DNA of 64,000 nucleotides, taken from the NCBI RefSeq assembly GCF_014243395.1, contig NZ_JACLCP010000001.1, positions 868,001 through 932,000 on the forward strand. The letters run 5' to 3'. The translations under genes and the position numbers were made by a program. This DNA comes from Winogradskyella flava (GTDB lineage Bacteria; Bacteroidota; Bacteroidia; Flavobacteriales; Flavobacteriaceae). Below, piece by piece: positions 1 through 64,000 of this stretch. Within the stretch, counting starts at the first letter, position 1. Each line of letters opens with the position of its first letter. The notes beneath the pieces were generated by a model. That model saw only the letters and a list, made by a program, of their open reading frames with translations, made no database searches and was not told where the DNA came from.

Positions 1-693
1 TTGCGTTGTCATCTCATAGTTGATAATAGTAGCTCTATGCACTACCCTGAATCTGCTGGTACAACAATTAATAATCTGAATAAAGTGGCTTTTTCGGCCT
101 TAGCTTGCGCGTCTTTGATGAATATCCTCAAAAAGCAACGCGATGCGGTTGGATTGAGCATCTATAGCGATAATTATGACTTTTATGCTCCTGAAAAGGG
201 GAGTGAACGACATCACCAAATGCTATTAGGTAAATTGAGCGAGGCAGCTGTCTCTAAACCAGAATCTAAAACAACAGAGACGTATAGATATTTACATCAG
301 ATAGCAGAAAAGATTCATAGACGTTCTTTAATTTTTGTATTTACAGATATGTTTCAAACGTCTGAGGATGATGAAAAGCTGTTTGAAGCTTTGCGACATC
401 TAAAACATAATAAACATGAGGTCGTTTTATTTCATGTGTTTGATAGCTCCAAGGAGCTGAGTTTTGATTTTGATAGTAGACCCAAACGTTTTATTGATAT
501 TGAAACGGGTGAATACATTAATCTGTATCCCGATAACATTAAAGAGAACTACGAAAAAGCCGTAAAGGATTACTTTAATACTCTAAGAATAAAGTGTGGA
601 CAATACAGAATAAAGTATGTCGAAGCAGATATTAATAAAGGATTCAATAGCATACTCACGACCTATATGATAGAGCGACAAAAATTTGTTTAG
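1..693 (+). CDS. DUF58 domain protein, C-terminal part (cut by window start)
   Basis: The reading frame is open from base 1, so the true start lies upstream; about 230 residues are visible. The visible part begins in a von Willebrand A-like fold with the metal-site motif DNSSSM (residues 8-13), followed by conserved DUF58 text (GLSIYSDN, FVFTDMF). DUF58 proteins usually follow a MoxR ATPase and precede BatA-type membrane proteins; here the downstream neighbour is a tRNA, so this is the 3' end of its operon. The family is linked to MoxR-assisted envelope or protein-complex maturation, but its biochemical role is not established. The TTG at base 1 should not be taken as a start codon. Confidence 0.85.
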   Translation: MRCHLIVDNSSSMHYPESAGTTINNLNKVAFSALACASLMNILKKQRDAVGLSIYSDNYDFYAPEKGSERHHQMLLGKLSEAAVSKPESKTTETYRYLHQIAEKIHRRSLIFVFTDMFQTSEDDEKLFEALRHLKHNKHEVVLFHVFDSSKELSFDFDSRPKRFIDIETGEYINLYPDNIKENYEKAVKDYFNTLRIKCGQYRIKYVEADINKGFNSILTTYMIERQKFV

Positions 694-720
694 AGAATTG
701 CCTATTTTTTATGATTTTTG

Positions 721-751
721 TTTGCCAAATTAAAAATGCAATGTATATTTG
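721..751 (+). promoter_or_regulatory. Bacteroidota-type promoter of tRNA-Asp
   Basis: A TTTG (-33 element) at 721-724 and TATATTTG (-7 element, consensus TAnnTTTG) at 744-751 are separated by 19 bp. The tRNA starts 18 bp after the -7 box. The arrangement matches the tRNA-Leu promoter at 54199-54228. Confidence 0.75.
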
Positions 752-769
752 CCCTCGCAATTATGCAAC

Positions 770-843
770 GGTCTGGTAGTTCAGTTGGTTAGAATATCTG
801 CCTGTCACGCAGGGGGTCGCGGGTTCGAGTCCCGTCCAGACCG
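770..843 (+). tRNA. tRNA-Asp (GTC)
   Basis: A complete 74-nt cloverleaf. The acceptor stem pairs 770-776 with 836-842, and the discriminator base is G843. The anticodon loop reads CTGTCAC with anticodon GTC at 804-806. The T-arm contains GGTTCGAGTCC. No CCA is encoded. Short ORFs on both strands across it are artefacts. Confidence 0.97.
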
Positions 844-859
844 CAAAAATTGTAAAACT

Positions 860-886
860 AAGCTTCAAGAAATTGAGGCTTTTTTT
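860..886 (+). terminator. Intrinsic terminator after tRNA-Asp
   Basis: A 9-bp stem (860-868 with 873-881, one G-T wobble) closes a GAAA tetraloop and runs into a T tract (881-886). The tRNA-Leu at 54239 is followed by a hairpin of similar sequence (AAGCTTCA...TGAGGCTTT). Confidence 0.8.
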
Positions 887-912
887 GAAGCAATTGTAAA
901 ATGTTGTGTTGT

Positions 913-960
913 TCCAAGAGCGATCTTGGAGTAGTAGTGAGATTCTCAATTAAGTTGAGA
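913..960. other. Two short hairpins in an otherwise empty intergenic stretch
   Basis: Between the tRNA terminator and the gene at 1088 there is no ORF of note. It holds TCCAAGA-GCGA-TCTTGGA (913-930) and TCTCAA-TTAAG-TTGAGA (944-960). A T-rich run follows near 980-990. No function is assigned. These could be the remnant of a small RNA or an untranslated region. Confidence 0.35.
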
Positions 961-1087
961 GCTTACCAATGAAAGGCTTTCCTTTTTTTACGTAGTAAAA
1001 ATCGGGATGCTTTTTTGTTTTATGGCGTTGTTACTTTAAAATATTTACCTTGTTAATGCGTTAACTACAAAACATACCAACTCGATA

Positions 1088-1639
1088 ATGAAATATATTA
1101 TCTTTTCATTCTTTTTGTTTCAATGTCATCTTTCATACAGCCAGCATAGTGAGAGGTTTACAAGTCTTATTAAAAAAATAGAATATAGCGATTCTTCATA
1201 TATAGAGAACCATTATTCTGATGGTGCTGTAAAAAGCGAAGGGGCTTATTTGTATTATGATATGCCAGAATATAACTACTCTAAAAAAGCAGGTTTATGG
1301 CTAGAGTATTACAATACAGGCGTTATTAAATCAGAATCTGTTTACGATAATCTGGGTAATTTATTACGTAAATCGCTATATGATAAAGAGGGCTCTATAT
1401 CAAGCGAAATAACAGCAACCTTGATTGATTCTGAATTATCAAGCCCCAAAGATTACTTTTTAAGAAATGATGAGATATCAATCACCTTTAGAATAAAGAG
1501 CTATAAATATGGCAAGGATATAGATGGAATATATCTTAGAGAGTTAGGTCTTTCAAAAGGAGGTAAAAGAATTGGCGTATGGAAGATGTATACCCAAAGC
1601 GGAAAGCTTGAAAAAGAAATAGATTACAACGATAATTAA
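1088..1639 (+). CDS. Secreted protein with MORN-like repeats
   Basis: A 183-residue protein with an N-terminal signal peptide (hydrophobic IIFSFFLFQ, likely cleaved near residue 19). It contains two stretches typical of bacterial MORN-like/YwqK-type repeats: KAGLWLEYYNTGVIKSE (about 75-92) and GVWKMYTQSGKLEKE (about 163-177). Such proteins are common in Bacteroidota and lie in the periplasm or outer envelope. The specific function is unknown. It is a single gene after the tRNA, with no obvious operon partner. YwqK-type repeats are often labelled antitoxin-like, but no toxin lies beside it. Confidence 0.7.
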   Translation: MKYIIFSFFLFQCHLSYSQHSERFTSLIKKIEYSDSSYIENHYSDGAVKSEGAYLYYDMPEYNYSKKAGLWLEYYNTGVIKSESVYDNLGNLLRKSLYDKEGSISSEITATLIDSELSSPKDYFLRNDEISITFRIKSYKYGKDIDGIYLRELGLSKGGKRIGVWKMYTQSGKLEKEIDYNDN

Positions 1640-1727
1640 ATTTAGTAGTATTTACTACAAAGTGGCTTTTCTTGCTTAATGAAGACACTAATTATTTGAG
1701 TTTTCAACAAGTTATAAACATAATAAC

Positions 1728-1799
1728 ACCTTTTAATCGATAAAAAATACCTTTTAATCGAAGATTTTTTTGTTTTCACATAAAATAGTCCTATGTTTG
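1728..1799 (+). promoter_or_regulatory. LytTR-type direct repeats and promoter (site 1)
   Basis: ACCTTTTAATCGA occurs twice, at 1728-1740 and 1749-1761, exactly 21 bp apart. The last TCGA ends 31 bp before the start of a TAnnTTTG box (TATGTTTG, 1792-1799). This is the same geometry as the sites at 19056, 19537, 25888, 33270, 34956, 42118-42241 and 46043. The left half of the repeat is more diverged here than in the other sites. The transcript would start near 1806 and read into the small secreted ORF at 2014. Confidence 0.6.
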
Positions 1800-1804
1800 A
1801 TGTC

Positions 1805-2013
1805 CTTCATAAGTCCTCAAATCACTTATCAAGGAAATTTTAATCCATTTTACTATTAGGCACGAGTTGTCTACTAAAACGTCCCTCGTTTTATTTTAGT
1901 GCAATTTTAGGCGAAAACCTAAGATAGTTAATAATCCATTCCCTTCCCTCAACGTAACGCTAGTCGTTGCACAAGTTTAATGTTGACTATTTGTAAACCC
2001 TAAATTAATATAT
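1805..2013 (+). other. Long structured 5' leader ahead of the small secreted ORF
   Basis: About 200 nt lie between the predicted start of transcription and the ATG at 2014, with no credible ORF. It can fold into several hairpins: TAAAACG-TCCCT-CGTTTTA (1875-1893), TTAGG/CCTAA (1907-1922) and AACG/CGTT near 1962-1975. It may be a regulatory leader or an independent small RNA. It matches no riboswitch class that I recognise. Confidence 0.4.
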
Positions 2014-2184
2014 ATGAAAGCCCTAAAAATTACTTTGGCCTTATTGGCAATTACCGTTTTAACCGTATCTGGAGTGCAATCTGACAAGATTGTAGTAGAT
2101 AATGAGCCGACTTATAAAACATATAACAGTTATGATTTAATTGCTCATAATAAGGATAAGGCAAAGCTAAAGTCAAAACAATAG
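2014..2184 (+). CDS. Small secreted peptide, 56 residues, unknown function
   Basis: ATG at 2014 opens a 56-codon ORF: MKALKITLALLAITVLTVSG followed by a polar, lysine-rich tail. Residues 1-20 form a clear signal peptide with a Lys-Lys N-region and a Leu/Ile/Thr core; the mature part would be only about 35 residues. A plausible terminator follows at 2204-2234, so the gene is a self-contained unit. Its promoter carries the same repeat pair as the exopolysaccharide/NO-sensor region 17-44 kb away, so it may belong to that regulon. No homologue is recognised. Confidence 0.65.
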   Translation: MKALKITLALLAITVLTVSGVQSDKIVVDNEPTYKTYNSYDLIAHNKDKAKLKSKQ

Positions 2185-2203
2185 ATTTAATATTTTAATG
2201 TTT

Positions 2204-2234
2204 ATAGCCTGCTTATGAATAATAAGTGGGCTAT
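2204..2234 (+). terminator. Probable terminator of the small secreted ORF
   Basis: A 13-bp stem (2204-2216 with 2222-2234, two G-T wobbles) closes a 5-nt loop, GAATA. The T tract after it is weak (GTGTTTAC). Confidence 0.5.
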
Positions 2235-2322
2235 ATGTGTTTACATAAGTTTGTTCATTATAAAACTTTCTTTTATTACTTTTAGCGTATCATTGATTTT
2301 AAATAATTAATCAAATAATTTG

Positions 2323-4362
2323 ATGCGTCAAGTATTTTTCTTTCTTGTATGTCCACTGATTTTTGTAAAGATATCTGCACAAAATTTAAAATCATCTAGA
2401 TTAGATAGTATTTACAAGCTAAGGGAACTCTCAACTATTGAAACAATTAAGGATGATTTAAGAATATCTTATGCTCAAGAAGCATTATTGTTGTCAAATT
2501 CTATAGGAAGTGATACTACTATTCTTAAAAGCAGTAGAAATTTAGCATATGTCTACGATAATGTTGGAAAGATAGAACTTTGGCAAAGTCAAAATAAAAA
2601 GAATTTAATACTCGCTAATAAGTTATCTGATACCGTAGCTCTCGCTGTAGCTAACCTAAATATAGGTCTGGCAAAACAGTTTTACGATATCCAATATGAC
2701 AGTGCATATGCTTATTATAAAGATGCTTTAAAATATTATGATAAAATAGGGGATACTGATATCATAGGATCAATATATTTTTATATAGCCAAAATTCAAA
2801 ATACAGAAAAAGTTTATATAAGCAGTGAGGAAAATGCAATTAAGGCCATTAAGCTTTTCAATACATTACCCGAAACAGAATCAGTTCTAGATGATTTATG
2901 GAGTTTAAATAACTTGCTAGGTAATGTTTCTTATAATCTTGAACGTTATAACGAAGCTTTAGAATATCATGATAAAGCAATTGTTATAGCAGATGATATG
3001 AAAAAGGGTACATATAACAAAACTATATCATACAATAATCAAGCTAATGTATATCGTAAACTTGACAAGTATGATAAAGCAATAAAACTATATAATGATT
3101 TAATAGAATTAAGATATATCTATGAAGAAGAAGATCCTACATTTTATCCTTTAATTATAGACAATCTCGCATATACTAAATTACTTGCTGGGCATAAAGA
3201 CTATGATGAAATAAGTAGTATTTTCTATGAGGCTTATAGTTTAAGTGAAAGACTGGCAGATGATATTACTAAGCTTGCAGTTACTATAGATTTATCTAAA
3301 TTTTATCAACATTTAAAAGTTAAAGATTCTACATTAAAGTATGCGGAAAGAGCTTATAATTTATCAAGGAAAATATCATCAAATGATATACTATTAGAGT
3401 CAATGATATTATTATCAGAATTGAAAGATGGAGAAGAAGGGAAAAAGTATTTGAGAGAGCACATTAAGTTAAGTGATAGCTTACTTAGAGTGGAGCGTAA
3501 TGTAAGGAATAAGTTTGCAAGAATTGAGTATGGTACGGATGAACTCGAAGCGGAAAACAAACAGATATCTAAAGAAAACCTATACTTAGCTATCTTATCC
3601 ATTGGATTACTCTTAACAGCAATTTTAATATATGTTGTCATTTCTCAACGTGCTAAAAACAGAAAATTAAAGCTCATACAAGTGCAACAAAAGGCCAATG
3701 AAGATATTTATAATCTTATGCTCGGTCAGCAAGACAAGGTAGATGAGGCCAGAACATTAGAGAAAAAGCGTATCTCGGAGGAATTGCATGATGGTGTTTT
3801 AGGACGACTTTTTGGAACACGACTCAGTCTCGACAGCATGAATTTTAAGGATAGTAAAGATGCTATGATGACCAGGGCAAATTATATTGGCCAGCTTAAA
3901 ACCATTGAAGAAGACATACGTAAAATTTCCCATGAATTAAATACAGACTTTGTTTCTGGAACTGGGTTTATGGATATCGTTTCAGAGCTCATTGATAACC
4001 AAACGCAAGCTTATAGTTTAAAATCTGACTTTGAATATACAGACGATATTAGTTGGGATTTGGTTAGCAATAAGACTAAAATCAACATTTACAGGATTAT
4101 ACAAGAATCCATGCAGAATATATATAAGCATGCTAATGCTAAAGCTATAAAAATTAGTATTTCTTTAGAAAAAAACGTAATTTGCTTAGATATCATTGAT
4201 GATGGAGAGGGGTTTGATACCTCTAAAAGCAAAAAAGGCATTGGTTTAAAAAACATGACGTCTCGTGTAGAGGAGATTGATGGCGAAATCACCTTTACCT
4301 CTCAATCTGGCAATGGCACAACGGTTAATGTTAAGATTCCCTATACAAACCAATCGACATGA
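2323..4362 (+). CDS. TPR-containing sensor histidine kinase (HisKA_3 type)
   Basis: A 679-residue membrane kinase. The ATG at 2323 is preferred over the TTG one codon upstream. It has a signal peptide (about 1-20) and a periplasmic region of tetratricopeptide repeats (about 50-370). One transmembrane helix (LAILSIGLLLTAILIYVVIS, about 422-442) follows, then a HisKA_3 dimerisation domain with the phosphoacceptor H-box ELHDGVLGRL. The C-terminus is an HATPase_c domain with an N-box (QESMQNIYKHAN) and G-boxes (DDGEGFD, GIGLKNM). This layout is typical of Bacteroidota NarX/LiaS-like kinases that sense through TPRs. The cognate regulator is almost certainly the NarL-type protein encoded 84 bp downstream. 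The signal is unknown. Confidence 0.88.
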   Translation: MRQVFFFLVCPLIFVKISAQNLKSSRLDSIYKLRELSTIETIKDDLRISYAQEALLLSNSIGSDTTILKSSRNLAYVYDNVGKIELWQSQNKKNLILANKLSDTVALAVANLNIGLAKQFYDIQYDSAYAYYKDALKYYDKIGDTDIIGSIYFYIAKIQNTEKVYISSEENAIKAIKLFNTLPETESVLDDLWSLNNLLGNVSYNLERYNEALEYHDKAIVIADDMKKGTYNKTISYNNQANVYRKLDKYDKAIKLYNDLIELRYIYEEEDPTFYPLIIDNLAYTKLLAGHKDYDEISSIFYEAYSLSERLADDITKLAVTIDLSKFYQHLKVKDSTLKYAERAYNLSRKISSNDILLESMILLSELKDGEEGKKYLREHIKLSDSLLRVERNVRNKFARIEYGTDELEAENKQISKENLYLAILSIGLLLTAILIYVVISQRAKNRKLKLIQVQQKANEDIYNLMLGQQDKVDEARTLEKKRISEELHDGVLGRLFGTRLSLDSMNFKDSKDAMMTRANYIGQLKTIEEDIRKISHELNTDFVSGTGFMDIVSELIDNQTQAYSLKSDFEYTDDISWDLVSNKTKINIYRIIQESMQNIYKHANAKAIKISISLEKNVICLDIIDDGEGFDTSKSKKGIGLKNMTSRVEEIDGEITFTSQSGNGTTVNVKIPYTNQST

Positions 4363-4446
4363 AATGAGTCATAAAGAAACTTGTTGGCATTCAAGGTTCT
4401 TATTGGCAAATTCCATCTATCCTATCATTAAAACAAAGATGACCAG

Positions 4447-5115
4447 ATGAAACATATTAACATCCTTATGGTAGATGATCACCCAATAATTATTGAGGGT
4501 TACCAAAATGTGTTAATGGCTACAAAAGGAGACGACCAAACCTTGCTTATTGATACGGCCAATAATTGCGATACGGCACAATTAATGATTAATCGCGCTT
4601 CAAAAGGGACCCATTACGATGTCTGTTTTTTTGATATTAGCTTACCAGCTTCAGAAGATGGTAAGTATGCTTCTGGAGAAGATTTAGCACTCTTAGCTAA
4701 AAAAGTTCTACCAGATGCAAAAATTATAATCCTTACAATGTTCAATGAGTCGTTTAGAATCCATAATATTATTAAGGAAATAAATCCTGATGGTTTTCTA
4801 ATTAAAAGTGATTTAACCTCCATGGAACTGGCAGATGCATTTCAGCAAATTCTCAAATACCCTCCATATTATAGTAGTACGGTTAGCAACTATGTAAAAA
4901 AGACTATTACTAGCGAGATATATGTCGACGATGTCAATAGGAAAATTCTACATTTATTATCTCAAGGTATAAAAACGAAAAGCCTTACTGAGTATATTCC
5001 ACTATCTACTAGTGCCATAGAAAAGCGAAAAAAACAATTAAAATTGTTGTTCTCGGTTTCCGATGGAAAGGATGAAACACTACTTCAAGAAGCTAGAGAA
5101 AAAGGATATCTATAA
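4447..5115 (+). CDS. NarL/FixJ-type response regulator
   Basis: A 222-residue two-domain regulator. The receiver (1-125) has the acidic pair D10/D11, the phosphoacceptor D63 in FFDISLP, and the switch residue and lysine in IILTMF and FLIKSD. A LuxR/GerE-like helix-turn-helix follows (about 160-205: KILHLLSQGIKTKSL, STSAIEKRKKQLK). The HTH is less canonical than in most NarL proteins. It forms a two-component pair with the HisKA_3 kinase upstream. Target sites are not known; the 22-bp direct repeats just downstream (5176-5213) are one candidate. Confidence 0.85.
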   Translation: MKHINILMVDDHPIIIEGYQNVLMATKGDDQTLLIDTANNCDTAQLMINRASKGTHYDVCFFDISLPASEDGKYASGEDLALLAKKVLPDAKIIILTMFNESFRIHNIIKEINPDGFLIKSDLTSMELADAFQQILKYPPYYSSTVSNYVKKTITSEIYVDDVNRKILHLLSQGIKTKSLTEYIPLSTSAIEKRKKQLKLLFSVSDGKDETLLQEAREKGYL

Positions 5116-5175
5116 AAACGTCAGTTTTCTTGATCTAAAAATCGTTGTGTAAGTCTTGTCAATATTGAGAACTAC

Positions 5176-5239
5176 GGTTTTTCCGCATCAAGTGTGAGGT
5201 TTTACCACATCAAAAAGTTAAATAGCTAACTTATATTTA
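5176..5239 (+). promoter_or_regulatory. 22-bp direct repeat and possible promoter after the response regulator
   Basis: GGTTTTTCCGCATCAAG (5176-5192) and GGTTTTACCACATCAAA (5198-5214) are near-identical and 22 bp apart. A TATATTTA box follows at 5232-5239. The repeat-to-box distance (19 bp) differs from that of the 21-bp repeat regulon elsewhere in the window, so this is probably a different operator. It lies between convergent genes, so any promoter here would serve a non-coding transcript. Confidence 0.4.
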
Positions 5240-5245
5240 CATCAA

Positions 5246-5338
5246 GTCAACAAGAATTAATTAATCCCTCTTTAAGTAATTGTTGAGTTAATAGCAAGAA
5301 AATTAAACCTAGTTGCACTTAAGCGACTAGGTTTTTTT
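5246..5338 (+). ncRNA. Candidate small RNA (speculative)
   Basis: About 90 nt between a -7-like box (TATATTTA, 5232-5239) and a strong terminator (5305-5338), with no ORF. It can form TCAACAA/TTGTTGA pairing ahead of the terminator hairpin. Alternatively it is only the 3' UTR shared by the convergent genes at 4447 and 5340. Confidence 0.25.
5305..5338. terminator. Strong, probably bidirectional terminator
   Basis: A 12-bp stem (5305-5316 with 5323-5334, one T-G wobble) closes ACTTAA and is followed by seven T residues. The left flank is A-rich, so it can also work on the minus strand. It sits between the response regulator and the DUF456 gene. Confidence 0.8.
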
Positions 5339-5339
5339 A

Positions 5340-5837
5340 CTAATACAAACTGGTATTATGTTCAGAGAGTTTCGCGATAAAGAAACCAAGAAATATAATA
5401 GCTACAATAAATTTTAGAAAGGTCGACGCAACAAATCCCAAGAAAGATCCAAAAGCGGCTTTTATGGCTTTTTCCATATCATTTCTATGAATCATTTCTC
5501 CCACTAATGCACCTACAAACGGCCCAATTATAATTCCAAAAGGAATTGGTGATAAAAGTCCAATAACCAAACCTAAAGTAGTTCCTATCATTCCGGACTT
5601 ACTACCACCAAAGCGTTTGGTGCCAATGGCTGGTATAATGTAGTCTAATATATAAATAAAGATAGCTACCAATAGGGTCACAATTAAAAAGGTTTGACTC
5701 AGCTGCACTCCATCAGTATAGTGTAAAACTAAAAGCCCAACCCAACTTGTGAGTGGGCCTGGTATTATGGGTAAAAAACTACCAACAATTCCTAACAGCA
5801 TTAACAATAGTCCAACAAGTACTAAAAATAGTTCCAT
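5340..5837 (-). CDS. DUF456 family membrane protein
   Basis: A 165-residue integral membrane protein, almost entirely hydrophobic, with four or five helices and glycine-rich segments (GLVIGLLSPIPFGIIIGPFVGALVGEM). The N-terminal text LVLVGLLLMLLGIVGSFLPIIPG is the family signature. DUF456 proteins are widespread and have no established function. The gene stands alone on the minus strand, facing the kinase/regulator pair, and shares their terminator region. Confidence 0.85.
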   Translation of the reverse strand: MELFLVLVGLLLMLLGIVGSFLPIIPGPLTSWVGLLVLHYTDGVQLSQTFLIVTLLVAIFIYILDYIIPAIGTKRFGGSKSGMIGTTLGLVIGLLSPIPFGIIIGPFVGALVGEMIHRNDMEKAIKAAFGSFLGFVASTFLKFIVAIIFLGFFIAKLSEHNTSLY

Positions 5838-5894
5838 ATAAATAATTTAAATCTACTGATAGGACGCAATAAGTAAGCCAACGTTACAATTTTA

Positions 5895-5936
5895 TAACTA
5901 AATCCTTAGTTAAAACTAAATATTTAGTTATATTTG
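5895..5936 (+). promoter_or_regulatory. BlaI-type operators over the promoter of the first BlaI/M56 operon
   Basis: Two dyads are visible: TAACTAA-ATCC-TTAGTTA (5895-5912) and the perfect 16-bp palindrome AACTAAATATTTAGTT (5914-5929). The second abuts the -7 box TATATTTG (5929-5936), 20 bp before the BlaI start. BlaI/MecI repressors bind palindromes of this general kind, so autorepression is likely. Confidence 0.75.
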
Positions 5937-5955
5937 CGTAATTAATTCTTGGATC

Positions 5956-6315
5956 ATGAAACAATTAACCAAAGCAGAAGAGGAAATTATGCAAGCCCTC
6001 TGGCAATTAAAGAAAGCTAATGTAAAGTCTATTATTGAGTTACTACCAAAGCCAAAACCAGCATACAATACGGTTTCAACAATCGTTAGAATTTTGGAAT
6101 CCAAAGGCTTTGTAGATTATGAAAAACAAGGCAAGGGGCATATATATTTTCCTATCGTAGAACGAGAATCCTATAGCAATCAATCCATTAATAAATTGGT
6201 TGATAATTATTTTCAAGGCTCTTTTAAAAGCATGGTGTCATTTTTTGTTCAAAAGAATGATCTTGATATAAAGGATATCGAAAATATTCTAAATGAAATC
6301 GATAAAAAAGATTAA
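5956..6315 (+). CDS. BlaI/MecI/CopY-family transcriptional repressor
   Basis: A 119-residue winged-helix protein. The N-terminal signature LTKAEEEIMQALWQLKKANV, the recognition region PAYNTVSTIVRILESKGFVDYEKQGK (about 36-62) and a helical C-terminal dimerisation part are those of BlaI. The repressor is inactivated by proteolysis when a membrane M56 peptidase senses its signal. The M56 gene starts 3 bp downstream. It is paralogous to the repressor at 50869-51234. The palindromes at 5895-5929 are its likely operators. Confidence 0.92.
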   Translation: MKQLTKAEEEIMQALWQLKKANVKSIIELLPKPKPAYNTVSTIVRILESKGFVDYEKQGKGHIYFPIVERESYSNQSINKLVDNYFQGSFKSMVSFFVQKNDLDIKDIENILNEIDKKD

Positions 6316-6317
6316 TT

Positions 6318-8888
6318 ATGTTGTATACAATCATTCAAATTATTTCGTTTCAGGCTCTGTTTCTATTGGTGTACGATTTGTTTTTAAAGAAAGAGACTTT
6401 TTTTAACCATAATAGGGTTTACTTGTTGGTCACGTCGATACTGTCTTTAGTTTTACCGTTTATAAAGTTTCCGGAATTGCGAAAAATGACATCGAATGAC
6501 GTGGTTATCCAGCTACCTGAAGTTTTCATTGGTCCTAAAATCCCAACTGAATACGAAGTCTTAGTTGCCGAACAAACAGGCATTGTTTTAGAACAACCAC
6601 AGTTACCTATCTGGAAGACCATAGTCTTAACTGGAATTGTCATTGCGGCTCTCATTTTTTTATTCAAGATTGCAAAACTATATTGGTTAAAATATCATAA
6701 CCCAAAACGCTGGTATAAGGATGTCCTTATTGTAAGACTATTAAGGAGTAGTGCCGCTTTTTCCTTTTTCAATACCATTTTTTTAGGAGAGCAAATTCCC
6801 GAATCCGACAAGGCAACCATATTTAAGCATGAGTTGGTACACGTCAAGGAGCTACATACCTTGGATTTGCTGTTTTTTGAAATGTTGAGGATTATACTTT
6901 GGTTTAATCCGTTAGTCTATATCTATCAGATGAGAATCAAAGAGTTACATGAGTTCATTGCAGATGCTAAAGCCGTAAAACAGCATGGGAAAACGCAATA
7001 TTATAAAAGTTTACTCAATCAAGTGTTTGATGTTAATACGATATCTTTTACCAATACATTTTTTAAAACATCATTAATTAAAAAGCGAATCACGATGCTT
7101 CAAAAATCAAAATCGAAACAATTACATCTTATAAAATATACATTGCTGATTCCTTTGGTTTTTGGAATGTTAATATATACATCAACAGAGGTAAGAGCGC
7201 AAGAAAAAACAGAAACTATTGAAGAAGGAATTTCTCAGGAATTGACTGACGAGGAATTGATTGAGAAATATTACCAAGAATTTCTTCAAATGGATAAAGA
7301 TGAATCTGAATATAGAGAAATCATTAACAAGATTAGCGTCGACTATAACGATAAATACATTGAGTCGAGAGAAGATTATTTAAAGCTTATTGCTTTTGGA
7401 CGCTATCTGATGCAAACAACTATTGAAAGTAAGTCAGAAAACGGTAACCTTACACAAAATGATGTTGATAGAATGGAAGACATGAAAGCAAAAACTAAGT
7501 CCTATACTGAATTCCGCGAATGGAAGAAGACCCAAGAAGCCAAAGACCTTTGGGAAGCCTCAGCCAAATATGGTGAACTTCGCTTAGTGGTTAATGATAT
7601 AGCCAACAAGACCAAATCCGAACAAAAACGCTTCGATGCGCTTATTGAGCAGTTGAACTTCGACCCAGATTTCCACAAACTTATTGTGTGCGATACTAAG
7701 GGAGGATCTCGACTGGAATTAAGTGATCCACAAAATATCACTTCGACTTCGGCAGAAATAATTGAAGTCGAGGAAAACGTAGAAGTCCCATTTGCGATTA
7801 TAGATGAGGCACCTACAACCATAGAATGTCAAGGTCTTAAAACCAGTGAAGAGCGTAAACGATGTATGAGTACATTTGTATCGACCCACGTCAATAAAAA
7901 CTTTAATAAAGACATAGCAGATTCGCTCAATTTAAAGGGTAGGCAGCGAATTTTTACATCCTTTAAGATAGATGAAAACGGTGATATTTCTTATGTCTCT
8001 GCTAGAGCAGCTCACCCAGCACTAGAGGACGAGGCAAAGCGTGTTATAAAAAGCTTACCAAAATTTATTCCTGGAAAACAAAAAGGTAAAGCTGTGGTTG
8101 TACCTTATTCCTTGCCAATTGTGTTTCAAATCGTAGGCAATGCTAATACTCCAAATAATGATAGATTTAATGATTCTTTAAATCGTAGAAATATACGAAA
8201 ACTTGAAAGTCTGATAGCTCAAAGAGATCGTATCTTACAAAGTACTAGTGAAAAAAACCCAGTAGTCGTAAATTTAAACAAGCAGATTGATTCGATAGAC
8301 AAAGTATTGGTCAAACCCATAAAGAATAAACAAAAACTAGAAAATCTGATAGCTCAAAGAGATCGTATCTTACAAAGTTCCAGTGAAAAAAACCCAGTAG
8401 TCGTAAATTTAAATAAGCAGATTGATTCGATAGACAAAGTATTGGTTAAATCCATAAGGAATAAACAAAAACGAGAAGTTGATAAAGCAATAAATAATGG
8501 TTCAACTAAAATTCCATATAGTGTCATCAATATTGCTCCAATACATCCAAACTGCAAGACGATTAATTCCTTAGAGGAGCAAAAAAAATGCACATCTACC
8601 GAAGTTCAAAAGCATGTAAATCGAAACTTTAATATGGATTTACCAGAAAAACTAGGCTTGACAGGTGGTAAACAACAAATATATATTGGGTTTACCATAG
8701 ATAAGGAAGGTACGGTAAAATCGGTAAAATCGCGTTCGTCTCATCCAAAGTTAGATGAAGAAGCTAAAAGGATTATTAATCTGTTACCACAGTTTATTCC
8801 TGGAGAACATAATGGAAAGGCAGTTGATGTTGCTTATAGTTTACCAATTACATTTCAAATTGTAGATGATAAAAAGAAGAAGGATTAG
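6318..8888 (+). CDS. M56 (BlaR1-like) membrane peptidase with two TonB-like C-terminal domains
   Basis: 856 residues. The N-terminal part has three membrane helices (about 1-20, 34-52, 101-122) and a gluzincin site HELVH at 171-175, with a downstream E212 in HEFIAD. A fourth helix (about 276-292) leads into a long periplasmic region. That region carries two TonB_C-like domains (about 560-612 and 800-852, each ending in PxFIPGxxxGKAVxVxYSLPIxFQI). Between them is a 45-residue unit repeated twice. In Bacteroidota such proteins pair with BlaI to relay envelope signals. The sensed ligand is unknown, and it is unclear whether the TonB-like domains energise transport. It is translationally coupled to blaI and to the TPR gene. 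Confidence 0.85.
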   Translation: MLYTIIQIISFQALFLLVYDLFLKKETFFNHNRVYLLVTSILSLVLPFIKFPELRKMTSNDVVIQLPEVFIGPKIPTEYEVLVAEQTGIVLEQPQLPIWKTIVLTGIVIAALIFLFKIAKLYWLKYHNPKRWYKDVLIVRLLRSSAAFSFFNTIFLGEQIPESDKATIFKHELVHVKELHTLDLLFFEMLRIILWFNPLVYIYQMRIKELHEFIADAKAVKQHGKTQYYKSLLNQVFDVNTISFTNTFFKTSLIKKRITMLQKSKSKQLHLIKYTLLIPLVFGMLIYTSTEVRAQEKTETIEEGISQELTDEELIEKYYQEFLQMDKDESEYREIINKISVDYNDKYIESREDYLKLIAFGRYLMQTTIESKSENGNLTQNDVDRMEDMKAKTKSYTEFREWKKTQEAKDLWEASAKYGELRLVVNDIANKTKSEQKRFDALIEQLNFDPDFHKLIVCDTKGGSRLELSDPQNITSTSAEIIEVEENVEVPFAIIDEAPTTIECQGLKTSEERKRCMSTFVSTHVNKNFNKDIADSLNLKGRQRIFTSFKIDENGDISYVSARAAHPALEDEAKRVIKSLPKFIPGKQKGKAVVVPYSLPIVFQIVGNANTPNNDRFNDSLNRRNIRKLESLIAQRDRILQSTSEKNPVVVNLNKQIDSIDKVLVKPIKNKQKLENLIAQRDRILQSSSEKNPVVVNLNKQIDSIDKVLVKSIRNKQKREVDKAINNGSTKIPYSVINIAPIHPNCKTINSLEEQKKCTSTEVQKHVNRNFNMDLPEKLGLTGGKQQIYIGFTIDKEGTVKSVKSRSSHPKLDEEAKRIINLLPQFIPGEHNGKAVDVAYSLPITFQIVDDKKKKD
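8211..8480 (+). repeat. In-frame tandem duplication of 135 bp inside the M56 gene
   Basis: The stretch beginning CTGATAGCTCAAAGAGATCG at 8211 starts again at 8346, giving two copies of 135 bp (45 codons: LIAQRDRILQ ... LVKPIKNKQK). The copies differ at only a few positions, mostly towards the 3' end, so the duplication is recent. It lengthens a helical linker between the two TonB-like domains. Confidence 0.9.
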
Positions 8889-10022
8889 ATGAGTAAAAAC
8901 CGGTTGACACTTCTTTTATTTGCTATAACAACTATTGCTTTTTCACAAAGGGTTGAGCAAAAAGCAGATGAGTTATTTGCACTGGGGAATTATTCAAAAG
9001 CTATTGAAGCCTATAAGGCTTTAGACAACCCAAATAACGTTTTTGATAAAATTGCAAAGGCATATATTGCGATTGGTAACTATGGTAAGGGATTGGACTA
9101 CTATAAAAAGGCGACTATAGCTAATCCCAAAGATGCCAAACTAAAATACGAGTATGCTAAATTATTGGCAAAAACCAAAAATTATAGCGATGCTAATGGT
9201 CTTTTTAAAACGTTGATTGAATCAGACAGCCTTAACCCAAATTACCACTATGAATTTGGTGTGGTTATAGAAAAGCAAAGAGATACGGCAGCTTTGGATG
9301 CTTTTAAAACAGCTTTTGATTTAGATCAGACCCATCAAAAAGCAATCTTTAAAATTGCAAAAAATCATCTTCAAAAGCGAGAATTTGAAAAGGCACATCA
9401 GTATATCGATAAGGGATTAGAAAGCTATGCTAATAGTATTGAGCTTATAAGCTTAAAGGCCCAAACCTATTACCATCAAGATTTTCATACACATGCCGTA
9501 GTGTGGTTTAATAAATTATTGGATATGGGTGAAAAATCAGAATTCATACATGAAAAATTGAGTTTAAGCTATGCCCAGAATTCAGATTATGAAGATGCTA
9601 TTTATCACAGGAAGGAAGCCTTAAAATACAATCCTTATGATGCTAATGCCATGTTCGTCATTGGCACCTATTACGAGCGACTTAGCAATTTTGAAATGGC
9701 TGAAGACTTTATTTCGAAATCCTTAAAACTTCAAGATGTGTCCTTGTCAAATGAATATCAACGCTTGGGTACAATTTATAACCGTCAGAAGAAATATGAA
9801 AAAGCCATAAAAGCCTTTCAAAGATCTTTAAAGGAAGACCCAAATAATATCATGTCTGAGTTCTTTTTAATTAGGACAAAAGATGAATTTTATGCAGATA
9901 CTGATGCCAAAATAAAGCTGTATGAGGACTTTCTTAAAAAGAAAGTCAAAAGTCCATTTAAATCCTTTGCAGAAATGCGACTTAAGGAACTCAAACAAGA
10001 AAAATTCTTAGAACAAGACTAA
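8889..10022 (+). CDS. Periplasmic TPR protein
   Basis: A 377-residue protein that starts directly after the M56 stop codon. It has a signal peptide (LTLLLFAITTIAFSQ, about 4-18) and about nine tetratricopeptide repeats through to the C-terminus (for example YSKAIEAYKAL, YEDAIYHRKEALKYNPYDANA, YEKAIKAFQRSLKEDPNN). TPR arrays mediate protein-protein contacts. The operon position suggests it works with the M56/TonB-like signalling protein in the periplasm. The partner is not known. Confidence 0.8.
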   Translation: MSKNRLTLLLFAITTIAFSQRVEQKADELFALGNYSKAIEAYKALDNPNNVFDKIAKAYIAIGNYGKGLDYYKKATIANPKDAKLKYEYAKLLAKTKNYSDANGLFKTLIESDSLNPNYHYEFGVVIEKQRDTAALDAFKTAFDLDQTHQKAIFKIAKNHLQKREFEKAHQYIDKGLESYANSIELISLKAQTYYHQDFHTHAVVWFNKLLDMGEKSEFIHEKLSLSYAQNSDYEDAIYHRKEALKYNPYDANAMFVIGTYYERLSNFEMAEDFISKSLKLQDVSLSNEYQRLGTIYNRQKKYEKAIKAFQRSLKEDPNNIMSEFFLIRTKDEFYADTDAKIKLYEDFLKKKVKSPFKSFAEMRLKELKQEKFLEQD

Positions 10023-10062
10023 AATCCCAAAAAATCGTACATTTCGGTATCAAAATAAACTA

Positions 10063-10539
10063 ATGAACCGAGTTGCTTGTCTTTTTTTAATTGTTCTTTT
10101 TACATCTTGCGATTATTTTGAAAAGAAAAAAGTAAATTCTGAAGATTTACTTGAGGAAGAGTTGCAAACATTCAATTGGAACGATGTTGATACCTATCCA
10201 ACCTTTAGTAGTTGCGATTCTATAACGGCAAAGGAAGAAAGTAAAATTTGTTTTCAAAATACATTACTGTCCAATGTCAATCAGTATTTAGAGCAACAGA
10301 ATATTGTGGTCTCAACTGACGTGAATGATACCATACGATTAAAACTCGTTATTGATAATAAGGGACTCATTAAAGTAGATTCAATAGTTGTAAAGTCAGA
10401 AACCCAGTTTCAGATTCCCGAAATTGATAGCTTATTACGTCAGAGCTTAAAAGGTGTTCCCAAAATATATCCAGCGATAAAAAGAGGGCAGCAAGTCACC
10501 ACGGCTTTTGAACTGCCTGTGATTGTAAGAATTAATTAA
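10063..10539 (+). CDS. Lipoprotein with a TonB C-terminal-like domain
   Basis: 158 residues. The N-terminus MNRVACLFLIVLFTSC is a lipoprotein signal with lipobox LFTSC (Cys16). The rest resembles the repeated unit of the M56 protein upstream: a CDSITAKEESKIC segment parallel to CKTINSLEEQKKC, and a C-terminal strand pair ending in TTAFELPVIVRI. It therefore looks like a stand-alone relative of those TonB_C-like domains, anchored to a membrane. It is the last gene of the BlaI/M56 operon. Its end overlaps the convergent gene at 10536 by 4 bp. Confidence 0.7.
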   Translation: MNRVACLFLIVLFTSCDYFEKKKVNSEDLLEEELQTFNWNDVDTYPTFSSCDSITAKEESKICFQNTLLSNVNQYLEQQNIVVSTDVNDTIRLKLVIDNKGLIKVDSIVVKSETQFQIPEIDSLLRQSLKGVPKIYPAIKRGQQVTTAFELPVIVRIN

Positions 10540-11273
10540 AAGCGTATCGCTAATTTCTGCATCAATCGTAAGACTTCAACATACAGCCAAATAAGTGTCG
10601 CTAGAAGTCCCCAAGTGGCAATCCATTCTTTATATTTTGGCGCCCTATTTTTATAACGTTCAATATAGTCGAAGTCTAATAGCAGCGCAAAGGATGCTAC
10701 AATAGCAGCAAGAATATTAAATGCGATCGCAAACCAAGAGGTGCCCCAGATATAGGTTTTAATTCCAAAGAAACTCAATATCCAAGAAATTATATAAACC
10801 ACCATTATACTCACCGTTGCTGTTATAACTACGCTTCTTAATTTTTTGGTAACTACGATTATTCTTATTTGATAGAGTATAAGCATTACAAAAAAGGTAA
10901 CTATGGTAACACCAATGGCCTGATACGGCAGTTCGGGAAAATTACGATGTGCATAAGATGAAAATCCACCTAAAAAGAACCCTTTTGCAACCACATAAAG
11001 CGGAACAAGAATATGTGCCCAATTTTGTCTAATAGAAATGAGGACACTTATTACTGCAGCTCCCAACATTCCACCCAAGGTAAACCATCGCATAGGTGTG
11101 CCAGCTTCGTTGAGTTTCCACAAATAAGCCGTTATGGTCGCAATTACTAAAATACCTCCTAAAGATTTAATAAAAATGCCAGCTACGGACATGGTCCTCG
11201 CGGATGATTTGCCATCATCCCAGAAATAACCATTAAAAACCGGATTCGAGGTTTTAAAATTTCTTAAACTCAT
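10536..11273 (-). CDS. Bax inhibitor-1/YccA-family membrane protein
   Basis: 245 residues from the ATG at 11273 (MSLRNFKTSNPVF), which matches the usual family start; an ORF can be extended to 11345 but with unlikely sequence. It has seven predicted helices and conserved GAAVISV, SYAHRNFP and FDYIERY segments near the ends of helices. YccA/TMBIM proteins are inner-membrane proteins; in Escherichia coli YccA modulates the FtsH protease, and relatives leak calcium. The role here is inferred from the family only. It is monocistronic. Confidence 0.85.
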   Translation of the reverse strand: MSLRNFKTSNPVFNGYFWDDGKSSARTMSVAGIFIKSLGGILVIATITAYLWKLNEAGTPMRWFTLGGMLGAAVISVLISIRQNWAHILVPLYVVAKGFFLGGFSSYAHRNFPELPYQAIGVTIVTFFVMLILYQIRIIVVTKKLRSVVITATVSIMVVYIISWILSFFGIKTYIWGTSWFAIAFNILAAIVASFALLLDFDYIERYKNRAPKYKEWIATWGLLATLIWLYVEVLRLMQKLAIRF

Positions 11274-11361
11274 AATCATTAATAGTTTAGAGCGTTTATT
11301 GGACTTATTTTTTTCCTGATTTAACTCAAAAAGTAAAGCTACCAAAAATATCCGATATGGA

Positions 11362-12510
11362 TTATTTTCTGAAAGTACGGCCTTTCCAACTATAAGATTT
11401 GAACAAGGAGAAGAATACTATAAAAATATTGAAAAAGGGATATATTAAACTTGAAGAAATGAAAGAAAGCAAAATGTTTTCCTGTTTGAAAAAACGTGCT
11501 ATCTTGAATAAAAGTAAAAAATCTATACCAAATTTGATTACTAATAAAGCTATTGCGATCCTTGAGCTGATTAGATTGAAAATCACCAAGGGAAATAGAA
11601 TAACACATACAAGATTCGCCATAAATATAATGAGTCCCAATAACTTGGAAAATAGGTTCGGATTATGACTTGTTTTGGAAGCCCATCGTAAGCGTTGCTG
11701 AATCAATTGCTGAAAGCCTGAAACAGGTTGCGTATACACAGTAGCCTTTAAAGATCTTAAGTAAGCTACTTTCTTGGGATCTTGCGTTTTAAATTTTTCC
11801 AATAGAAAAATATCATCACCACTCGCAATTGCAGTGTTACCGTCAAAACCATTTACTATGTTGAATGTCAATTTACGATATGCAAAGTTGGCACCATTAC
11901 ATAAAAACGGTTTATGCAAGCCGAAACCGCCAATAGTAGCAGCTTGTAAACTCAGCATATCTAACGTTTGAAAACGATTAAGAAACGTACTATTACTACT
12001 ATAGGTCACAGGCGCAACAATACAATTAAGACTTTTGTTTTGGATGTATTCATCAAAAGTCTCTAGCCAATATTTAGGTAACTGGCAATCAGCATCTGTA
12101 GTAATAATCCATTCGTGTTTTGAAAACTTAATTGCTGAGGTAATGGCATCCTTTTTTGGTGAATTTGAAACACGAATATTCTGTATGGTTTTTATATCAA
12201 TTCGAGTGAAATCCTTTTTGGAGGATTTTGTGTCTAGAATTTTATTAATAGTGTCTACCGAATCATCTTCAGAATCATCATTAACCAAAATTACTTCAAA
12301 CAAATCCTTTGGGTAATTCAATTTTAAAATAGAATCTAATAGTCTTGGTAAATTATGAGCTTCATTCCTAAATGGAATTAGTATCGAAAATTTGGTTTTA
12401 GATTTAATGTCTTGAAGTTTAAATTCTTCAACGTTATCAAGACCATAAGTCAAACTTCCGATTAAAATCAGATATATAATCATGATGATTATGGCTACGG
12501 TTGCTATCAT
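11362..12510 (-). CDS. Membrane-associated family 2 glycosyltransferase
   Basis: 382 residues: one N-terminal membrane helix (1-22), a GT-A catalytic domain (about 40-270) and two or three C-terminal helices (about 288-370). Visible motifs are SILIPFRNEAHNL, VNDDSEDDS, the metal-binding TTDADCQLP, and an acceptor-site region ending in the QQRLRWASK motif (QxxRW class). Such enzymes build glycolipids or exopolysaccharides at the inner membrane. Its 5' end overlaps by 4 bp the end of the flippase-like gene 12507-13475, so the two are co-translated. The substrate is unknown. Confidence 0.85.
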   Translation of the reverse strand: MIATVAIIIMIIYLILIGSLTYGLDNVEEFKLQDIKSKTKFSILIPFRNEAHNLPRLLDSILKLNYPKDLFEVILVNDDSEDDSVDTINKILDTKSSKKDFTRIDIKTIQNIRVSNSPKKDAITSAIKFSKHEWIITTDADCQLPKYWLETFDEYIQNKSLNCIVAPVTYSSNSTFLNRFQTLDMLSLQAATIGGFGLHKPFLCNGANFAYRKLTFNIVNGFDGNTAIASGDDIFLLEKFKTQDPKKVAYLRSLKATVYTQPVSGFQQLIQQRLRWASKTSHNPNLFSKLLGLIIFMANLVCVILFPLVIFNLISSRIAIALLVIKFGIDFLLLFKIARFFKQENILLSFISSSLIYPFFNIFIVFFSLFKSYSWKGRTFRK

Positions 12511-13475
12511 TCTTCGATTCTTGGTAGTTTAAAATTCAATACAAAATAACTTCCAAATAGACTAGGAAGTGCAAAATTCAACAACCACATTATCGTAATT
12601 ATGGATAAAATTGTGAGCTCGTTGACTTCTACATAGCCAAATAAAAATACCGCAACACTACCTTTGATAACCACGTCAAAAATAGAGATGGATGGTATAA
12701 TGGATGCCAAAAAATACATGCTGGTTATAACAACCATAGCTTTAGAATACGCCACGTCAACACCAAAAATGGTTAGTAAATAGTAAAACTGAAAAGAGAA
12801 AATTAAGTAGCGTACGAGAGACAATAACAGATTAATAAAGTGAACTTTATTTGGAATGGTCTTTATTGCATCCAAGATGCGATTAATGGAATAACCCTTT
12901 AAGCGGAATCGTTTATGCCTTATTCCAAAAACAGCGAAAATACCCACAAGAAGGATTAAGAAGACAAAGCGCGCGACCCGATAGTAGTTAACATCAATTT
13001 GATAGCGATTCACGAAAATCACTAGTCCAATAGTTCCAAATATAGTCGTGATGGTCATTTGCGCCATATTGCCTAAAAGATTGAGCAGCACAATACGCTT
13101 TCTAAGTTGCTTGGCATAATACACAGCTTTTGCACCGTAATCTCCAATGCGATTTGGCGTAATTAAGGAAGCAGTGAGACCGCCTAGACTCTGTTCAAGA
13201 GAATTCCTAAAAGAAATTTGTTTTATAGTGTTAACTAAAGATTGCCATTTTAAAATTTCGAAAAACCAGTTAAAAGTGCTCAAAAAGACTAAAAAAAAGA
13301 TGTTTTTGAGCGAAAACGTACCATTTTCTTTCAAAAATCCAATAAATTCACCGAACCGTAAATTTTCATTTTCAGCAATTTTTGAGTAAATAAAATAAAA
13401 TGCACCAACAACAATACTTAACTTAATAAGTACAAAGAAGAATTGCTTAGTTTTGTAAGGTACGCTGCCGTGCAT
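12507..13475 (-). CDS. Lysylphosphatidylglycerol synthase TM-region/UPF0104 family protein
   Basis: 322 residues with about eight membrane helices. LGGLTASLITPNRIGDYGAKAVYYAK is the characteristic loop of the UPF0104/AglD family, whose members often accompany glycosyltransferases and may translocate or modify lipids. It overlaps the GT2 gene by 4 bp. A TTAATTTG sequence lies just before the ATG, so the promoter is very close to the start codon. Only 27 bp separate it from the divergent gene at 13503. The substrate is unknown. Confidence 0.8.
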   Translation of the reverse strand: MHGSVPYKTKQFFFVLIKLSIVVGAFYFIYSKIAENENLRFGEFIGFLKENGTFSLKNIFFLVFLSTFNWFFEILKWQSLVNTIKQISFRNSLEQSLGGLTASLITPNRIGDYGAKAVYYAKQLRKRIVLLNLLGNMAQMTITTIFGTIGLVIFVNRYQIDVNYYRVARFVFLILLVGIFAVFGIRHKRFRLKGYSINRILDAIKTIPNKVHFINLLLSLVRYLIFSFQFYYLLTIFGVDVAYSKAMVVITSMYFLASIIPSISIFDVVIKGSVAVFLFGYVEVNELTILSIITIMWLLNFALPSLFGSYFVLNFKLPRIEE

Positions 13476-13502
13476 AATGCAAATTAAACCAAAAACTTAT
13501 AC

Positions 13503-14141
13503 ATGAGGCGATTTTTAAAACAATACATTTTCTTTTGTCTTGTCGTTTTTATGACGTTCAACAGCCATGCTCAATTTAAGGATACAAGCAAGTGGAAAGC
13601 ACTTGTAGCGTTGGGATTTAATTCCCCTTCGACTAATGGTTTCATTGAGGGAGCGGAAGCACAAACCATAAATTTCCCAACGGTTAATTTGGGAATTCAG
13701 CATATGTTTAAAAAAGAGTATGGCATAAAATTAGACTATGGGTTTAATCGATTTAAGATTAACGAAGTATCACCAGACGTGAAAATAAATTACTCACGAA
13801 TCAATGCGCAATTTGTGTTTGATCCGACAGAATATATAGGATTTTTACCTGTACGCTTGAGAACTATTCTGCATGCCGGTCCTGGATTTTCGTTTGTAAA
13901 ACCCTTGAGTGGCCTTAGCGATAATAAACAGTCCTATTTAAATCTATTGGGCGGCTTGGAAGTCCACTACGCCATAGCAGAAAAGGTTTCGGTTTATATA
14001 GATACGGCTTTTATTTATGGTTTAACGTCTTTAGATGATTACGATCCTGTTTTGAGTGGTTTGGGAGCATTTAATGGTAGTGTGTTTAATGTGACTGTTG
14101 GATTGGCAATTTCGCTTAGCGGTTGTCAATTTTGTGACTAG
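13503..14141 (+). CDS. Outer-membrane beta-barrel protein (porin-like)
   Basis: 212 residues with a signal peptide (about 1-23, ending FNSHA before QFKD) and alternating amphipathic strands typical of an eight-stranded OmpA/OmpW-type barrel (for example YGIKLDYGFNRFKI, YLNLLGGLEVHYAIAEKVSVYIDTAFIYG). The usual C-terminal aromatic residue is replaced by an unusual CQFCD tail. It is probably an outer-membrane structural or transport protein. It opens a run of same-strand genes leading into ruvC, 4 bp away, but is functionally unrelated to it. Confidence 0.7.
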   Translation: MRRFLKQYIFFCLVVFMTFNSHAQFKDTSKWKALVALGFNSPSTNGFIEGAEAQTINFPTVNLGIQHMFKKEYGIKLDYGFNRFKINEVSPDVKINYSRINAQFVFDPTEYIGFLPVRLRTILHAGPGFSFVKPLSGLSDNKQSYLNLLGGLEVHYAIAEKVSVYIDTAFIYGLTSLDDYDPVLSGLGAFNGSVFNVTVGLAISLSGCQFCD

Positions 14142-14145
14142 TAGA

Positions 14146-14700
14146 ATGAGTAAAGAACAAATTATATTGGGTATTGATCCCGGAACCACGATTATGGGCT
14201 TTGGACTTATAAAAGTGGTTGGTAAGCAAATGCAGTTTATGCAGCTCAATGAGCTTCAGCTTAAAAAATATGACGATCATTACCTAAAACTTAAACTTAT
14301 TTTTGAACGTACCGTAGAACTTATAGATACCTATCATCCGGATGAAATTGCTATTGAAGCACCATTTTTTGGGAAAAATGTTCAGAGTATGTTGAAATTA
14401 GGTAGAGCACAGGGTGTTGCCATGGCTGCAGGTTTATCAAGAGAGATTCCAATTACTGAGTATTCGCCCAAGAAAATTAAAATGGCAATTACTGGTAATG
14501 GAAATGCTAGTAAAGAACAAGTGGCAAAAATGTTACAAAGTACGTTGCAGCTCAAGGAACTTCCCAAAAATTTAGATTCTACGGATGGACTAGCCGCTGC
14601 AGTGTGCCATTTTTATAACCAAGGGCGTGTTACTGTTGGTAAAAGTTATACAGGCTGGTCAGCTTTTGTAAAGCAGAATGAGGATAGAGTTAAGAAATAA
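14146..14700 (+). CDS. ruvC: Crossover junction endodeoxyribonuclease RuvC
   Basis: 184 residues, the normal family length, from the ATG at 14146 (MSKEQIILGIDPGT). RuvC resolves Holliday junctions with RuvAB by symmetrical nicking. The RNase H-like catalytic acids are visible: D11 in GIDPGT, E71 in AIEAPFFGKN, and D144/D147 in DSTDGLAAA. The longer frame back to 14098 overlaps the upstream gene and is rejected. It is followed directly by hemW. Confidence 0.96.
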   Translation: MSKEQIILGIDPGTTIMGFGLIKVVGKQMQFMQLNELQLKKYDDHYLKLKLIFERTVELIDTYHPDEIAIEAPFFGKNVQSMLKLGRAQGVAMAAGLSREIPITEYSPKKIKMAITGNGNASKEQVAKMLQSTLQLKELPKNLDSTDGLAAAVCHFYNQGRVTVGKSYTGWSAFVKQNEDRVKK

Positions 14701-15834
14701 ATGGCTGGCATCTACATCCATATTCCATTTTGCAAACAAGCTTGTCATTATTGTGATTTTCATTTTTCGACCTCATTGAAGAAGAAAGATGAATTAATTA
14801 ATGCATTAGTCAAAGAGTTAGAACTTCGTAAAGAGGAATTCAAAAACATTACAGTTGAAACTATCTATTTTGGAGGTGGAACACCATCCGTATTGTCTAA
14901 TGAAGAATTGCAATTAATCATAGACGCTGTTTATATTAATTATGACGTTGATCATAATCCTGAGATCACCTTAGAAGCCAATCCCGATGATTTGTCTATT
15001 AATCGAATCCGCGAATTAGCAAATACACGAATAAACAGACTAAGCATAGGTGTTCAGTCGTTTTTTGAAACCGATTTAAAACTAATGAATCGTGCTCATA
15101 ATGCTGACGAAGCTAAAACCTGCATTGAAGAAGCTACTAAGTATTTCGACAATATCTCTCTCGATTTAATTTATGGAATTCCAGGAGCATCCAATACACA
15201 ATGGCTAGAAAATATTGAAATGGCATTGAGCTATAATGTGCCTCATATTTCGAGCTATGCACTTACGGTAGAATCCAAAACGGCTTTAGCGTCTTTTATT
15301 AAAAAAGGTATTATTGAAGATGTCGATGATGAGCAAGCTCATGAACAGTTTCATATTTTAAAAGAAAAGCTTGAAGAAGAGGGTTTCATCCATTATGAAC
15401 TCTCCAATTTTGGTAAACCTAGTTATTTCAGTAAGAACAATTCGGCCTATTGGCAAGGTAAATCGTATTTAGGGATAGGACCATCTGCACATTCCTTTAA
15501 TGGTAGGCAGCGTGGTTGGAATGTTAGAAATAATTCAAAATACATTAAAGCTATTCAGAATAAGGAATTGCCAATAGAAATGGAGACACTAACACAAACA
15601 GACCGGTATAATGAATATATCATGACTGGACTGCGAACGATTTGGGGTGTTTCCTTAACCAAGGTTGAAACCGATTTTGGTAGGGTTTTCAAAGATTATC
15701 TAATTGAGCAATCGAATGTTTTTATAAATCAGCATTTATTGTATATTGATGATGCACATTTACGAGTCACTAAAAAAGGGCAATTTTTAAGTGATGGTAT
15801 TGCTTCAGAATTATTTAAAATAAATTTAGCGTGA
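14701..15834 (+). CDS. hemW: Radical SAM haem chaperone HemW (coproporphyrinogen oxidase-like)
   Basis: 377 residues. The radical SAM cluster motif appears as PFCKQACHYCDFHF (CxxxCxxC, about 10-20). FGGGTPSVLS is the glycine-rich SAM-binding strand, and NRLSIGVQSF and DLIYGIPG are HemW/HemN family motifs. HemW lacks the extra residues of true oxygen-independent HemN and is thought to deliver haem to membrane enzymes. It starts on the base after the ruvC stop and shares GTGA with the next gene. A haem chaperone 4 kb from an H-NOX gene is probably coincidental. Confidence 0.92.
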   Translation: MAGIYIHIPFCKQACHYCDFHFSTSLKKKDELINALVKELELRKEEFKNITVETIYFGGGTPSVLSNEELQLIIDAVYINYDVDHNPEITLEANPDDLSINRIRELANTRINRLSIGVQSFFETDLKLMNRAHNADEAKTCIEEATKYFDNISLDLIYGIPGASNTQWLENIEMALSYNVPHISSYALTVESKTALASFIKKGIIEDVDDEQAHEQFHILKEKLEEEGFIHYELSNFGKPSYFSKNNSAYWQGKSYLGIGPSAHSFNGRQRGWNVRNNSKYIKAIQNKELPIEMETLTQTDRYNEYIMTGLRTIWGVSLTKVETDFGRVFKDYLIEQSNVFINQHLLYIDDAHLRVTKKGQFLSDGIASELFKINLA

Positions 15835-16586
15835 TTGCACAAATTCAATACAATTCGAGAAAATTAAAAATAGACTTATCTCAACCCCTGGATATTTCAA
15901 TACCAATAAAAGGTGACATCTCCAATGTTAATGCGTGGTATATTGGTGCGCCAAAGATTGAGGCAGAAGTTTTCGATGGAGATACAATCAGTGTCGAGAA
16001 AGGTGCAGCCGTTAACTTCAACACCATTACGTTTAATCCGCATTCTCACGGAACACATACGGAAACCGTTGGTCATATTACAAAAGAGAAATATTCAATT
16101 AATAAGCATCTCAAACAGTTCTTCTTTCTGGCCGAAGTCATAACCGTGGCGCCTGAGAAGTTTGAAGATGACTATGTGATTTCAGCGAAGCAACTTCAAT
16201 TTGCTATAGGAAATAAAAAAAGAGACGCAATAGTTATTAGAACAATGCCTAATACCAATGAGAAAAAATCAAAACAATATTCCAATACCAATTGGACCTA
16301 TTTTCAAGAAGATGCTATAAAGTTATTGGTTAGAAAAGGAATAAAGCATTTACTTATTGATTTACCTAGTGTAGATAGAGAAGAAGATGGTGGCGAATTA
16401 AGAGGACATAAGGCCTTTTGGAATTATCATGGTCGAATTCGAAAGGATGCTACGATTACTGAGTTTATATATGTTTCCAATAAAATTGAAGATGGTTGTT
16501 ATATGCTGAATTTGCAAATTGCACCTTTTGAAAATGATGCTACGCCTAGCAAACCTGTTTTGTATAAAATAATAGATCAATTATGA
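15831..16586 (+). CDS. Cyclase family protein (kynurenine formamidase-like metal hydrolase)
   Basis: 251 residues from a GTG start overlapping the hemW stop (GTGA). The cyclase-family metal-binding motif appears as HSHGTHTETVGH (about 64-75), with Glu in place of the usual second Asp. LIDLPSVDREEDGGELRGHKAFWN is the second conserved block. Family members hydrolyse N-formylkynurenine or isatin-type substrates. No tryptophan-degradation genes are nearby, so the substrate is open. The next gene overlaps by ATGA. Confidence 0.8.
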   Translation: MIAQIQYNSRKLKIDLSQPLDISIPIKGDISNVNAWYIGAPKIEAEVFDGDTISVEKGAAVNFNTITFNPHSHGTHTETVGHITKEKYSINKHLKQFFFLAEVITVAPEKFEDDYVISAKQLQFAIGNKKRDAIVIRTMPNTNEKKSKQYSNTNWTYFQEDAIKLLVRKGIKHLLIDLPSVDREEDGGELRGHKAFWNYHGRIRKDATITEFIYVSNKIEDGCYMLNLQIAPFENDATPSKPVLYKIIDQL

Positions 16587-16936
16587 ATACAATTCTAAAG
16601 ATTGAAGAGCTTTTCATGTTTGCCTTAGGACTATATTTGTTTAGTCTTTTAAATATGAGTTGGTGGTGGTTTATTGCCTTGATTCTTTTGCCAGATATCG
16701 GAATGCTTGGATATACCATCAATAGTAAAGTAGGTGCAATAGTCTATAATATTTGTCATCACAAAGGGTTGGCAATCCTTATTTATTTTCTTGGCATATA
16801 TTTTGAATCTGAACTATTAAAACTAACAGGTATTATTTTATTTGCGCATGCATCTATGGATAGAATTTTTGGTTATGGGCTCAAATTTAAGGATGCCTTT
16901 GCCAATACTCATCTTGGTCGTATCGGAAAACATTAA
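16583..16936 (+). CDS. DUF4260 family membrane protein
   Basis: 117 residues with three or four hydrophobic helices. Conserved family text is visible: WWWFIALILLPDIGMLGY (about 28-45) and FAHASMDRIFGYGLKF (about 83-98). The function is unknown. It is coupled to the preceding cyclase-family gene by a 4-bp overlap and followed 2 bp later by the DUF4230 gene. Confidence 0.85.
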   Translation: MNTILKIEELFMFALGLYLFSLLNMSWWWFIALILLPDIGMLGYTINSKVGAIVYNICHHKGLAILIYFLGIYFESELLKLTGIILFAHASMDRIFGYGLKFKDAFANTHLGRIGKH

Positions 16937-16938
16937 CT

Positions 16939-17550
16939 ATGGAAACATTTTTTATAATCATTATAAGTATACTAGTAACCTTGGGTTTGGTTACGGTCTA
17001 TAAACAATGGAAGACTAAACAAAAGACTAATGAGCAGTCTATCTTGCTCTTAGATAAAATAAAGCGCGTTTGTAAGTTTATTACTGTAGAGGGCGACTTT
17101 GCAGAGATATATCATTACGAAGATGTTAAAGAAAAGTTTTTAAAACTAATTTCTAGTAGAAAAAAAGCACTGGTCGTAATCAACGCAAAGGCATATGTCG
17201 GTTTTGATCTCAATAAGGTGCGGATGAGTTCTCATCCTAAATCTAAAACCGTAGTACTATCGCACTTTCCTCAGCCAGAAGTCTTATCTATAGAAAGCGA
17301 CATTAACTATTACGACAAGCAAGACGGTATGTTCAATAAATTTGAAGCTTCAGATTTAACCGAATTACACTCCAAAGCTAAGGAACATATTATGGATAAA
17401 GTCCCGGAAAGTGGACTGTACAATGTGGCGAAGTTAGAAGCTTTAGAGGCGATTCAACTTATTGAAAATTTAGTGCAAACTATTGGTTGGACATTGGATT
17501 ATTCAGCTTTAAAGATAGAAGCTGGAGAGGATAAAAAGCTGTTGGAATAG
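16939..17550 (+). CDS. DUF4230 domain protein, membrane-anchored
   Basis: 203 residues with one N-terminal helix (FFIIIISILVTLGLVTVY, 4-21) and a soluble domain. The features ICKFITVEGDFAEIYHYED-like start, KALVVINAKAYVGFDL and a C-terminal helical tail fit DUF4230. The family may resemble band-7-like or secretion-associated proteins, but no activity is known. It is probably anchored to the cytoplasmic membrane. Confidence 0.8.
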   Translation: METFFIIIISILVTLGLVTVYKQWKTKQKTNEQSILLLDKIKRVCKFITVEGDFAEIYHYEDVKEKFLKLISSRKKALVVINAKAYVGFDLNKVRMSSHPKSKTVVLSHFPQPEVLSIESDINYYDKQDGMFNKFEASDLTELHSKAKEHIMDKVPESGLYNVAKLEALEAIQLIENLVQTIGWTLDYSALKIEAGEDKKLLE

Positions 17551-17551
17551 T

Positions 17552-17956
17552 ATGGAAATTGCATATAACAAAAAACGTTTACGAGCTAATTTGTACCTAA
17601 GCGTAGTCTGGTTTATACTTGGTGTTCTTCAGGTGGTGCTGCTGAAAGATCAACCTTGGCTTGGTTTAGGATGGATGTTTTTATCTGTAATATTTTTCAC
17701 AGTTTTTCTTTATCGAAAAAAGAATAACTATGTCACTATAAACTCTGAATTCATAAAACAAAACTGGCCATTTGGTAAGAAAGTTGAAGTTGCCCATATA
17801 AAGAACGTCAAGTATTTTTCTGAGGATTATATTATAAATACCGAGACAGACGAATTAAGAATTAACACAAACTTGATAGAAGCAGAATCACGCCAAGTAC
17901 TAGAGGATGCATTGTTAAATCTCAATTTTAAAGAAGAATGGCTTCAAAAAAAATAA
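17552..17956 (+). CDS. Small membrane protein with PH-like C-terminal part, unknown function
   Basis: 134 residues. Two adjacent transmembrane helices (about 12-30 and 34-51) precede a basic loop (YRKKNNY) and a beta-rich segment (VTINSEFIKQNWPFGKKVEVAHIKNVKYFSED) reminiscent of bacterial PH-like domains. The gene overlaps the next one by 19 bp, which suggests co-translation. I do not recognise a named family with confidence. Confidence 0.6.
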   Translation: MEIAYNKKRLRANLYLSVVWFILGVLQVVLLKDQPWLGLGWMFLSVIFFTVFLYRKKNNYVTINSEFIKQNWPFGKKVEVAHIKNVKYFSEDYIINTETDELRINTNLIEAESRQVLEDALLNLNFKEEWLQKK

Positions 17957-18639
17957 AGTTTTCAAAATTCTTTAAGGACAACTGGGTGATTACGCTGTTT
18001 TCTACAATGTTTGGAGTTATAGCTGGTTTGTATCTCACAGATTATTATGAAGGGAAGCAACTAAATGAATCGAAGGAGAACGCTATTATAATGGTAAAGC
18101 AAGAGATTGATAATAACAGGGAAGAACTTTTGCGCTATGATTCTATTTGCAGGCGTATGTATGAAAGATCATCTTATGTTTTTTCAAAAATGAATGCTAA
18201 CATAGAAATTTTTATTCATAAAGACTCTACCAAGATATTTGAAGAAAATTCAGATGGAATTATAGAAGATTTAAGGTTTGAAGATTATTTAAAACATCGA
18301 GATACCGTTCAAGTAAAAGGAGAGATGAATATGTTTGTGGGTTCTAAATTGGCTTTACTAGATCTAAATGATGTGATTTGGCAATCCTACAAGCAAACAG
18401 ACTATATGAATATTACGAGTTTCACCTGTATTACAGGACTTGAAGAGGTCTATCAGTTTCAACAAAAAAATAACAACGTTAATAAAGAATGGTTAGGTGA
18501 ATTAACAAGTGGCTCATTTTTGCAAAGTGAAGCGCAATTGAGTGAATTTATGTTTCTTTGGGATAAGGCCTTAGGGGTAAACCAGACATTATTGAATACT
18601 TATGATTCGTTAGACGCTATTTTTAAAGATTGTAAATAG
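17938..18639 (+). CDS. DUF6090-like membrane-anchored protein
   Basis: 233 residues. One membrane helix (about 15-32: WVITLFSTMFGVIAGLYLTD) is followed by a mostly helical soluble part. The layout (FxKxNW, helix, Y-E-G-K, then a long helix KENAIIMVKQEIDNNREEL) resembles DUF6090 proteins of Bacteroidota. Function is unknown. It starts inside the end of the preceding gene and ends directly at the next start codon. Confidence 0.6.
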   Translation: MASKKIKFSKFFKDNWVITLFSTMFGVIAGLYLTDYYEGKQLNESKENAIIMVKQEIDNNREELLRYDSICRRMYERSSYVFSKMNANIEIFIHKDSTKIFEENSDGIIEDLRFEDYLKHRDTVQVKGEMNMFVGSKLALLDLNDVIWQSYKQTDYMNITSFTCITGLEEVYQFQQKNNNVNKEWLGELTSGSFLQSEAQLSEFMFLWDKALGVNQTLLNTYDSLDAIFKDCK

Positions 18640-18999
18640 ATGAACATAGAAGACTATAGAAACTATTGCATGTCTAAAAAGCGGGTTACCGAACATTTTC
18701 CTTTTGATGATGACGTGCTTGTGTTTAAAGTATGCAACAAAATGTTCGCTTTGGCTTCGCTTTCCAAATGGGAAAAAGGAGAAGGTTTTATAAATCTTAA
18801 GTGCAATCCAGAGTATGCAACAGAACTTCGGGCAGAATACGATAGTATTCAGCCTGGTTACCATATGCATAAAAAATCCTGGAACAGCGTTTATTTCCAT
18901 ACAGGAGAATTAACGGTAAAATTCATTATGGAACTAATCGATCATTCTTATGATGAGATCGTAAAAGGTTTGCCTAAAAAAGTAAGAGATAGTATTTAG
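18640..18999 (+). CDS. MmcQ/YjbR family protein
   Basis: 119 residues. The family signature is clear: CMSKKRVTEHFPFDDDVLVFKVCNKMFALASL near the start and GYHMHKKSWNSVYF in the middle. MmcQ/YjbR proteins have a double-wing fold and are presumed to bind DNA, without a known biological role. It is the last gene of the 13.5-19 kb run; the intergenic region after it begins the 21-bp repeat regulon. Confidence 0.9.
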   Translation: MNIEDYRNYCMSKKRVTEHFPFDDDVLVFKVCNKMFALASLSKWEKGEGFINLKCNPEYATELRAEYDSIQPGYHMHKKSWNSVYFHTGELTVKFIMELIDHSYDEIVKGLPKKVRDSI

Positions 19000-19034
19000 T
19001 TTTTCGATATTCAATTCAAAGATTGTTGCTCTCT

Positions 19035-19101
19035 ATTCAACTTCACTAAATGTTTACTCATCGAAAAAGTAAATTTTTCTAGGGAGTAGATTTTAGTTTT
19101 G
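19035..19101 (+). promoter_or_regulatory. LytTR-type repeats and promoter (site 2)
   Basis: ACTCATCGA (19056-19064) has an upstream partner ATTCAACTT (19035-19043) 21 bp away; the partner keeps ATTCA but not the TCGA core. TCGA ends 30 bp before the start of TAGTTTTG (19094-19101), a perfect TAnnTTTG box. The ATG of the next gene is at 19130. Confidence 0.6.
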
Positions 19102-19129
19102 ACTTATAATTAATTGAAAAGTTGAGACT

Positions 19130-19528
19130 ATGAACATTCTATTTACCTACTTTACCCTTACAGTTACTCAGATAAGTATTTACTTATATCTAAAGAGCAG
19201 TTTAAAAAATTTAATATTAGGCTATAAAGAGAGTGATGCAATTGCAACTAAGAATCATGCCGTAAAAAGACAAGAAGTATCCACCGACGAGATTACAAAT
19301 TCTAATGTTTTATCAAGTCATGTAGGTGAAAGTTGCAATGTTACTTTAAATAAAAGTTTAAGACATCTTGAGTTTATTTCTACGTTTGAAATGTATCTGG
19401 AGAATAAGAATCATAAAAATTTCTCAGTTGAGTTTCTGCAAGAGTTTGAGAAAATAAAACATGAAGCCCAATTAACAGCGCTTAAATCTACGAATCGTTT
19501 AACTCACAATATGCACAAAGCGGCTTAA
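19130..19528 (+). CDS. Small membrane-anchored protein of unknown function
   Basis: 132 residues. The first 24 residues form one hydrophobic helix (ILFTYFTLTVTQISIYLYL). The rest is polar and helical, with a segment HLEFISTFEMYLENKNHKNFSVEFLQEFEKIKHEA (about 82-116) that could be a coiled coil. No family is recognised. It has its own promoter of the LytTR-repeat type and lies directly upstream of the NO-sensor operon, so it probably belongs to the same regulon. Confidence 0.6.
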   Translation: MNILFTYFTLTVTQISIYLYLKSSLKNLILGYKESDAIATKNHAVKRQEVSTDEITNSNVLSSHVGESCNVTLNKSLRHLEFISTFEMYLENKNHKNFSVEFLQEFEKIKHEAQLTALKSTNRLTHNMHKAA

Positions 19529-19536
19529 TTTGGAAA

Positions 19537-19627
19537 ACCATTCGTCGACACTTATCTTCCATCCGTCGACACTTAATTACGCTCAACCGAAGTTTAATCA
19601 AATGTTTGCTTAATATCATCTAATTTG
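19537..19627 (+). promoter_or_regulatory. LytTR-type repeats and promoter of the NO-sensor operon (site 3)
   Basis: CCATTCGTCGACACTTA (19538-19554) and CCATCCGTCGACACTTA (19559-19575) are nearly perfect direct repeats exactly 21 bp apart. A weaker third core (CCGA, 19587-19590) falls on the same 21-bp phase. A -7-like TTTG lies at 19624-19627, in an octamer starting 30 bp after the third core; an alternative is AATGTTTG at 19601-19608. As the operon encodes a LytTR regulator, this suggests autoregulation. Confidence 0.75.
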
Positions 19628-19645
19628 CCTCTTTAAAGAAGTAAA

Positions 19646-20056
19646 ATGAATAAGCTAAAGGTTTTATTAATTGAAGATGATATGATTGAAGTGATGAAGC
19701 TTAACAGAGCTACAAGTTCACTCCAACTTAATCATACCATAATAGAAGCTAATAATGGCGAAGATGCTCTAAAATTACTGGAGCAGAAAGATAAACTTCC
19801 AGATATTATTCTTTTAGATCTAAATATGCCAAAGATAAATGGCATCGAATTTCTTAAGATTTTAAAGTCTGATTCTAGATTGAAATATATACCAACTATT
19901 ATTCTAACAACTTCCAATAATCAACGTGATTTATTAGAGTGTTTTAATATTGGGATTGCAGGCTATGTGCTTAAACCATTAAAATATGAAGAGTATGTAT
20001 CTAAAATCGAGAAATTATTGGCATATTGGAGTATTAATGAATTAATTACTACATAA
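19646..20056 (+). CDS. Single-domain (CheY/Rcp1-like) response regulator
   Basis: 136 residues, receiver only. Acidic pocket E10/D11/D12, phosphoacceptor D58 in IILLDLNMP, switch threonine in IILTTSNN and lysine in VLKPLKY are all present. With no output domain it would pass or quench phosphoryl groups, or act by protein contact. It is the first gene of the seven-gene sensor operon and its stop overlaps the H-NOX start (TAATG). Likely partners are the histidine kinases at 20595 and 23649 and the Hpt-like protein at 24802. Confidence 0.9.
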   Translation: MNKLKVLLIEDDMIEVMKLNRATSSLQLNHTIIEANNGEDALKLLEQKDKLPDIILLDLNMPKINGIEFLKILKSDSRLKYIPTIILTTSNNQRDLLECFNIGIAGYVLKPLKYEEYVSKIEKLLAYWSINELITT

Positions 20057-20595
20057 TGAAAGGCATAGTATTTACAGAGTTTTTAGATTTAGTCGAAGAT
20101 AAGTTTGGTTTGGATGTAGTTGATAAAATTATTGGAGCTTCTACTTTAGATTCTAATGGTATCTACACATCTGTTGGTACTTACAAATTTTCTGAGATGT
20201 TACAGTTGCTGCAACACTTAAGTGCGCACACTGGAATTTCCATTGATGATCTATTGTTGGTCTATGCAGAGCACTTTTTTAGTGTTTTAGAAGATAGTTA
20301 TCCTGGATTACTTGCTACATATAATGATCCTATTGAGATGATATCGTCTATCGAAAACCATATACATATTGAGGTAAGAAAAATATATCCAGATGCCGAA
20401 CTTCCAACCTTTGAGGTTCTGGAAAAAAAAGAAAATTCATTAGTGATGATTTATAAATCGAGTCGAGCAATGCATCATTTCGGTTTGGGATTAATGAATA
20501 AAACATTTGAGCACTTTAATTCTACAGCGACCATTGCATTAGAGAAAATTAAAGAAGATGGTACCGAAGTAAAGTTTGTGATTGCTAAAAATTAA
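20056..20595 (+). CDS. H-NOX haem nitric oxide/oxygen-binding protein
   Basis: 179 residues, the usual length for a stand-alone H-NOX. H-NOX proteins bind haem and sense NO, and commonly control a neighbouring histidine kinase or cyclic-di-GMP enzyme, often affecting biofilm. Visible hallmarks are the probable proximal haem ligand H104 in HIHIEVRKIYPDAELP and the haem-propionate clamp YxSxR as Y133-K-S135-S-R137. The N-terminal KGIVFTEFLDLVEDKFG is typical. The gene overlaps both its neighbours by one base (TAATG), so it is tightly coupled to the receiver upstream and the PAS kinase downstream. Whether it discriminates NO from O2 cannot be read reliably from sequence. Confidence 0.93.
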   Translation: MKGIVFTEFLDLVEDKFGLDVVDKIIGASTLDSNGIYTSVGTYKFSEMLQLLQHLSAHTGISIDDLLLVYAEHFFSVLEDSYPGLLATYNDPIEMISSIENHIHIEVRKIYPDAELPTFEVLEKKENSLVMIYKSSRAMHHFGLGLMNKTFEHFNSTATIALEKIKEDGTEVKFVIAKN

Positions 20596-22550
20596 TGAGT
20601 CAAGATCAAATTGACATACTAAAGCGTGCACTCGAACGCGAGAAACAAGCTAGAAAGGCTGCAGAAAAAATTCTCGAAGAGAAATCACGAGAACTTTATC
20701 AAACCTCTCAAAAATTAGAACTTTTATTAGATGAAAAGTCATCTCAACTACAAGGTGTTTTTGAGAATATTGTAGATGCCTATGTTGTTATGGATCTCAA
20801 TGGTGATGTTCTCAAATTTAACGAAGCAGCAGCTAGACTTTTTGGCTATGATATAGAGCAAGAGCCAGTAAATGTTATTAAACTTATTTACAAAGAAGAT
20901 TATGAATATGCCATGGTATCTTACATGGAACTTCAAAGCAAAGGTTTTTTTAAAGACTATGAAGCGAGGGTATACACGAAGTCAGGTGAAGTTAAATGGG
21001 TGCATATAAACGCTAGCATAGTTTATAATAGAGATAAAACACCAATTGCAGCTCAAGGTATCGTTAGAGATATAACTGAACAGAAAATTGCTGCTGAATC
21101 TCTTTTGAGATCCGAGAGTAGATTGGCTTCGCTAATTGTAAATCTTGATAGTGCTGTTTTGTTGGAAGATGAAAACCGTAAAATTGTATTAACCAACAAG
21201 AAGTTTTGTGATGTATTCAATATTCCTGTAGATCCCGATCAACTTAAAGGACAGGATTGTTCTGGTGCTGCAGAGCAGAGTAAAACTCTTTTTGAAGATG
21301 AAGATAATTTTGTCAATAGAATAAATGAGGTTCTAGAAAAAAGACAAACTGTTCTCGGTGACGAACTGGTAATGAAAAATGGAAAAATTCTAGAACGCGA
21401 CTTTGTTCCAATAATAAAAGATGGTATTTATCGAGGCCATTTGTGGACGTATCGCGATATTACACTCCAAAAAAATTACAGTGAAAGTTTAGAGAAACAA
21501 AAGCAAAAGTATAGTAGTATCATTGCCAATATGAACCTTGGTTTAGTTGAGGTCAATAATGATGATGAGATTTTAATGGTCAATCAGAGTTTTTTAGAAA
21601 TTTCGGGATATACCGAAGAAGAGCTTATAGGGAAAAAAGGAGGAAAACTTTTTTCAATTGATGATGGAAAAACAATTTCAGAAGAGAACTTAAAGCGTCA
21701 AAAAGGAGAGTCTAACTCTTACGAACTGAAGGTAAAGAATAAACACGGAGATGTGCGCTATTGGCTTATAAGCGGTGCCCCAAACTATAATTTAAATGGA
21801 GAAGTTATAGGTTCCATAGGTATACATTTAGATATTACGGATCTCAAGAGCTTGGAATACCAAAAAGAAAAATTACTCCAAAAACTAGAAAAAAGTAATG
21901 ATGAGTTACAAGAATATGCCCACATTGTATCACACGATTTAAAGTCTCCGTTAAGAAGTATTGATGCTTTGGTAAGTTGGTTAAGGGAGGACAATAAAGA
22001 GAAACTGGACGCGGCAAGTCTTCAGAATTTAGACTTAATTCAAACAACATTGGAAAAGATGGAACAACTCATTTCTGATGTTCTTAACTACTCAAGTGTT
22101 TCGGCAGATAATAGTGAAAATGCTGAAGTTGATATTGAGAGTCTAGTGGCAGATTTATTAAAGATACTTTACATCCCAGAACATATAAATGTTACAATTC
22201 ATAACGTGCTACCAAAGGTTATGGGTGATCAAATTAAATTGCAACAAGTCTTTCAAAACCTTATTAGTAATGCCGTAAAATTTAACGATAAGGATAATGG
22301 CTTAATTGAAATTGATGTTGCCGATGAAGGCAAATATTACAGGTTCTCAATAAAAGATAATGGAATTGGTATCGAACCTCAATTTCATGACAAAGTATTT
22401 AAAATTTTTCATTCCCTTAAAAAGAGTAAGGATTCTTCGGGTATAGGATTATCCATCGTTAAGAAAATCGTAAATCTTCACCAAGGTAAAATTTGGTTGG
22501 AGAGTGAATTAGGTTCAGGAACAATATTTTATTTTACACTAAAAAAATAA
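20595..22550 (+). CDS. Cytoplasmic PAS-domain sensor histidine kinase
   Basis: 651 residues without a membrane helix. An N-terminal coiled coil (about 5-50) is followed by three PAS domains (about 50-165, 172-290, 300-420) and a HisKA domain with H-box HIVSHDLKSPLRSIDAL (about 443-459). A HATPase_c domain closes the protein (N-box QNLISNAVKFN, G-boxes KDNGIGI and SSGIGLSIV). Location directly after H-NOX makes it the probable H-NOX-associated kinase: in characterised systems NO-bound H-NOX changes kinase autophosphorylation. PAS domains could add redox or small-molecule input. Its C-terminal half closely resembles that of the second kinase at 23649. Confidence 0.92.
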   Translation: MSQDQIDILKRALEREKQARKAAEKILEEKSRELYQTSQKLELLLDEKSSQLQGVFENIVDAYVVMDLNGDVLKFNEAAARLFGYDIEQEPVNVIKLIYKEDYEYAMVSYMELQSKGFFKDYEARVYTKSGEVKWVHINASIVYNRDKTPIAAQGIVRDITEQKIAAESLLRSESRLASLIVNLDSAVLLEDENRKIVLTNKKFCDVFNIPVDPDQLKGQDCSGAAEQSKTLFEDEDNFVNRINEVLEKRQTVLGDELVMKNGKILERDFVPIIKDGIYRGHLWTYRDITLQKNYSESLEKQKQKYSSIIANMNLGLVEVNNDDEILMVNQSFLEISGYTEEELIGKKGGKLFSIDDGKTISEENLKRQKGESNSYELKVKNKHGDVRYWLISGAPNYNLNGEVIGSIGIHLDITDLKSLEYQKEKLLQKLEKSNDELQEYAHIVSHDLKSPLRSIDALVSWLREDNKEKLDAASLQNLDLIQTTLEKMEQLISDVLNYSSVSADNSENAEVDIESLVADLLKILYIPEHINVTIHNVLPKVMGDQIKLQQVFQNLISNAVKFNDKDNGLIEIDVADEGKYYRFSIKDNGIGIEPQFHDKVFKIFHSLKKSKDSSGIGLSIVKKIVNLHQGKIWLESELGSGTIFYFTLKK

Positions 22551-22551
22551 T

Positions 22552-23649
22552 ATGCTAATAACATCTACAAATATTACTGAAATTGTTAGTGTAATCTCCG
22601 ATCATGTTAATCAAAATGCGGCTTTAATCACCGTTGGTGAGCACACTGAAATAGATATTGATAATTTAATTGAAGAGCTCAATACAGCAGGACTGCGTTT
22701 TATGGGAGGCCTTTTTCCAAAGGTGATTCATGGCAATTCTATTTTAGACAAGGGGATTGTGATTAATACACTTAATAATCTCGAATCTATGTTTTTAATT
22801 AAAAACATTAGTACTAAAGATTATGAAATCCCAGAGGTTCATTTTAAGCAAAATCAAGATTACAGCTTATTTACTTATGTCGATGGATTAACCTCAAATA
22901 TATCACACTATCTAAGTGAGCTTTACGAGCACTACGGTATGCAGACCAATTACTTTGGCGGAGGCGCTGGTAGTTTATCTCTAGAACAACAACCCTGTGT
23001 GTTTTGTAATGATGGTATTTTTCAGGATGCAGCGGTGTTTGCCGTTATGAGTATGTCATCTAGAATTGGTGTGCGACATGGTTGGAGCAAAGTAGAAGGG
23101 CCATTTATTGTTACAAAAGCCGAAGGAAATATTATCAAAGAGATCAATTGGAGAAATCCATTTGAAGTCTACAAGGAAGTTGTGGAAGCGCACTCAGGTA
23201 AAACCTTTACAGATGATAATTTTTTCGATATTGCCAAAGGGTATCCATTTGGTATTGTAAAGGATAATGCAGAATGTATTGTAAGGGATCCGCTAATGGT
23301 TAACGAAAATAATGAGTTAGTCTGTGTAGGCGAGTTAGAAGATAACACGCTGGTGGATATTTTAAATGGTAATGAAGCATCATTAATTGCCGCGGCAGAA
23401 GAAGCTACTAAGGAAAGTGTAGCCCAAGCTATAATGCCTAGAAAGGCAATAATTATAGATTGTATTTCTAGAATATTGTTCCTGGAAGAAAACTTTGACA
23501 AAGAACTTACGGCCATTACAAGTACAATACAAAATCATTTTCCAGAGGTTTCAATTGGTGGTGCCTTAACGCTTGGAGAAATTTCCTCTTACGGTGAAGG
23601 ATTTTTAGAATTTTATAATAAAACAGTGGTTGTAGGACTCTTTGAATAA
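22552..23649 (+). CDS. FIST domain protein (NosP-like candidate NO sensor)
   Basis: 365 residues with FIST_N (about 15-200; GLRFMGGLFPKVIHGN, YFGGGAGSLSLEQQPCVFCNDG) and FIST_C (about 215-350; FGIVKDNAECIVRDPLMVNENNEL). Some FIST proteins, named NosP, bind haem and sense NO and regulate adjacent histidine kinases. This gene lies between two histidine kinase genes and two genes after H-NOX, so a NosP role is likely but not proven from sequence. I did not identify the haem-ligand histidine with confidence. Alternatively it may sense amino acids, the role first proposed for FIST domains. It overlaps the following kinase by one base. Confidence 0.87.
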   Translation: MLITSTNITEIVSVISDHVNQNAALITVGEHTEIDIDNLIEELNTAGLRFMGGLFPKVIHGNSILDKGIVINTLNNLESMFLIKNISTKDYEIPEVHFKQNQDYSLFTYVDGLTSNISHYLSELYEHYGMQTNYFGGGAGSLSLEQQPCVFCNDGIFQDAAVFAVMSMSSRIGVRHGWSKVEGPFIVTKAEGNIIKEINWRNPFEVYKEVVEAHSGKTFTDDNFFDIAKGYPFGIVKDNAECIVRDPLMVNENNELVCVGELEDNTLVDILNGNEASLIAAAEEATKESVAQAIMPRKAIIIDCISRILFLEENFDKELTAITSTIQNHFPEVSIGGALTLGEISSYGEGFLEFYNKTVVVGLFE

Positions 23650-24815
23650 TGAAAATTGAAAATCATATATTAGATATTCTTCAACTTTATGAATACGCCA
23701 TGGCTATAGGCAAATCATCGGACTATAAAGAAAGTTGTGATTTGTTTTTAAAACTGCTCTTAAAGCGAAAAAATTTAAATGCATCGTGGATTCTAGAAAA
23801 AAATGAAAACCATTTACAATCCTCTTACTCAATTCCTTTAGGTGATGAGGTAAAAAAAGAACAAAATGCTTCAATTGCGACCTTATTAGAAGATGTAAAA
23901 GTAAGTAAGTTACTTACTGCAGATGATGTTCTAGCTTCCATAGCAACAATTGAGATAGAAAGTGGCGTTGTAGCTATTTTTAACTTGGATGCGCAAGGCT
24001 ATCTCTTTTTATACACTAAAAAAGATAATATCTCCTTAAAAGACATCACACAATTACAACCTGTAATTAATAAGTTCTCAACAAGCTTAAAAGCTTGTAA
24101 AGCTTTTTCAGCTCAGGAAAAACTGTTGAAGAGTCTCGAAATTCAAAATCAAGAGTTAAGCGATTACGCGCATATGGTTTCTCATGATTTAAAATCACCT
24201 TTACGCAGTATAGATACACTAACAGCATGGTTAAAGGACGATTACAGTGATAAATTGGATGCCTCTGGGAATAAGAACCTTGGACTTATTAGGAATAGTG
24301 TAGAAAAAATGGACACTTTAATTAACGGAATTTTGGCCTATTCTACAATTGGCAAGAATAGATTTGAGGTTTATGATGTAGACCTTAACAATCTTGTTAA
24401 GGATGTTCTCAGTCTTATTAGAATACCAGATCATATCTATATTATTACACAGGATTTACCGGTGATAAAAGGTGATAAATATAGACTGCAACAGTTATTT
24501 CAGAATTTAATAACCAATGCTATTGCTTATAACGATAAGGACAAGGGCCTCGTAGAAATTGATGTTAAAGATCAAAATGAGTTCTGGCAGTTTTCTGTTA
24601 AAGATAATGGCATAGGAATTGAAGAAACCTATTTTGAAAAGATTTTTAAGACCTTTCAAAAGCTGGAGAATAATAAAGCATCTACAGGAATTGGTCTTTC
24701 AATTGTAAAAAAGATTGTTGACTTATATGGAGGCACAATATGGTTAACTTCAGAGTTGGGAAAAGGAACAACATTTTATTTCACCTTGAAAAAACAAAGT
24801 AATGGAACAGCCTAA
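23649..24815 (+). CDS. Cytoplasmic sensor histidine kinase (FIST-associated)
   Basis: 388 residues, soluble. The N-terminal 150 residues resemble a GAF-type sensory fold (ILQLYEYAMAIGKSSDYKESC is a common start in Bacteroidota). They are followed by a short linker, a HisKA domain with H-box HMVSHDLKSPLRSIDTL (about 177-193) and HATPase_c (QNLITNAIAYN, KDNGIGIEE, STGIGLSIV). It is a probable duplicate of the kinase core at 20595. It starts within the stop of the FIST gene and overlaps the Hpt-like gene by 14 bp. Two kinases, one per candidate NO sensor, may converge on a shared output. Confidence 0.9.
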   Translation: MKIENHILDILQLYEYAMAIGKSSDYKESCDLFLKLLLKRKNLNASWILEKNENHLQSSYSIPLGDEVKKEQNASIATLLEDVKVSKLLTADDVLASIATIEIESGVVAIFNLDAQGYLFLYTKKDNISLKDITQLQPVINKFSTSLKACKAFSAQEKLLKSLEIQNQELSDYAHMVSHDLKSPLRSIDTLTAWLKDDYSDKLDASGNKNLGLIRNSVEKMDTLINGILAYSTIGKNRFEVYDVDLNNLVKDVLSLIRIPDHIYIITQDLPVIKGDKYRLQQLFQNLITNAIAYNDKDKGLVEIDVKDQNEFWQFSVKDNGIGIEETYFEKIFKTFQKLENNKASTGIGLSIVKKIVDLYGGTIWLTSELGKGTTFYFTLKKQSNGTA

Positions 24816-25119
24816 TTTATCCTACATAGAGAGTATGTCAGGGGGTGATAAAGCTTTTGAGGAAAAACTTATTGGGATCATACAAAAAGAGTTTCCTGAA
24901 GAGAAGCATGTTTACTTTGATAATATTACAGCAAGCAATTTTAAAGAAGCTGCTGAGAACGTTCATAAACTTAAACATAAAATTAGTATTTTAGGACTTG
25001 TAAAAAGTTATGAAGTTGCAGTGAACTATGAAGATCATCTCATTGAAAACAGCACTAAAGGCAGGGATGATTTTGAGGCTATTTTGCAAATCATGACAGA
25101 TTTTTTAAAGACCCTATAA
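24802..25119 (+). CDS. Hpt-like histidine phosphotransfer protein
   Basis: 105 residues, all helical. The motif ENVHKLKHKISILGL (about 53-67) matches the Hpt pattern (A/N)-x-H-x-L-K in its region; H55 or H59 is the candidate phospho-histidine. Hpt proteins shuttle phosphoryl groups between receivers. It overlaps the kinase gene by 14 bp and precedes the LytTR regulator by 9 bp. A multistep relay kinase - receiver (19646) - Hpt - LytTR regulator is plausible, but the exact wiring is inferred. Confidence 0.78.
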   Translation: MEQPNLSYIESMSGGDKAFEEKLIGIIQKEFPEEKHVYFDNITASNFKEAAENVHKLKHKISILGLVKSYEVAVNYEDHLIENSTKGRDDFEAILQIMTDFLKTL

Positions 25120-25128
25120 GCGTATTTT

Positions 25129-25839
25129 ATGAATTGTATTATTATTGATGATGAAGCTACGGCAAGAGCCATAATTGGACAATTGTGCAGCAATGTGGCA
25201 AGCTTAAATGTTTTAGAGGAGTTCCCAAATGCAATTCAAGCCATTAAATATCTTAATCAAAATGAGGTCGATTTAATCTTCCTTGATATTCATATGCCAG
25301 ACTTTACAGGTTTCGATTTTATAGAAACTTTAAAAAATCCTCCAAAAATAGTGTTGACCACATCAGATGCCAACTTTGCTATTCAGGCTTTTGAGTACGA
25401 TTGTATTGTAGATTATTTGGTAAAACCAATCACACCAGAACGTTTTCAAAAGGCTATTCAAAAGGCAGAGGCAGTAAAAAGTGTTGTAAAACCAAAAGGC
25501 GATGCAAACAAGGTAGAAACTAGCTCTGGTAACGATCTTTATGTCAACATTGATAGACGTCTTATTAAAATTGATATTCCTAGTATTTACTTGGTAGAGG
25601 CCAAAGGTGACTACATCCATGTAAAGACTGAGGACAAGAACTACACGGTACATTCTACACTTAAGAAAATTGAGGAAAAACTACCAGATAGTTTATTCCT
25701 TAAAGTACATCGTTCTTACATTATCAATGTCGATAAGATTATTGATATCGAAGACAATAGTGTCTTGATAAAAAAAGATGTCATTCCCGTAAGTCGTTCT
25801 AATCGTCCAGAGTTAATGAAACGTCTTAATTTACTTTAA
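25129..25839 (+). CDS. LytTR-family DNA-binding response regulator
   Basis: 236 residues. The receiver (1-115) has D7/D8, phosphoacceptor D53 in IFLDIHMP, T78 in VLTTS and K99 in YLVKP. The LytTR domain (about 135-236) shows the family blocks IYLVEAKGDYIHV, TLKKIEEKLP, FLKVHRSYIIN and IPVSR. LytTR regulators bind direct repeats spaced by two helical turns and usually activate transcription. Exactly such repeats occur upstream of this operon and seven other loci in the window, so this protein is the best candidate for their regulator. It is the last gene of the sensor operon; a hairpin GTTCATG/CATGAAC follows at 25855-25877. Confidence 0.94.
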   Translation: MNCIIIDDEATARAIIGQLCSNVASLNVLEEFPNAIQAIKYLNQNEVDLIFLDIHMPDFTGFDFIETLKNPPKIVLTTSDANFAIQAFEYDCIVDYLVKPITPERFQKAIQKAEAVKSVVKPKGDANKVETSSGNDLYVNIDRRLIKIDIPSIYLVEAKGDYIHVKTEDKNYTVHSTLKKIEEKLPDSLFLKVHRSYIINVDKIIDIEDNSVLIKKDVIPVSRSNRPELMKRLNLL

Positions 25840-25887
25840 GACGACCATTTTGTAGTTCATGGGAAGCAGTCATGAACGCTACTAAAA

Positions 25888-25978
25888 ACCATTCATCGAC
25901 ACTTACTCGTATTCTAACACTATCATTTTTGTGTCAATCGAAAATCCCTAAATAAACTGTAATTACAAGCTAGTTTTG
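25888..25978 (+). promoter_or_regulatory. LytTR-type repeats and promoter (site 4)
   Basis: ACCATTCATCGACACTTA (25888-25905) is close to the consensus unit. A third unit on the same phase has TCGA at 25938-25941, exactly 42 bp after the first TCGA (25896-25899). The middle unit (about 25909-25926) is degenerate. The last core ends 30 bp before TAGTTTTG (25971-25978). No -33 TTTG is visible, as expected for an activator-dependent promoter. The T9SS gene begins at 26005. Confidence 0.75.
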
Positions 25979-26004
25979 TTTCAACAATTAGAAGAAACAG
26001 AATT

Positions 26005-28614
26005 ATGATACAGCGTTACTCTTTAAAAAATCAACTTGCACTAATAGCACTATTAGTTCTAAGTTTTAGTAGTCTAGCACAGGAGGATATTCCTTTTAAT
26101 TGCGACTATAACGCTTATTTATTTCAGTATAATGATGTTTACGCAATAGACCTAGCGTCTGGAAATTCTTATCAAGTTGCTACTGATGTAACACCAGGAA
26201 ATATAAATGCAGCAGCCTACAACCCAGCAGACGGATTTATTTGGGGTTCATTAACCTCTCCTGCTAAGACTATTGTTAGAATAGGCAAAAACTTTACAAC
26301 ATCTACATTTTATATTGATGAGTTGCCAACTAGCAGCAGGTATGTAGGTGATGTAAGCGCAGCAGGTATATATTATCTAAAAGGTGGTGGGACAACGTAT
26401 TATAAAATAGATTTAGATCCAGATTCTCCAAACTATGCACAGCACCAAGCTACAGAAAATTTATCCTTAAATATCAGCGTCCACGATTGGGCGTTTAATG
26501 CCGTAGATGGTCAATTATATACGGTTGAGAAAGGTTCTAATAAATTATATAGAATTAATCCATCAAATGGACAAGTAACCTCTTTAGGAATAGTGCCAAT
26601 TTTAGATGGTAATAATTACACCTACGGTGCAGTGTATTTTGATGCTGATGGTCGTTTCTATGTGTCAGCAAACCAAACAGGAACTATATACGTGATTCAA
26701 GAAGTACAGAATGTAACGTCTGCTGTAGATATGGATTCTAACCTATTTGCGTTTGGACCGTCCAGTAATAGTAATGATGGCGCGCGTTGCCCAACAGCAC
26801 CTGTATTACAAGAAATATGTGATAATGGTATTGACGATGATGGTGATGGCCTTATAGATTGCCAAGACCCATCATGTTCTGGGTTTGGAATGTGTGATGT
26901 TATTGAGCCACCGACATCTGGTGGAAATGAGGGCGGATTAGAAAGTAATAACAGACTTTCAGAGCAGATTAATGCACGTAATTTCAATAGAGCGAGAACA
27001 GGCTATACCTTTGATAGATCAAGTGCATCTCGAGTAACACGTGGTTTAGAATATGCTCATCGAAATCCAAATAGTGGTTTTACTTTAGAAGATTTTATTC
27101 CATTAGATATCATTGGCGAAACGGAAACCATAAACTCTACACCTGCAGATTTGATAAGTATTACGAATGCTACTGAGATTTTTGCAGTAGATTATATGAA
27201 CGTCGATACACCAATCGCCTCCATATTGGCCTTAAAAACTGAGAATGGTGTATATGAGCATACAAAGTATATCTGTGATCGTTTATTAGGTGCCGAGTTA
27301 ATCACAGTAAACACTATAACTATTAACGACCAAGCATTTATTAAGTCTATTATTAAAAATATAGACGGGACGTATGAGTTTGTCTTAAGCTTATCGGCTA
27401 AGGTGATTAATAATAATCAGAACTTTGCTATAGAAAGCCATTGGAATTTAGACCAGTACGAAGATGATGTGACGTTCTATAACTTCCAGATATGGTCTAA
27501 CTCCATAGACGACTTATACCACTTAGGCGAAGAATTGTTGAATTTATTAGACGTAAAAAAACCAATTACTACTTATAATAACTCAGCACCACCAACAGTA
27601 TTTGTAAGAAAAGGACAGTATATCAATGGCGGTTTGGATTTGCAAATTATTAATACTAACGGAACGGAAAGTATCAATTTAGATGCTGGATATAGAGCGA
27701 CAGAAACAAGCGATTTCGAAACCATTAATAGTACCCTAGCCTTAAACGGCCAATATATCACCAATTTGAGGGTTGAGACCGGATATTTATTTGATATTGG
27801 ATTTAGAATTGGTGATGGTATGGCCACACCAGACGACTTATTTATGTCGGATGGGCCTTGGGGAATTGATGCTTCACAATTAGGAACAGAAGTCGCTTTG
27901 TACGATGTTACAGCTAATAATTTTGAGTTTGAAGCTAGCGATTACCCCATAGAGCGTAATGTAGACTTAAGAGCAACAACTAATACTTATGTAGCAGCTT
28001 ATAGAGCCTTAACGCCACGTTTTAAAGCTGTAGATCTAACGGATTATAGTGCATTAAAATTGAGGGCGAAAGGCACAGGTAATCTAGAAATTACGTTTGT
28101 AAAAGAAAGTATTTCCAATTGGGAAGACCAATTTAAAACAACAATCACATTGTCTAGTGCTTTTCAAGATTTTGTATTGCCAATACAAGATTTTGAAACA
28201 TTAAACGGTGGGGCGACTAGTGTGGTATTAGATGATGTGGTTACTATTGTGTTTACTATGGTCTCTGAGGACGGTGCTATGAGCTCTAAGGAGATGAACT
28301 TAGAAAATCTGAGGTTATCATTAGACAGTGCATTATCTGTAGACGATTTTATTGCAGATGCTAATAACATCCGAGCATATCCAAACCCGATGATCTCTAA
28401 AACTACAATTGAGTTTACAGTAGCACAAACTGAAACGTTGCAATTTGTAGTCTTTGATCAGTTAGGAAAGCAAGTGTATAATACAACTTATAATGCTGTA
28501 CAAGGAAGGAACAGCATCACCCTTAACAGAAACGACTTAAGCACAGGCTTATACTTCTGTAAAATTATTAGTGATCAGTATAACATTAATCCCTTAAAAC
28601 TGATTATTAATTAA
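26005..28614 (+). CDS. Large T9SS-secreted surface protein
   Basis: 869 residues. The parts in order are: a signal peptide (about 8-25, QLALIALLVLSFSSLAQ); a propeller-like region resembling DUF6923 (about 30-265, with VYAIDLASGNSYQVATDV); a calcium-binding-like motif ICDNGIDDDGDGLIDCQDP (about 272-290); an uncharacterised middle domain; a jelly-roll or CBM11/CIA30-like segment (about 680-775, SALKLRAKGTGNLEITFVKE); and a C-terminal type A sorting domain (about 795-869, AYPNPMISKTTIEF, LSTGLYFCKI). It should be exported by the type IX system and attached to the cell surface or matrix. Its promoter carries the LytTR repeats and it follows the sensor operon, so it may be a biofilm matrix or adhesion protein. 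Ligand unknown. Confidence 0.8.
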   Translation: MIQRYSLKNQLALIALLVLSFSSLAQEDIPFNCDYNAYLFQYNDVYAIDLASGNSYQVATDVTPGNINAAAYNPADGFIWGSLTSPAKTIVRIGKNFTTSTFYIDELPTSSRYVGDVSAAGIYYLKGGGTTYYKIDLDPDSPNYAQHQATENLSLNISVHDWAFNAVDGQLYTVEKGSNKLYRINPSNGQVTSLGIVPILDGNNYTYGAVYFDADGRFYVSANQTGTIYVIQEVQNVTSAVDMDSNLFAFGPSSNSNDGARCPTAPVLQEICDNGIDDDGDGLIDCQDPSCSGFGMCDVIEPPTSGGNEGGLESNNRLSEQINARNFNRARTGYTFDRSSASRVTRGLEYAHRNPNSGFTLEDFIPLDIIGETETINSTPADLISITNATEIFAVDYMNVDTPIASILALKTENGVYEHTKYICDRLLGAELITVNTITINDQAFIKSIIKNIDGTYEFVLSLSAKVINNNQNFAIESHWNLDQYEDDVTFYNFQIWSNSIDDLYHLGEELLNLLDVKKPITTYNNSAPPTVFVRKGQYINGGLDLQIINTNGTESINLDAGYRATETSDFETINSTLALNGQYITNLRVETGYLFDIGFRIGDGMATPDDLFMSDGPWGIDASQLGTEVALYDVTANNFEFEASDYPIERNVDLRATTNTYVAAYRALTPRFKAVDLTDYSALKLRAKGTGNLEITFVKESISNWEDQFKTTITLSSAFQDFVLPIQDFETLNGGATSVVLDDVVTIVFTMVSEDGAMSSKEMNLENLRLSLDSALSVDDFIADANNIRAYPNPMISKTTIEFTVAQTETLQFVVFDQLGKQVYNTTYNAVQGRNSITLNRNDLSTGLYFCKIISDQYNINPLKLIIN

Positions 28615-28651
28615 CCCTTAATTGATTACATGGATTAACCTACTTAATGGT

Positions 28652-28686
28652 AAGGCAAAAGCGCAAGCTTTTGCCTTTTGTTTTTT
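28652..28686 (+). terminator. Strong terminator of the T9SS gene
   Basis: A perfect 11-bp stem (28652-28662 with 28667-28677) closes a GCAA tetraloop and is followed by TTTGTTTTTT. It marks the left boundary of the inserted-looking three-gene cassette. Confidence 0.88.
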
Positions 28687-28740
28687 GTGAGGGTTAATTT
28701 TATAGTTAAATTTAAAAGAGTAATAATTTATATTTATCAG

Positions 28741-29274
28741 GTGAGAAGTAACATAATTTTTATGGGAGGAATTCACGGTGTAGGAAAGGGTACTATTTGT
28801 GAAGAATTGTGTGAGTGTTTTAATTTTAAGCATCTTTCTGCAAGTGATGTTCTCAAATGGGAAGAGATTAGTGATAAAAAAAATAAAAAAGTTCTAAATA
28901 TTAATTCAACTCAAGAAAGACTCCTATATGGATTATCACAAATAATTGAACCCACTAATAATTATTTACTTGATGGTCATTTTTGTTTACTCAATTCTGA
29001 AGGTGAACCTGAAAGAGTTCCAGAAAATACTTTTCTTAAAATTAATCCATTTGCAATAATAATTATAACTTGTGATGTAGAAACAATATCAAGCAGATTA
29101 AAAAACCGAGATAAAGTGAATTATTCAATCAAGGTTTTACAAGATATGCAGGATTTAGAAATTACCTTTGCCAAAGAAATCTCCCTTAAGTTAAGTATAC
29201 CCTTTTTTAATGTTAAAACAAGTGATGATATTTCGCTTCAAGCTTTTTTGAGACATTATGAGAGTACTTATTGA
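28741..29274 (+). CDS. P-loop NMP-kinase-like ATPase of the PIN/ASCH cassette
   Basis: 177 residues from the GTG at 28741 (MRSNIIFMGGIHGVGKGT). The frame is open to a TTG at 28678, but that lies in the upstream terminator; an ATG at 28762 would cut off the first strand. Walker A is GIHGVGKGT. LLDGHFCLL is a Walker B-like DxxH segment, and SSRLKNRDK resembles the adenylate-kinase LID arginines. The fold is AAA_18/adenylate-kinase-like, so it probably phosphorylates a nucleotide or RNA end. It overlaps the next gene by 17 bp, which ties it to the PIN protein. The cassette is very AT-rich compared with its surroundings. Confidence 0.72.
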   Translation: MRSNIIFMGGIHGVGKGTICEELCECFNFKHLSASDVLKWEEISDKKNKKVLNINSTQERLLYGLSQIIEPTNNYLLDGHFCLLNSEGEPERVPENTFLKINPFAIIIITCDVETISSRLKNRDKVNYSIKVLQDMQDLEITFAKEISLKLSIPFFNVKTSDDISLQAFLRHYESTY

Positions 29275-30778
29275 TACTAATATTATTATTCATCGAGAAG
29301 CCAGTCGAGTTCTAAACAAGGATATTGGTTTGCTTTTTAATTGGTTAGATCGATTAAATTATGAAAAGTGTATTCACCCGCTTTCTATTGAAGAAATTTC
29401 TACTTATCAAGATAAGAACGTAGTTGAGACAATGAAAGTGAAGATAGATAATTATAATCTTCTTAAAACAGAATCCAATGATAAAGATTTAATACTAGAA
29501 CTTAGAAAAACAGATAAGAGCAAGAACGATTCTATCGACACTAGTATTATTAAAGAAGTCTACAACAATAGAGTTCAATATTTAATTACTGAAGATAGAG
29601 GGATTCATCATAAGGCAAGAATTTTAGGAGTATCAGAACGAGTTTTTAAAATAGATGATTTTTTGGAAAAATCAATTGCCGAAAACCCGGATTTAAAAGA
29701 CTATCAGGTTCTAGCTGTAAAAACAGAATATTTTGGTAATATCGATTTAGAAGATGTTTTTTTCGATTCCTTTAAAGAGGATTATAAAGAATTTGAAAAT
29801 TGGTTTAATCGTAAGTCTGATAAAGTATCATATGTCTGCATAACTGATGATACTGTAAAAGCTTTTCTTTACTTAAAGGTTGAGAAAAAAAATCAAGAAA
29901 ATTACTCAGACATTTCACCTCCATTTATACCTAAAAAGAGATTGAAAATAGGAACTCTTAAAGTAACATCAACTGGCTATAAGCTTGGAGAAAGATTCCT
30001 AAAAATAGTTTTTGATAATGCACTTGAAAATAAGGTTGAAGAAATTTATGTCACAATTTTTGATAAAAGAGAAGAGCAAAGACGCCTAATATACTTGCTT
30101 CAAGATTGGGGTTTTAAAGAATGGGGAATTAAAAAAACTGTAAATGGTTACGAAAAAGTATATGTTAGAACTTTTGGAAAGAATTTACCGATTAATTTAA
30201 GTAACCCTAAAGAAACTTTTCCTTTTATTTCTAGAAAAACGAGAAAATATATTATTAAAATAGAACCTGAATATCATAGGGAATTATTTCCAGACAGTGT
30301 AAATACTAGAGAGAGTAAGGATGGTTTAATGGATAATGAACCTCATCGAAACCGTATTGATAAGGTTTATATCTCACATAATAAAGATAGACATTTAGAA
30401 AAAGGGGATATTGTAATAATATATAGAATAGGTGAAACCAGTCCGAAAAGATTTTCTAGCACTGTTACTTCAATTTGTATAGTTGATGAAGTTTTTGATA
30501 ATATTAAATCCTTTAATGATTTTTATCAAATTTGTAATAGAAGAACTTTTATAACTAAATCTGAATTAGATTCAAATTGGTGGAATAAAATTCCAAAGGT
30601 TAGGCCTTTTGTTATTAACTTGCTTTACGCACATTCTCTTCCCACACCTAAGCCTACTTTAAACAATCTCATAGAATTGGGTATAATTGAAAGTGTTTTT
30701 AATATACCTAGAGGATTCATTGAGATTAGTAATAGTCAATTCAATTCTTTAACTAACTTTGCTTACAGAGTTAAATAG
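29258..30778 (+). CDS. PIN nuclease fused to GNAT-like and PUA/ASCH-like domains
   Basis: 506 residues in three parts. The PIN domain (about 1-140) has the acidic set D6 (VLIDTNIII), E45/E46, D94 (SIDTSI) and D113 (TEDRGIHHKA). A GNAT acetyltransferase-like region (about 175-310) includes KLGERFLKIVFDNALENKVEEIYVT. A C-terminal region (about 325-506) with EYHRELFPDS and HLEKGDIVIIYRIG resembles PUA-like EVE/ASCH RNA-binding folds. PIN domains cleave RNA, and ASCH/EVE domains recognise RNA or modified bases. The fusion suggests an RNA-targeting or RNA-modifying effector. Its neighbours are a kinase-like ATPase and a stand-alone ASCH protein. A toxin or phage-defence role is inference. Confidence 0.75.
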   Translation: MRVLIDTNIIIHREASRVLNKDIGLLFNWLDRLNYEKCIHPLSIEEISTYQDKNVVETMKVKIDNYNLLKTESNDKDLILELRKTDKSKNDSIDTSIIKEVYNNRVQYLITEDRGIHHKARILGVSERVFKIDDFLEKSIAENPDLKDYQVLAVKTEYFGNIDLEDVFFDSFKEDYKEFENWFNRKSDKVSYVCITDDTVKAFLYLKVEKKNQENYSDISPPFIPKKRLKIGTLKVTSTGYKLGERFLKIVFDNALENKVEEIYVTIFDKREEQRRLIYLLQDWGFKEWGIKKTVNGYEKVYVRTFGKNLPINLSNPKETFPFISRKTRKYIIKIEPEYHRELFPDSVNTRESKDGLMDNEPHRNRIDKVYISHNKDRHLEKGDIVIIYRIGETSPKRFSSTVTSICIVDEVFDNIKSFNDFYQICNRRTFITKSELDSNWWNKIPKVRPFVINLLYAHSLPTPKPTLNNLIELGIIESVFNIPRGFIEISNSQFNSLTNFAYRVK

Positions 30779-30782
30779 ATTT

Positions 30783-31154
30783 ATGAAAGTAATATTATCG
30801 ATCAAACCAGAGTTTGCATTCAAGATATTTGAAGGGACAAAGAAGTTTGAATTTCGTCGAGTGTTATTCAAAAATAAAGAAATCAAAAATGTGGTGGTTT
30901 ACGCTTCTGCTCCAGTTAGTAAAGTTATTGGAGAATTTGAAATCGATACAATTTTTCAACAAGATTTGAATACTCTTTGGAGTAAAACCTCAGAATTTTC
31001 AGGAATAACTCAGGACTATTATACTGATTATTTTGAAGGAAAAGATGAGGGATTTGCTATAAAAGTAAAGAATCCAAAAATGTATGATAGTCATCTTTGT
31101 ATTAAAGAGTCTTTTGGTTTAAACCCGCCTCAATCTTTCGCATATATAAGATAA
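30783..31154 (+). CDS. ASCH domain protein
   Basis: 123 residues from the ATG at 30783 (MKVILSIKPEF), 4 bp after the PIN gene stop; an upstream TTG at 30759 would overlap that gene. The ASCH signature is clear: LSIKPEFAFKIFEGTKKFEFRR, a central VVVYASAPVSKVIGEFEI and a C-terminal ending in PPQSFAYI. ASCH proteins have a PUA-like beta-barrel and are predicted RNA binders; a few hydrolyse acetylated cytidine. It is the third gene of the cassette. Only 22 bp separate it from the end of the convergent TPR/beta-barrel gene, with no recognisable terminator. Confidence 0.85.
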   Translation: MKVILSIKPEFAFKIFEGTKKFEFRRVLFKNKEIKNVVVYASAPVSKVIGEFEIDTIFQQDLNTLWSKTSEFSGITQDYYTDYFEGKDEGFAIKVKNPKMYDSHLCIKESFGLNPPQSFAYIR

Positions 31155-31176
31155 TTCATAATTGAAAATCTTTTCA

Positions 31177-33225
31177 TTACTTTCCTGAAAACACCCACTT
31201 AAACCGCAATCCAACTTCCGTAAACGTAAAACCAGCAGCAGTCGCAGACGCAATGTTACTATGGGTTCCATAGATATTGAGTAAGCTACGCTCAGAGAAT
31301 TTATAGCCAAACGCACCTTGTACTCTATAAGCGGTTTGCTTTGGGTCGTCTTCTATAAATTGGTAGCCAAAAGCACCTGTTAGATTATAAAACCATTGGT
31401 TGGGTTTGGCAGTCGCTTCATCTTTAATAAGATTTACAAAAACTTCATAAGCATTAAATTGTTCTGGACTAAAATAGATGGTTGGGACCTGATCTTTAAA
31501 GGTGATGTACTGGTAATTGACGCCTACTTTTAAATTTGGCTTAGGTAAAAGGTTATAATACAACGACGTAAATATTAAGTTTCTGGTATTACCATCATTT
31601 TGTGCTGTGTGCATCAGTTGCGTGTACCACCCTAAGTTAACATTGGTGCTTAAGTTATAGCTGAGGTAATAGTTATTTTGTACCAACTCTCTATCTAATA
31701 AGTCGGCATTAAAACTTTCTACCTGGCGCTTATAACCAATATCTAAAGTCTGTAATTTAAAGGTCTTAATATTAAATGAGAGGTCAGTTAAGAGTTGTGT
31801 GTAATCTGTACTTTCTGCTTTTGCAGACGTTAAACCTGCAGTGCCTTTAAAAGTGATGTTTGGTACCACTTGGTACCCCAGCCCTAAAGATAAGTTATTA
31901 GAGTTAGCTGTATTATCTGTAACCGTATTGTTTGTAGTTCTATAATTGTAGTTACCTAAAATGCTCAATCGACGAGATAAGGGATAAGTGATGTTAGTGT
32001 TAAAGGTATAGGCTTTGTTATCCCCATTATCAAAAGTATGCGCGGCTCTAGAGTCTAAGTTTGGGCTAAAGCTTATGTTCATTGTATTAATAAAGTTCAC
32101 TGCATCTTTTTGGTTGTTATAAAAGGTTAAGGTGTTTTCTGCTGAAGCATAGGCATCATCAAAACGACCCAAAGCTTTTAAGACATTTGCTTTACCAAGG
32201 TTACCATCAAAAGAGGTGCTATCGTTAGCTAGGATTAGGTTATAATCAGCCAAACTTTGTTTAAAGTTGCTCTTATAAATATTTAAAGTGGCGCGTAAAG
32301 CTAAGACCCAATTTTGGTTTGGGTAATCTGTAATAAGCTGTTCAATTAACGTTTGAGCGACTTTATATTTTTTATTCCAAATCAACGCTTGTACATAACG
32401 TTCTGTGGTTTGTTTTGAGATAGTAGCATCCGTAGCATCTGTTATGCGTTTATAGGCTTCCGTACTAAAATCTAAAGCTTGTTTTTCTTTTCCGTGAAGG
32501 TGCGCTACCAAAGCCAGTCCATTTAAAGCCTGTGTTTTATGTTCTGGTTGTTCGGCTAATCGTTTGTAGGTGACTTCTGCCTCATCTAGCTTTTCCCATA
32601 TTAAATATAGATTCGCTAAATTCAATAAGGTGTCTTTGTCATCACCAAATAATTCAAGGTTCTTGGTTAAAAGCAATTCGGCTTTGTCATAATCTTGTGC
32701 TTGTTGGTTTTGGTAGGCATATCCTAAATAGATATACTTTTTTGAGGTTAATGCATTTGGGTTACCTGGAGAAACGTCTAAGGCTTTATTCACATAGTTT
32801 AAAGCACTTTCGTACTCCTTAAGGTTAGATAAAGTATTGGCAAAACCTAATAAAGCAGCAAAGCTTTTAGGATCTTCTGTTACTAAATCTTTGTAATAGG
32901 TTTTAGCAGCAGTAAAGCTATTATTCCATAATAAAGACTCCCCGTAGTTAAGCTTTACTTCAAAATCATTTGGGTAATCCTTTAAGAGATCAGTAAATAA
33001 TAGATTGGCAGTTTCTGCTTTTCCGTTTAACCCAATGGCACGTCCATAACATAGTCGCGCGGTTTTATTATTTGGATAGTCTTTTAAGATCGTATTAAAA
33101 AAGGTTTCTGCTTGTGCATATTGACCAGTTTCTAAATAGGTAAAACCCTCTTGCATATTCTGTGCAGAAATGCTCAAAGCCATACATAATATACAATAGG
33201 TAATTACTGATTTTAAAGTCTTCAT
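31177..33225 (-). CDS. TPR protein with C-terminal YaiO-like outer-membrane beta-barrel
   Basis: 682 residues: signal peptide (about 1-21, ending SISAQ), about ten TPRs (about 25-375), then a beta-barrel (about 390-682) of YaiO/BcsC-like type with alternating strands and final strand TEVGLRFKWVF. TPR-barrel fusions such as BcsC and PelB form the outer-membrane export channel for exopolysaccharides, with the TPRs in the periplasm. Its position among flippase, glycosyltransferase and hydrolase genes supports the same role here. No LytTR-type site could be fitted to its own promoter, so its control may differ from its neighbours. Confidence 0.8.
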   Translation of the reverse strand: MKTLKSVITYCILCMALSISAQNMQEGFTYLETGQYAQAETFFNTILKDYPNNKTARLCYGRAIGLNGKAETANLLFTDLLKDYPNDFEVKLNYGESLLWNNSFTAAKTYYKDLVTEDPKSFAALLGFANTLSNLKEYESALNYVNKALDVSPGNPNALTSKKYIYLGYAYQNQQAQDYDKAELLLTKNLELFGDDKDTLLNLANLYLIWEKLDEAEVTYKRLAEQPEHKTQALNGLALVAHLHGKEKQALDFSTEAYKRITDATDATISKQTTERYVQALIWNKKYKVAQTLIEQLITDYPNQNWVLALRATLNIYKSNFKQSLADYNLILANDSTSFDGNLGKANVLKALGRFDDAYASAENTLTFYNNQKDAVNFINTMNISFSPNLDSRAAHTFDNGDNKAYTFNTNITYPLSRRLSILGNYNYRTTNNTVTDNTANSNNLSLGLGYQVVPNITFKGTAGLTSAKAESTDYTQLLTDLSFNIKTFKLQTLDIGYKRQVESFNADLLDRELVQNNYYLSYNLSTNVNLGWYTQLMHTAQNDGNTRNLIFTSLYYNLLPKPNLKVGVNYQYITFKDQVPTIYFSPEQFNAYEVFVNLIKDEATAKPNQWFYNLTGAFGYQFIEDDPKQTAYRVQGAFGYKFSERSLLNIYGTHSNIASATAAGFTFTEVGLRFKWVFSGK

Positions 33226-33269
33226 GTTTGTTGTATTTAACTAAATGCAAGTTACGGACGAAGACCGCT

Positions 33270-33339
33270 TCATTCATCTACAGCAAACGACCATCCATCG
33301 AAATAGAACGCTCATACATGGAATTGCAGAAGATATTTG
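33270..33339 (+). promoter_or_regulatory. LytTR-type repeats and promoter (site 5)
   Basis: CATTCATCTACAG (33271-33283) and CCATCCATCGAAA (33291-33303) have their cores TCTA (33277-33280) and TCGA (33298-33301) exactly 21 bp apart. The last core ends 31 bp before GATATTTG (33332-33339), a near-consensus -7 box. It drives the STAS gene at 33381 and probably the flippase after it. Confidence 0.65.
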
Positions 33340-33380
33340 TGTCAGAAATGAATCAATAACCATTTAAAAATTACAAAATT

Positions 33381-33662
33381 ATGGCACTTACAATTAAAGA
33401 AAAACACGGCACATTTATCGTAGAGGGTGTAATCAATTCATCTACTGCGCAACACTTTCAAAACCATTGTGAAACTTTATTAAATACCAAGGGAGAATTG
33501 ACCATTCATATTGAAAATGTAGTGGCTATTGATGAAAGCGGAATTAAGGCTATTGAAACTTTGTATAAAGATGCCTTAAAACAGAATAGAGGGTTTATGG
33601 TTATCGGAAATATCAGCAAAGCTTTACATGACGAGTTGAATGCTATCAAATATGCTGCCTAG
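33381..33662 (+). CDS. STAS domain protein (anti-anti-sigma-like)
   Basis: 93 residues, a single STAS domain. The conserved phosphorylatable-serine loop reads AIDESGIKAI, keeping the Ser of the DSSG motif. STAS proteins work by partner switching with serine kinases of the RsbW/SpoIIAB type, or bind nucleotides. No cognate kinase or PP2C phosphatase is seen in the window. It is co-directional with the flippase 30 bp downstream and has a LytTR-type promoter. The second STAS protein at 46192 is a distant paralogue under the same kind of site. Confidence 0.88.
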   Translation: MALTIKEKHGTFIVEGVINSSTAQHFQNHCETLLNTKGELTIHIENVVAIDESGIKAIETLYKDALKQNRGFMVIGNISKALHDELNAIKYAA

Positions 33663-33692
33663 AATTATATTTTTAATGTAAAACGAAAAATC

Positions 33693-34952
33693 ATGCAAGT
33701 ATTAGCAACTTTAAAATCGAGAAAATTAACACCAGAACAATTATTTATGTTAAGCGTTTTGGCAGTTAATGGTGGTAACTACCTTTACAACCTTATTTTA
33801 GGTCGTGTATTAGGGCCAGCACAATTTGCTGATGCTGCAGTACTCATTACATTTTTGTTAGTACTCTCATTTATTGCCATGACGTTTCAATTGGTCACTG
33901 CCAAATTCTCAGTACTATTTGAAGATGGTCTTTTTAAAAGTTTTATAGCCAAAGTTTATAAACAAGCATTTTTTACTGGGCTTTTATTGGGCCTATTAAT
34001 TATTGTATTTGCGTCTCAATTACAATCACTTTTTAATACTTCGTCTTCAAGCATGTTTGTCATTTTTGGGTTTGGAGTACCGTTATACTTTTTAATGAGC
34101 GTAAACCGAGGTGCCTATCAAGGCAAAAAGGCTTACAAGTCATTATCCATTACGTATCAAGCAGAAATGCTAAGTCGTTTGTTAATAACGCTTGGTATTA
34201 TTTTATTATGTAATATTAAATCGTCTTGGGTTATTGCAATAGGGATCTTATTGTCCTTTGGTTTTGGACTGTTTCCATTTAAAGCGAAGCAATTTAGTTT
34301 TAAAAAAATAGCATCATTAGACAATACTTACAGTAAACAAATTAAGCGTTTCTATTTGCTCACGGCTTTTTATGAGTTAACCCAGATAATTATAAACAAT
34401 AGCGATATCTTATTAGTGAAGCATTATTTTGAAACTTATGAAGCAGGTTTATATGCATCATTAGCTTTAATAGGTCGTATTGTATATTTTATTGCCTGGA
34501 TGTTTGTAATGCTGCTCTTACCTGCAGTTGTGGCATTACAAAAGGAAGGCAAAGACACAGCATCAGTTCTATTTAAATATATAGGTTACATCGCTGTAAT
34601 TTCTGCCATAATCATATTAGTATGTTTAGGTTGCCCAGAGCTCATTATAAAACTGCTATTTGGTGAGGCATATATCGCGATGGCACCATTATTATGGAAG
34701 TACGCTATAGCAACGTCCATGTTCGCTATATCCAACATTTTTGCGTATTACTATTTGTCATTAGATAAATATGTGCCTGTAATTATTTCTGGAATCTTTG
34801 GAATGCTTCAAGTGGCTTTGGTCATATTTTATCATGATAGTTTAGCGCAAGTAGTGCATATGCAAATCATAGCCATGGCCTTGTTATTGGTGATTCAACT
34901 TGTCTTTTTTAGATATAAAATCTTAAGAGATAAAAAGCTTAGTCTAAACTAA
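33693..34952 (+). CDS. Polysaccharide flippase of the MATE/Wzx superfamily
   Basis: 419 residues with about twelve membrane helices. The N-terminal half (LFMLSVLAVNGGNYLYNLILGRVLGPAQFADAA) shows the Wzx-like pattern of a first helix followed by GRxLGPxxF. Such proteins move lipid-linked oligosaccharides across the inner membrane, or in Pel-type systems (PelG) assist export. It is preceded by a STAS gene and followed by a GT4, both with LytTR-type promoters. It is likely part of the exopolysaccharide pathway; which sugar it carries is unknown. Confidence 0.85.
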   Translation: MQVLATLKSRKLTPEQLFMLSVLAVNGGNYLYNLILGRVLGPAQFADAAVLITFLLVLSFIAMTFQLVTAKFSVLFEDGLFKSFIAKVYKQAFFTGLLLGLLIIVFASQLQSLFNTSSSSMFVIFGFGVPLYFLMSVNRGAYQGKKAYKSLSITYQAEMLSRLLITLGIILLCNIKSSWVIAIGILLSFGFGLFPFKAKQFSFKKIASLDNTYSKQIKRFYLLTAFYELTQIIINNSDILLVKHYFETYEAGLYASLALIGRIVYFIAWMFVMLLLPAVVALQKEGKDTASVLFKYIGYIAVISAIIILVCLGCPELIIKLLFGEAYIAMAPLLWKYAIATSMFAISNIFAYYYLSLDKYVPVIISGIFGMLQVALVIFYHDSLAQVVHMQIIAMALLLVIQLVFFRYKILRDKKLSLN

Positions 34953-34955
34953 TTA

Positions 34956-35026
34956 ACCATTCGTCTACACTAAAAAGTAACCCATCTAAGCACAGCCTTT
35001 TTTGTCTTTTTTAAACCCCACATTTG
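34956..35026 (+). promoter_or_regulatory. LytTR-type repeats and promoter (site 6)
   Basis: ACCATTCGTCTACACTA (34956-34972) and a weaker unit ending CCCATCTAAGC (34981-34991) have TCTA cores at 34964-34967 and 34985-34988, 21 bp apart. The last core ends 31 bp before CACATTTG (35019-35026), a -7-like box with C for the first T. The GT4 gene starts at 35065. Confidence 0.65.
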
Positions 35027-35064
35027 TACTGTAATCAATAAATAACAATTAAAAATCCATTACA

Positions 35065-36288
35065 ATGAAACTAGCAATCGTAACAGCATACCCTCCAAGT
35101 AAAGTTACTTTGAATGAGTATGCCTACCATTTGGTAAAACAATTTAGACAAAAACGAGAGGTTACAGAATTAATCTTATTAACCGATACAACAGAAGGTA
35201 AAAAAGAGCTTCAGTTTGAGGAAGCAGGCTGCAAGATTATAGTGAAAGAATGTTGGACCTTTAATAGTTATAAAAATTTAATTTCAGTAACTAAAGCTAT
35301 TAGCCAAACTAAACCAGATGCTGTATTATTCAATCTTCAGTTTATGAAGTTTGGTGATAAAAAGGTAGCTGCTGCTCTAGGTCTTATGCTCCCATTGATA
35401 TGTAAACTAAAGAAAATTCCAAATATCGTTTTATTACATAATATCTTAGAAGAAGTCGATTTAGGTAGTGCTGGTTTTACTAACAATATTGTAATGAAGA
35501 AGATTTACAGTTTAATAGGAACAGCATTAACAAAGCTCATTCTTAAAGCAGATACAGTTGCGGTAACCATGCAGAAATACGTTAATATTCTAGAGTTTAA
35601 ATATTTTGCCAATAACATTAGACTTATACCTCATGGTACTTTTGAGATTCCTGAAGAACCAAATTTTGGGCTGTCTGAAGATCGACCATTTCAGATTATG
35701 ACTTTCGGGAAGTTTGGCACCTACAAAAAGGTTGAGGCCATGATTGAAGCTGTTGAGATTGTTAGAGCTCAGACAGATTTAGATTTAGAAGTTGTAATCG
35801 CAGGAACAGATAACCCAAATGTACCAGGATATTTAGATAGTGTAAAAGAGAAATATAAACATGTACCGCAAGTACGATTTACGGGATATGTCGAAGAACA
35901 AGATGTGCCAGTAATTTTTAGCGAAAGTGCAGTGGTCGTATTTCCATACACCTCAACTACAGGTAGCTCGGGGGTATTACATCAGGCAGGAAGTTATGGT
36001 AAGGCTGTGGTAATGCCAGATTTGGGAGACTTGGCCTTATTGGTCAAAGATGAAGGTTACAAAGGGGAGTTCTTTGACCCAACAAGTACAGAAAGTTTAG
36101 CAGATGCTATAAAAGCCATTGTAACTAATGATGCCTATAGATTGAAGCTTGCAATTGCTAATTATGAGGCTGCAACGGCACATCCAATGTCCAAAATTGC
36201 CGATATGTACTTAGACTCTTTTCAAGAAATTATAGATAGAAAAAAAGTAATGACCCCTAACAATTCGAACCAAGAAGTTATTCTTTAG
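35065..36288 (+). CDS. Family 4 glycosyltransferase
   Basis: 407 residues, GT-B fold. The N-terminal Rossmann domain starts KLAIVTAYPPSK. The C-terminal domain has the sugar-nucleotide region IMTFGKFGTYKKVEAMIEA and the GT4 motif FPYTSTTGSSGVLHQAGSYGKAVV, with the E(x7)E-type site altered to polar residues. It is cytoplasmic and uses a nucleotide sugar. The gene has its own LytTR-type promoter. It ends convergently with the hydrolase operon, overlapping it by 11 bp. PelF-like or generic EPS transferase; acceptor unknown. Confidence 0.85.
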   Translation: MKLAIVTAYPPSKVTLNEYAYHLVKQFRQKREVTELILLTDTTEGKKELQFEEAGCKIIVKECWTFNSYKNLISVTKAISQTKPDAVLFNLQFMKFGDKKVAAALGLMLPLICKLKKIPNIVLLHNILEEVDLGSAGFTNNIVMKKIYSLIGTALTKLILKADTVAVTMQKYVNILEFKYFANNIRLIPHGTFEIPEEPNFGLSEDRPFQIMTFGKFGTYKKVEAMIEAVEIVRAQTDLDLEVVIAGTDNPNVPGYLDSVKEKYKHVPQVRFTGYVEEQDVPVIFSESAVVVFPYTSTTGSSGVLHQAGSYGKAVVMPDLGDLALLVKDEGYKGEFFDPTSTESLADAIKAIVTNDAYRLKLAIANYEAATAHPMSKIADMYLDSFQEIIDRKKVMTPNNSNQEVIL

Positions 36289-37792
36289 AGATAAACTTAA
36301 ACGCACCCTTTTTTGCCCCATTTATATCTATAAATCCAAAATGCTTTTGTGCATTTTTACGCCAAGGAAGTTTACCTACAACTTCCTTGGGTATTTTGTT
36401 AAAGTCATAAAGTGTCCATGACATAAAGGATAGTTGTTGTTTTGAAAAAATACTTTGAATAGTTTTGTGATATTCGGCTTGATCATCTTCAGTGTTTCCG
36501 AAGGGATTCCAAAAACCACTGTAAGACGAGATGCCATACTCCGTAATGGCAATGGGCTTATCTTTAACCTTTGATTTTAAAACCTTATAGTGTTCTGTAA
36601 GCTCTTCTAAATCTTCATAATAGTGAAACGATATAAAGTCTAAAGTTTCATTTAAAAGCTGCGCACTTTTTACATTAGACCAACCTATGGTTATAGGGTG
36701 AATGCTATCTTGAGACTTTACAAAGGCTATCATTTTGTCCAACCATGCGCTTACTAAATCTTTACTTCTATTTTCAAAGTCTAAATCCGGTTCATTTTTC
36801 AAGTCCCAACCCAACAAGGCTTTATGAGATTTTAAAGTATTTACTATGATTTTGGCATGACGTTGTGTTAAGGACCAATTTAAAACAGAATAATCTCCAT
36901 AAAAATCAAAAAGTGTAACGAGTACTTTAAGCTCGTGATTTTCGGCAAGGTCTAGGACTTGAACTAGCTTTTCTAATTTGTCTTTAGAAACATTATGTCT
37001 TCCAAAGTCCTCATAAGGCACAAAAATGCGAATACTATTTAATCCAGCACTCTTAATGATTTGAAAATCCTTAGAGATAATTTTGGTGTCAAATTGGTCG
37101 CCATACATAGACCAAGGCGACGCTTGCGGATAATAGTTAATACCTTTGAAACCTATAAATTCTTTTGGATTAGTGTTTTTTGAAGTCTTAATAGGTGTGC
37201 TCTTAACTCTAATTAAGTGTCTAATTCTCCAAAACCCATCCTCCAATAGGAGCGTAACTTTGTAAGTCGATTTTTCATTGATTTCTGCTACGAGTTTTTC
37301 AGCATTAAATATCCTTTTATATTCAATAACATCATGGTCCGTGAGTACAGCGAGTTGACCATCTTCACTAAAAAACTCGAGTGTTGGATGATGTTTTAAT
37401 GTCGTACCTTCTATGTTGGTTTTTTGTTGTTCGTTTAGCGAAATGACATTAAAAATATTTTCCCGAGCACTTTCGGTATAATAATCATCTATACCAGCAG
37501 TAGTATTTGTTAAGTAAGACACATGTTTTACATACCAAGCATCTAAATAGTCTTTTTCAATAGCAGCTAGCGTTTGGGCATCTATAGGTCTACCTTTATT
37601 TGATAAAGACGTCCAAGTAAACTCTGGGACATATTGGTCTACTTGTTTTATTTCTGTATGCAGCATTTTACCGCGATCTGCACCAGTGTTTAGGTAGGAC
37701 AGAACGGCCGAAATACCATAGATAGCCAAGGCTATAATCAGAACATAGCTCATAAGAATTACGCTTCTTAAGATGTTTCTGTTGTTACTCAT
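36278..37792 (-). CDS. Membrane-anchored glycoside hydrolase-like protein (GH5/clan A type)
   Basis: 504 residues. An N-terminal signal-anchor helix (about 12-32) is followed by an NTF2-like region (about 75-195) and a (beta/alpha)8 barrel (about 212-500). The expected catalytic pair of clan A is present: acid/base E334 in WDLKNEPDLD and nucleophile E418 in AITEYGISS. It probably cuts or trims a beta-linked polysaccharide in the periplasm, as hydrolases in cellulose, alginate and Pel operons do. It is the last gene of a three-gene minus-strand operon, overlapping the previous gene by 4 bp. Substrate not determined. Confidence 0.8.
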   Translation of the reverse strand: MSNNRNILRSVILMSYVLIIALAIYGISAVLSYLNTGADRGKMLHTEIKQVDQYVPEFTWTSLSNKGRPIDAQTLAAIEKDYLDAWYVKHVSYLTNTTAGIDDYYTESARENIFNVISLNEQQKTNIEGTTLKHHPTLEFFSEDGQLAVLTDHDVIEYKRIFNAEKLVAEINEKSTYKVTLLLEDGFWRIRHLIRVKSTPIKTSKNTNPKEFIGFKGINYYPQASPWSMYGDQFDTKIISKDFQIIKSAGLNSIRIFVPYEDFGRHNVSKDKLEKLVQVLDLAENHELKVLVTLFDFYGDYSVLNWSLTQRHAKIIVNTLKSHKALLGWDLKNEPDLDFENRSKDLVSAWLDKMIAFVKSQDSIHPITIGWSNVKSAQLLNETLDFISFHYYEDLEELTEHYKVLKSKVKDKPIAITEYGISSYSGFWNPFGNTEDDQAEYHKTIQSIFSKQQLSFMSWTLYDFNKIPKEVVGKLPWRKNAQKHFGFIDINGAKKGAFKFISKE

Positions 37793-39000
37793 AGTTTTAT
37801 ATCGGCAAAGGATTTAGTGAGTCCTGCAGTTTTAATTTCTACAGTGTATGTACCCTTTGGGTAGCGGTCTGCATATAATTTAAAGTGCCCAAACCCATCC
37901 ACACTTTGTTCTATTAATTGATGCACTAACGCATCATCTTTGTAAATTTTTAAATGAATATTAAGTCCGTTAGGAACCTGTTGTTTCATAAAGCTTTGAA
38001 GTGGTCCAACGGTAATTAATCTATTATTTTCAGAAAAGGATATATTTAAATCCAAAACAGCTTGTTCGTAATTTAGAGTTATTGGTTCACTATTGGCAAT
38101 ACCTTCAATATAAGCTTTAACGGTCCATTGCTCCTCCTGGTCTGGATGTATCATTTTTGCTGTAGCAATGCCATCAATAGTTGTACCAGATGTTACTGAC
38201 TTATGGCCAGTTTTATTAGTTATATAAAACGAAACAAATGTGCCATCACTAACGGTATTATCAAAACGGTCTTTTATTATTGAAGTTTTAAATGTTGTAA
38301 TTTGATTACCGTCAGCATAACTATGAATACGATCTGCCAAAATTTTAAAATTTGTCGGTATAGCTGGCATCACATTAACGTCGTATTCTTTAGAATTGAG
38401 ACCTAAGCACTCTGAGCTTATGAGCATTCGCCCATTCTCTTTATAGGCGTACAAATTTTTATAGCCAAACCCATGCTCTGTATATATGATATCGCGCTTA
38501 TGAGTCTCTAAAAATTGATGTTTAATTATAACTTTGGTGCTATCTGCTAGGGGATTATCAAGATTATCAGTTGGTACAATAACGAGCATGGTATAATCAG
38601 TACCTCCAGCCTCAATACTTGGCGGTCCTATATAGGTTTCTAAAGTTTCAATTTTAGACTTGGGACGTATATAAAGCTGTCCAGACATTAGATTTGCATC
38701 TGAGTGTAACTGCCAATTCAGAATTCCAGATTTCTTGGATATACTTTTAGGAATCTCAAATAAAAGAGTCTTTCCTAATTTTGGACGCAACATAATAGAA
38801 CCATAACTATTAGAACAATACAAAAAAACATCGCTACTACCTTGAAAGGCAAACTCTAAAGTAATATTATCGCCTGCTGTTCGCTCCTTAAAATTTGTAA
38901 TTAAACTATAGCTGTTATGGTCCTTATCTTGATTTATGTTCAAACCAGATATTATGATGGTCATTGTAATGATTACTATGTATAGATATTTAAAAGACAT
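37789..39000 (-). CDS. Secreted protein with Ig-like/invasin-like repeats
   Basis: 403 residues with an N-terminal hydrophobic segment (about 5-20, YLYIVIITMTIIISGLNI). Beta-rich repeats follow, including a Big_1/invasin-like module (about 220-310: TFKTSIIKDRFDNTVSDGTFVSFYITN ... GIATAKMIHPDQEEQWTVKA). Such modules act as extracellular spacers. It lies between the hydrolase and the multi-spanning protein and overlaps both by 1-4 bp, so the three probably act together at the envelope, perhaps as scaffold of the export machinery. No named family is recognised for the whole protein. Confidence 0.6.
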   Translation of the reverse strand: MSFKYLYIVIITMTIIISGLNINQDKDHNSYSLITNFKERTAGDNITLEFAFQGSSDVFLYCSNSYGSIMLRPKLGKTLLFEIPKSISKKSGILNWQLHSDANLMSGQLYIRPKSKIETLETYIGPPSIEAGGTDYTMLVIVPTDNLDNPLADSTKVIIKHQFLETHKRDIIYTEHGFGYKNLYAYKENGRMLISSECLGLNSKEYDVNVMPAIPTNFKILADRIHSYADGNQITTFKTSIIKDRFDNTVSDGTFVSFYITNKTGHKSVTSGTTIDGIATAKMIHPDQEEQWTVKAYIEGIANSEPITLNYEQAVLDLNISFSENNRLITVGPLQSFMKQQVPNGLNIHLKIYKDDALVHQLIEQSVDGFGHFKLYADRYPKGTYTVEIKTAGLTKSFADIKL

Positions 39001-42000
39001 TAATTTGGATTACCAATATAGGTATTGACTTCTAGTTTTACGAATTTATATTTTGGATGATTTATAGATTGTAATTCTTCGCTATTATGATTTACAATGC
39101 GATCTGCGACGATTTTATCTGAAATATTTTTATTAGGTAAGCCATTTACAAAACAATTATCCATGTCTTTGTTGATGATTTTAAGACTACTATTGTCTAA
39201 CATGTCATACTGAAATATTTGTTTGCGCTGTTGACGTATGCCTTCTTTAATAAATAAATGATCAACCCAAACTAAGTTTTTATCAGCATCAAAATACGAT
39301 ATTAATAATTGCGGAATGGTAACTTCGTCTGTCCCACTATTAAATAGACTCCCTGTAATATGGTCCTCATTAATTCCAGAAATGGAAACCGATGTATTTT
39401 TAAATAAATCTGATCCTGATACATTTCCAGCAGCTTGAAGATTAAATTTGGTAGGTTGCTCTTCCAGTTCAATTGGTGTAAATTCATCTGGATTAAAAGT
39501 TTTTGGAATAGAATCCTTGATTTTTGACCAAGCGATACCTTCAAAATTAATTCTAAAAGAACTTACTTCTTTAGGCATCAACTTGTGCTTTATATGATAC
39601 TTAGCGCTATAAGTTGCTAGAGCCTTATTGTCATCATTATACAAGGTGCCTTTTAAAACAACATCGGCTGGGACATTATCTATATTTTGTACTTCGCCAA
39701 TAATGGCATAACTATTATTAAATTTAACGAGTTTTGCTGTTAGAATTTCTAAAACAGGCTGTTTTAAAACATCTTCATGATGGGTTTGTTCTGTCGTAAT
39801 TCGTCGTCGTCCTTGATTGAAGTAATTTGTGTTATTATCAGAATAAAGTTGGTCTGGTGGTAAGTCTACATTAACAGCTTCTGGTTGTAAGTACCATTTG
39901 TCTTCGACTTTAACTAATGAACGGTAATAGGTTTTATTGATCTTTTCTAATGGTGTAATCCAGAAAGTATTAACTTTTACACTGGCTAAACTGTCGGTTT
40001 GGCTTAAGATTTCTGTGTCGATAGCATCTAATTTGGCGTAAGAACTTAATAAACCATCGGTAACGGAAACCTCTAACATATATTGCGAGATGGATAAATC
40101 ACTTTTAGGATTGATTAAGCGATGTGCTTTTTCAAATTCTTTAAAGTCTAGAGCATCGTAATACGCCAAAATGGCATTCTCGGGCGAGTGGTGTGACTCA
40201 TTTTTAATATAGAATTGATATAAGCCAAATACAATGATAAGTACCAATATTATGGACCAAATATGTGTAATTCTTAATATGTTTTTTGAAAATTTGGAGT
40301 ACTTATTTTTAAATGAAAAGTAAATAGGTAAGGGTTTGAGCTTTGTCTTTAAACCATGGACGAAAAGCATTTGTAAATTAAGAAAAAAGGCAACTAAAAC
40401 GGTCAGGAAAGGTATAATACCCCAAAGTAATTTTTGCCAAGTACCAACATCTTCTTTTGGTAGAATTGAGGACAACGGTGGGACATTTAATTTTTCCCAA
40501 ACCATAATGCCATTTTCGAGTTGTCGTAAGCGTTGCCAACCGCAAAAATACAGGATTGGATCATAAAATTTATCGTTAGAGAAAATATACTTTAAGTTGT
40601 ATTTCTCTGGAGTCGTTAAGAATTGCTGTAGAGAGCCAATACCTTCAACACCTTTGAATTTTGAATTTTCTAATCGCTCAATAGGCCTGGTAGTAAGTTC
40701 TGGTAACCGCCTTGCAGAATGATAATTCCCATCTACAGACATGGCATTGGTTTGGGCAGATAGCCAAGCCATTTGATCGCCAAAACCTAAGGTCATATAA
40801 CGCCATTGATCGTGTTGGTCTTGATTAAGAAAATTAATAATTGGTAACATTTTTATTTTTTGAGGCTGAGACGGTTTAAAATAACCCAAACTCATGGTGA
40901 AAATGGTCATAAATAAAAAAAGACCTGCCAATAATCCACCAGCTAATCTGTGATACACCGCACCAAACCTATCTTGAATTAATAGTTTTAAATCACCCTC
41001 AACAAATCTGTAACTAAACTCACCAAAAAGTGGTAAGGACATTATGGATGCCCAAAGTGTAAAACGATCCAGAGTTAAAATATTAAAGGCGGTTTCACCC
41101 AATACTAATCTTGGAATAGGCGTAGTGCCTCCGGTTCCAAGAATAAAAAGTATAGTTATTGATAGACCAAAAAACAGATAACGTTTGCTATAGTATCTAT
41201 AAAATATATAGGGAAGTAAAATCAGTAAAATGCCCCATGGAATTAAAAAGAAAACAAGACCAGAAGATGTTATCTCGAAAAAATTGTCTCTTGACCCATG
41301 TGGAATAGGAACTTGTGTTATGGGATTGTTTTTAGAGTTGATCCAATAAGGTAAAATACATCCAATAATAATCACTAAAGATAAACTCCCAAATCCAACA
41401 ATGCGCCTAAATAATGCTAAAAAACTAGTGAAAAATAGTCTAAAGGTAACGTCCTTTAAAGCGTGGACTTGTTCTTTTGAATGATCCATTATTACCATAC
41501 CAATTAATGGGAAAATAAAGAAAACCATCCCAAAAATAGGTGTTACATGATGTGATGTTACCGTAACGGCTATTAATGAAAGCGATGTTATTAGATAACG
41601 CCATTTACCCGTTTTAAGCCATAAATAGATTTCTGGCAATGCGTGCATTAAAACCGAGATACCTATAATACTTGGTAATTGTCCAAAGATGTGCAGAGTT
41701 TCAACAAATGATGAAGAAAATACCGCAAGAATAGAGGCATAACCAGCGACAGTTCTATTTGAGGTGATTAACAATGAAAACCTATAAACACCTGTAATAA
41801 ATAGGATAATACCTATAAACGCAACTGTAAACATCCCAAACTTAAGTCCACCGATGAGCGATAAAGCTGCAATAGATTGATGCACTAAAGGGGGATAACT
41901 CATTACTGTAAATCCTGTATACCACTTATAGTTCCAAGGTTCAAACCAACTATGTGCATAGTGGTCGGCGAAAAATAAATGAATAAGTGCATCATAGGTT

Positions 42001-42089
42001 GTTTCTAACGTGAAAAAAATGGAAGTTCCATGAAAGGCTAAACCAATGAGTAAGGCTACAATTAGGTATTTGTTTGAGGTGTTCTTCAT
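39000..42089 (-). CDS. Large multi-spanning protein with PTPS-related region (GT-C-like)
   Basis: 1029 residues. About 12-13 membrane helices span residues 1-560; the first periplasmic loop has YDALIHLFFADHYAHSWFEPWNYKWYTG. This fits the membrane family called '6-pyruvoyl-tetrahydropterin synthase-related', which resembles GT-C glycosyltransferases and not the enzyme in its name. The C-terminal 430 residues are extracytoplasmic: an NTF2/DUF4878-like domain (about 615-715) and an FxLYD-like domain (about 745-850). It could be the polymerase or a lipid-linked sugar transferase of the EPS system. First gene of its operon; its promoter at 42118-42158 is shared with the divergent operon. Confidence 0.72.
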   Translation of the reverse strand: MKNTSNKYLIVALLIGLAFHGTSIFFTLETTYDALIHLFFADHYAHSWFEPWNYKWYTGFTVMSYPPLVHQSIAALSLIGGLKFGMFTVAFIGIILFITGVYRFSLLITSNRTVAGYASILAVFSSSFVETLHIFGQLPSIIGISVLMHALPEIYLWLKTGKWRYLITSLSLIAVTVTSHHVTPIFGMVFFIFPLIGMVIMDHSKEQVHALKDVTFRLFFTSFLALFRRIVGFGSLSLVIIIGCILPYWINSKNNPITQVPIPHGSRDNFFEITSSGLVFFLIPWGILLILLPYIFYRYYSKRYLFFGLSITILFILGTGGTTPIPRLVLGETAFNILTLDRFTLWASIMSLPLFGEFSYRFVEGDLKLLIQDRFGAVYHRLAGGLLAGLFLFMTIFTMSLGYFKPSQPQKIKMLPIINFLNQDQHDQWRYMTLGFGDQMAWLSAQTNAMSVDGNYHSARRLPELTTRPIERLENSKFKGVEGIGSLQQFLTTPEKYNLKYIFSNDKFYDPILYFCGWQRLRQLENGIMVWEKLNVPPLSSILPKEDVGTWQKLLWGIIPFLTVLVAFFLNLQMLFVHGLKTKLKPLPIYFSFKNKYSKFSKNILRITHIWSIILVLIIVFGLYQFYIKNESHHSPENAILAYYDALDFKEFEKAHRLINPKSDLSISQYMLEVSVTDGLLSSYAKLDAIDTEILSQTDSLASVKVNTFWITPLEKINKTYYRSLVKVEDKWYLQPEAVNVDLPPDQLYSDNNTNYFNQGRRRITTEQTHHEDVLKQPVLEILTAKLVKFNNSYAIIGEVQNIDNVPADVVLKGTLYNDDNKALATYSAKYHIKHKLMPKEVSSFRINFEGIAWSKIKDSIPKTFNPDEFTPIELEEQPTKFNLQAAGNVSGSDLFKNTSVSISGINEDHITGSLFNSGTDEVTIPQLLISYFDADKNLVWVDHLFIKEGIRQQRKQIFQYDMLDNSSLKIINKDMDNCFVNGLPNKNISDKIVADRIVNHNSEELQSINHPKYKFVKLEVNTYIGNPN

Positions 42090-42117
42090 TTAAAACATTG
42101 ATATTGAATCAACAGGG

Positions 42118-42158
42118 TAAAGATATATAAATTGTATCCCAGTTCTATTTTTAATCGA
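42118..42158 (-). promoter_or_regulatory. LytTR-type site and promoter of the minus-strand EPS operon (site 7, minus)
   Basis: On the minus strand a GTCGA core (TCGA at 42158-42155) ends 30 bp before the start of TATCTTTA (42125-42118), a TAnnTTTG-like box with A as the last base. A weaker core (ACGA) lies 21 bp further upstream, inside the plus-strand repeats. The gene starts at 42089. The palindromic TCGA lets the same bases serve both strands. Confidence 0.5.
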
Positions 42159-42241
42159 CTACAGCAATCTACCATTCGTCTACACTTAGCATTTCACTTG
42201 TCTAAATTAAAATTTTAAGCCCGTCTTCTCAAGTACTTTTG
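42151..42241 (+). promoter_or_regulatory. LytTR-type triple repeat and promoter of the REC-GT2 operon (site 7, plus)
   Basis: Three units: CGACTACAG (42156-42164), ACCATTCGTCTACACTTA (42171-42188) and TTGTCTAAA (42198-42206). Core spacing is 21 bp and then 22 bp. The last TCTA (42201-42204) ends 30 bp before TACTTTTG (42234-42241), a perfect TAnnTTTG. No -33 TTTG is visible. Confidence 0.72.
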
Positions 42242-42267
42242 ACCTATCAATAACAAAAAAAACTATT

Positions 42268-43455
42268 ATGAAAGTTTTAGCTATAGATGACCAACAGCTA
42301 GTATTGTTACCATTACAAAAACGATTAACAGATTTGGGATATGATGTTAGAATTGAAACAGATGCCCAACAAGGATTACAGCTATTTGATTCTTTTAATC
42401 CAGATCTAGTTATTGTGGATGTTAATATGCCAGTGGTATCAGGTTTAGATGTTATAAATCATATACGTGTTGCTAAATCCTCTGAAACACCAATAATGAT
42501 GCTTTCAGGCAATACAAATGATGAGGTAATCACCAATGCTTTTGACCTCGGTGTAAATGACTATATGAAAAAGCCTTTAAGCTTAAATGAAATATGTGCA
42601 AGGGTAAAGCGATTAATAGGAGCACCTGAACTAAAGAATGTTATAAACACAAGTTCTGGTATTATAATACAACAACGTTGTGTTGGTGTTGTTATCCCTT
42701 GTTACAACGAGGAAGAACGTTTGTTAAGTGATGAGTTTTTGAGTTTTATAGATAAAAATTCTGGCTATCATTTGTGTTTTGTCAATGATGGGAGTAAAGA
42801 CAAGACACTAGAAGTTCTACATAAGCTTAGACAAGGTAGAGAAGATTTTATTACGGTTTATGATTGTGAAAAAAACGGAGGCAAAGCTGAAGCAGTAAGA
42901 CTGGGAATGCTGCATATGGCAGAGAAAGAAGATTTAGACTATATAGGCTTCTTAGATGCCGATTTATCAACAGATCTCACTGATTTTGATGATTTAGTTA
43001 AGACTATAGAAAACTCAAGTTTTAAGATTGTAAGTGGTTCTCGAATTTCTAGAATGGGAGCTAATATTACCAAAGAATCAGCCAGAAAAATAATTAGTCT
43101 GACGATCAACTTCATAATCAGGAAAATTCTTTCAATGGATTTTAAAGACACACAATGTGGAGCTAAAATCTTTCATAAGGATGTCATCGATATTGCTTTT
43201 AGAAAAAAGTTTGTAACCCAATGGATTTTTGATGTAGAGATTTTTAAACGCATTACAATACATTTTGGGATAGAAACAGCTAAATCTATGCTTTGCGAAC
43301 AACCGCTTAAACGATGGATACATGCAGATGGATCTAAGCTATCTATAAAAGACTCTGTGAAAATCGTCATGCAATTAGCACAAATAGCTTTGGTATACAG
43401 AGGTAAAAAAGACCAACCATTTTATAAAATTAAGAACGAACTTGAAATTATTTAA
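42268..43455 (+). CDS. Receiver domain fused to a family 2 glycosyltransferase
   Basis: 395 residues. Residues 1-120 form a complete receiver: D7/D8, phosphoacceptor D51 in IVDVNMP, S80, and K101 in YMKKPL. Residues 137-375 are a GT2 of the dolichyl-phosphate glucosyltransferase/GtrB type: VGVVIPCYNEEERL, FVNDGSKDKT, metal-binding FLDADLS (D230, D232) and a C-terminal QWIFDVEI segment. A receiver fused to a glycosyltransferase means that phosphorylation could directly gate sugar transfer, without transcription. It heads an operon with a degenerate GT and ManA and has a LytTR-type promoter. No transmembrane segments are obvious at the C-terminus. The kinase partner may be one of those at 20595 or 23649. 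Confidence 0.88.
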   Translation: MKVLAIDDQQLVLLPLQKRLTDLGYDVRIETDAQQGLQLFDSFNPDLVIVDVNMPVVSGLDVINHIRVAKSSETPIMMLSGNTNDEVITNAFDLGVNDYMKKPLSLNEICARVKRLIGAPELKNVINTSSGIIIQQRCVGVVIPCYNEEERLLSDEFLSFIDKNSGYHLCFVNDGSKDKTLEVLHKLRQGREDFITVYDCEKNGGKAEAVRLGMLHMAEKEDLDYIGFLDADLSTDLTDFDDLVKTIENSSFKIVSGSRISRMGANITKESARKIISLTINFIIRKILSMDFKDTQCGAKIFHKDVIDIAFRKKFVTQWIFDVEIFKRITIHFGIETAKSMLCEQPLKRWIHADGSKLSIKDSVKIVMQLAQIALVYRGKKDQPFYKIKNELEII

Positions 43456-43472
43456 AAATAAAATGATTTAAA

Positions 43473-43964
43473 ATGAACATAGGCGTAATCATCATATTTC
43501 ACAACAACGAAATAGATATAAATCCCAAGGAATTTGTCAAGCATATTGATGCGGCAGACCACATTAAAATATGCTTTGTAGACAATGAAAGCAAAGATGA
43601 AACTCTGGAAAAACTATTAGAAATCAAAGATATAAGTGCAAATAGAGTATCCATAGTTCAAATAAAAAAGAAAGTATCTAAGGAAGCTGCAAAGCGCGCT
43701 GGAGCAAGATTTATGTTCAACGATTTTAATTTAAATCATCTTGGTTTTATCGATACTAGTGTTTTAATCGAGCATAATTATAATCTCAATAAGATTGTGG
43801 CGTCACTATGCGAAAAAAAAGATGAAATAATTGCTTTCGATAAAAAAAATAAAAGTGAACAGCGCACCAAGTCAACACTATTTAAAAGTGTGTTTTCAGT
43901 TCTGGATTATTTTAAATATGATGATTTAGACAAAAGCAGCAACATGCAACAATCAATACTATAA
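43473..43964 (+). CDS. Short, degenerate glycosyltransferase 2-like protein
   Basis: 163 residues, equal to the first half of a GT-A fold: IGVIIIFHNNE, CFVDNESKDETL, and then GFIDTSV in the place where the metal-binding DxD should be. The second half of the family is missing. It has intact start and stop codons with no obvious frameshift. It could be a regulatory or structural partner of the REC-GT2 protein 17 bp upstream, or a decaying gene. Catalysis is unlikely. Confidence 0.6.
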   Translation: MNIGVIIIFHNNEIDINPKEFVKHIDAADHIKICFVDNESKDETLEKLLEIKDISANRVSIVQIKKKVSKEAAKRAGARFMFNDFNLNHLGFIDTSVLIEHNYNLNKIVASLCEKKDEIIAFDKKNKSEQRTKSTLFKSVFSVLDYFKYDDLDKSSNMQQSIL

Positions 43965-43974
43965 AACTATAATT

Positions 43975-44976
43975 ATGAGAGCTTATCCAATAAAATTCAA
44001 ACCAATATTAAAAGAAAAAATTTGGGGAGGAGAAAAATTGTCGCAATTCATGAATAAAAATTCAGACTCAAAGCATATTGGCGAAAGTTGGGAAATATCT
44101 GGTGTTCAAGACAATATTTCTATAGTTTCAAATGGGTTATATAAAGGAAAGTCATTGAATGATTTAATTAAATTATTTAAGGGTGATTTCCTTGGTGAGG
44201 GAAATATTTCAGCATTTGGTGAGAACTTCCCATTATTAATAAAATTTTTGGATGCAAAGACTAATTTATCGGTACAGGTGCATCCAGATGATACAATGGC
44301 AAAAGAGCATCATAATTCATATGGAAAAACAGAAATGTGGTACATTATGGAAAATGAAAAAGATGCCGAAATAGTTTTGGGTTTAAAGAATAATAAAATT
44401 AGCACTGAAGTTCTAGATAATATTAATGCGTCAAATGTAAATTCAATTTTCAATGTGGAAAAAGTGAAGCAAGGTGATTGTTATTTTATACCAGCAGGAA
44501 AAGTACATGCTATAGGTGCGGGTATTCTAGTCGCTGAGATTCAACAAACAAGTGATATCACGTACCGTGTATATGATTGGGACAGGAAAGACGATAAGGG
44601 AGAGCAAAGAGAACTACATACAGATATGGCAAAAAAGGCCACCAAAAAATTTAGTACAAATGGTAAAAGTAATTATAAAATAAAAAAAGATAAACCCATC
44701 AATCTCGTAGACTGTGAGTTTTTTACCACTAGTATTTTTAAATTAAAAGGTCTTCACAAAAGGGACTACAGTAAGGTTGATTCCTTTGTTGTTTTTATGT
44801 GTGTAGAAGGCGTCGCTGAGATTACTGTAAATAATAATACAGAGTTTATTTTCAAAGGCGAAACAATTCTAATTCCAGCAAATAGTAAAGACGTTATCTT
44901 TAATTCTCAAGGAGCAAAAATGTTGGAGGTTTTTATTGAACCTAAGGATGCGGAATCAAAGAAATTAGCTTCGTAG
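43975..44976 (+). CDS. manA: Mannose-6-phosphate isomerase, class I
   Basis: 333 residues, cupin fold. Zinc-site and active-site blocks are visible: LSVQVHPDD (about 99-107), KTEMWYIME (about 118-126) and FIPAGKVHAIGAG (about 173-185). ManA interconverts fructose-6-phosphate and mannose-6-phosphate, the entry to GDP-mannose and other nucleotide sugars. It follows the degenerate GT by 10 bp in the REC-GT2 operon, which suggests that the polymer contains mannose or a mannose-derived sugar. The C-terminal cupin region ends the operon. Confidence 0.93.
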   Translation: MRAYPIKFKPILKEKIWGGEKLSQFMNKNSDSKHIGESWEISGVQDNISIVSNGLYKGKSLNDLIKLFKGDFLGEGNISAFGENFPLLIKFLDAKTNLSVQVHPDDTMAKEHHNSYGKTEMWYIMENEKDAEIVLGLKNNKISTEVLDNINASNVNSIFNVEKVKQGDCYFIPAGKVHAIGAGILVAEIQQTSDITYRVYDWDRKDDKGEQRELHTDMAKKATKKFSTNGKSNYKIKKDKPINLVDCEFFTTSIFKLKGLHKRDYSKVDSFVVFMCVEGVAEITVNNNTEFIFKGETILIPANSKDVIFNSQGAKMLEVFIEPKDAESKKLAS

Positions 44977-45029
44977 CGTAATATCTAATGAAATAAGAAA
45001 GCCTATCATTATATTTGTTGCAATAACTT

Positions 45030-45608
45030 ATGATGTCGTTGATTAAAGAAATAGAGCACCGAAGTGATAATAGATGTGAGCTATGCGGTAATGCAGAGCA
45101 TCTCAATACTTATCGAGTTCCAGATATTAAAGAGAATCATTTAAATTCAGCTTTATATGCATGTAGTACTTGTATTGAGCAGATGGATGATAGCGATAAA
45201 ATAGACGTAAATCATTGGAGGTGTCTTAATGATAGTATGTGGAGTGAACATGATGCTGTAAAGATTATGGCATGGCGAATGCTGAATCGTATTAAAGCAG
45301 ATTGGCCTCAAGATTTATTGGGTATGATGTATCTAGAAGATGAAATTCTGGATTTAGCAAAGGCGTCTGGCGATGGTGAAGATGATGAAAATACAACCGT
45401 ACATCGCGATGTCAATGGTGTCATTTTAGAAACGGGTGATTCCGTAGTGCTAATCAAAGATCTTAAAGTAAAAGGATCTAGCATGGTAGCCAAGCAAGGT
45501 ACAGCTGTTAGAAATATAAGATTAGATCGCGATAATGAGTCCTATATTGAAGGTAAAGTCGATGGTCAGCAAATCGTTATTATTACTCAATACGTTAAGA
45601 AAACTTAA
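45030..45608 (+). CDS. PhnA-type zinc-ribbon protein
   Basis: 192 residues. An N-terminal zinc ribbon (RCELCGNAEHL and YACSTC) precedes a helical part. The conserved C-terminal PhnA domain (about 130-192) contains DVNGVILETGDSVVLIKDLKVKG and GKVDGQQIVIITQYVKK. The family is often called alkylphosphonate utilisation protein PhnA, but it is not phosphonoacetate hydrolase and its role is unclear. No phosphonate genes are nearby. ATG codons at 45030 and 45033 are both possible. Confidence 0.85.
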   Translation: MMSLIKEIEHRSDNRCELCGNAEHLNTYRVPDIKENHLNSALYACSTCIEQMDDSDKIDVNHWRCLNDSMWSEHDAVKIMAWRMLNRIKADWPQDLLGMMYLEDEILDLAKASGDGEDDENTTVHRDVNGVILETGDSVVLIKDLKVKGSSMVAKQGTAVRNIRLDRDNESYIEGKVDGQQIVIITQYVKKT

Positions 45609-45616
45609 GTTTGTCG

Positions 45617-45665
45617 CTTCGAGTTATTCCGAAGAATGAGGAATTACACTTCGACAAGCTCAGTG
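45617..45665. repeat. REP-like palindromic element
   Basis: Interlocking short dyads: CTTCG/CGAAG (45617-45634), ATTCC/GGAAT (45626-45644) and CACTTCGACAAGCTCAGTG (45647-45665). The last sequence resembles a common intergenic repeat of flavobacteria. It lies in the 97-bp gap between the PhnA and DUF1272 genes. It may be a mobile palindrome or a terminator-like structure. Confidence 0.5.
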
Positions 45666-45705
45666 GAACTATAGAGAAGTTTTTAAATGTAATCATAGAA
45701 TTTAA

Positions 45706-45969
45706 ATGTTAGAGATAAGACCAACTTGCGAAAATTGTAATACATCATTACCCTACGATTCTAAGGAAGCAATGATTTGCACATTTGAATGCACCTACTG
45801 TAAAGATTGTGTTGCGCTTTTAAAAGAAGTCTGCCCGAATTGTGGTGGTGATTTCGTAAAGCGACCAATTAGGCCATCTCACCTCCTAGAAAAATATCCT
45901 GTTTCAACAAAGGTTGTTCATAAACCAGTTGATTTTGAAGCACATTTTAAGAAGCTTCAATCTAAATAG
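45706..45969 (+). CDS. DUF1272 zinc-finger protein
   Basis: 87 residues. Cysteine pairs at the start (CENC), middle (CTFECTYCKDC) and end (CPNCGGDF) form a RING-like or zinc-ribbon fold typical of DUF1272 (MLEIRPTCENCNTSLPYDSKEAMICTFECTYC is the family opening). The function is unknown. It is a single gene between a palindromic repeat and the second STAS gene. Confidence 0.9.
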   Translation: MLEIRPTCENCNTSLPYDSKEAMICTFECTYCKDCVALLKEVCPNCGGDFVKRPIRPSHLLEKYPVSTKVVHKPVDFEAHFKKLQSK

Positions 45970-46041
45970 CATTCTTGTTATACTTTCTTACTTCTATTGT
46001 GCTTAAAATGTGTTGTTTGTCGAAAAAATAAACAAGCTTTT

Positions 46042-46112
46042 CCAAATTATCTAGTCAATTTTACCATTTGTCGATTTTATACAAAACACCGCATGATAAA
46101 GTCGGATATTGT
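46042..46112 (+). promoter_or_regulatory. LytTR-type repeats ahead of the second STAS gene (site 8, weaker)
   Basis: ACCATTTGTCGATT (46063-46076) has an upstream partner with core TCTA at 46050-46053, 21 bp before TCGA (46071-46074). The expected -7 position, 31 bp on, reads GGATATTG (46105-46112), a poor match. A further TTTGTCGA at 46016-46023 is out of phase. The STAS ATG is at 46192. Confidence 0.45.
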
Positions 46113-46191
46113 AGTCATCCCTCTGATTATTAGCACCAAATTTACAGATTAATAGCCCTAGATTTTTATTAATGAATTAACACTATGTATT

Positions 46192-46482
46192 ATGGACTTA
46201 CAAATTACCAGCTACAATAATCGATTTCAGATTAAAGGGAACTTAAACAAATTGAACATCAAGACGTTCAATGCACATTTTGCGAATATTTTCGATAAGC
46301 TCGACAATATCCTACTTGATATCGAAAGTGTGGAAAGTATTGATAGATCCGGAGTCATGGCCTTGGCCAAATTACACAACGAATCTATTACAAAATCAAA
46401 GCGATTATCTATAATAGGCTTAGGTTGTAAGGAACTTTATGAGCACTTTAAATCCGAAGAGAGTAATATAGTTGCTGCCTAA
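46192..46482 (+). CDS. STAS domain protein (anti-anti-sigma-like)
   Basis: 96 residues, single STAS domain. The phospho-site loop reads SIDRSGVMAL and keeps the serine. It is a distant relative of the STAS protein at 33381 with similar length. No RsbW-type kinase is seen nearby. A LytTR-like repeat pair lies about 120 bp upstream, and a convergent terminator structure follows. It probably takes part in partner-switching control of the same regulon; inference only. Confidence 0.85.
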   Translation: MDLQITSYNNRFQIKGNLNKLNIKTFNAHFANIFDKLDNILLDIESVESIDRSGVMALAKLHNESITKSKRLSIIGLGCKELYEHFKSEESNIVAA

Positions 46483-46501
46483 AAGCAGGTTTATATATCA
46501 T

Positions 46502-46568
46502 AAAGTGTTTCTGACTAGTATTTTTCGTGACAGATCAATACTCTCGGAAACACTTTTTCTATGCTCTA
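46502..46568. terminator. Convergent terminator structure
   Basis: AAAGTGTTTC (46502-46511) pairs with GAAACACTTT (46557-46566). An inner stem AGTATT/AATACT (46517-46552) shortens the loop. Five T residues end the plus-strand side. It separates the STAS gene from the convergent DUF4440-like gene. Confidence 0.6.
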
Positions 46569-47009
46569 GCATGACATATCTGCAATAATTTTCCAAGTAC
46601 CATTTATCTTTTTAAATATTATAATAAATACACCATCGGCATCCCCAATCTCGCGTTTTAGATGATATTCACCCATAACCCAATAGTTACCTTTTTCAAT
46701 TTTTGAAACATCATTAATTACAAAGTTTAGCGAACCACTTTCTGCCTTTGTTGGGTAACCTCGTTTATAGTTTGCTAATGTATTGTCCCAGCCTAGAGTT
46801 AAACCATTGCTTCCGTAGAATTTAAGCGAATCACTTTTCCAATAGCCTTGCATAAAACCTTCGAGATCATGATTGTTCCATGCGATCTCTTGCGCTTTCA
46901 TGACTTTTATTATGTGGGCTTTATCCGCTTCAAAAGTATTCTGATATGTTTTAGGCATAGAGCCACAGCTCACTAGAATAACAAACAGAAATAGATATGT
47001 GTATTTCAT
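46566..47009 (-). CDS. DUF4440/SnoaL-like lipoprotein
   Basis: 147 residues from the ATG at 47009 (a GTG one codon upstream is less likely). The N-terminus MKYTYLFLFVILVSC is a lipoprotein signal with lipobox LVSC (Cys15). The body is an NTF2-fold DUF4440 domain: AQEIAWNNHDLEGFMQGYWKSDSLKFYGSNG and a C-terminal GTWKIIADM strand. Such proteins bind small ligands or have no known activity. It is monocistronic. Confidence 0.82.
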   Translation of the reverse strand: MKYTYLFLFVILVSCGSMPKTYQNTFEADKAHIIKVMKAQEIAWNNHDLEGFMQGYWKSDSLKFYGSNGLTLGWDNTLANYKRGYPTKAESGSLNFVINDVSKIEKGNYWVMGEYHLKREIGDADGVFIIIFKKINGTWKIIADMSC

Positions 47010-47071
47010 CACGATTAGATTTTAGTTTCCTAAAAGTAATGATTTCTCATTTTGAGTGAAGTAAAAATTAT

Positions 47072-48172
47072 TTACAGCACACCTTTCTGCTTTTTCAAAA
47101 ACGCATCCGCTTGATGTTGCATCAGTTCTCTTGCCTTTTTGCGTTTGTAGTTCATCACCTCTTCTTCGTCGGCAATTTCGGTATAGACCTTGTTGTTAAT
47201 ATCATTGTCCGTTTTAACTAAAAGCTTACGTTCAGCAACTTGTTGCATCGTCCAACTCTTCACTGTGGTGTCTTGGTCTTCTAATTTGTAATCAAATTCA
47301 CCCTTTGGTGATAATAATTTTGCAATTATTGGAGACGTTTCAATGGCCAAAAACAGTAAGAAAATAAAAAAGGAAGGCAGCCAAGGTAGTGTTCCCAAAG
47401 CATTTACTCTTGCCATTAAACCATCAAAATTATCAATGACTGGTTGTGTTTTGGCGACATTAGCATTATAATCACCTTGTAAGGCAATGATTTCGTTTTC
47501 TATTGCAGTAATCTTACCCTTATTATCTGTTTTAAGTTGCTGCAGTTCTGCCAAAGCTGCATCGTGTTTTTCGCGTTTTTCTTTATAAACTGGGCCTTTA
47601 CCTAATTTCAGAGTCCCAGAAGTCCCTTCAGCTTCCGTGATGTAAGTTTGATAAAGTGCATTTACCTCGGCTTCTTTAGTGTCAATTTGAGACTGTAGAC
47701 CTAAAATTTGACCTTGTAAATCAGCAATTTTAGGATTAAACTGCTCTGCTATTTGGTTTTGATTCGCCAAGGTTAACTCATTTTTTTGTTCTAATAACAC
47801 TTGGTTGATTTCTTTCTCAAAAATCTTCAATTCCAAAGGTTTAGAAATTACTATGGCAATAATCACTGCTAGAAAAATCCTTGGAGTAGCTTGTAGAATC
47901 TCATCTAAGACATTATCTCGTTTTTTGATTGTAGAAACAATATAGCGGTCTAAATTAAAAATGAGTAAGCCCCAAATTATTCCGAAAAAAATAGAGGTGT
48001 AGAGATTATCAAAAACCGTATAAAGTGCATAACTAGAGGCGATAGTAGCCATCAGCGCTGTAAAGAAAACGGTTGCACCAATGCCAGCATACTTGTTTTG
48101 CTCACCTATAGAACAGTCGTTTAAAATATCGGTATCTGCTCCTGAGCACAGGATAAAGAATTGCTTTAACAT
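47072..48172 (-). CDS. DUF4407 family membrane protein
   Basis: 366 residues. Two pairs of membrane helices (about 28-80 and 88-106), a long coiled coil (about 110-235, rich in Gln/Glu/Lys), one helix (about 257-278) and a cytoplasmic tail. The openings CSGADTDILNDCS and IWGLLIFNLDRYIV are family signatures. The function is unknown. It is a single gene, separated from the M56 gene by the terminator at 48243-48269. Confidence 0.88.
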   Translation of the reverse strand: MLKQFFILCSGADTDILNDCSIGEQNKYAGIGATVFFTALMATIASSYALYTVFDNLYTSIFFGIIWGLLIFNLDRYIVSTIKKRDNVLDEILQATPRIFLAVIIAIVISKPLELKIFEKEINQVLLEQKNELTLANQNQIAEQFNPKIADLQGQILGLQSQIDTKEAEVNALYQTYITEAEGTSGTLKLGKGPVYKEKREKHDAALAELQQLKTDNKGKITAIENEIIALQGDYNANVAKTQPVIDNFDGLMARVNALGTLPWLPSFFIFLLFLAIETSPIIAKLLSPKGEFDYKLEDQDTTVKSWTMQQVAERKLLVKTDNDINNKVYTEIADEEEVMNYKRKKARELMQHQADAFLKKQKGVL

Positions 48173-48242
48173 GTGGATTGTTTTTTGATTGATTGTCTAT
48201 TAGAACGCTAAAACATACTATTTGTTACATGCTTAATGCAAA

Positions 48243-48269
48243 AAAAAGCCTCATGGATCGAGGCTTTTT
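48243..48269. terminator. Terminator downstream of the second M56 gene
   Basis: A 10-bp stem AAAAAGCCTC/GAGGCTTTTT (48243-48252, 48260-48269) closes a 7-nt loop, with A and T tracts on both sides. It is suited to terminate minus-strand transcription from 48320-51234. Confidence 0.8.
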
Positions 48270-48319
48270 AATTTTTCTTTAGAAATAATTGTATTTTATT
48301 TTCTATTTCACTTTTATGG

Positions 48320-50866
48320 CTATTGGTTTTCGGAAATATAGATTAAAGGCTGTTTAGTACCTGTATTTTTAGCGCTTACATTCAACTTGGTACTGTTCTT
48401 AAGAAGTTCTATGGCCTTATCTGAAGAAACCGGTTTGTTGTTGAAATAAAATTTAGCATTGGTTTTAGCCATTCTGATTACAAAATCTAAAGGAGATTCT
48501 GGTGCAGGTGGAGGTGGTGGAGGCATAATTCCCCCTTCTTCAATAATTTCAATTGGTTCAGGAGCATCGACAGCAGGTGGTGGTATTGGAATGTCTTGCT
48601 CTTCGATAACTTGAATAGTTGCAGGTTCTGGCGGAGGTGGAGGTTTAGGGAAATCAGGAAATGGCTCTGCACTCTTCTTTTGTTTATCACTCATTAAACC
48701 ATATATATACTTCATTTTTTCAACATCTTTCATTTGAATTCGAATGTTTCCACCTTCCTCAATCATGGAGTTATAATATTTGGCGAGCTTATTATATGTT
48801 GCAAGTTGAGTTTTTGTGGCGTTTTTTTGTGGCATGTCTTGTTTCTGAACTAATAAGACTCCTTGTGGTAGAGGTTCAGATTCCCTTTTTTGTTTTTCAG
48901 ACATTTTATCATAAATAGATTTATAATATTTAAAATCTTTTGGGCTAATTATGAGGTAGCCCTCATGTTTATCATTTTCATGTACCTTATCAAGATTGTT
49001 ATTTTTTTTATTTAGTTTTTTTGCCCAAGTATTGTATTCGGTAATTTGTTCTTTTGTGGCGTTTTGTTGTTTTGAAATATGACTCTCAATTGCAAAAGGC
49101 GTATTGCCCTTTACTCTATTTATTTCTTGATTAGGAGTTACAATACGATAGAACCCATAGTCTTGCAGTGAATTATAGATAAACCAAGTTTCTTTGTCAG
49201 AAATTGTATGAGATGAACTTACATGGATATTCATGATCTTATTGCGTTCTTCGAAAGTAATATCTTGATGCAGTTGGTTCAACACCTCCACAAATGTTTT
49301 CTTCGTTGCTTTTATACCATCTATTAAATAAGCATTATTATTTAATATTTTTAGCTCAATACTTCTGGCATAAAGTGTCTTGTTTTCAGAAGAAGACAAC
49401 TTAACCAAATATTGGCCATTCTCATCTCTCTGAGTTGTCATTGCAGTACGTTTGCCTTTATTGTTTTTAGCAATTGCTTTAGCCTCATCAGACGTTATTT
49501 TTTTGTCATCCAGATAGAAAGAAGCTCCTAGTTCTTCCATTTCTATGACATATTCTATAAATGAAGGGTTATATACTTCTTGAGTGTCTCCATCGTTAGG
49601 GCCACCTTTTGTCTTTTTAGTAGATGGCGGAGGCGGAGGCGGCAAAGTCGATTTTTCCTGTTCACTTAATTCACTTTTTTTCTTGAAATACGTTTTACCG
49701 TTAAGTGTAATTTTAGCATATGGAAGAATTGGAGGGATAGGCCTTTTTACTTTAGCTTTATTGGTCTTTGACATTCTAAAATACATACCTCCAAGATCGG
49801 AAAACAAAGCATCCATTTCTTTTTGTTCTTCGTTCGATTTGTTGATGTAGTGTGGTTTTTTAACCCTTAGAGATTCATATTGCTCATATTTTTTTAAATA
49901 TACTTCAATAATATTCTCTCCAACATACTCCAACTTGTAGGTGTTAGCTTTTTCCAATTCTTTTTTAATTGCCTTTGTAGTATCTGGCTTTTCTCTCTGG
50001 ACATATTCTCTTTCAGTAAAACTGAAAAAAAGAATGGCAATGATTGGTAAAATTAGCAGTGTGCTCAGCCACATTCTGGTTTTTGACGTTTGTGTTTTCA
50101 TAACTGTAAATCGTTTTTTAATTGATGAATAATTGATAGCACTCGAGAATTGATACTCTTGAGTACCTGATGAAAATTGTAGTAAAATACTCTGATAGTT
50201 TTTGGCTTCTGTACCTTGATTTAGAACAGCTTGGTCGGCCAAAAACTCGTGATTAAGTTTTATGTGATGTTTTAAAATATAAACTAGCGGATGAAACCAG
50301 AATACGATTTGTAATAGTTCAACTATTATAATATCTAAACTATGTAATTGCTTGGCGTGCGTTTCTTCGTGAAGTAAAACTTCTTTTGGAATAGTATTAT
50401 TTTCAAATTTCGATTTGTTCAAAAAGAGATACTTGAAAAATGAATGTGGAATACGATAGTCTTTCAACAATACATAAATGAAAGAACGTTGAGGTACTCG
50501 TTCGTTTTCTGAAATTCTCTGGTATAATTTGAATAGATTTACCGCAAAACGCAAAGCAAATAATACTACACCAATGCCATATATGATCCAAAGAATAGTT
50601 TCCAAACTTAAGATTGGTGTAGCTTCGATAGCTATTTCTGTTGGGTATGCTTCAATCGGCATATTATTTGGTAAAGCTTCATACTCGTTAACTATGGGTT
50701 CTACATAATGTGTTATCGTTAACATCGGAATTATAGAAGCTAATACTATAGAGCCTAAAAGGTAAAATCGTTTGAAAAAATGCATTTTTTGGCGCTCCAG
50801 TATAAAAATATAGACCAGCCAAAAGACCAAAAGACATGCCGAAAATTTTAATAGATAAGTTACCAT
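48320..50866 (-). CDS. M56 (BlaR1-like) membrane peptidase, proline-rich variant
   Basis: 848 residues. The N-terminal half has membrane helices (about 4-22, 35-52, 90-110, 262-282) and the gluzincin motif HEETH at 166-170 with downstream E in NHEFLADQ. The periplasmic half has proline-rich linkers and internal repeats: two units starting FIEYVIEMEELGASFYL and PLDFVIRMAKTNAKFYF, and two units ending MSxKQKxxxEPxP. It lacks the TonB-like domains of the paralogue at 6318. It forms an operon with the BlaI repressor, which ends 2 bp upstream. Signal unknown. Confidence 0.85.
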   Translation of the reverse strand: MVTYLLKFSACLLVFWLVYIFILERQKMHFFKRFYLLGSIVLASIIPMLTITHYVEPIVNEYEALPNNMPIEAYPTEIAIEATPILSLETILWIIYGIGVVLFALRFAVNLFKLYQRISENERVPQRSFIYVLLKDYRIPHSFFKYLFLNKSKFENNTIPKEVLLHEETHAKQLHSLDIIIVELLQIVFWFHPLVYILKHHIKLNHEFLADQAVLNQGTEAKNYQSILLQFSSGTQEYQFSSAINYSSIKKRFTVMKTQTSKTRMWLSTLLILPIIAILFFSFTEREYVQREKPDTTKAIKKELEKANTYKLEYVGENIIEVYLKKYEQYESLRVKKPHYINKSNEEQKEMDALFSDLGGMYFRMSKTNKAKVKRPIPPILPYAKITLNGKTYFKKKSELSEQEKSTLPPPPPPSTKKTKGGPNDGDTQEVYNPSFIEYVIEMEELGASFYLDDKKITSDEAKAIAKNNKGKRTAMTTQRDENGQYLVKLSSSENKTLYARSIELKILNNNAYLIDGIKATKKTFVEVLNQLHQDITFEERNKIMNIHVSSSHTISDKETWFIYNSLQDYGFYRIVTPNQEINRVKGNTPFAIESHISKQQNATKEQITEYNTWAKKLNKKNNNLDKVHENDKHEGYLIISPKDFKYYKSIYDKMSEKQKRESEPLPQGVLLVQKQDMPQKNATKTQLATYNKLAKYYNSMIEEGGNIRIQMKDVEKMKYIYGLMSDKQKKSAEPFPDFPKPPPPPEPATIQVIEEQDIPIPPPAVDAPEPIEIIEEGGIMPPPPPPAPESPLDFVIRMAKTNAKFYFNNKPVSSDKAIELLKNSTKLNVSAKNTGTKQPLIYISENQ

Positions 50867-50868
50867 GA

Positions 50869-51234
50869 CTACTTATTTTTAATTTCTTGATCTATGATAG
50901 ACTTTAATTCTTCCAACTCTTCTTTAGTTAAATCCGTCTTTCTTGTAAAAAATGAAGCAAATTGTGAGGCGCTGTCATTAAAAAACGTTTTGATCAGCCC
51001 GTTGACGTGTCTTGAGAAGTAATCTTCTTTCTTTACTAAGGGGAAATACTCGCGAGACTTGCCATAGGTTTTATAATCCACAAAACCTTTCCCAATCATT
51101 CGTTTTAACAAAGTGGCAACCGTCGTTACGGCTGGTTTAGGCTCTGGATAGATGTCTAGTAAATCTTTCATAAAAGCTTTTTCTAGTTTCCAGAGGTATT
51201 GCATTAATTGTTCTTCGGTTTTTGAAAGCTGCAT
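50869..51234 (-). CDS. BlaI/MecI/CopY-family transcriptional repressor (second copy)
   Basis: 121 residues with the winged-helix signature LSKTEEQLMQYLWKLEKA and PAVTTVATLLKRMIGKGFVDYKTYGKSREY (about 36-65), then a helical dimerisation tail. It is a paralogue of the 5956 repressor. Its promoter overlaps a palindrome (51255-51272), which fits autorepression. It is first in a two-gene operon with the M56 peptidase. Confidence 0.92.
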   Translation of the reverse strand: MQLSKTEEQLMQYLWKLEKAFMKDLLDIYPEPKPAVTTVATLLKRMIGKGFVDYKTYGKSREYFPLVKKEDYFSRHVNGLIKTFFNDSASQFASFFTRKTDLTKEELEELKSIIDQEIKNK

Positions 51235-51254
51235 CTTCTACGTTTTTAGAATTA

Positions 51255-51291
51255 ACTCTACAAATGTAGAGTAAAATTTTTAATATTCAAA
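51255..51291 (-). promoter_or_regulatory. BlaI operator overlapping the minus-strand promoter
   Basis: ACTCTACA-AA-TGTAGAGT (51255-51272) is an 8-bp-arm palindrome. On the minus strand it contains the -7 box TACATTTG (51268-51261). A TTTG -33 element lies at 51291-51288, 19 bp upstream of the box. Repressor binding would block the -7 region directly. Its sequence differs from the 5914-5929 palindrome, so the two BlaI proteins may have separate targets. Confidence 0.75.
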
Positions 51292-51354
51292 ATTATAGCC
51301 TAAAAAGCACACCGAATCCTTATATTTGTTATGGTTAGAAAAAGAAAATTTTTT

Positions 51355-52743
51355 ATGGTAAATAGGTCACTTCTTTCGTATTTATGTTTTCTTATAATAG
51401 GTTTTTCATATGGACAATCCATTGAGGACCTTATGAATGCAATTAGTACTGCGAACCTGCAAACCAACGTTGAGATACTTTCGGGAGAGGGATCAGCAAT
51501 TATTAATGGAACAACACAAACTATAACAAGTCGGGTTCAAAGCAATAATGATTTAGCTGCGACTTTTATAAAGGAACAGCTAGAATCCTTACCTAATCTT
51601 ACGGTTGAGTTTCAAAATTTTAATAGCACTGGAAAGAATGTTATTGCCACACAATTAGGAAAAACAAATCCAGATAACATTTACATTGTTTGTGCGCATT
51701 ACGATTCGGTGACGACATTCTGTTCGGATGACAATGCTACCGGAGTTTCAGCAGTATTGGAAATTGCAAGGATTTTATCAGGACAGTGCACAGATAATAC
51801 CATTATTTACGCCCTTTGGGATGAAGAGGAAATAGGTTTACTTGGAGCCAACTTTTATGCACAACAGGCCGCCGATGAAACTAATGGTAATTCGAGGGAT
51901 AATATCCTTGGTGTCATAAATATGGATATGATTGGTTATGATGGTGATGCTCCTGGCACAATAGGCGATAATGATTTTGACATCGATGTAAGAAACATTG
52001 CCAATTCTATTGCAATAAAGGACGACTTAATTAGTATTTTGAATACCTACACTTTCGATTTGAATGAAATTGTTGTTAACCCAGGAACAACAGCTAGTGA
52101 TCACGCTCGATTTTGGAGTCAGGGCTATTCTGCAGTTTTGGTGGGTGAATCTTGGGAAACAAATGATCAAACACCAGATTATCATACCTCAGGTGATAGA
52201 ACAGAGGACATCGATTTTCAGTATATGACCGAACTTACAAAATTAGTTCTGGCTTATATGGCAACGCAAGCTAATCTATTGAATTTAGATAATTCGGTAA
52301 CACAGTCACCAACAACGTTAACCGCAAATGAAGCTGCGGCTAATTATCAGTGGTTTAATTGTGATACGGATATTATGATTCCGGGAGAAACCAACCAAAC
52401 ATTTGCACCTTCAGCAAGCGGAAATTATGCAGTTGAAGTTATAAATGGGAGTTGTACAGAGATGAGTCCTTGTATTAATTTTGCCGTGTTATCCACAGAT
52501 GAATTTTCACCAAACGATATAAAATTATATCCTAATCCCGTAACTTCAGTTATTAAGATCGACAACTTCACAAAGTCAGAGTTGAATATTACAATTAATA
52601 ATATTTCTGGAAAAATGGTCAGAAAAGCTAACTCCAGAGAGCAACACATTGAAATTGAACTCAAAGACATGTCTTCTGGAGTTTATTTTGTGAATCTCAA
52701 ATCACAAACAAAATCCTCAACCTTTAAGATTGTGAAAGAGTAG
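51355..52743 (+). CDS. M28-family secreted aminopeptidase with T9SS sorting domain
   Basis: 462 residues from the ATG at 51355 (MVNRSLLSYLCFLIIGFSYGQ, a clean signal peptide). An ATG at 51331 is also in frame, but a TATATTTG box lies at 51321-51328, two bases before it, so transcription should start after that codon. The zinc sites are visible: HYDSVTTFCSDDNATG, DEEEIGLLGANFYA and NMDMIGYDGD. The C-terminal 75 residues are a type A sorting domain (LYPNPVTSVIKIDNF ... SSGVYFVNL). It is a di-zinc exopeptidase exported to the cell surface or medium, probably for peptide nutrition. Confidence 0.87.
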   Translation: MVNRSLLSYLCFLIIGFSYGQSIEDLMNAISTANLQTNVEILSGEGSAIINGTTQTITSRVQSNNDLAATFIKEQLESLPNLTVEFQNFNSTGKNVIATQLGKTNPDNIYIVCAHYDSVTTFCSDDNATGVSAVLEIARILSGQCTDNTIIYALWDEEEIGLLGANFYAQQAADETNGNSRDNILGVINMDMIGYDGDAPGTIGDNDFDIDVRNIANSIAIKDDLISILNTYTFDLNEIVVNPGTTASDHARFWSQGYSAVLVGESWETNDQTPDYHTSGDRTEDIDFQYMTELTKLVLAYMATQANLLNLDNSVTQSPTTLTANEAAANYQWFNCDTDIMIPGETNQTFAPSASGNYAVEVINGSCTEMSPCINFAVLSTDEFSPNDIKLYPNPVTSVIKIDNFTKSELNITINNISGKMVRKANSREQHIEIELKDMSSGVYFVNLKSQTKSSTFKIVKE

Positions 52744-52745
52744 GT

Positions 52746-54134
52746 TTACTTTTTTAGTTCGGTAAAATATTTATAAAACCAAGGAATAGTTTCGATGCCT
52801 TTAAGGTAATTCCAAATGCCAAAATGTTCGTTAGGTGAGTGAATGGCATCACTATCGAGACCAAAGCCCATCAAGATAGTTTTGCTATTAAGTTCTTTTT
52901 CAAATAATGAAACTATAGGAATACTTCCGCCACTGCGCTGAGGTATCGGAACTTTGCCAAACGTCTGTTCATAAGCTTTTGAAGCCGCCTTATAACCAAT
53001 ACTGTCAATTGGTGTCACGTAGCCTTGTCCACCATGATGTGGTGTTACCTTTACTTTAACAGCATCTGGTGCGATACTTTCAAAATGAGATTTGAATAGT
53101 TCGGTAATCTCCTCCCAATCTTGATGAGGTACTAGCCGCATTGAAATTTTCGCATAGGCTTTACTGGCAATCACAGTTTTAGCGCCCTCACCGATATAAC
53201 CTCCCCAAATGCCGTTGACATCTAATGTAGGTCGAATTGAATTACGTTCGTTCGTGGTGTATCCTTTTTCGCCATAAACAGCGTCTATATCTAATGCTTT
53301 TTTATAACTATCTAATGAAAAGGGTGCCTTTGCCATTTCGGCACGCTCTGACTCAGAGAGATGCTCTACATTGTCGTAAAAACCGGGAATCGTTATATGA
53401 TTGTTGTCGTCATGAAGCGTAGCAATCATCTTAGTTAATACATTGATTGGGTTTGCTACGGCACCACCATATAAACCAGAATGTAAATCGCGATTTGGTC
53501 CAGTGACTTCAACCTCTACATAACTTAAGCCACGCAAGCCTGTAGTTATTGACGGCACGTCTTTGGCGATCATTCCTGTGTCTGAAATGAGAATAACATC
53601 GTTTTCGAGTTTTTCTCTATTGTTAGTCACAAAAATGCCTAGATTCTCACTGCCAACTTCCTCCTCGCCTTCAATCATAAATTTCACGTTACAAGGTAGC
53701 TCATCATTCTTGGTCATATATTCCAAGGCCTTAACATGCATGTACATTTGGCCTTTATCATCACAAGCACCTCTTGCAAATATGGCGCCATCAGGATGCA
53801 ACTCTGTCTTCTGAATAACTGGTTCGAAAGGTGGTGAATTCCATAAATCCAAAGGGTCTGGTGGTTGCACATCGTAATGTCCATATACCAAAACTGTTGG
53901 TAGGTCTTTATTTATAATTTTTTCACCATATACTATAGGATAACCATCCGTTTCACAAATTTCAACATGGTCGCAGCCAGCATTTTCTAGGCTGGTCTTT
54001 ATGATCTCTGCCGTTTTTAGAACATCATTTTTATACGCTGAATCTGCACTAATAGATGGAATTTTCAATAATTCAATAAGCTCATTGAGAAAGCGATCTT
54101 TATTTTCGTTTATATAAGATTGAATGGTTTGCAT
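52746..54134 (-). CDS. M20-family dipeptidase
   Basis: 462 residues. The di-zinc residues are visible in VYGHYDVQPPDPLDLW (about 84-99), GACDDKGQ (about 120-127) and IEGEEEVGSEN (about 152-162), with the dimerisation domain inserted between them. RSGGSIPIV is the family's substrate loop. It is cytoplasmic, without a signal peptide, and cleaves dipeptides. It ends 2 bp from the convergent M28 gene and the two may share peptide use. Confidence 0.92.
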   Translation of the reverse strand: MQTIQSYINENKDRFLNELIELLKIPSISADSAYKNDVLKTAEIIKTSLENAGCDHVEICETDGYPIVYGEKIINKDLPTVLVYGHYDVQPPDPLDLWNSPPFEPVIQKTELHPDGAIFARGACDDKGQMYMHVKALEYMTKNDELPCNVKFMIEGEEEVGSENLGIFVTNNREKLENDVILISDTGMIAKDVPSITTGLRGLSYVEVEVTGPNRDLHSGLYGGAVANPINVLTKMIATLHDDNNHITIPGFYDNVEHLSESERAEMAKAPFSLDSYKKALDIDAVYGEKGYTTNERNSIRPTLDVNGIWGGYIGEGAKTVIASKAYAKISMRLVPHQDWEEITELFKSHFESIAPDAVKVKVTPHHGGQGYVTPIDSIGYKAASKAYEQTFGKVPIPQRSGGSIPIVSLFEKELNSKTILMGFGLDSDAIHSPNEHFGIWNYLKGIETIPWFYKYFTELKK

Positions 54135-54198
54135 AAGTGAATCAGATTTCTAACAAAAATAAGAAAACTAGGACGACTATTTTCTTGTTTAATTGCTA

Positions 54199-54228
54199 TT
54201 TGAATTTATAAAGTATTGTTTATATTTG
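54199..54228 (+). promoter_or_regulatory. Bacteroidota-type promoter of tRNA-Leu
   Basis: TTTG at 54199-54202 and TATATTTG at 54221-54228 are separated by 18 bp. The tRNA begins 10 bp after the -7 box. Confidence 0.72.
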
Positions 54229-54238
54229 CAGTCCTTTT

Positions 54239-54320
54239 GCAGGCGTGGTGGAATTGGTAGACACGCTAGACTTAGGATCTAGTGCCGCGAGGTGTGCGAG
54301 TTCGAGTCTCGCCGCCTGTA
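54239..54320 (+). tRNA. tRNA-Leu (TAG)
   Basis: An 82-nt class II tRNA with a long variable arm. The acceptor stem pairs 54239-54245 with 54313-54319 (terminal G-T wobble); discriminator A54320. The anticodon loop CTTAGGA gives TAG at 54273-54275. The T-stem GCGAG/CTCGC is at 54296-54312. No CCA is encoded. A short ORF across it is an artefact. Confidence 0.96.
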
Positions 54321-54328
54321 CAGAGATT

Positions 54329-54359
54329 AAAGCTTCAGTTGTTATACTGAGGCTTTTTT
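54329..54359 (+). terminator. Intrinsic terminator after tRNA-Leu
   Basis: A 10-bp stem (54329-54338 with 54347-54356, one T-G wobble) closes an 8-nt loop and ends in six T residues. It is similar in sequence to the hairpin after tRNA-Asp. It also touches the stop codon of the convergent DUF4174 gene. Confidence 0.82.
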
Positions 54360-54783
54360 ATTGTTTATTCTTTAATTCTGAAGCACGCATTGGCATACTA
54401 TCAATTTTCGAAAATAAGGCCTCAGTGCTTAAAACATCATTCTGACTGAGTTTAATGCCACCATCCAAGCCTATTAAGACCATCTTGAATTCATCATCTT
54501 TAGCATTGTAGGTTTTATATAATTTTGAGTTTATAATCCAGTCACTGTCGTTCGAGTTCTCAATTCTGTATGTATTAGGATGTATTCTATAGATTAATAA
54601 TTTTCGCTCAGATAGTTCTTTAGGCTTAAGCAATAAATTCTTAATTTGAAGTTCAGCCTTGTTAAATGTTTCAGTCTTAGAAACAACTAATAGAATACGG
54701 TTAGACCATTTATATTTTTCTAATTCTTGAGAATTAGAAATAGCCGATACTGATAACACGGCAATTAGGATTAGATATTTCAT
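54358..54783 (-). CDS. DUF4174 domain protein, secreted
   Basis: 141 residues with a signal peptide (about 1-18, YLILIAVLSVSAISNS). The domain begins LEKYKWSNRILLVVSK and ends in VLIGLDGGIKLSQNDVLSTEALFSKIDSMPMR, the DUF4174 pattern, a thioredoxin-like fold without catalytic cysteines. The location is periplasmic and the function unknown. It lies downstream of the aldo/keto reductase gene on the same strand, 15 bp away. Confidence 0.85.
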   Translation of the reverse strand: MKYLILIAVLSVSAISNSQELEKYKWSNRILLVVSKTETFNKAELQIKNLLLKPKELSERKLLIYRIHPNTYRIENSNDSDWIINSKLYKTYNAKDDEFKMVLIGLDGGIKLSQNDVLSTEALFSKIDSMPMRASELKNKQ

Positions 54784-54798
54784 AAAACTTAAAATTCA

Positions 54799-55836
54799 CT
54801 AAGGCGCGGGATTAGGAATGGCATTGTGGACGTTATCAATGGCTTTTATTATATCTTCTGATAATGAGATGTTGATGCTATCTATGTTTTCTTCTAATTG
54901 TTCAAGATTTGTAGCACCAATAATGTTACTGGTCAAAAACGGTCGTTCATTTACAAAAGCTAATGCCATTTGTGCTAAGTTCATATTGTGATCTTCCGCA
55001 ATTTTTAAATAACGCTTTGTGGCTTCAGTCGCATGTTCACTACTATAGCGAGCAAACCTTGGAAATAATTTTAGTCGCGCATTATCTGCGGCAGTACCTT
55101 TAATATACTTACCAGACAAAACACCAAACGCCATTGGTGAATAGGCCAATAAACCAATATTTTCTCGATGTGCTATTTCTGCTAATTCACCATCAAAAGG
55201 TCTACACAGCAGTGAATATGCGTTTTGTATGGTAACCATTCTTGGCAAATTATTGTATTTAGCTTCTTCTAGGTAACGCATGGTTCCCCAAGCCCCTTCA
55301 TTAGAAATACCAACCTGTCTAATCTTACCAGATTTTATAATAGTGTCAAGATTATGGAGAATTTCATTAAAATTATCTTCCCATGTATCATTAGGATTAT
55401 GCACATAATCTCTATGGCCAAATAGTTTGGTTTCGCGTTCTGGCCAATGTAATTGGTATAAATCAATATAGTCGGTTTGTAAACGTTTTAAACTATTATC
55501 AATAGCTTCGTTTAAAGCACCTTTGCTAAATCCAGTCGTTCTAATATGCGCAGTATAATCTCCAGGTCCAGCAATTTTAGTTGCTAAAACCACTTTGTCT
55601 CTATTACCAGTTTTTTTAAACCAATTACCAATAATACGCTCAGTTTCGGCATAAGTCTCTGCAGTTGCAGGCACAGGGTAAAGTTCAGCAACATCAAAAA
55701 AATTAACGCCTTTATCTATTGCCATATCCATTTGAGCAAAACCCTCTTCTTGGGTATTTTGGTTGCCCCAAGTCATGGTGCCAAGGCATATTTTACTAAC
55801 TTTTATATCGGTATTTGGTAATGTTGTGTATTTCAT
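54799..55836 (-). CDS. NADP(H)-dependent aldo/keto reductase (Tas-like)
   Basis: 345 residues, TIM barrel. The catalytic tetrad regions are visible: NFFDVAELYP (Asp and Tyr), VVLATKIAG (Lys) and LYQLHWPE (His). The loop with RDYVHNPNDTWEDNF and the YSLLCRPFDGELAEIAHRE segment are typical of Tas/YajO-type reductases. It reduces aldehydes or ketones in the cytoplasm; the natural substrate is unknown. Confidence 0.92.
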   Translation of the reverse strand: MKYTTLPNTDIKVSKICLGTMTWGNQNTQEEGFAQMDMAIDKGVNFFDVAELYPVPATAETYAETERIIGNWFKKTGNRDKVVLATKIAGPGDYTAHIRTTGFSKGALNEAIDNSLKRLQTDYIDLYQLHWPERETKLFGHRDYVHNPNDTWEDNFNEILHNLDTIIKSGKIRQVGISNEGAWGTMRYLEEAKYNNLPRMVTIQNAYSLLCRPFDGELAEIAHRENIGLLAYSPMAFGVLSGKYIKGTAADNARLKLFPRFARYSSEHATEATKRYLKIAEDHNMNLAQMALAFVNERPFLTSNIIGATNLEQLEENIDSINISLSEDIIKAIDNVHNAIPNPAP

Positions 55837-55842
55837 ACTTAC

Positions 55843-55860
55843 TTCCCACGAAAGTGGGAA
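55843..55860. repeat. GAAA-loop palindrome
   Basis: TTCCCAC-GAAA-GTGGGAA, a perfect 7-bp stem with a GNRA loop, just upstream of the aldo/keto reductase start. A second element of the same style (ATTCCTGC-GAAA-GCAGGAAT) lies at 55969-55988. Confidence 0.6.
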
Positions 55861-55910
55861 TCTTTTTAATGGTTAATTTTATATTGCAGTATCAAAAGCA
55901 AAAATAAGAA

Positions 55911-55941
55911 GACCTTTCATGTTCTTAAAACTTGAAAGGTC
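55911..55941 (-). terminator. Probable terminator of the OmpA-family gene
   Basis: GACCTTTCA/TGAAAGGTC (55911-55919, 55933-55941) forms a 9-bp stem. On the minus strand it is followed by TTCTTATTTTTG. Confidence 0.55.
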
Positions 55942-55968
55942 TAAAACTATGTTAAGGTTTTACTTTAG

Positions 55969-55988
55969 ATTCCTGCGAAAGCAGGAAT
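55969..55988. repeat. GAAA-loop palindrome, REP-like
   Basis: ATTCCTGC-GAAA-GCAGGAAT, a perfect 8-bp stem, 6 bp beyond the end of the OmpA gene. This sequence resembles a frequent short palindrome of flavobacterial intergenic DNA. A related element is at 55843-55860. Confidence 0.6.
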
Positions 55989-55994
55989 AACAAA

Positions 55995-56954
55995 TCATAT
56001 ATCATTTAACAACTTAGAAATCTCGTCTAGTTTAGGTGTCAAAATCACTTCAATACGCCTGTTTTTTGCTTTACCCTCTGTAGTATTATTAGATGCAATT
56101 GGTGCAAATTCACCACGACCAGCAGCAGTTAAATTTTCCGGGTTAATAGATGCATTCTCTCTTAGGATGTTTACAATAGCAGTGGCGCGTTTTGTAGATA
56201 AATCCCAGTTACCACTTAATTGCTCATTGCCTTTGTAAGGATCATTATCAGTGTGTCCTTCTATGAGAATAGCAATATCAGGGTTTTCGGCCAATACACT
56301 TCCCAATTGTTGTACAGCTTTGCGACCCTCTGAACCGACAGACCAACTACCTGATTGAAATAAAAGTTTATTTTCCATAGATACATAAACCTTACCATCG
56401 CGTTGTTCAACTGTTAGACCTTTGCCCTCAAAATTGGTCAAAGCTTTAGATATAGCATCTTTTAAAGCGCGCATATTGGCATCTTTGGAGGCAATTACAC
56501 TTTCGAGTTCGGCAACACGTTGCGAACGATTTTCAAGTTCTTTTTTGAGGTTATTCAAACGCTCATTTTCAGCAGCCAATGCTTGTTCCTTAGCTTCGAG
56601 TTGAGCTAATAGCTCTCTGTTCTTTTTCGAGTTCTTAGCTATTTCAGCAGAGCTGTTTTGTTCTAAAGCCGCATATGAGGCCTTTAAATTATCAAGATTG
56701 GATTTTGCCGCTGCATAGTCTGATTGTAGTTTATCGCGTTCGCTCACAGCTCTGCTATAGGCCGTTTGGAGCTTGTCTAAATCGTTTGATAATTTTGTTT
56801 TATCCTTGGAAAGAGCCTCAATATCGTCGGTTAAACTTCTATTTTCCTTTTTTAGATCTGCGTATTTTGTTTCGAGATCAGTATAGATTTTTTTAGATAC
56901 GCAAGACGTGAATAAAGTTAGCGTTAATACGATTAATGAAATTCTTTTAATCAT
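55995..56954 (-). CDS. OmpA-family peptidoglycan-binding lipoprotein with coiled coil
   Basis: 319 residues. Lipoprotein signal MIKRISLIVLTLTLFTSC (Cys18). A long coiled coil (about 25-170, many K/E/L heptads) leads to an OmpA C-terminal domain (about 185-312). The latter has the peptidoglycan-binding residues in ILIEGHTDNDPYKGNEQLS and LTAAGRGEFAPIASN, then KAKNRRIEVIL. It anchors the outer membrane to the cell wall. It is 23 bp downstream of the exonuclease III gene, possibly co-transcribed. Confidence 0.92.
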   Translation of the reverse strand: MIKRISLIVLTLTLFTSCVSKKIYTDLETKYADLKKENRSLTDDIEALSKDKTKLSNDLDKLQTAYSRAVSERDKLQSDYAAAKSNLDNLKASYAALEQNSSAEIAKNSKKNRELLAQLEAKEQALAAENERLNNLKKELENRSQRVAELESVIASKDANMRALKDAISKALTNFEGKGLTVEQRDGKVYVSMENKLLFQSGSWSVGSEGRKAVQQLGSVLAENPDIAILIEGHTDNDPYKGNEQLSGNWDLSTKRATAIVNILRENASINPENLTAAGRGEFAPIASNNTTEGKAKNRRIEVILTPKLDEISKLLNDI

Positions 56955-56977
56955 GTTTATTGTAGATTTATTTGTAA

Positions 56978-57739
56978 TTATAAGTCAAGTTCCAATAAAA
57001 TTGGACAATGGTCACTATGGACAGCTTCAGTGAGTATAACGCTGTGTTTTATTTTTTCTTGTAAAGGTTCGCTCACCATGGCATAATCTAATCGCCAACC
57101 CTTATTATTAGCTCTTGCGTTGGCGCGATAACTCCACCATGAGAATTCTTGTTTTTCGGGATGTAAGTGTCTGTAACTATCAATAAAGCCACTGTCTATG
57201 AAATTACCCAGCCACTCGCGTTCTTCGGGTAAAAATCCTGAAACGCCTTTCATTTTTGGATTATGGATATCAATCGCTTCATGACAAATATTATAGTCAC
57301 CACATACAACAAGATTAGGCTTTTCTTTTTGCAGATTATTTAGATAGTCATGGATTAAATCCATGTATTCAAATTTATGGGCTAATCTCGCATCATTAGT
57401 TCCAGATGGCAGATACATACTCATTACTGAAACATTATCGTAATCTACCCTTAAATTTCTCCCTTCAAAATCCATGGAAGCTATACTGGTACCAAACTCT
57501 ATATGATTCGGTTTGGTTTTACACAAGATGGCAACACCACTATAGCCTTTTTTCTGTGCGCTAAACCAATAATTGTAGTCGTAACCTGCTTCGGTGAACA
57601 AATCTAAATCTAATTGCTCTTCCATAGCTTTGATTTCCTGTAAACAAATCACATCTGGATTTGTCGCTTTTAACCAGTCAATAAAGCCTTTATTTATGGC
57701 AGCACGTATGCCATTGACGTTGTAAGATGCTATTTTCAT
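56978..57739 (-). CDS. xth: Exodeoxyribonuclease III
   Basis: 253 residues. AP endonuclease/3'-5' exonuclease of the EEP fold for base excision repair. Key blocks: IASYNVNGIRAAI, CLQEIKAMEE (metal-binding Glu), GDYNICHEAIDIHNPK, LDYAMVSE and the terminal SDHCPILLEL with the catalytic His. The length is normal for the family. Confidence 0.95.
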   Translation of the reverse strand: MKIASYNVNGIRAAINKGFIDWLKATNPDVICLQEIKAMEEQLDLDLFTEAGYDYNYWFSAQKKGYSGVAILCKTKPNHIEFGTSIASMDFEGRNLRVDYDNVSVMSMYLPSGTNDARLAHKFEYMDLIHDYLNNLQKEKPNLVVCGDYNICHEAIDIHNPKMKGVSGFLPEEREWLGNFIDSGFIDSYRHLHPEKQEFSWWSYRANARANNKGWRLDYAMVSEPLQEKIKHSVILTEAVHSDHCPILLELDL

Positions 57740-57874
57740 TATGCGAATTTATAGTGTTGTTTTTGGTCATTGTCTATTATCGCTCTAAATTAAATAATAC
57801 CCTACTTTTACACTATTATTTTGAGGCTATTTTAACAATAAAATAATCTAGCTTTTAAATAGTTATTATTCTAC

Positions 57875-60800
57875 ATGCAACGAGCGTTACTTTTATTATT
57901 AATTCTATGTTCTTTTTTGGGTTTTACTCAAGAAACCACTAGTAATTATAAGGTAAAGCGTATTGCTGTAAAAGATTCTATTCAAATAGATTCTGTTAGC
58001 ATTAATCCATCAAAATTTGTGGTAAAGACTAAGGATGGAGAGGTATTGGATTCAACTTTGTACACAGTCGATTATGCAAAATCTATTTTAGTATTTAATA
58101 AGACGACTGATTTAGACACCATTCATGTAGAGTATTTGCGCTATCCTCAATTTTTAACCAAAGTATATAAGCAATTGGATGACAATGTCATCGTAGATAG
58201 GTCTAGTTCAAGAGCTTTATATAAGCTCGAAAACACTAATAAAAAAAGCACATTCACACCTTTCGATGGCTTAACCACGTCTGGTAGTATCTCAAGAGGT
58301 GTTACCATTGGTAATAATCAAAACTCCGTTTTAAATAGTGAGCTCGATTTGCAGATTTCGGGAAAGTTGAGCGATAAAGTGTCTTTGAGAGCATCCATAC
58401 AAGATGCTAATATCCCATTGCAAGAAAGTGGTTATTCCCAGCGTCTTGATGAATTCGACCAAGTGTTTATAGAATTGTTTAGCGATAATTGGAATATACG
58501 CGCAGGAGACATTGACTTAGTGAACACCAACAGCTATTTTGCCAACTTTTCTAAACGTGTGCAAGGTTTATTTGTCAATGCTAATATAAGTGAAAAGACT
58601 TCAGTATTCGCTTCTGGAGCATTGGTTAGAGGCCAGTTTACAACAACGCAATTTACAGCACAAGAAGGTAACCAAGGGCCTTATAAATTGCGTGGCCCAA
58701 ATAACGAATTGTTTGTGCTTATTGTTTCAGGTAGTGAAACGGTCTATGTTAATGGTGTGCCATTAGCGCGTGGTGAAAATAGAGATTACATCATTGATTA
58801 TAATGCTGGAGAAATTATTTTTAACTCTACCTATCCGATTACTTCCGAAATGCGAATAACGGTCGATTATCAGTTTAGTGAACGTAATTATTCAAGATTC
58901 ACTGCTTTCGGAGGAGGGTCGTATCGGTCTGAAAAATTAAATCTAAATGTTTCTGTGTATTCTGAGAGTGATGCTAAGAATCAACCCTTGCAGCAAAACT
59001 TATCTACAGAACAAACCCAAATTCTAGCTGATGCTGGAGATGATATGAGTTTAATGGTAGCGCCATCTGCAACTTCGGAATCCTTTTCTGAAACGCGAAT
59101 TTTATATAGAAAAGACATTGCTAATGGTGAAGAGATTTTTGTGTTTTCCCAAAATCCGGAGGATGAATTGTTCAGCGTGCGCTTCACGTTAGTTGGTGCT
59201 AACCAAGGCAATTATATTTTGAGTAACGACAACGCTGTTTCCAATATTTTCGAATATGTCGCACCAATTGCAGGTGTAGCTCAAGGTAATTACGAGCCAA
59301 TTACACAATTGGTTGCTCCTGAGCGTTTACAAATTGCTGTTCTGAATGGTACATATAAACCCACAGAAAAGACAGATGTATTTTTTGAACTGGCAGGAAG
59401 TAAAAATGATCTTAATTTATTTTCTAGTTTAGATGATGGCAACAATGATGGTTTTGCTGGAAAGTTGACACTAAAACAAAAGCTCATACAAACAGATAGC
59501 CTTTGGAATTTATCTGCTTTAGTAGATGCTGATTATATTAATGAAAACTTCAGGACAATTCAACGTTTGTATAGAGCTGAGTTTAATCGCGACTGGAATT
59601 TAGATAACTCTGAGAATAACTCGAGCTACCTCAACTTTGGTAATCAATTATTGTTGACCTCGGGATTGCAATTATCTCATTCTAAAAAAGGCACAGCCCA
59701 ATACAATTTTGAACATTTGAGTTATGCCGATAATTTCAATGGGAATAGACATAATCTTACTGCCAATTTAAGATTAGGGAATTTCAGGGTGTTTACAAAT
59801 TCTAGTTTTTTAAATAATGAAAGTACAATCAATCGCTCTACATTTTTAAGATCATTCAATCGTGCGGTTTATGGCAAGGATAAAAAATGGGTGGGCGCCA
59901 AATTTGCTACGGAAGATAATGAGCAAGTGGTTATAGCAACGGATTCCTTAACACCCTTAAGTCAAAAATTTAGAGCCTATGAAGCTTTTGCTGGTATTGG
60001 AGACAGTACGAAAGTTTTTATTGAGGTGGGTTATATCAAACGCTTTAATGATAGTTTACGTAATAATACAGTAGAGCGCGTCAACAGCTCAAACACTTAT
60101 TATTTAAAATCAAGGTTGATTCAGAATAAAAACACCAATCTACAGTTATTTGTTAACTATAGGGATTTAAAATCTGAAGATGAAAACTTTGAGGATGAGC
60201 AGAGTTTGAATAGTCGATTAAATTTCAATCAGAAATTGTTTAATAACCTTATTTTATGGAATACTAGCTTTGAAACGAATTCTGGAACCTTACCACAGCA
60301 AGATTTCACTTATGTCGAGGTTGAAGCAGGACAAGGTGCTTATACTTGGATTGATTATAACGAGAACGGTATTCAAGAATTAAATGAATTCGAGGTGGCT
60401 CAATTTGCCGATCAGGGCAGCTATATTAGAGTCTTATTACCAAATCAAGTTTTTGTGAGGACACATCAAAACAGGTTAAGCCAGACCTTGACAATCAATC
60501 CAATTCAATGGAGCAAATCAGAACATAAGACCAAAAAGTTCTTTTCGCATTTTTATAATCAAACCTCGTTTTTAATTGATAGGAAAGTACGACGAGATGG
60601 TAATAATTTTAATCTAAATCCTTTTAAGGAAGATGAAGACAATCAACTGGCACTAAATAATAGTATTCGGAATGTATTATTTTATAATAGAGGTAAACAA
60701 CGTTATACCACATCATATACCTTTTTAACCAATACCAGTCGTAATCTATTATCCATAGGTTTCCAGGAAAATAAGTTGACCAGTCATCAATTAAATTTCA

Positions 60801-61297
60801 ACCATAAATTTGGAACAAATTGGCTGGTGAATGCATTGGCTAGTTTTGGCACTGACGAAAGCATTAGTGAAAACTTTGCCAACCGAAATTTTGATATTGA
60901 AGAAGAACGCTTTCAGCCTAAACTATCCTATTTGTTTAGTGAAAATGCACAGTTTGATATCTTCTATCAGTACACCTCAAAGGAAAATACCATTGGAAGT
61001 TTGGAATCCTTGGCTCAAAATAACTATGGTCTGTCTTTTACATATAACAATGCCCAAAAGATTGCACTGACGGGAGAGTTCAACTTCTTTCAAAATGAAT
61101 TTGAGGGTAACGCCAATACTCCAGTGGCTTATCAAATGATGGAGGGTTTACAACCAGGAAAAAACTTTACGTGGAGTCTGTTGGCTCAAAAAAAATTAAC
61201 AAAATTTCTTGATTTAAATCTGAATTATTTTGGACGAAAAACAGAAACGTCAAAGGTTATCCATACAGGCACAATTCAACTAAAGGCGTATTTTTAA
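57875..61297 (+). CDS. Very large outer-membrane beta-barrel protein, uncharacterised
   Basis: 1140 residues with a signal peptide (about 1-18, LLLLLILCSFLGFTQ). The N-terminal 350 residues carry beta-sandwich modules with DYNAGEIIFNSTYPITSEMRITVDYQFSE (about 308-336), a pattern also seen in SprA-like gliding and secretion proteins. The rest is a long series of amphipathic strands, ending in a barrel with terminal strand HTGTIQLKAYF and an aromatic last residue. It could be a surface translocon or adhesin platform. It is shorter than SprA. Monocistronic; function unknown. Confidence 0.65.
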   Translation: MQRALLLLLILCSFLGFTQETTSNYKVKRIAVKDSIQIDSVSINPSKFVVKTKDGEVLDSTLYTVDYAKSILVFNKTTDLDTIHVEYLRYPQFLTKVYKQLDDNVIVDRSSSRALYKLENTNKKSTFTPFDGLTTSGSISRGVTIGNNQNSVLNSELDLQISGKLSDKVSLRASIQDANIPLQESGYSQRLDEFDQVFIELFSDNWNIRAGDIDLVNTNSYFANFSKRVQGLFVNANISEKTSVFASGALVRGQFTTTQFTAQEGNQGPYKLRGPNNELFVLIVSGSETVYVNGVPLARGENRDYIIDYNAGEIIFNSTYPITSEMRITVDYQFSERNYSRFTAFGGGSYRSEKLNLNVSVYSESDAKNQPLQQNLSTEQTQILADAGDDMSLMVAPSATSESFSETRILYRKDIANGEEIFVFSQNPEDELFSVRFTLVGANQGNYILSNDNAVSNIFEYVAPIAGVAQGNYEPITQLVAPERLQIAVLNGTYKPTEKTDVFFELAGSKNDLNLFSSLDDGNNDGFAGKLTLKQKLIQTDSLWNLSALVDADYINENFRTIQRLYRAEFNRDWNLDNSENNSSYLNFGNQLLLTSGLQLSHSKKGTAQYNFEHLSYADNFNGNRHNLTANLRLGNFRVFTNSSFLNNESTINRSTFLRSFNRAVYGKDKKWVGAKFATEDNEQVVIATDSLTPLSQKFRAYEAFAGIGDSTKVFIEVGYIKRFNDSLRNNTVERVNSSNTYYLKSRLIQNKNTNLQLFVNYRDLKSEDENFEDEQSLNSRLNFNQKLFNNLILWNTSFETNSGTLPQQDFTYVEVEAGQGAYTWIDYNENGIQELNEFEVAQFADQGSYIRVLLPNQVFVRTHQNRLSQTLTINPIQWSKSEHKTKKFFSHFYNQTSFLIDRKVRRDGNNFNLNPFKEDEDNQLALNNSIRNVLFYNRGKQRYTTSYTFLTNTSRNLLSIGFQENKLTSHQLNFNHKFGTNWLVNALASFGTDESISENFANRNFDIEEERFQPKLSYLFSENAQFDIFYQYTSKENTIGSLESLAQNNYGLSFTYNNAQKIALTGEFNFFQNEFEGNANTPVAYQMMEGLQPGKNFTWSLLAQKKLTKFLDLNLNYFGRKTETSKVIHTGTIQLKAYF

Positions 61298-61350
61298 AAT
61301 AGAGAGAATTCCCACGCAACCTTTTTAAATATTCTACATCTATTGGTACA

Positions 61351-61372
61351 ATTGTTGTTGCCTAACAACAAT
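61351..61372. other. Perfect hairpin upstream of the 61397 gene
   Basis: ATTGTTGTT-GCCT-AACAACAAT, 9-bp stem, with no T tract. It lies 24 bp before the ATG, so it would be in the 5' UTR, or act as a weak terminator for the giant outer-membrane gene. Confidence 0.4.
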
Positions 61373-61396
61373 CTTAATCAATTAAACAATCAATAA

Positions 61397-61924
61397 ATGA
61401 AAAAGTTGCTTTTAGTACTAATCGTGTGTTGCAGCGTATTGTCTGCAAATTCGCAAGAACAAAATGACAATCCTTATGCAAAGAACAATGAAATAAAAGC
61501 CAATGGCTTATATCTCGTCATTGGGCTTTTTGACTTTTCGTATGAACGCCTTTTAAATGAGGAATCTGCCGTAGGTATTAATGCTGTTTTACCCTATGAT
61601 GAAGACATAAAAGACGATTTACAATATTATATTTCCCCTTATTACAGATTTTACTTTGGAAACAAATATGCGGCTGGGTTTTTTATTGAGGGCTTTGGTA
61701 TGTTGAATGCTTCTGATCGCGAATTCGATTTTTTTATTGAAGACAATGATAGGGAATATGTCACTGATTTTGCTTTAGGAATTGGATTAGGTGGCAAATG
61801 GGTTACAAAAGGTGGTTTTATAGGAGAATTGAACTTTGGAGTTGGTAGAAATCTATTTAAATCGAACGAAACAGATTTAGACTTTGTAAGTAAGTTTAAT
61901 ATTGGTGTTGGTTATAGATTTTGA
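61397..61924 (+). CDS. Small outer-membrane beta-barrel protein (DUF3575-like)
   Basis: 175 residues. The signal peptide covers about 1-19 (LLLVLIVCCSVLSANSQ). The body has about eight amphipathic strands and a C-terminal phenylalanine (FNIGVGYRF), the hallmark for outer-membrane insertion. ANGLYLVIGLFDFSYERLLNEESAVGI resembles DUF3575-like barrels. The strong terminator at 61941 closes the gene. Function unknown. Confidence 0.75.
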   Translation: MKKLLLVLIVCCSVLSANSQEQNDNPYAKNNEIKANGLYLVIGLFDFSYERLLNEESAVGINAVLPYDEDIKDDLQYYISPYYRFYFGNKYAAGFFIEGFGMLNASDREFDFFIEDNDREYVTDFALGIGLGGKWVTKGGFIGELNFGVGRNLFKSNETDLDFVSKFNIGVGYRF

Positions 61925-61940
61925 AAATACCTATATGAAA

Positions 61941-61979
61941 GAAAAGCCCAAACTAAAACTAGTTTGGGCTTTTCTTTTT
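61941..61979. terminator. Strong bidirectional terminator
   Basis: A perfect 14-bp stem (61941-61954 with 61961-61974) and TTTTT tail. It separates the barrel gene from convergent glyS. Confidence 0.9.
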
Positions 61980-61996
61980 ATCTGTATTCAAGTTTA

Positions 61997-63541
61997 TCAC
62001 TTCATCAGCATCAACCATTCCTTGACATCGACTTCCTTTTTAATGATGTCTCGCAATGCCTCAATCCTAACACGCTTCTGCTCCATAGTGTCTCTATGCC
62101 GAATGGTTACTGTATTGTTTTCAATACTCTCACCATCAACCGTAATACAAAACGGTGTTCCAGCAGCGTCTTGTCGTCTATAGCGTCTTCCTACGGCATC
62201 CTTTTCATCATAAACTACATTAAAATCCCATTTAAGGTCATCTACAATAGTCTTCGCCATAGTTGTTAAAGCTTCATCTTTTCTGACCAGTGGTAAAATA
62301 GCAGCCTTTGTGGGTGCTAAAACGGCAGGAAGTTTTAATACGGTTCTTTCGCTACCATCTTCTAAAGTTTCGTCTTGTAAACTATTAGAGAAAACCGCTA
62401 AAAACATACGGTCTAGACCAATTGAAGTTTCTAATACATATGGTGTATAACTTTCATTATCTTCATGATCAAAGTATTGCAACTTCTTGCCTGAGTACTC
62501 TTCGTGTTGTTTTAAATCGAAATCTGTTCTGGAATGAATTCCCTCCAATTCCTTGAATCCGAATGGAAAGTTGAACTCTATATCTGTCGCGGCATCGGCG
62601 TAGTGAGCTAACTTTTCATGATCGTGAAAACGATAGTTCTCATCGCCTAGACCAAGGGATTTATGCCACTTTAAACGCGTGTCTTTCCAATAATCAAACC
62701 ACTCTTTTTGAGTGCCTGGTTTTATGAAGAATTGCATTTCCATTTGTTCAAACTCACGCATTCTAAAAATGAATTGTCTTGCGACGATTTCATTTCTAAA
62801 TGCTTTTCCTGTTTGAGCAATACCAAAAGGAATCTTCATGCGTCCAGTTTTCTGGACGTTGAGGAAATTTACAAAAATACCTTGTGCAGTTTCAGGTCTT
62901 AAGTATAAATCCATTGCAGTGTCCGCAGATGCACCTAGCTTAGTGCCAAACATCAAATTGAACTGTTTTACGTCTGTCCAATTACGACTTCCTGTCATTG
63001 GATCAGCGATCTCAAGTTCTTCAATCAACGCTTTAACATCAGCCAAATCTTCTTTTTCTAAAGATTGTCCTAAACGTTTAAGAATGGTGTCTATTTTTTC
63101 CTGGTAACCAAGAACTCTTCCATTTGTAGAAACAAATTCTTCTTTATTAAAAGCATCTCCAAAACGCTTTTCAGCCTTTTTAACTTCTTTGTTGATTTTG
63201 GCTTCTATCTTGGCGCAGTAATCCTCCACAAGAACATCTGCTCTGTAGCGCTTTTTAGAGTCTTTATTGTCAATTAATGGATCGTTAAAAGCATCTATGT
63301 GACCAGAAGCTTTCCATGTTGTTGGGTGCATAAATATGGCAGCATCAATACCTACAATGTTATCATGCATTTGTACCATGGCTTTCCACCAGTAGTCACG
63401 GATATTTTTCTTTAATTCAGCACCATTTTGTGCATAGTCATACACTGCACTTAATCCATCGTAGATTTCACTACTCTGAAACACGTAACCATACTCCTTT
63501 GCGTGAGAGATTACTTTTTTGAATTTGTCCTCGTTTGCCAT
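61997..63541 (-). CDS. glyS: Glycine--tRNA ligase, single-chain class II type
   Basis: 514 residues. Charges tRNA-Gly with glycine. The single-chain alpha2 type found in Bacteroidota, archaea and eukaryotes is shown by the N-terminal SSEIYDGLSAVYDYAQNGAELKKNIRDYWW and motif 2 region AQTGKAFRNEIVARQFIFRMREFEQMEMQFF. Motif 3 is IGLDRMFLAV, followed by an anticodon-binding domain (LPAVLAPTKAAILPLV ... RYRRQDAAGTPFCITVDGE). The start at 63541 gives MANEDKFKKVISHAKEYGYVF, the normal beginning. Confidence 0.97.
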   Translation of the reverse strand: MANEDKFKKVISHAKEYGYVFQSSEIYDGLSAVYDYAQNGAELKKNIRDYWWKAMVQMHDNIVGIDAAIFMHPTTWKASGHIDAFNDPLIDNKDSKKRYRADVLVEDYCAKIEAKINKEVKKAEKRFGDAFNKEEFVSTNGRVLGYQEKIDTILKRLGQSLEKEDLADVKALIEELEIADPMTGSRNWTDVKQFNLMFGTKLGASADTAMDLYLRPETAQGIFVNFLNVQKTGRMKIPFGIAQTGKAFRNEIVARQFIFRMREFEQMEMQFFIKPGTQKEWFDYWKDTRLKWHKSLGLGDENYRFHDHEKLAHYADAATDIEFNFPFGFKELEGIHSRTDFDLKQHEEYSGKKLQYFDHEDNESYTPYVLETSIGLDRMFLAVFSNSLQDETLEDGSERTVLKLPAVLAPTKAAILPLVRKDEALTTMAKTIVDDLKWDFNVVYDEKDAVGRRYRRQDAAGTPFCITVDGESIENNTVTIRHRDTMEQKRVRIEALRDIIKKEVDVKEWLMLMK

Positions 63542-63552
63542 GCTGCAAAAAT

Positions 63553-63585
63553 AAAAAACCGCTCTAATTAACAGAGCGGTTTTTT
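63553..63585 (-). terminator. Terminator of the partial gene upstream of glyS
   Basis: A 13-bp stem (63553-63565 with 63573-63585) and 7-nt loop. On the minus strand it is followed by T-rich sequence (TATTTTTGC). It ends transcription of the gene at 63605 before glyS. Confidence 0.85.
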
Positions 63586-63604
63586 AAAAATTTATAGTTA
63601 GTTA

Positions 63605-64000
63605 TTATTTGAGTTTTATACTCGTGCCGCCGAGCTTTCTATCTTTATGAAATACATTGATAAAATAAAAGCCCTTGGAGAACGGTTGATCTTGGTCGTC
63701 AGCGACAATCGCTGTGCATATTTCCAAATTTTTATTATCGAAATTGAAATTTTCCTTTTTACTATAGATTAAGGATGCGTTACCAAAAGTAACCTCTCCT
63801 TTGTCTGCGACGACATTGCCTTGTGGACTCACAATCTGAATATAGATATCTTTTTTACCTTTAATGGTCAAAGGGTTTTCAGTAAGTTTTATACAAACAT
63901 CGATGGCATTGGCACGTCTAGCTTTTTCTGTAAAACGTTTCTTACCCAATTTTAATTTATAGGATTTTGCTTCTACGCTGTTAACCTTTAATAAGGCTGC
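63605..64000 (-). CDS. Uncharacterised protein, C-terminal part (cut by window end)
   Basis: The frame stays open from the window end to the stop at 63605, so 131 C-terminal residues are visible. The TTG at 63949 is not a real start: sense codons (VNSVEAKSYKLKLGKKRF) continue through it to base 64000. The visible part is beta-rich, with a likely Ig- or C2-like strand pattern (IDVCIKLTENPLTIKGKKDIYIQIVSPQGNVV ... KGFYFINVFHKDRKLGGTSIKLK). I do not recognise the family. Confidence 0.7.
   Translation of the reverse strand, partial: AALLKVNSVEAKSYKLKLGKKRFTEKARRANAIDVCIKLTENPLTIKGKKDIYIQIVSPQGNVVADKGEVTFGNASLIYSKKENFNFDNKNLEICTAIVADDQDQPFSKGFYFINVFHKDRKLGGTSIKLK

Follow-up and report, generated by a model that had tools for sequence, protein, structure and literature searches.

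An H-NOX operon of Flavobacteriaceae that probably encodes a split phosphorelay with two sensory inputs and appears to control adjacent polysaccharide genes

Introduction

H-NOX and NosP signalling is described, in a portion of PMC8738867, mostly from Proteobacteria and often via c-di-GMP. An operon of Winogradskyella flava, which places an H-NOX gene and a FIST gene, each followed by a histidine kinase gene, among receiver, Hpt and LytTR genes, raises the question of what such sensors would detect, how the signal would pass and which genes it would reach. We analyzed this operon within a stretch of 64,000 nucleotides (contig NZ_JACLCP010000001.1, positions 868,001 to 932,000; “the window”, whose own numbering is used below). 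In many Flavobacteriaceae it appears to control adjacent surface-sugar-coat genes directly, where other bacteria use cyclic-di-GMP.

Results

Organization and conservation of the operon

All seven genes were confirmed at 19646-25839 on the forward strand, in the order receiver (REC), H-NOX, PAS kinase (HK1), FIST, kinase (HK2), Hpt and LytTR. The original prediction of seven coupled genes with overlapping junctions agrees with these coordinates: four of the six junctions overlap (three TAATG 1-bp overlaps and one of 14 bp between HK2 and Hpt) and two are gaps, of 1 bp and 9 bp. No membrane-helix-like stretch was detected in any of the seven proteins, while two control membrane proteins displayed many. 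Both kinases therefore look soluble and, with the gene order, this supports the prediction that each sensor arm has its own soluble kinase.

The neighbourhood search proposed with that prediction found the gene order again in 76/80 named loci, and the order REC-HNOX-HK-(FIST-HK)-Hpt-LytTR in 86 of 100 H-NOX neighbourhoods sampled from the Flavobacteriaceae, some genomes being present in both sets. Judged from gene order, such recurrence is more than chance. The sample was taken out of 108 matches by leaving aside the window's own match, the partial matches G112 and G076:C2 and, by choice, G106, G083, G293, G271 and G079. Among the 14 incomplete orders, three read REC-HNOX-HK-FISTB-HK-Hpt with LytTR not in reach, one ends at the second kinase, one ends at FIST and three are REC-HNOX-HK only; the rest are L083, L094, L142, L168, L172 and L174. 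The four named loci departing from the simple full order correspond to contigs ending early (L038, L075), a late start (L074) and a split kinase gene (L079). The FIST arm is optional (absent in 36/100 sampled operons); REC and Hpt are retained in 86/100, including these 36.

The H-NOX protein and its kinase

The H-NOX protein (20056..20595) consists of a haem NO/O2-binding domain (PF07700, E 2.1e-38; 132.3 bits for a curated cut-off of 25.5). His102, Pro117, Tyr133, Ser135 and Arg137 are each found in 81/81 sequences; the proximal His102 and the YxSxR motif are what we take to be family-defining residues. The distal pocket is non-polar, with Phe9 (81/81), Phe74 (80/81) and Phe142 (81/81), and the window has Phe at all three sites; the last was placed against Tyr140 by a shift of 2, which we infer from the YxSxR motif and its presumed Cs numbering. 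An excerpt of PMC7356049 gives the H-bond triad of the distal pocket as Trp9/Asn74/Tyr140. The H-NOX of the window is devoid of this triad i.e. its distal pocket is of the NO type, and its residues fit a predicted NO sensor. The nearest solved chain is 6bdd, from Kordia algicida, and both proteins carry Ala71 in the hinge. Hespen et al. reportedly carried out structural work on the Kordia algicida H-NOX domain. Kordia algicida OT-1 (L058) has the same operon, but with a FIST of type B (see below).

HK1 (20595..22550) contains PAS stretches, HisKA and HATPase_c by Pfam, preceded by an N-terminal coiled-coil-like segment. Its N-terminal motif occurs in 96 ORFs across the examined loci, every one directly 3' of an H-NOX.

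Two FIST types, each with its own kinase N-domain

The FIST protein (22552..23649), referred to as type A, contains both FIST_N (PF08495, E 2.4e-27, 96.5 bits) and FIST_C (PF10442, E 2.6e-21, 76.6 bits). The original prediction saw in it a NosP-like haem sensor, and this part is not supported as stated. Membership in NosP was rejected, the protein scoring 31.9 bits for an NCBIfam equivalog cut-off of 450; five type B relatives score 47-59 bits against the same model. The C-terminal Cys and His (CQLHNQT), near-invariant in type B, are missing from type A, and no invariant His, as candidate haem ligand, is common to both types, only Cys304 being shared. Within type A His176 is invariant (12/12). 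In a fold search with the structural model the only strong matches were four FBXO22 chains, and no solved structure related by sequence was found at E up to 10.

The two FIST types are about 21% identical and each is tied to its own kinase N-domain. HK2 (23649..24815) combines an N-domain of type NTA (about 150 aa) with a conserved kinase core; the cores are alike between FIST types and the N-domains unrelated. A Pfam scan of both N-domains returned no family above its cut-off. For 145 FIST genes we counted 138 matched pairings of FIST type and N-domain, none crossed, and 7 with no recognised partner; the named rows of this count are not independent since the N-domain profiles came from named loci. 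The count excludes the window's own loci, the short loci L183-L211, and L213, L214, L216 and L217, which were replaced by longer loci. In the kinase-core tree HK2-A cores are nested within a group of HK2-B cores; two HK2-B cores (L053, L057) are placed, weakly, with HK1, which counts against our preferred reading (Discussion). On these comparisons the FIST types exchange on a conserved kinase core, the N-domain being swapped along. This matched exchange indicates where on the kinase FIST would act, and it provides natural chimeras.

The proposed relay proteins

The single-domain receiver (19646..20056; PF00072, E 9.5e-22), the proposed first phosphate acceptor, retains Asp11 and Asp58 in 80/80 sequences. 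The free-standing Hpt protein (24802..25119) does not reach the Pfam gathering score (PF01627, 17.5 vs 24.6 bits). Its AF2 model has a pLDDT of 95 and the top 21 Foldseek matches are Hpt proteins, solved Hpt domains coming first, although E is only 0.16 at best (probability 1.00 for the top match); His55 is retained in 80/80. The modelled product thus has the Hpt fold with a putative phospho-accepting His. The LytTR response regulator (25129..25839), proposed as final acceptor and transcription factor, has a REC domain (PF00072, 68.1 bits) with Asp53 in 79/79 and a LytTR domain (PF04397, 76.3 bits). These domains and the retained operon order uphold the original view of this regulator as the apparent output. 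REC, Hpt and LytTR keep their acceptor residues throughout, and the kinase motif is retained in 132/136.

The long hybrid kinases tested (7/7) carry HisKA-HATPase-REC-Hpt in one chain, and at L248 such a chain lies between H-NOX and a LytTR regulator. Because kinase, REC and Hpt are fused in one protein at some related loci, the path HK to REC to Hpt to LytTR is supported.

The original prediction had also noted that no GGDEF protein is seen here. The GGDEF profile, the only one used, was positive in 8/14 control genomes and detected nothing in the window's own genome or in 20 other H-NOX genomes (0/21 in all); the GGDEF protein expected of a c-di-GMP-linked NO circuit was thus not found in this set. 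The search of the own genome for nitrous oxide reductase (TIGR04246) was also negative, and no control genome reached the cut-off either.

LytTR-like boxes and the polysaccharide cluster

Paired LytTR-like boxes, forming a direct repeat of 21-bp period, lie in the operon promoter (19538..19575, forward strand), 108 bp before the REC start, with a footprint over 80 upstream regions. They resemble the AlgR core CCGTTCGTC given in part of PMC4064291; regulators of the LytTR (AlgR/AgrA) class are defined by binding to imperfect direct repeats with a spacing of about 12 bp. Among operon promoters 70/80 score at least 21 of 31 and shuffles 0/400, the window's own 31 being reached by construction because the window, with its alignment, served to write the consensus. 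A PWM trained without the window scores the 19538 boxes at 60.0, the strongest found. Sampled promoters had a usable REC in 93/100, and the PWM training loci overlap with them in genomes.

With this PWM, sites precede five genes in the window, and 20 Markov windows yield none at a score of at least 3. The genome's five boxes with 0-1 mismatch are all inside the window. At three mismatches the two-box pattern gives 96 matches genome-wide vs 194 for the reversed control, thus mostly noise; 17 of the 91 outside the window were checked with the PWM and none reached 4. Our statements on boxes are drawn from the PWM and the single-box search alone.

The remaining boxes, likewise on the forward strand, precede genes of the neighbourhood. 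One (25889..25926; PWM 11.8, a single box with 1 mismatch) lies upstream of 26005..28614 (forward), encoding a DUF6923 protein with a T9SS C-terminal signal (PF21959, PF18962), a candidate regulon member that follows the operon in many relatives; its relatives have a site at most 400 bp upstream in 44/59. Boxes at 33270..33307 (PWM 14.0, absent from the single-box matches, equivalent site in L331) precede a STAS-domain gene (33381..33662, forward; PF01740). This gene is followed by a polysaccharide flippase-like protein (33693..34952, forward; PF13440) and is divergent from a TPR protein (31177..33225, reverse; C-terminal DUF2490 under cut-off) conserved in L330 and L331. Overlapping pairs at 34936..34994 (PWM 17.6 and 21.0) lie before a group 1 glycosyltransferase (35065..36288, forward; PF13692, PF00534); the equivalent gene has no site upstream in L331. 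G168 carries the operon and shows no site before its counterpart of gene 35065.

Boxes at 42151..42188 (PWM 17.9) lie 117 bp before the start of a receiver fused to a family-2 glycosyltransferase (REC-GT2; 42268..43455, forward; PF00072, PF00535) and upstream of a divergent large membrane protein (39000..42089, reverse; PF10131 under cut-off, hydropathy; 74-77% identical in L330 and L331). The cluster also encodes, on the reverse strand, a glycoside-hydrolase-like TIM barrel (36278..37792; PF02836) and an Ig-like domain protein (37789..39000; PF09134 and PF02369, each under cut-off) and, on the strand of REC-GT2, a short ORF beside it (43473..43964; 39% identical stretches in L330 and L331) and a phosphomannose isomerase (43975..44976; PF20511, PF21621).

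The receiver residues of REC-GT2 are intact in 30/30 loci, the window's own included. H-NOX occurs in 56/62 genomes with REC-GT2 vs 49/237 without, counts that ignore shared ancestry, and the two genes are at most 40 kb apart in 51 of the 56 having both; REC-GT2 is rare without H-NOX (6/194). We took 48 REC-GT2 upstream regions (G048 was too short); scores were obtained for 42 of 56 genomes having REC-GT2 and H-NOX and for 5 of 6 having REC-GT2 but no H-NOX. The best site is at -113 to -123 in 23/42 H-NOX genomes, but only 22/42 have one at PWM of at least 5, most divergent ones lacking it. Without detected H-NOX a site is present in 2/5, both in assemblies 73-84% complete. In a 99% complete genome that carries the cluster but no H-NOX, 18 kb of sequence contain no site scoring 6.

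Beyond the original prediction, the analysis offers a probable output (the polysaccharide cluster, located downstream at about 31-45 kb), the boxes before operon and cluster, and the FIST cassette exchange.

Discussion

Proposed circuit and alternatives

We propose, with a probability of roughly 0.6, that the operon is a split phosphorelay with two sensory inputs controlling a local exopolysaccharide regulon. H-NOX would bind NO and thereby set HK1 activity, probably via the N-terminal segment of HK1, and FIST would set HK2 activity through the N-domain of that kinase. Both kinases would pass phosphate to one shared receiver, the product of the first gene; from there it would go to the free Hpt and finally to the LytTR regulator, in four steps (His-Asp-His-Asp). 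Phosphorylated LytTR would bind paired boxes with a spacing of 21 bp, lying about 110 bp before its own operon and before a local regulon comprising the T9SS-type protein and polysaccharide genes (STAS protein, flippase, glycosyltransferase, receiver-glycosyltransferase fusion). From other H-NOX systems, NO-bound H-NOX may inhibit HK1; NO would then lower relay output and polysaccharide synthesis. Points that weigh against this reading include the 36/100 operons with no FIST arm, the REC-GT2 site at PWM of at least 5 in only 22/42 H-NOX genomes, the sites in 2/5 genomes without detected H-NOX and the missing site before the 35065 counterpart in G168.

The two kinases could also phosphorylate LytTR directly in a branched two-component system, with REC and Hpt as sink, drain or side branch. 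Single receivers are able to act as phosphate sinks, and that this one could be a sink counts against the relay, as does the Hpt score under the Pfam cut-off. But the fused HK-REC-Hpt homologues stand at both H-NOX and FIST loci, one of them followed by LytTR, and REC and Hpt persist even in operons without FIST; we hold branching to be unlikely. We doubt still more that the circuit serves chiefly as a switch for NO stress or redox state, with some other LytTR regulator acting at the cluster boxes and the linkage being inherited synteny. With 19 LytTR domains in the genome, the boxes could be recognised by another regulator, and both the divergent relatives with no recognisable REC-GT2 site and the neglect of ancestry in the co-occurrence counts favour this. 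The operon's own promoter nevertheless holds the strongest box, the genome's best boxes are all local, no site occurs in the 99% complete genome that has the cluster but lacks the operon, and REC-GT2 is seldom found without H-NOX.

The ligand of FIST is a closer matter, and we put just short of even odds on type A sensing a non-NO ligand without haem, the circuit then combining NO with a second, unrelated cue. The NosP score, the missing type B Cys and His, the sharing of Cys304 but of no His and the FBXO22 matches speak for it; yet NosP proteins are FIST proteins and do bind haem, as stated in a section of PMC12570481, and type A keeps its invariant His176. A non-NO FIST would leave the relay of the preferred reading intact. 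The distinct Bacteroidota NO circuit originally predicted is supported in its H-NOX and FIST arms, soluble kinases, Hpt, LytTR output and lack of GGDEF, but not, as stated, in FIST being a NosP-like haem sensor.

A bolder extension, which we consider speculative and rather improbable, would make the locus an autonomous island of gas signalling. Two exchangeable arms of sensor and kinase would use a single split relay in common, and its Hpt would feed both LytTR and, without an intermediate, the REC-GT2 receiver; NO would set matrix synthesis by transcription and enzyme phosphorylation with no c-di-GMP, and the FIST arm would be a plug-in slot in which the kinase docking domain changes along with the sensor.

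On the preferred relay reading, a Bacteroidota family with no detected GGDEF in 21 H-NOX genomes retains an H-NOX operon with a predicted DNA target and polysaccharide output; the role of Bacteroidota H-NOX proteins is therefore directly testable.

Comparison with known systems

In Spo0-type split phosphorelays kinases pass phosphate to a single receiver, a phosphotransferase and a DNA-binding regulator, all separate proteins. The layout proposed here is the same; the families differ, and the inputs are H-NOX and FIST.

In Vibrio fischeri, HnoX-HahK signals to SypF / LuxU, SypG and syp (excerpt of PMC12369376): there too H-NOX controls a co-encoded kinase and the signal reaches, via Hpt proteins, a transcriptional regulator of a polysaccharide locus. 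According to the same excerpt, however, hnoX-hahK is a two-gene operon, SypF serves other kinases too and the regulator is SypG, whereas here receiver, Hpt, second kinase with FIST, and LytTR are all inside the H-NOX operon. The NosP-VpsS-LuxU system of Vibrio cholerae, as outlined in part of PMC6769237, is alike in that a sensor (there the NO sensor NosP) is co-encoded with a kinase that feeds an Hpt and biofilm genes; it differs in feeding a quorum-sensing pathway from a pair without H-NOX, and the FIST protein of the window falls outside NosP by NCBIfam. In NosP-NosK-NosR (portion of PMC12570481) FIST also adjoins a kinase without transmembrane regions and with an unassigned N-terminal region of about 130 aa, but the output is an HD-GYP receiver tied to c-di-GMP instead of LytTR with a second kinase. 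FIST genes near H-NOX were already noted for Group 1 H-NOX, with Cellulophaga and Runella as examples (passages of PMC8738867 and PMC7108781). Those passages concern proximity only, to which the present analysis adds the putative relay, the FIST types, the boxes and the predicted polysaccharide output.

Gene order and distribution of the operon

The seven genes listed in the original prediction, i.e. a receiver (REC, 19646), H-NOX (20056), the kinase HK1 (20595), FIST (22552), the kinase HK2 (23649), Hpt (24802) and a LytTR regulator (25129), are all found in the window. Their tight coupling is confirmed (TAATG overlaps at three junctions, a 14-bp overlap at a fourth, and gaps of 1 bp and 9 bp at the other two), and the kinases appear soluble as proposed, none of the seven proteins containing a membrane-helix-like stretch. 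One H-NOX and one FIST were detected in the W. flava genome, which is 99.95% complete. The claimed absence of GGDEF also holds: no such domain was found in this genome by a search that was positive in 8/14 control genomes, nor in any of 20 H-NOX genomes tested. The genes at 18640-19528, upstream of the operon, are one for a YjbR protein and a small ORF (19130-19528); several of the named loci have them too.

Within the same family, 105 of the 299 genomes sampled have an H-NOX, as do 27/395 genomes of the phylum sample. The full operon order is kept in 86 of the 100 fetched family neighbourhoods: 48 of these have a FIST of type B, 2 a FIST of type A (that of the window), and 36 have no FIST and a single kinase. 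The best 80 named relatives comprise 48 loci with type B, 4 with type A and 24 without FIST, the other 4 being cut or split. The constant chassis is REC, H-NOX, HK1, Hpt and LytTR, to which the FIST-HK2 arm is an optional addition. The same operon occurs in a genome from another family of the class (L252). Other arrangements exist within the family: H-NOX-HK-REC-Hpt-LytTR at L142, and REC-HNOX plus a kinase of about 830 aa at L169, L171 and L173.

Components of the proposed phosphorelay

The predicted acceptor residues and the kinase motif are conserved: Asp58 of REC and His55 of Hpt in 80/80 cases, Asp53 of LytTR in 79/79, and an HDLKSP or HDLRSP motif in 132 of 136 kinases. The score of the window Hpt falls short of Pfam's; the top fold matches of its model are Hpt domains, with weak E-values.

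Long kinases adjoining H-NOX or FIST-A, selected through a REC-profile flag and not as a random sample, carry HisKA, HATPase, REC and Hpt in a single chain in 7/7 cases, the Hpt being above cut-off in five. L083, a non-canonical locus, contributes the single example from the same family; the remaining six belong to other families in the class. With the same REC profile no match was found in other outgroup H-NOX kinases, e.g. at L247 and L251. At L248, H-NOX, a HisKA-HATPase-REC-Hpt hybrid and a LytTR regulator are consecutive. Judged from these sequences, the window operon looks like a fused relay split into parts; if so, one receiver and one Hpt could serve two kinases.

The H-NOX and FIST arms

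The closest solved chain to the window H-NOX is 6bdd, treated as the Kordia algicida H-NOX in PMC7356049. Both have Ala71, a position occupied by Ala in 78/81 sequences and by Gly in 3/81. Haem-related residues are invariant among relatives, and Phe takes the place of each member of the distal H-bond triad known from O2-binding H-NOX. HK1 begins with a coiled-coil-like segment, for which a strict motif was found in 43/55 HK1, 17/26 solo kinases and 0/55 HK2. All 96 motif-bearing ORFs directly follow an H-NOX; the loci compared being mostly H-NOX-centred, this is only suggestive of a tie between motif and H-NOX adjacency.

FIST types A and B share about 21% identity. The N-domains of their partner HK2 kinases (NTA and NTB respectively) are unrelated between types, with 0/250 A-B pairs matching at E<1e-3 vs 20/20 pairs inside A and 2450/2450 inside B. 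HK2 cores have mean identities of 65% between A and B loci, 66% within B and 70% within A, and the window HK2 core has its closest counterpart, at 75% identity, in a Winogradskyella HK2-B. A quick tree built from 91 kinase cores unites HK1 with the solo kinases (support 100); in it, the five HK2-A cores are nested at two places in a 28-row HK2-B group (support 89, not starred), and the HK2-B cores of L053 and L057 are placed weakly on the HK1 side. Among 145 FIST genes, 34 of them from a class-wide set mostly outside this operon, type A is paired with NTA in 10 cases and type B with NTB in 128, 7 having no recognised partner; crossed pairs number 0. The simplest account of these sequences would be that sensor and kinase docking domain were replaced together on a retained kinase core. 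The L174 operon includes an NTB-type FIST-partner kinase (5853-6962), but its two kinases have no recognised FIST gene between them, perhaps a sensor loss.

The FIST had been likened to NosP, but the curated model does not place type A among the NosP proteins. Its AlphaFold model (pLDDT 83) gives four fold matches at E<=0.001, all to human FBXO22, itself a FIST-domain protein.

Direct repeats upstream of the operon and of polysaccharide genes

Alignment of 17 loci reveals a direct repeat 5' of REC, ATTCGTCGACACTTA and CATCCGTCGACACTTA, whose period is 21 bp and which stands out as conserved against poorly conserved surroundings. Its core is similar to the AlgR site CCGTTCGTC; for LytTR regulators, repeats spaced by about 12 bp have been described (PMC4064291). 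A consensus score of at least 21 of 31 is reached by 70/80 upstream regions (window counted) vs 0/400 shuffled, and 66/93 sampled promoters score at least 20 with a weight matrix (PWM) trained on 69 loci, window excluded.

In the window this PWM predicts LytTR-like sites at 19538 (60.0), 19559 (21.0, overlapping the former), 34957 (21.0), 42151 (17.9), 34936 (17.6), 33270 (14.0) and 25889 (11.8), and none beyond these seven at a score of at least 5; 20 Markov windows contain no match of at least 3. Sites lie 108-129 bp before the same-strand start codons at 19646, 26005, 33381, 35065 and 42268. Genome-wide, a single-box search with 0-1 mismatch returns five matches, all inside the window (the operon promoter accounts for two); with 2 mismatches it returns six, all outside. 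The total for the reversed control is six. None of the matches corresponds to the 33270 site. Outside the window, 17 of the 91 matches to the two-box pattern were examined and none scored as high as PWM 4.

Downstream of the boxes are genes for a DUF6923 protein bearing a T9SS signal (26005-28614), a STAS protein with a flippase close after, a glycosyltransferase, and a receiver-glycosyltransferase fusion (REC-GT2, 42268-43455). The same stretch also encodes a glycoside-hydrolase-like protein and a phosphomannose isomerase. From its gene families, the product of this cluster (about 31-45 kb) is putatively named an exopolysaccharide. The 42151 site sits between two divergent genes, and the minus-strand genes at 36278-42089 need not be under box control. 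Relatives of the DUF6923 gene have a site of PWM at least 6 within 400 bp upstream in 44/59 cases; a simpler single-box expression is matched within 300 bp in 37/59, vs 2.8% of random stretches. Two ORFs (29258-31154) separate the DUF6923 gene from the cluster; at L331 the matches to that gene and to the cluster are only about 1.2 kb apart. A second STAS gene near the cluster (46192-46482) has no box before it in the PWM scan.

Co-occurrence of REC-GT2 with H-NOX

With a best E of at most 1e-90 as the limit, REC-GT2 orthologues occur in 62/299 genomes, W. flava included, 56 of which have H-NOX (Fisher p 1.6e-24, shared ancestry ignored). The two genes lie within 40 kb of each other in 51 of these 56 genomes (median 18.6 kb). 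In G157, of the same genus, neither H-NOX nor a REC-GT2 orthologue was detected (best E 7.6e-12). A REC-GT2 site of PWM at least 5 is present in 22 of the 42 H-NOX genomes scored, and the best site lies at -113 to -123 in 23/42; the site is absent from most divergent genomes. G168, which has the operon, carries sites before the DUF6923, STAS and REC-GT2 genes and none before the equivalent of 35065.

Scores were also obtained for five genomes that have REC-GT2 and in which H-NOX was not detected. Two have the site, G147 (73% complete) and G062 (84% complete). It is missing from the other three. Of these, G123 and G278 are each 99% complete, the latter with 6% contamination; G238 is 82% complete, and its top match, at -120, is sub-threshold. 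In G123 the counterparts of 31177-43964 are retained in unchanged order, and a search over 18 kb gave no site of PWM 6. In G265 (C5:105332-105679) and G044 (C3:180802-181149) REC-GT2 has a further single receiver beside it, with 62-63% identity to its own receiver domain; in both genomes the best box match is about 520 bp upstream of REC-GT2, below threshold in G044.

Regulator and known systems

As the W. flava genome has 19 LytTR domains, we only infer, from autoregulation and co-occurrence, that the operon's LytTR reads the boxes. The sign of control would, by analogy, be that of systems where H-NOX inhibits its kinase, such as V. fischeri HnoX/HahK (PMC12369376). Among the matches listed in open-licence literature, none describes the relay or output of this operon; a review (PMC8738867) had already pointed out FIST genes in the vicinity of group 1 H-NOX. 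The nearest worked-out analogue found is Vibrio fischeri HnoX-HahK, which acts through Hpt proteins on the syp polysaccharide (PMC12369376).
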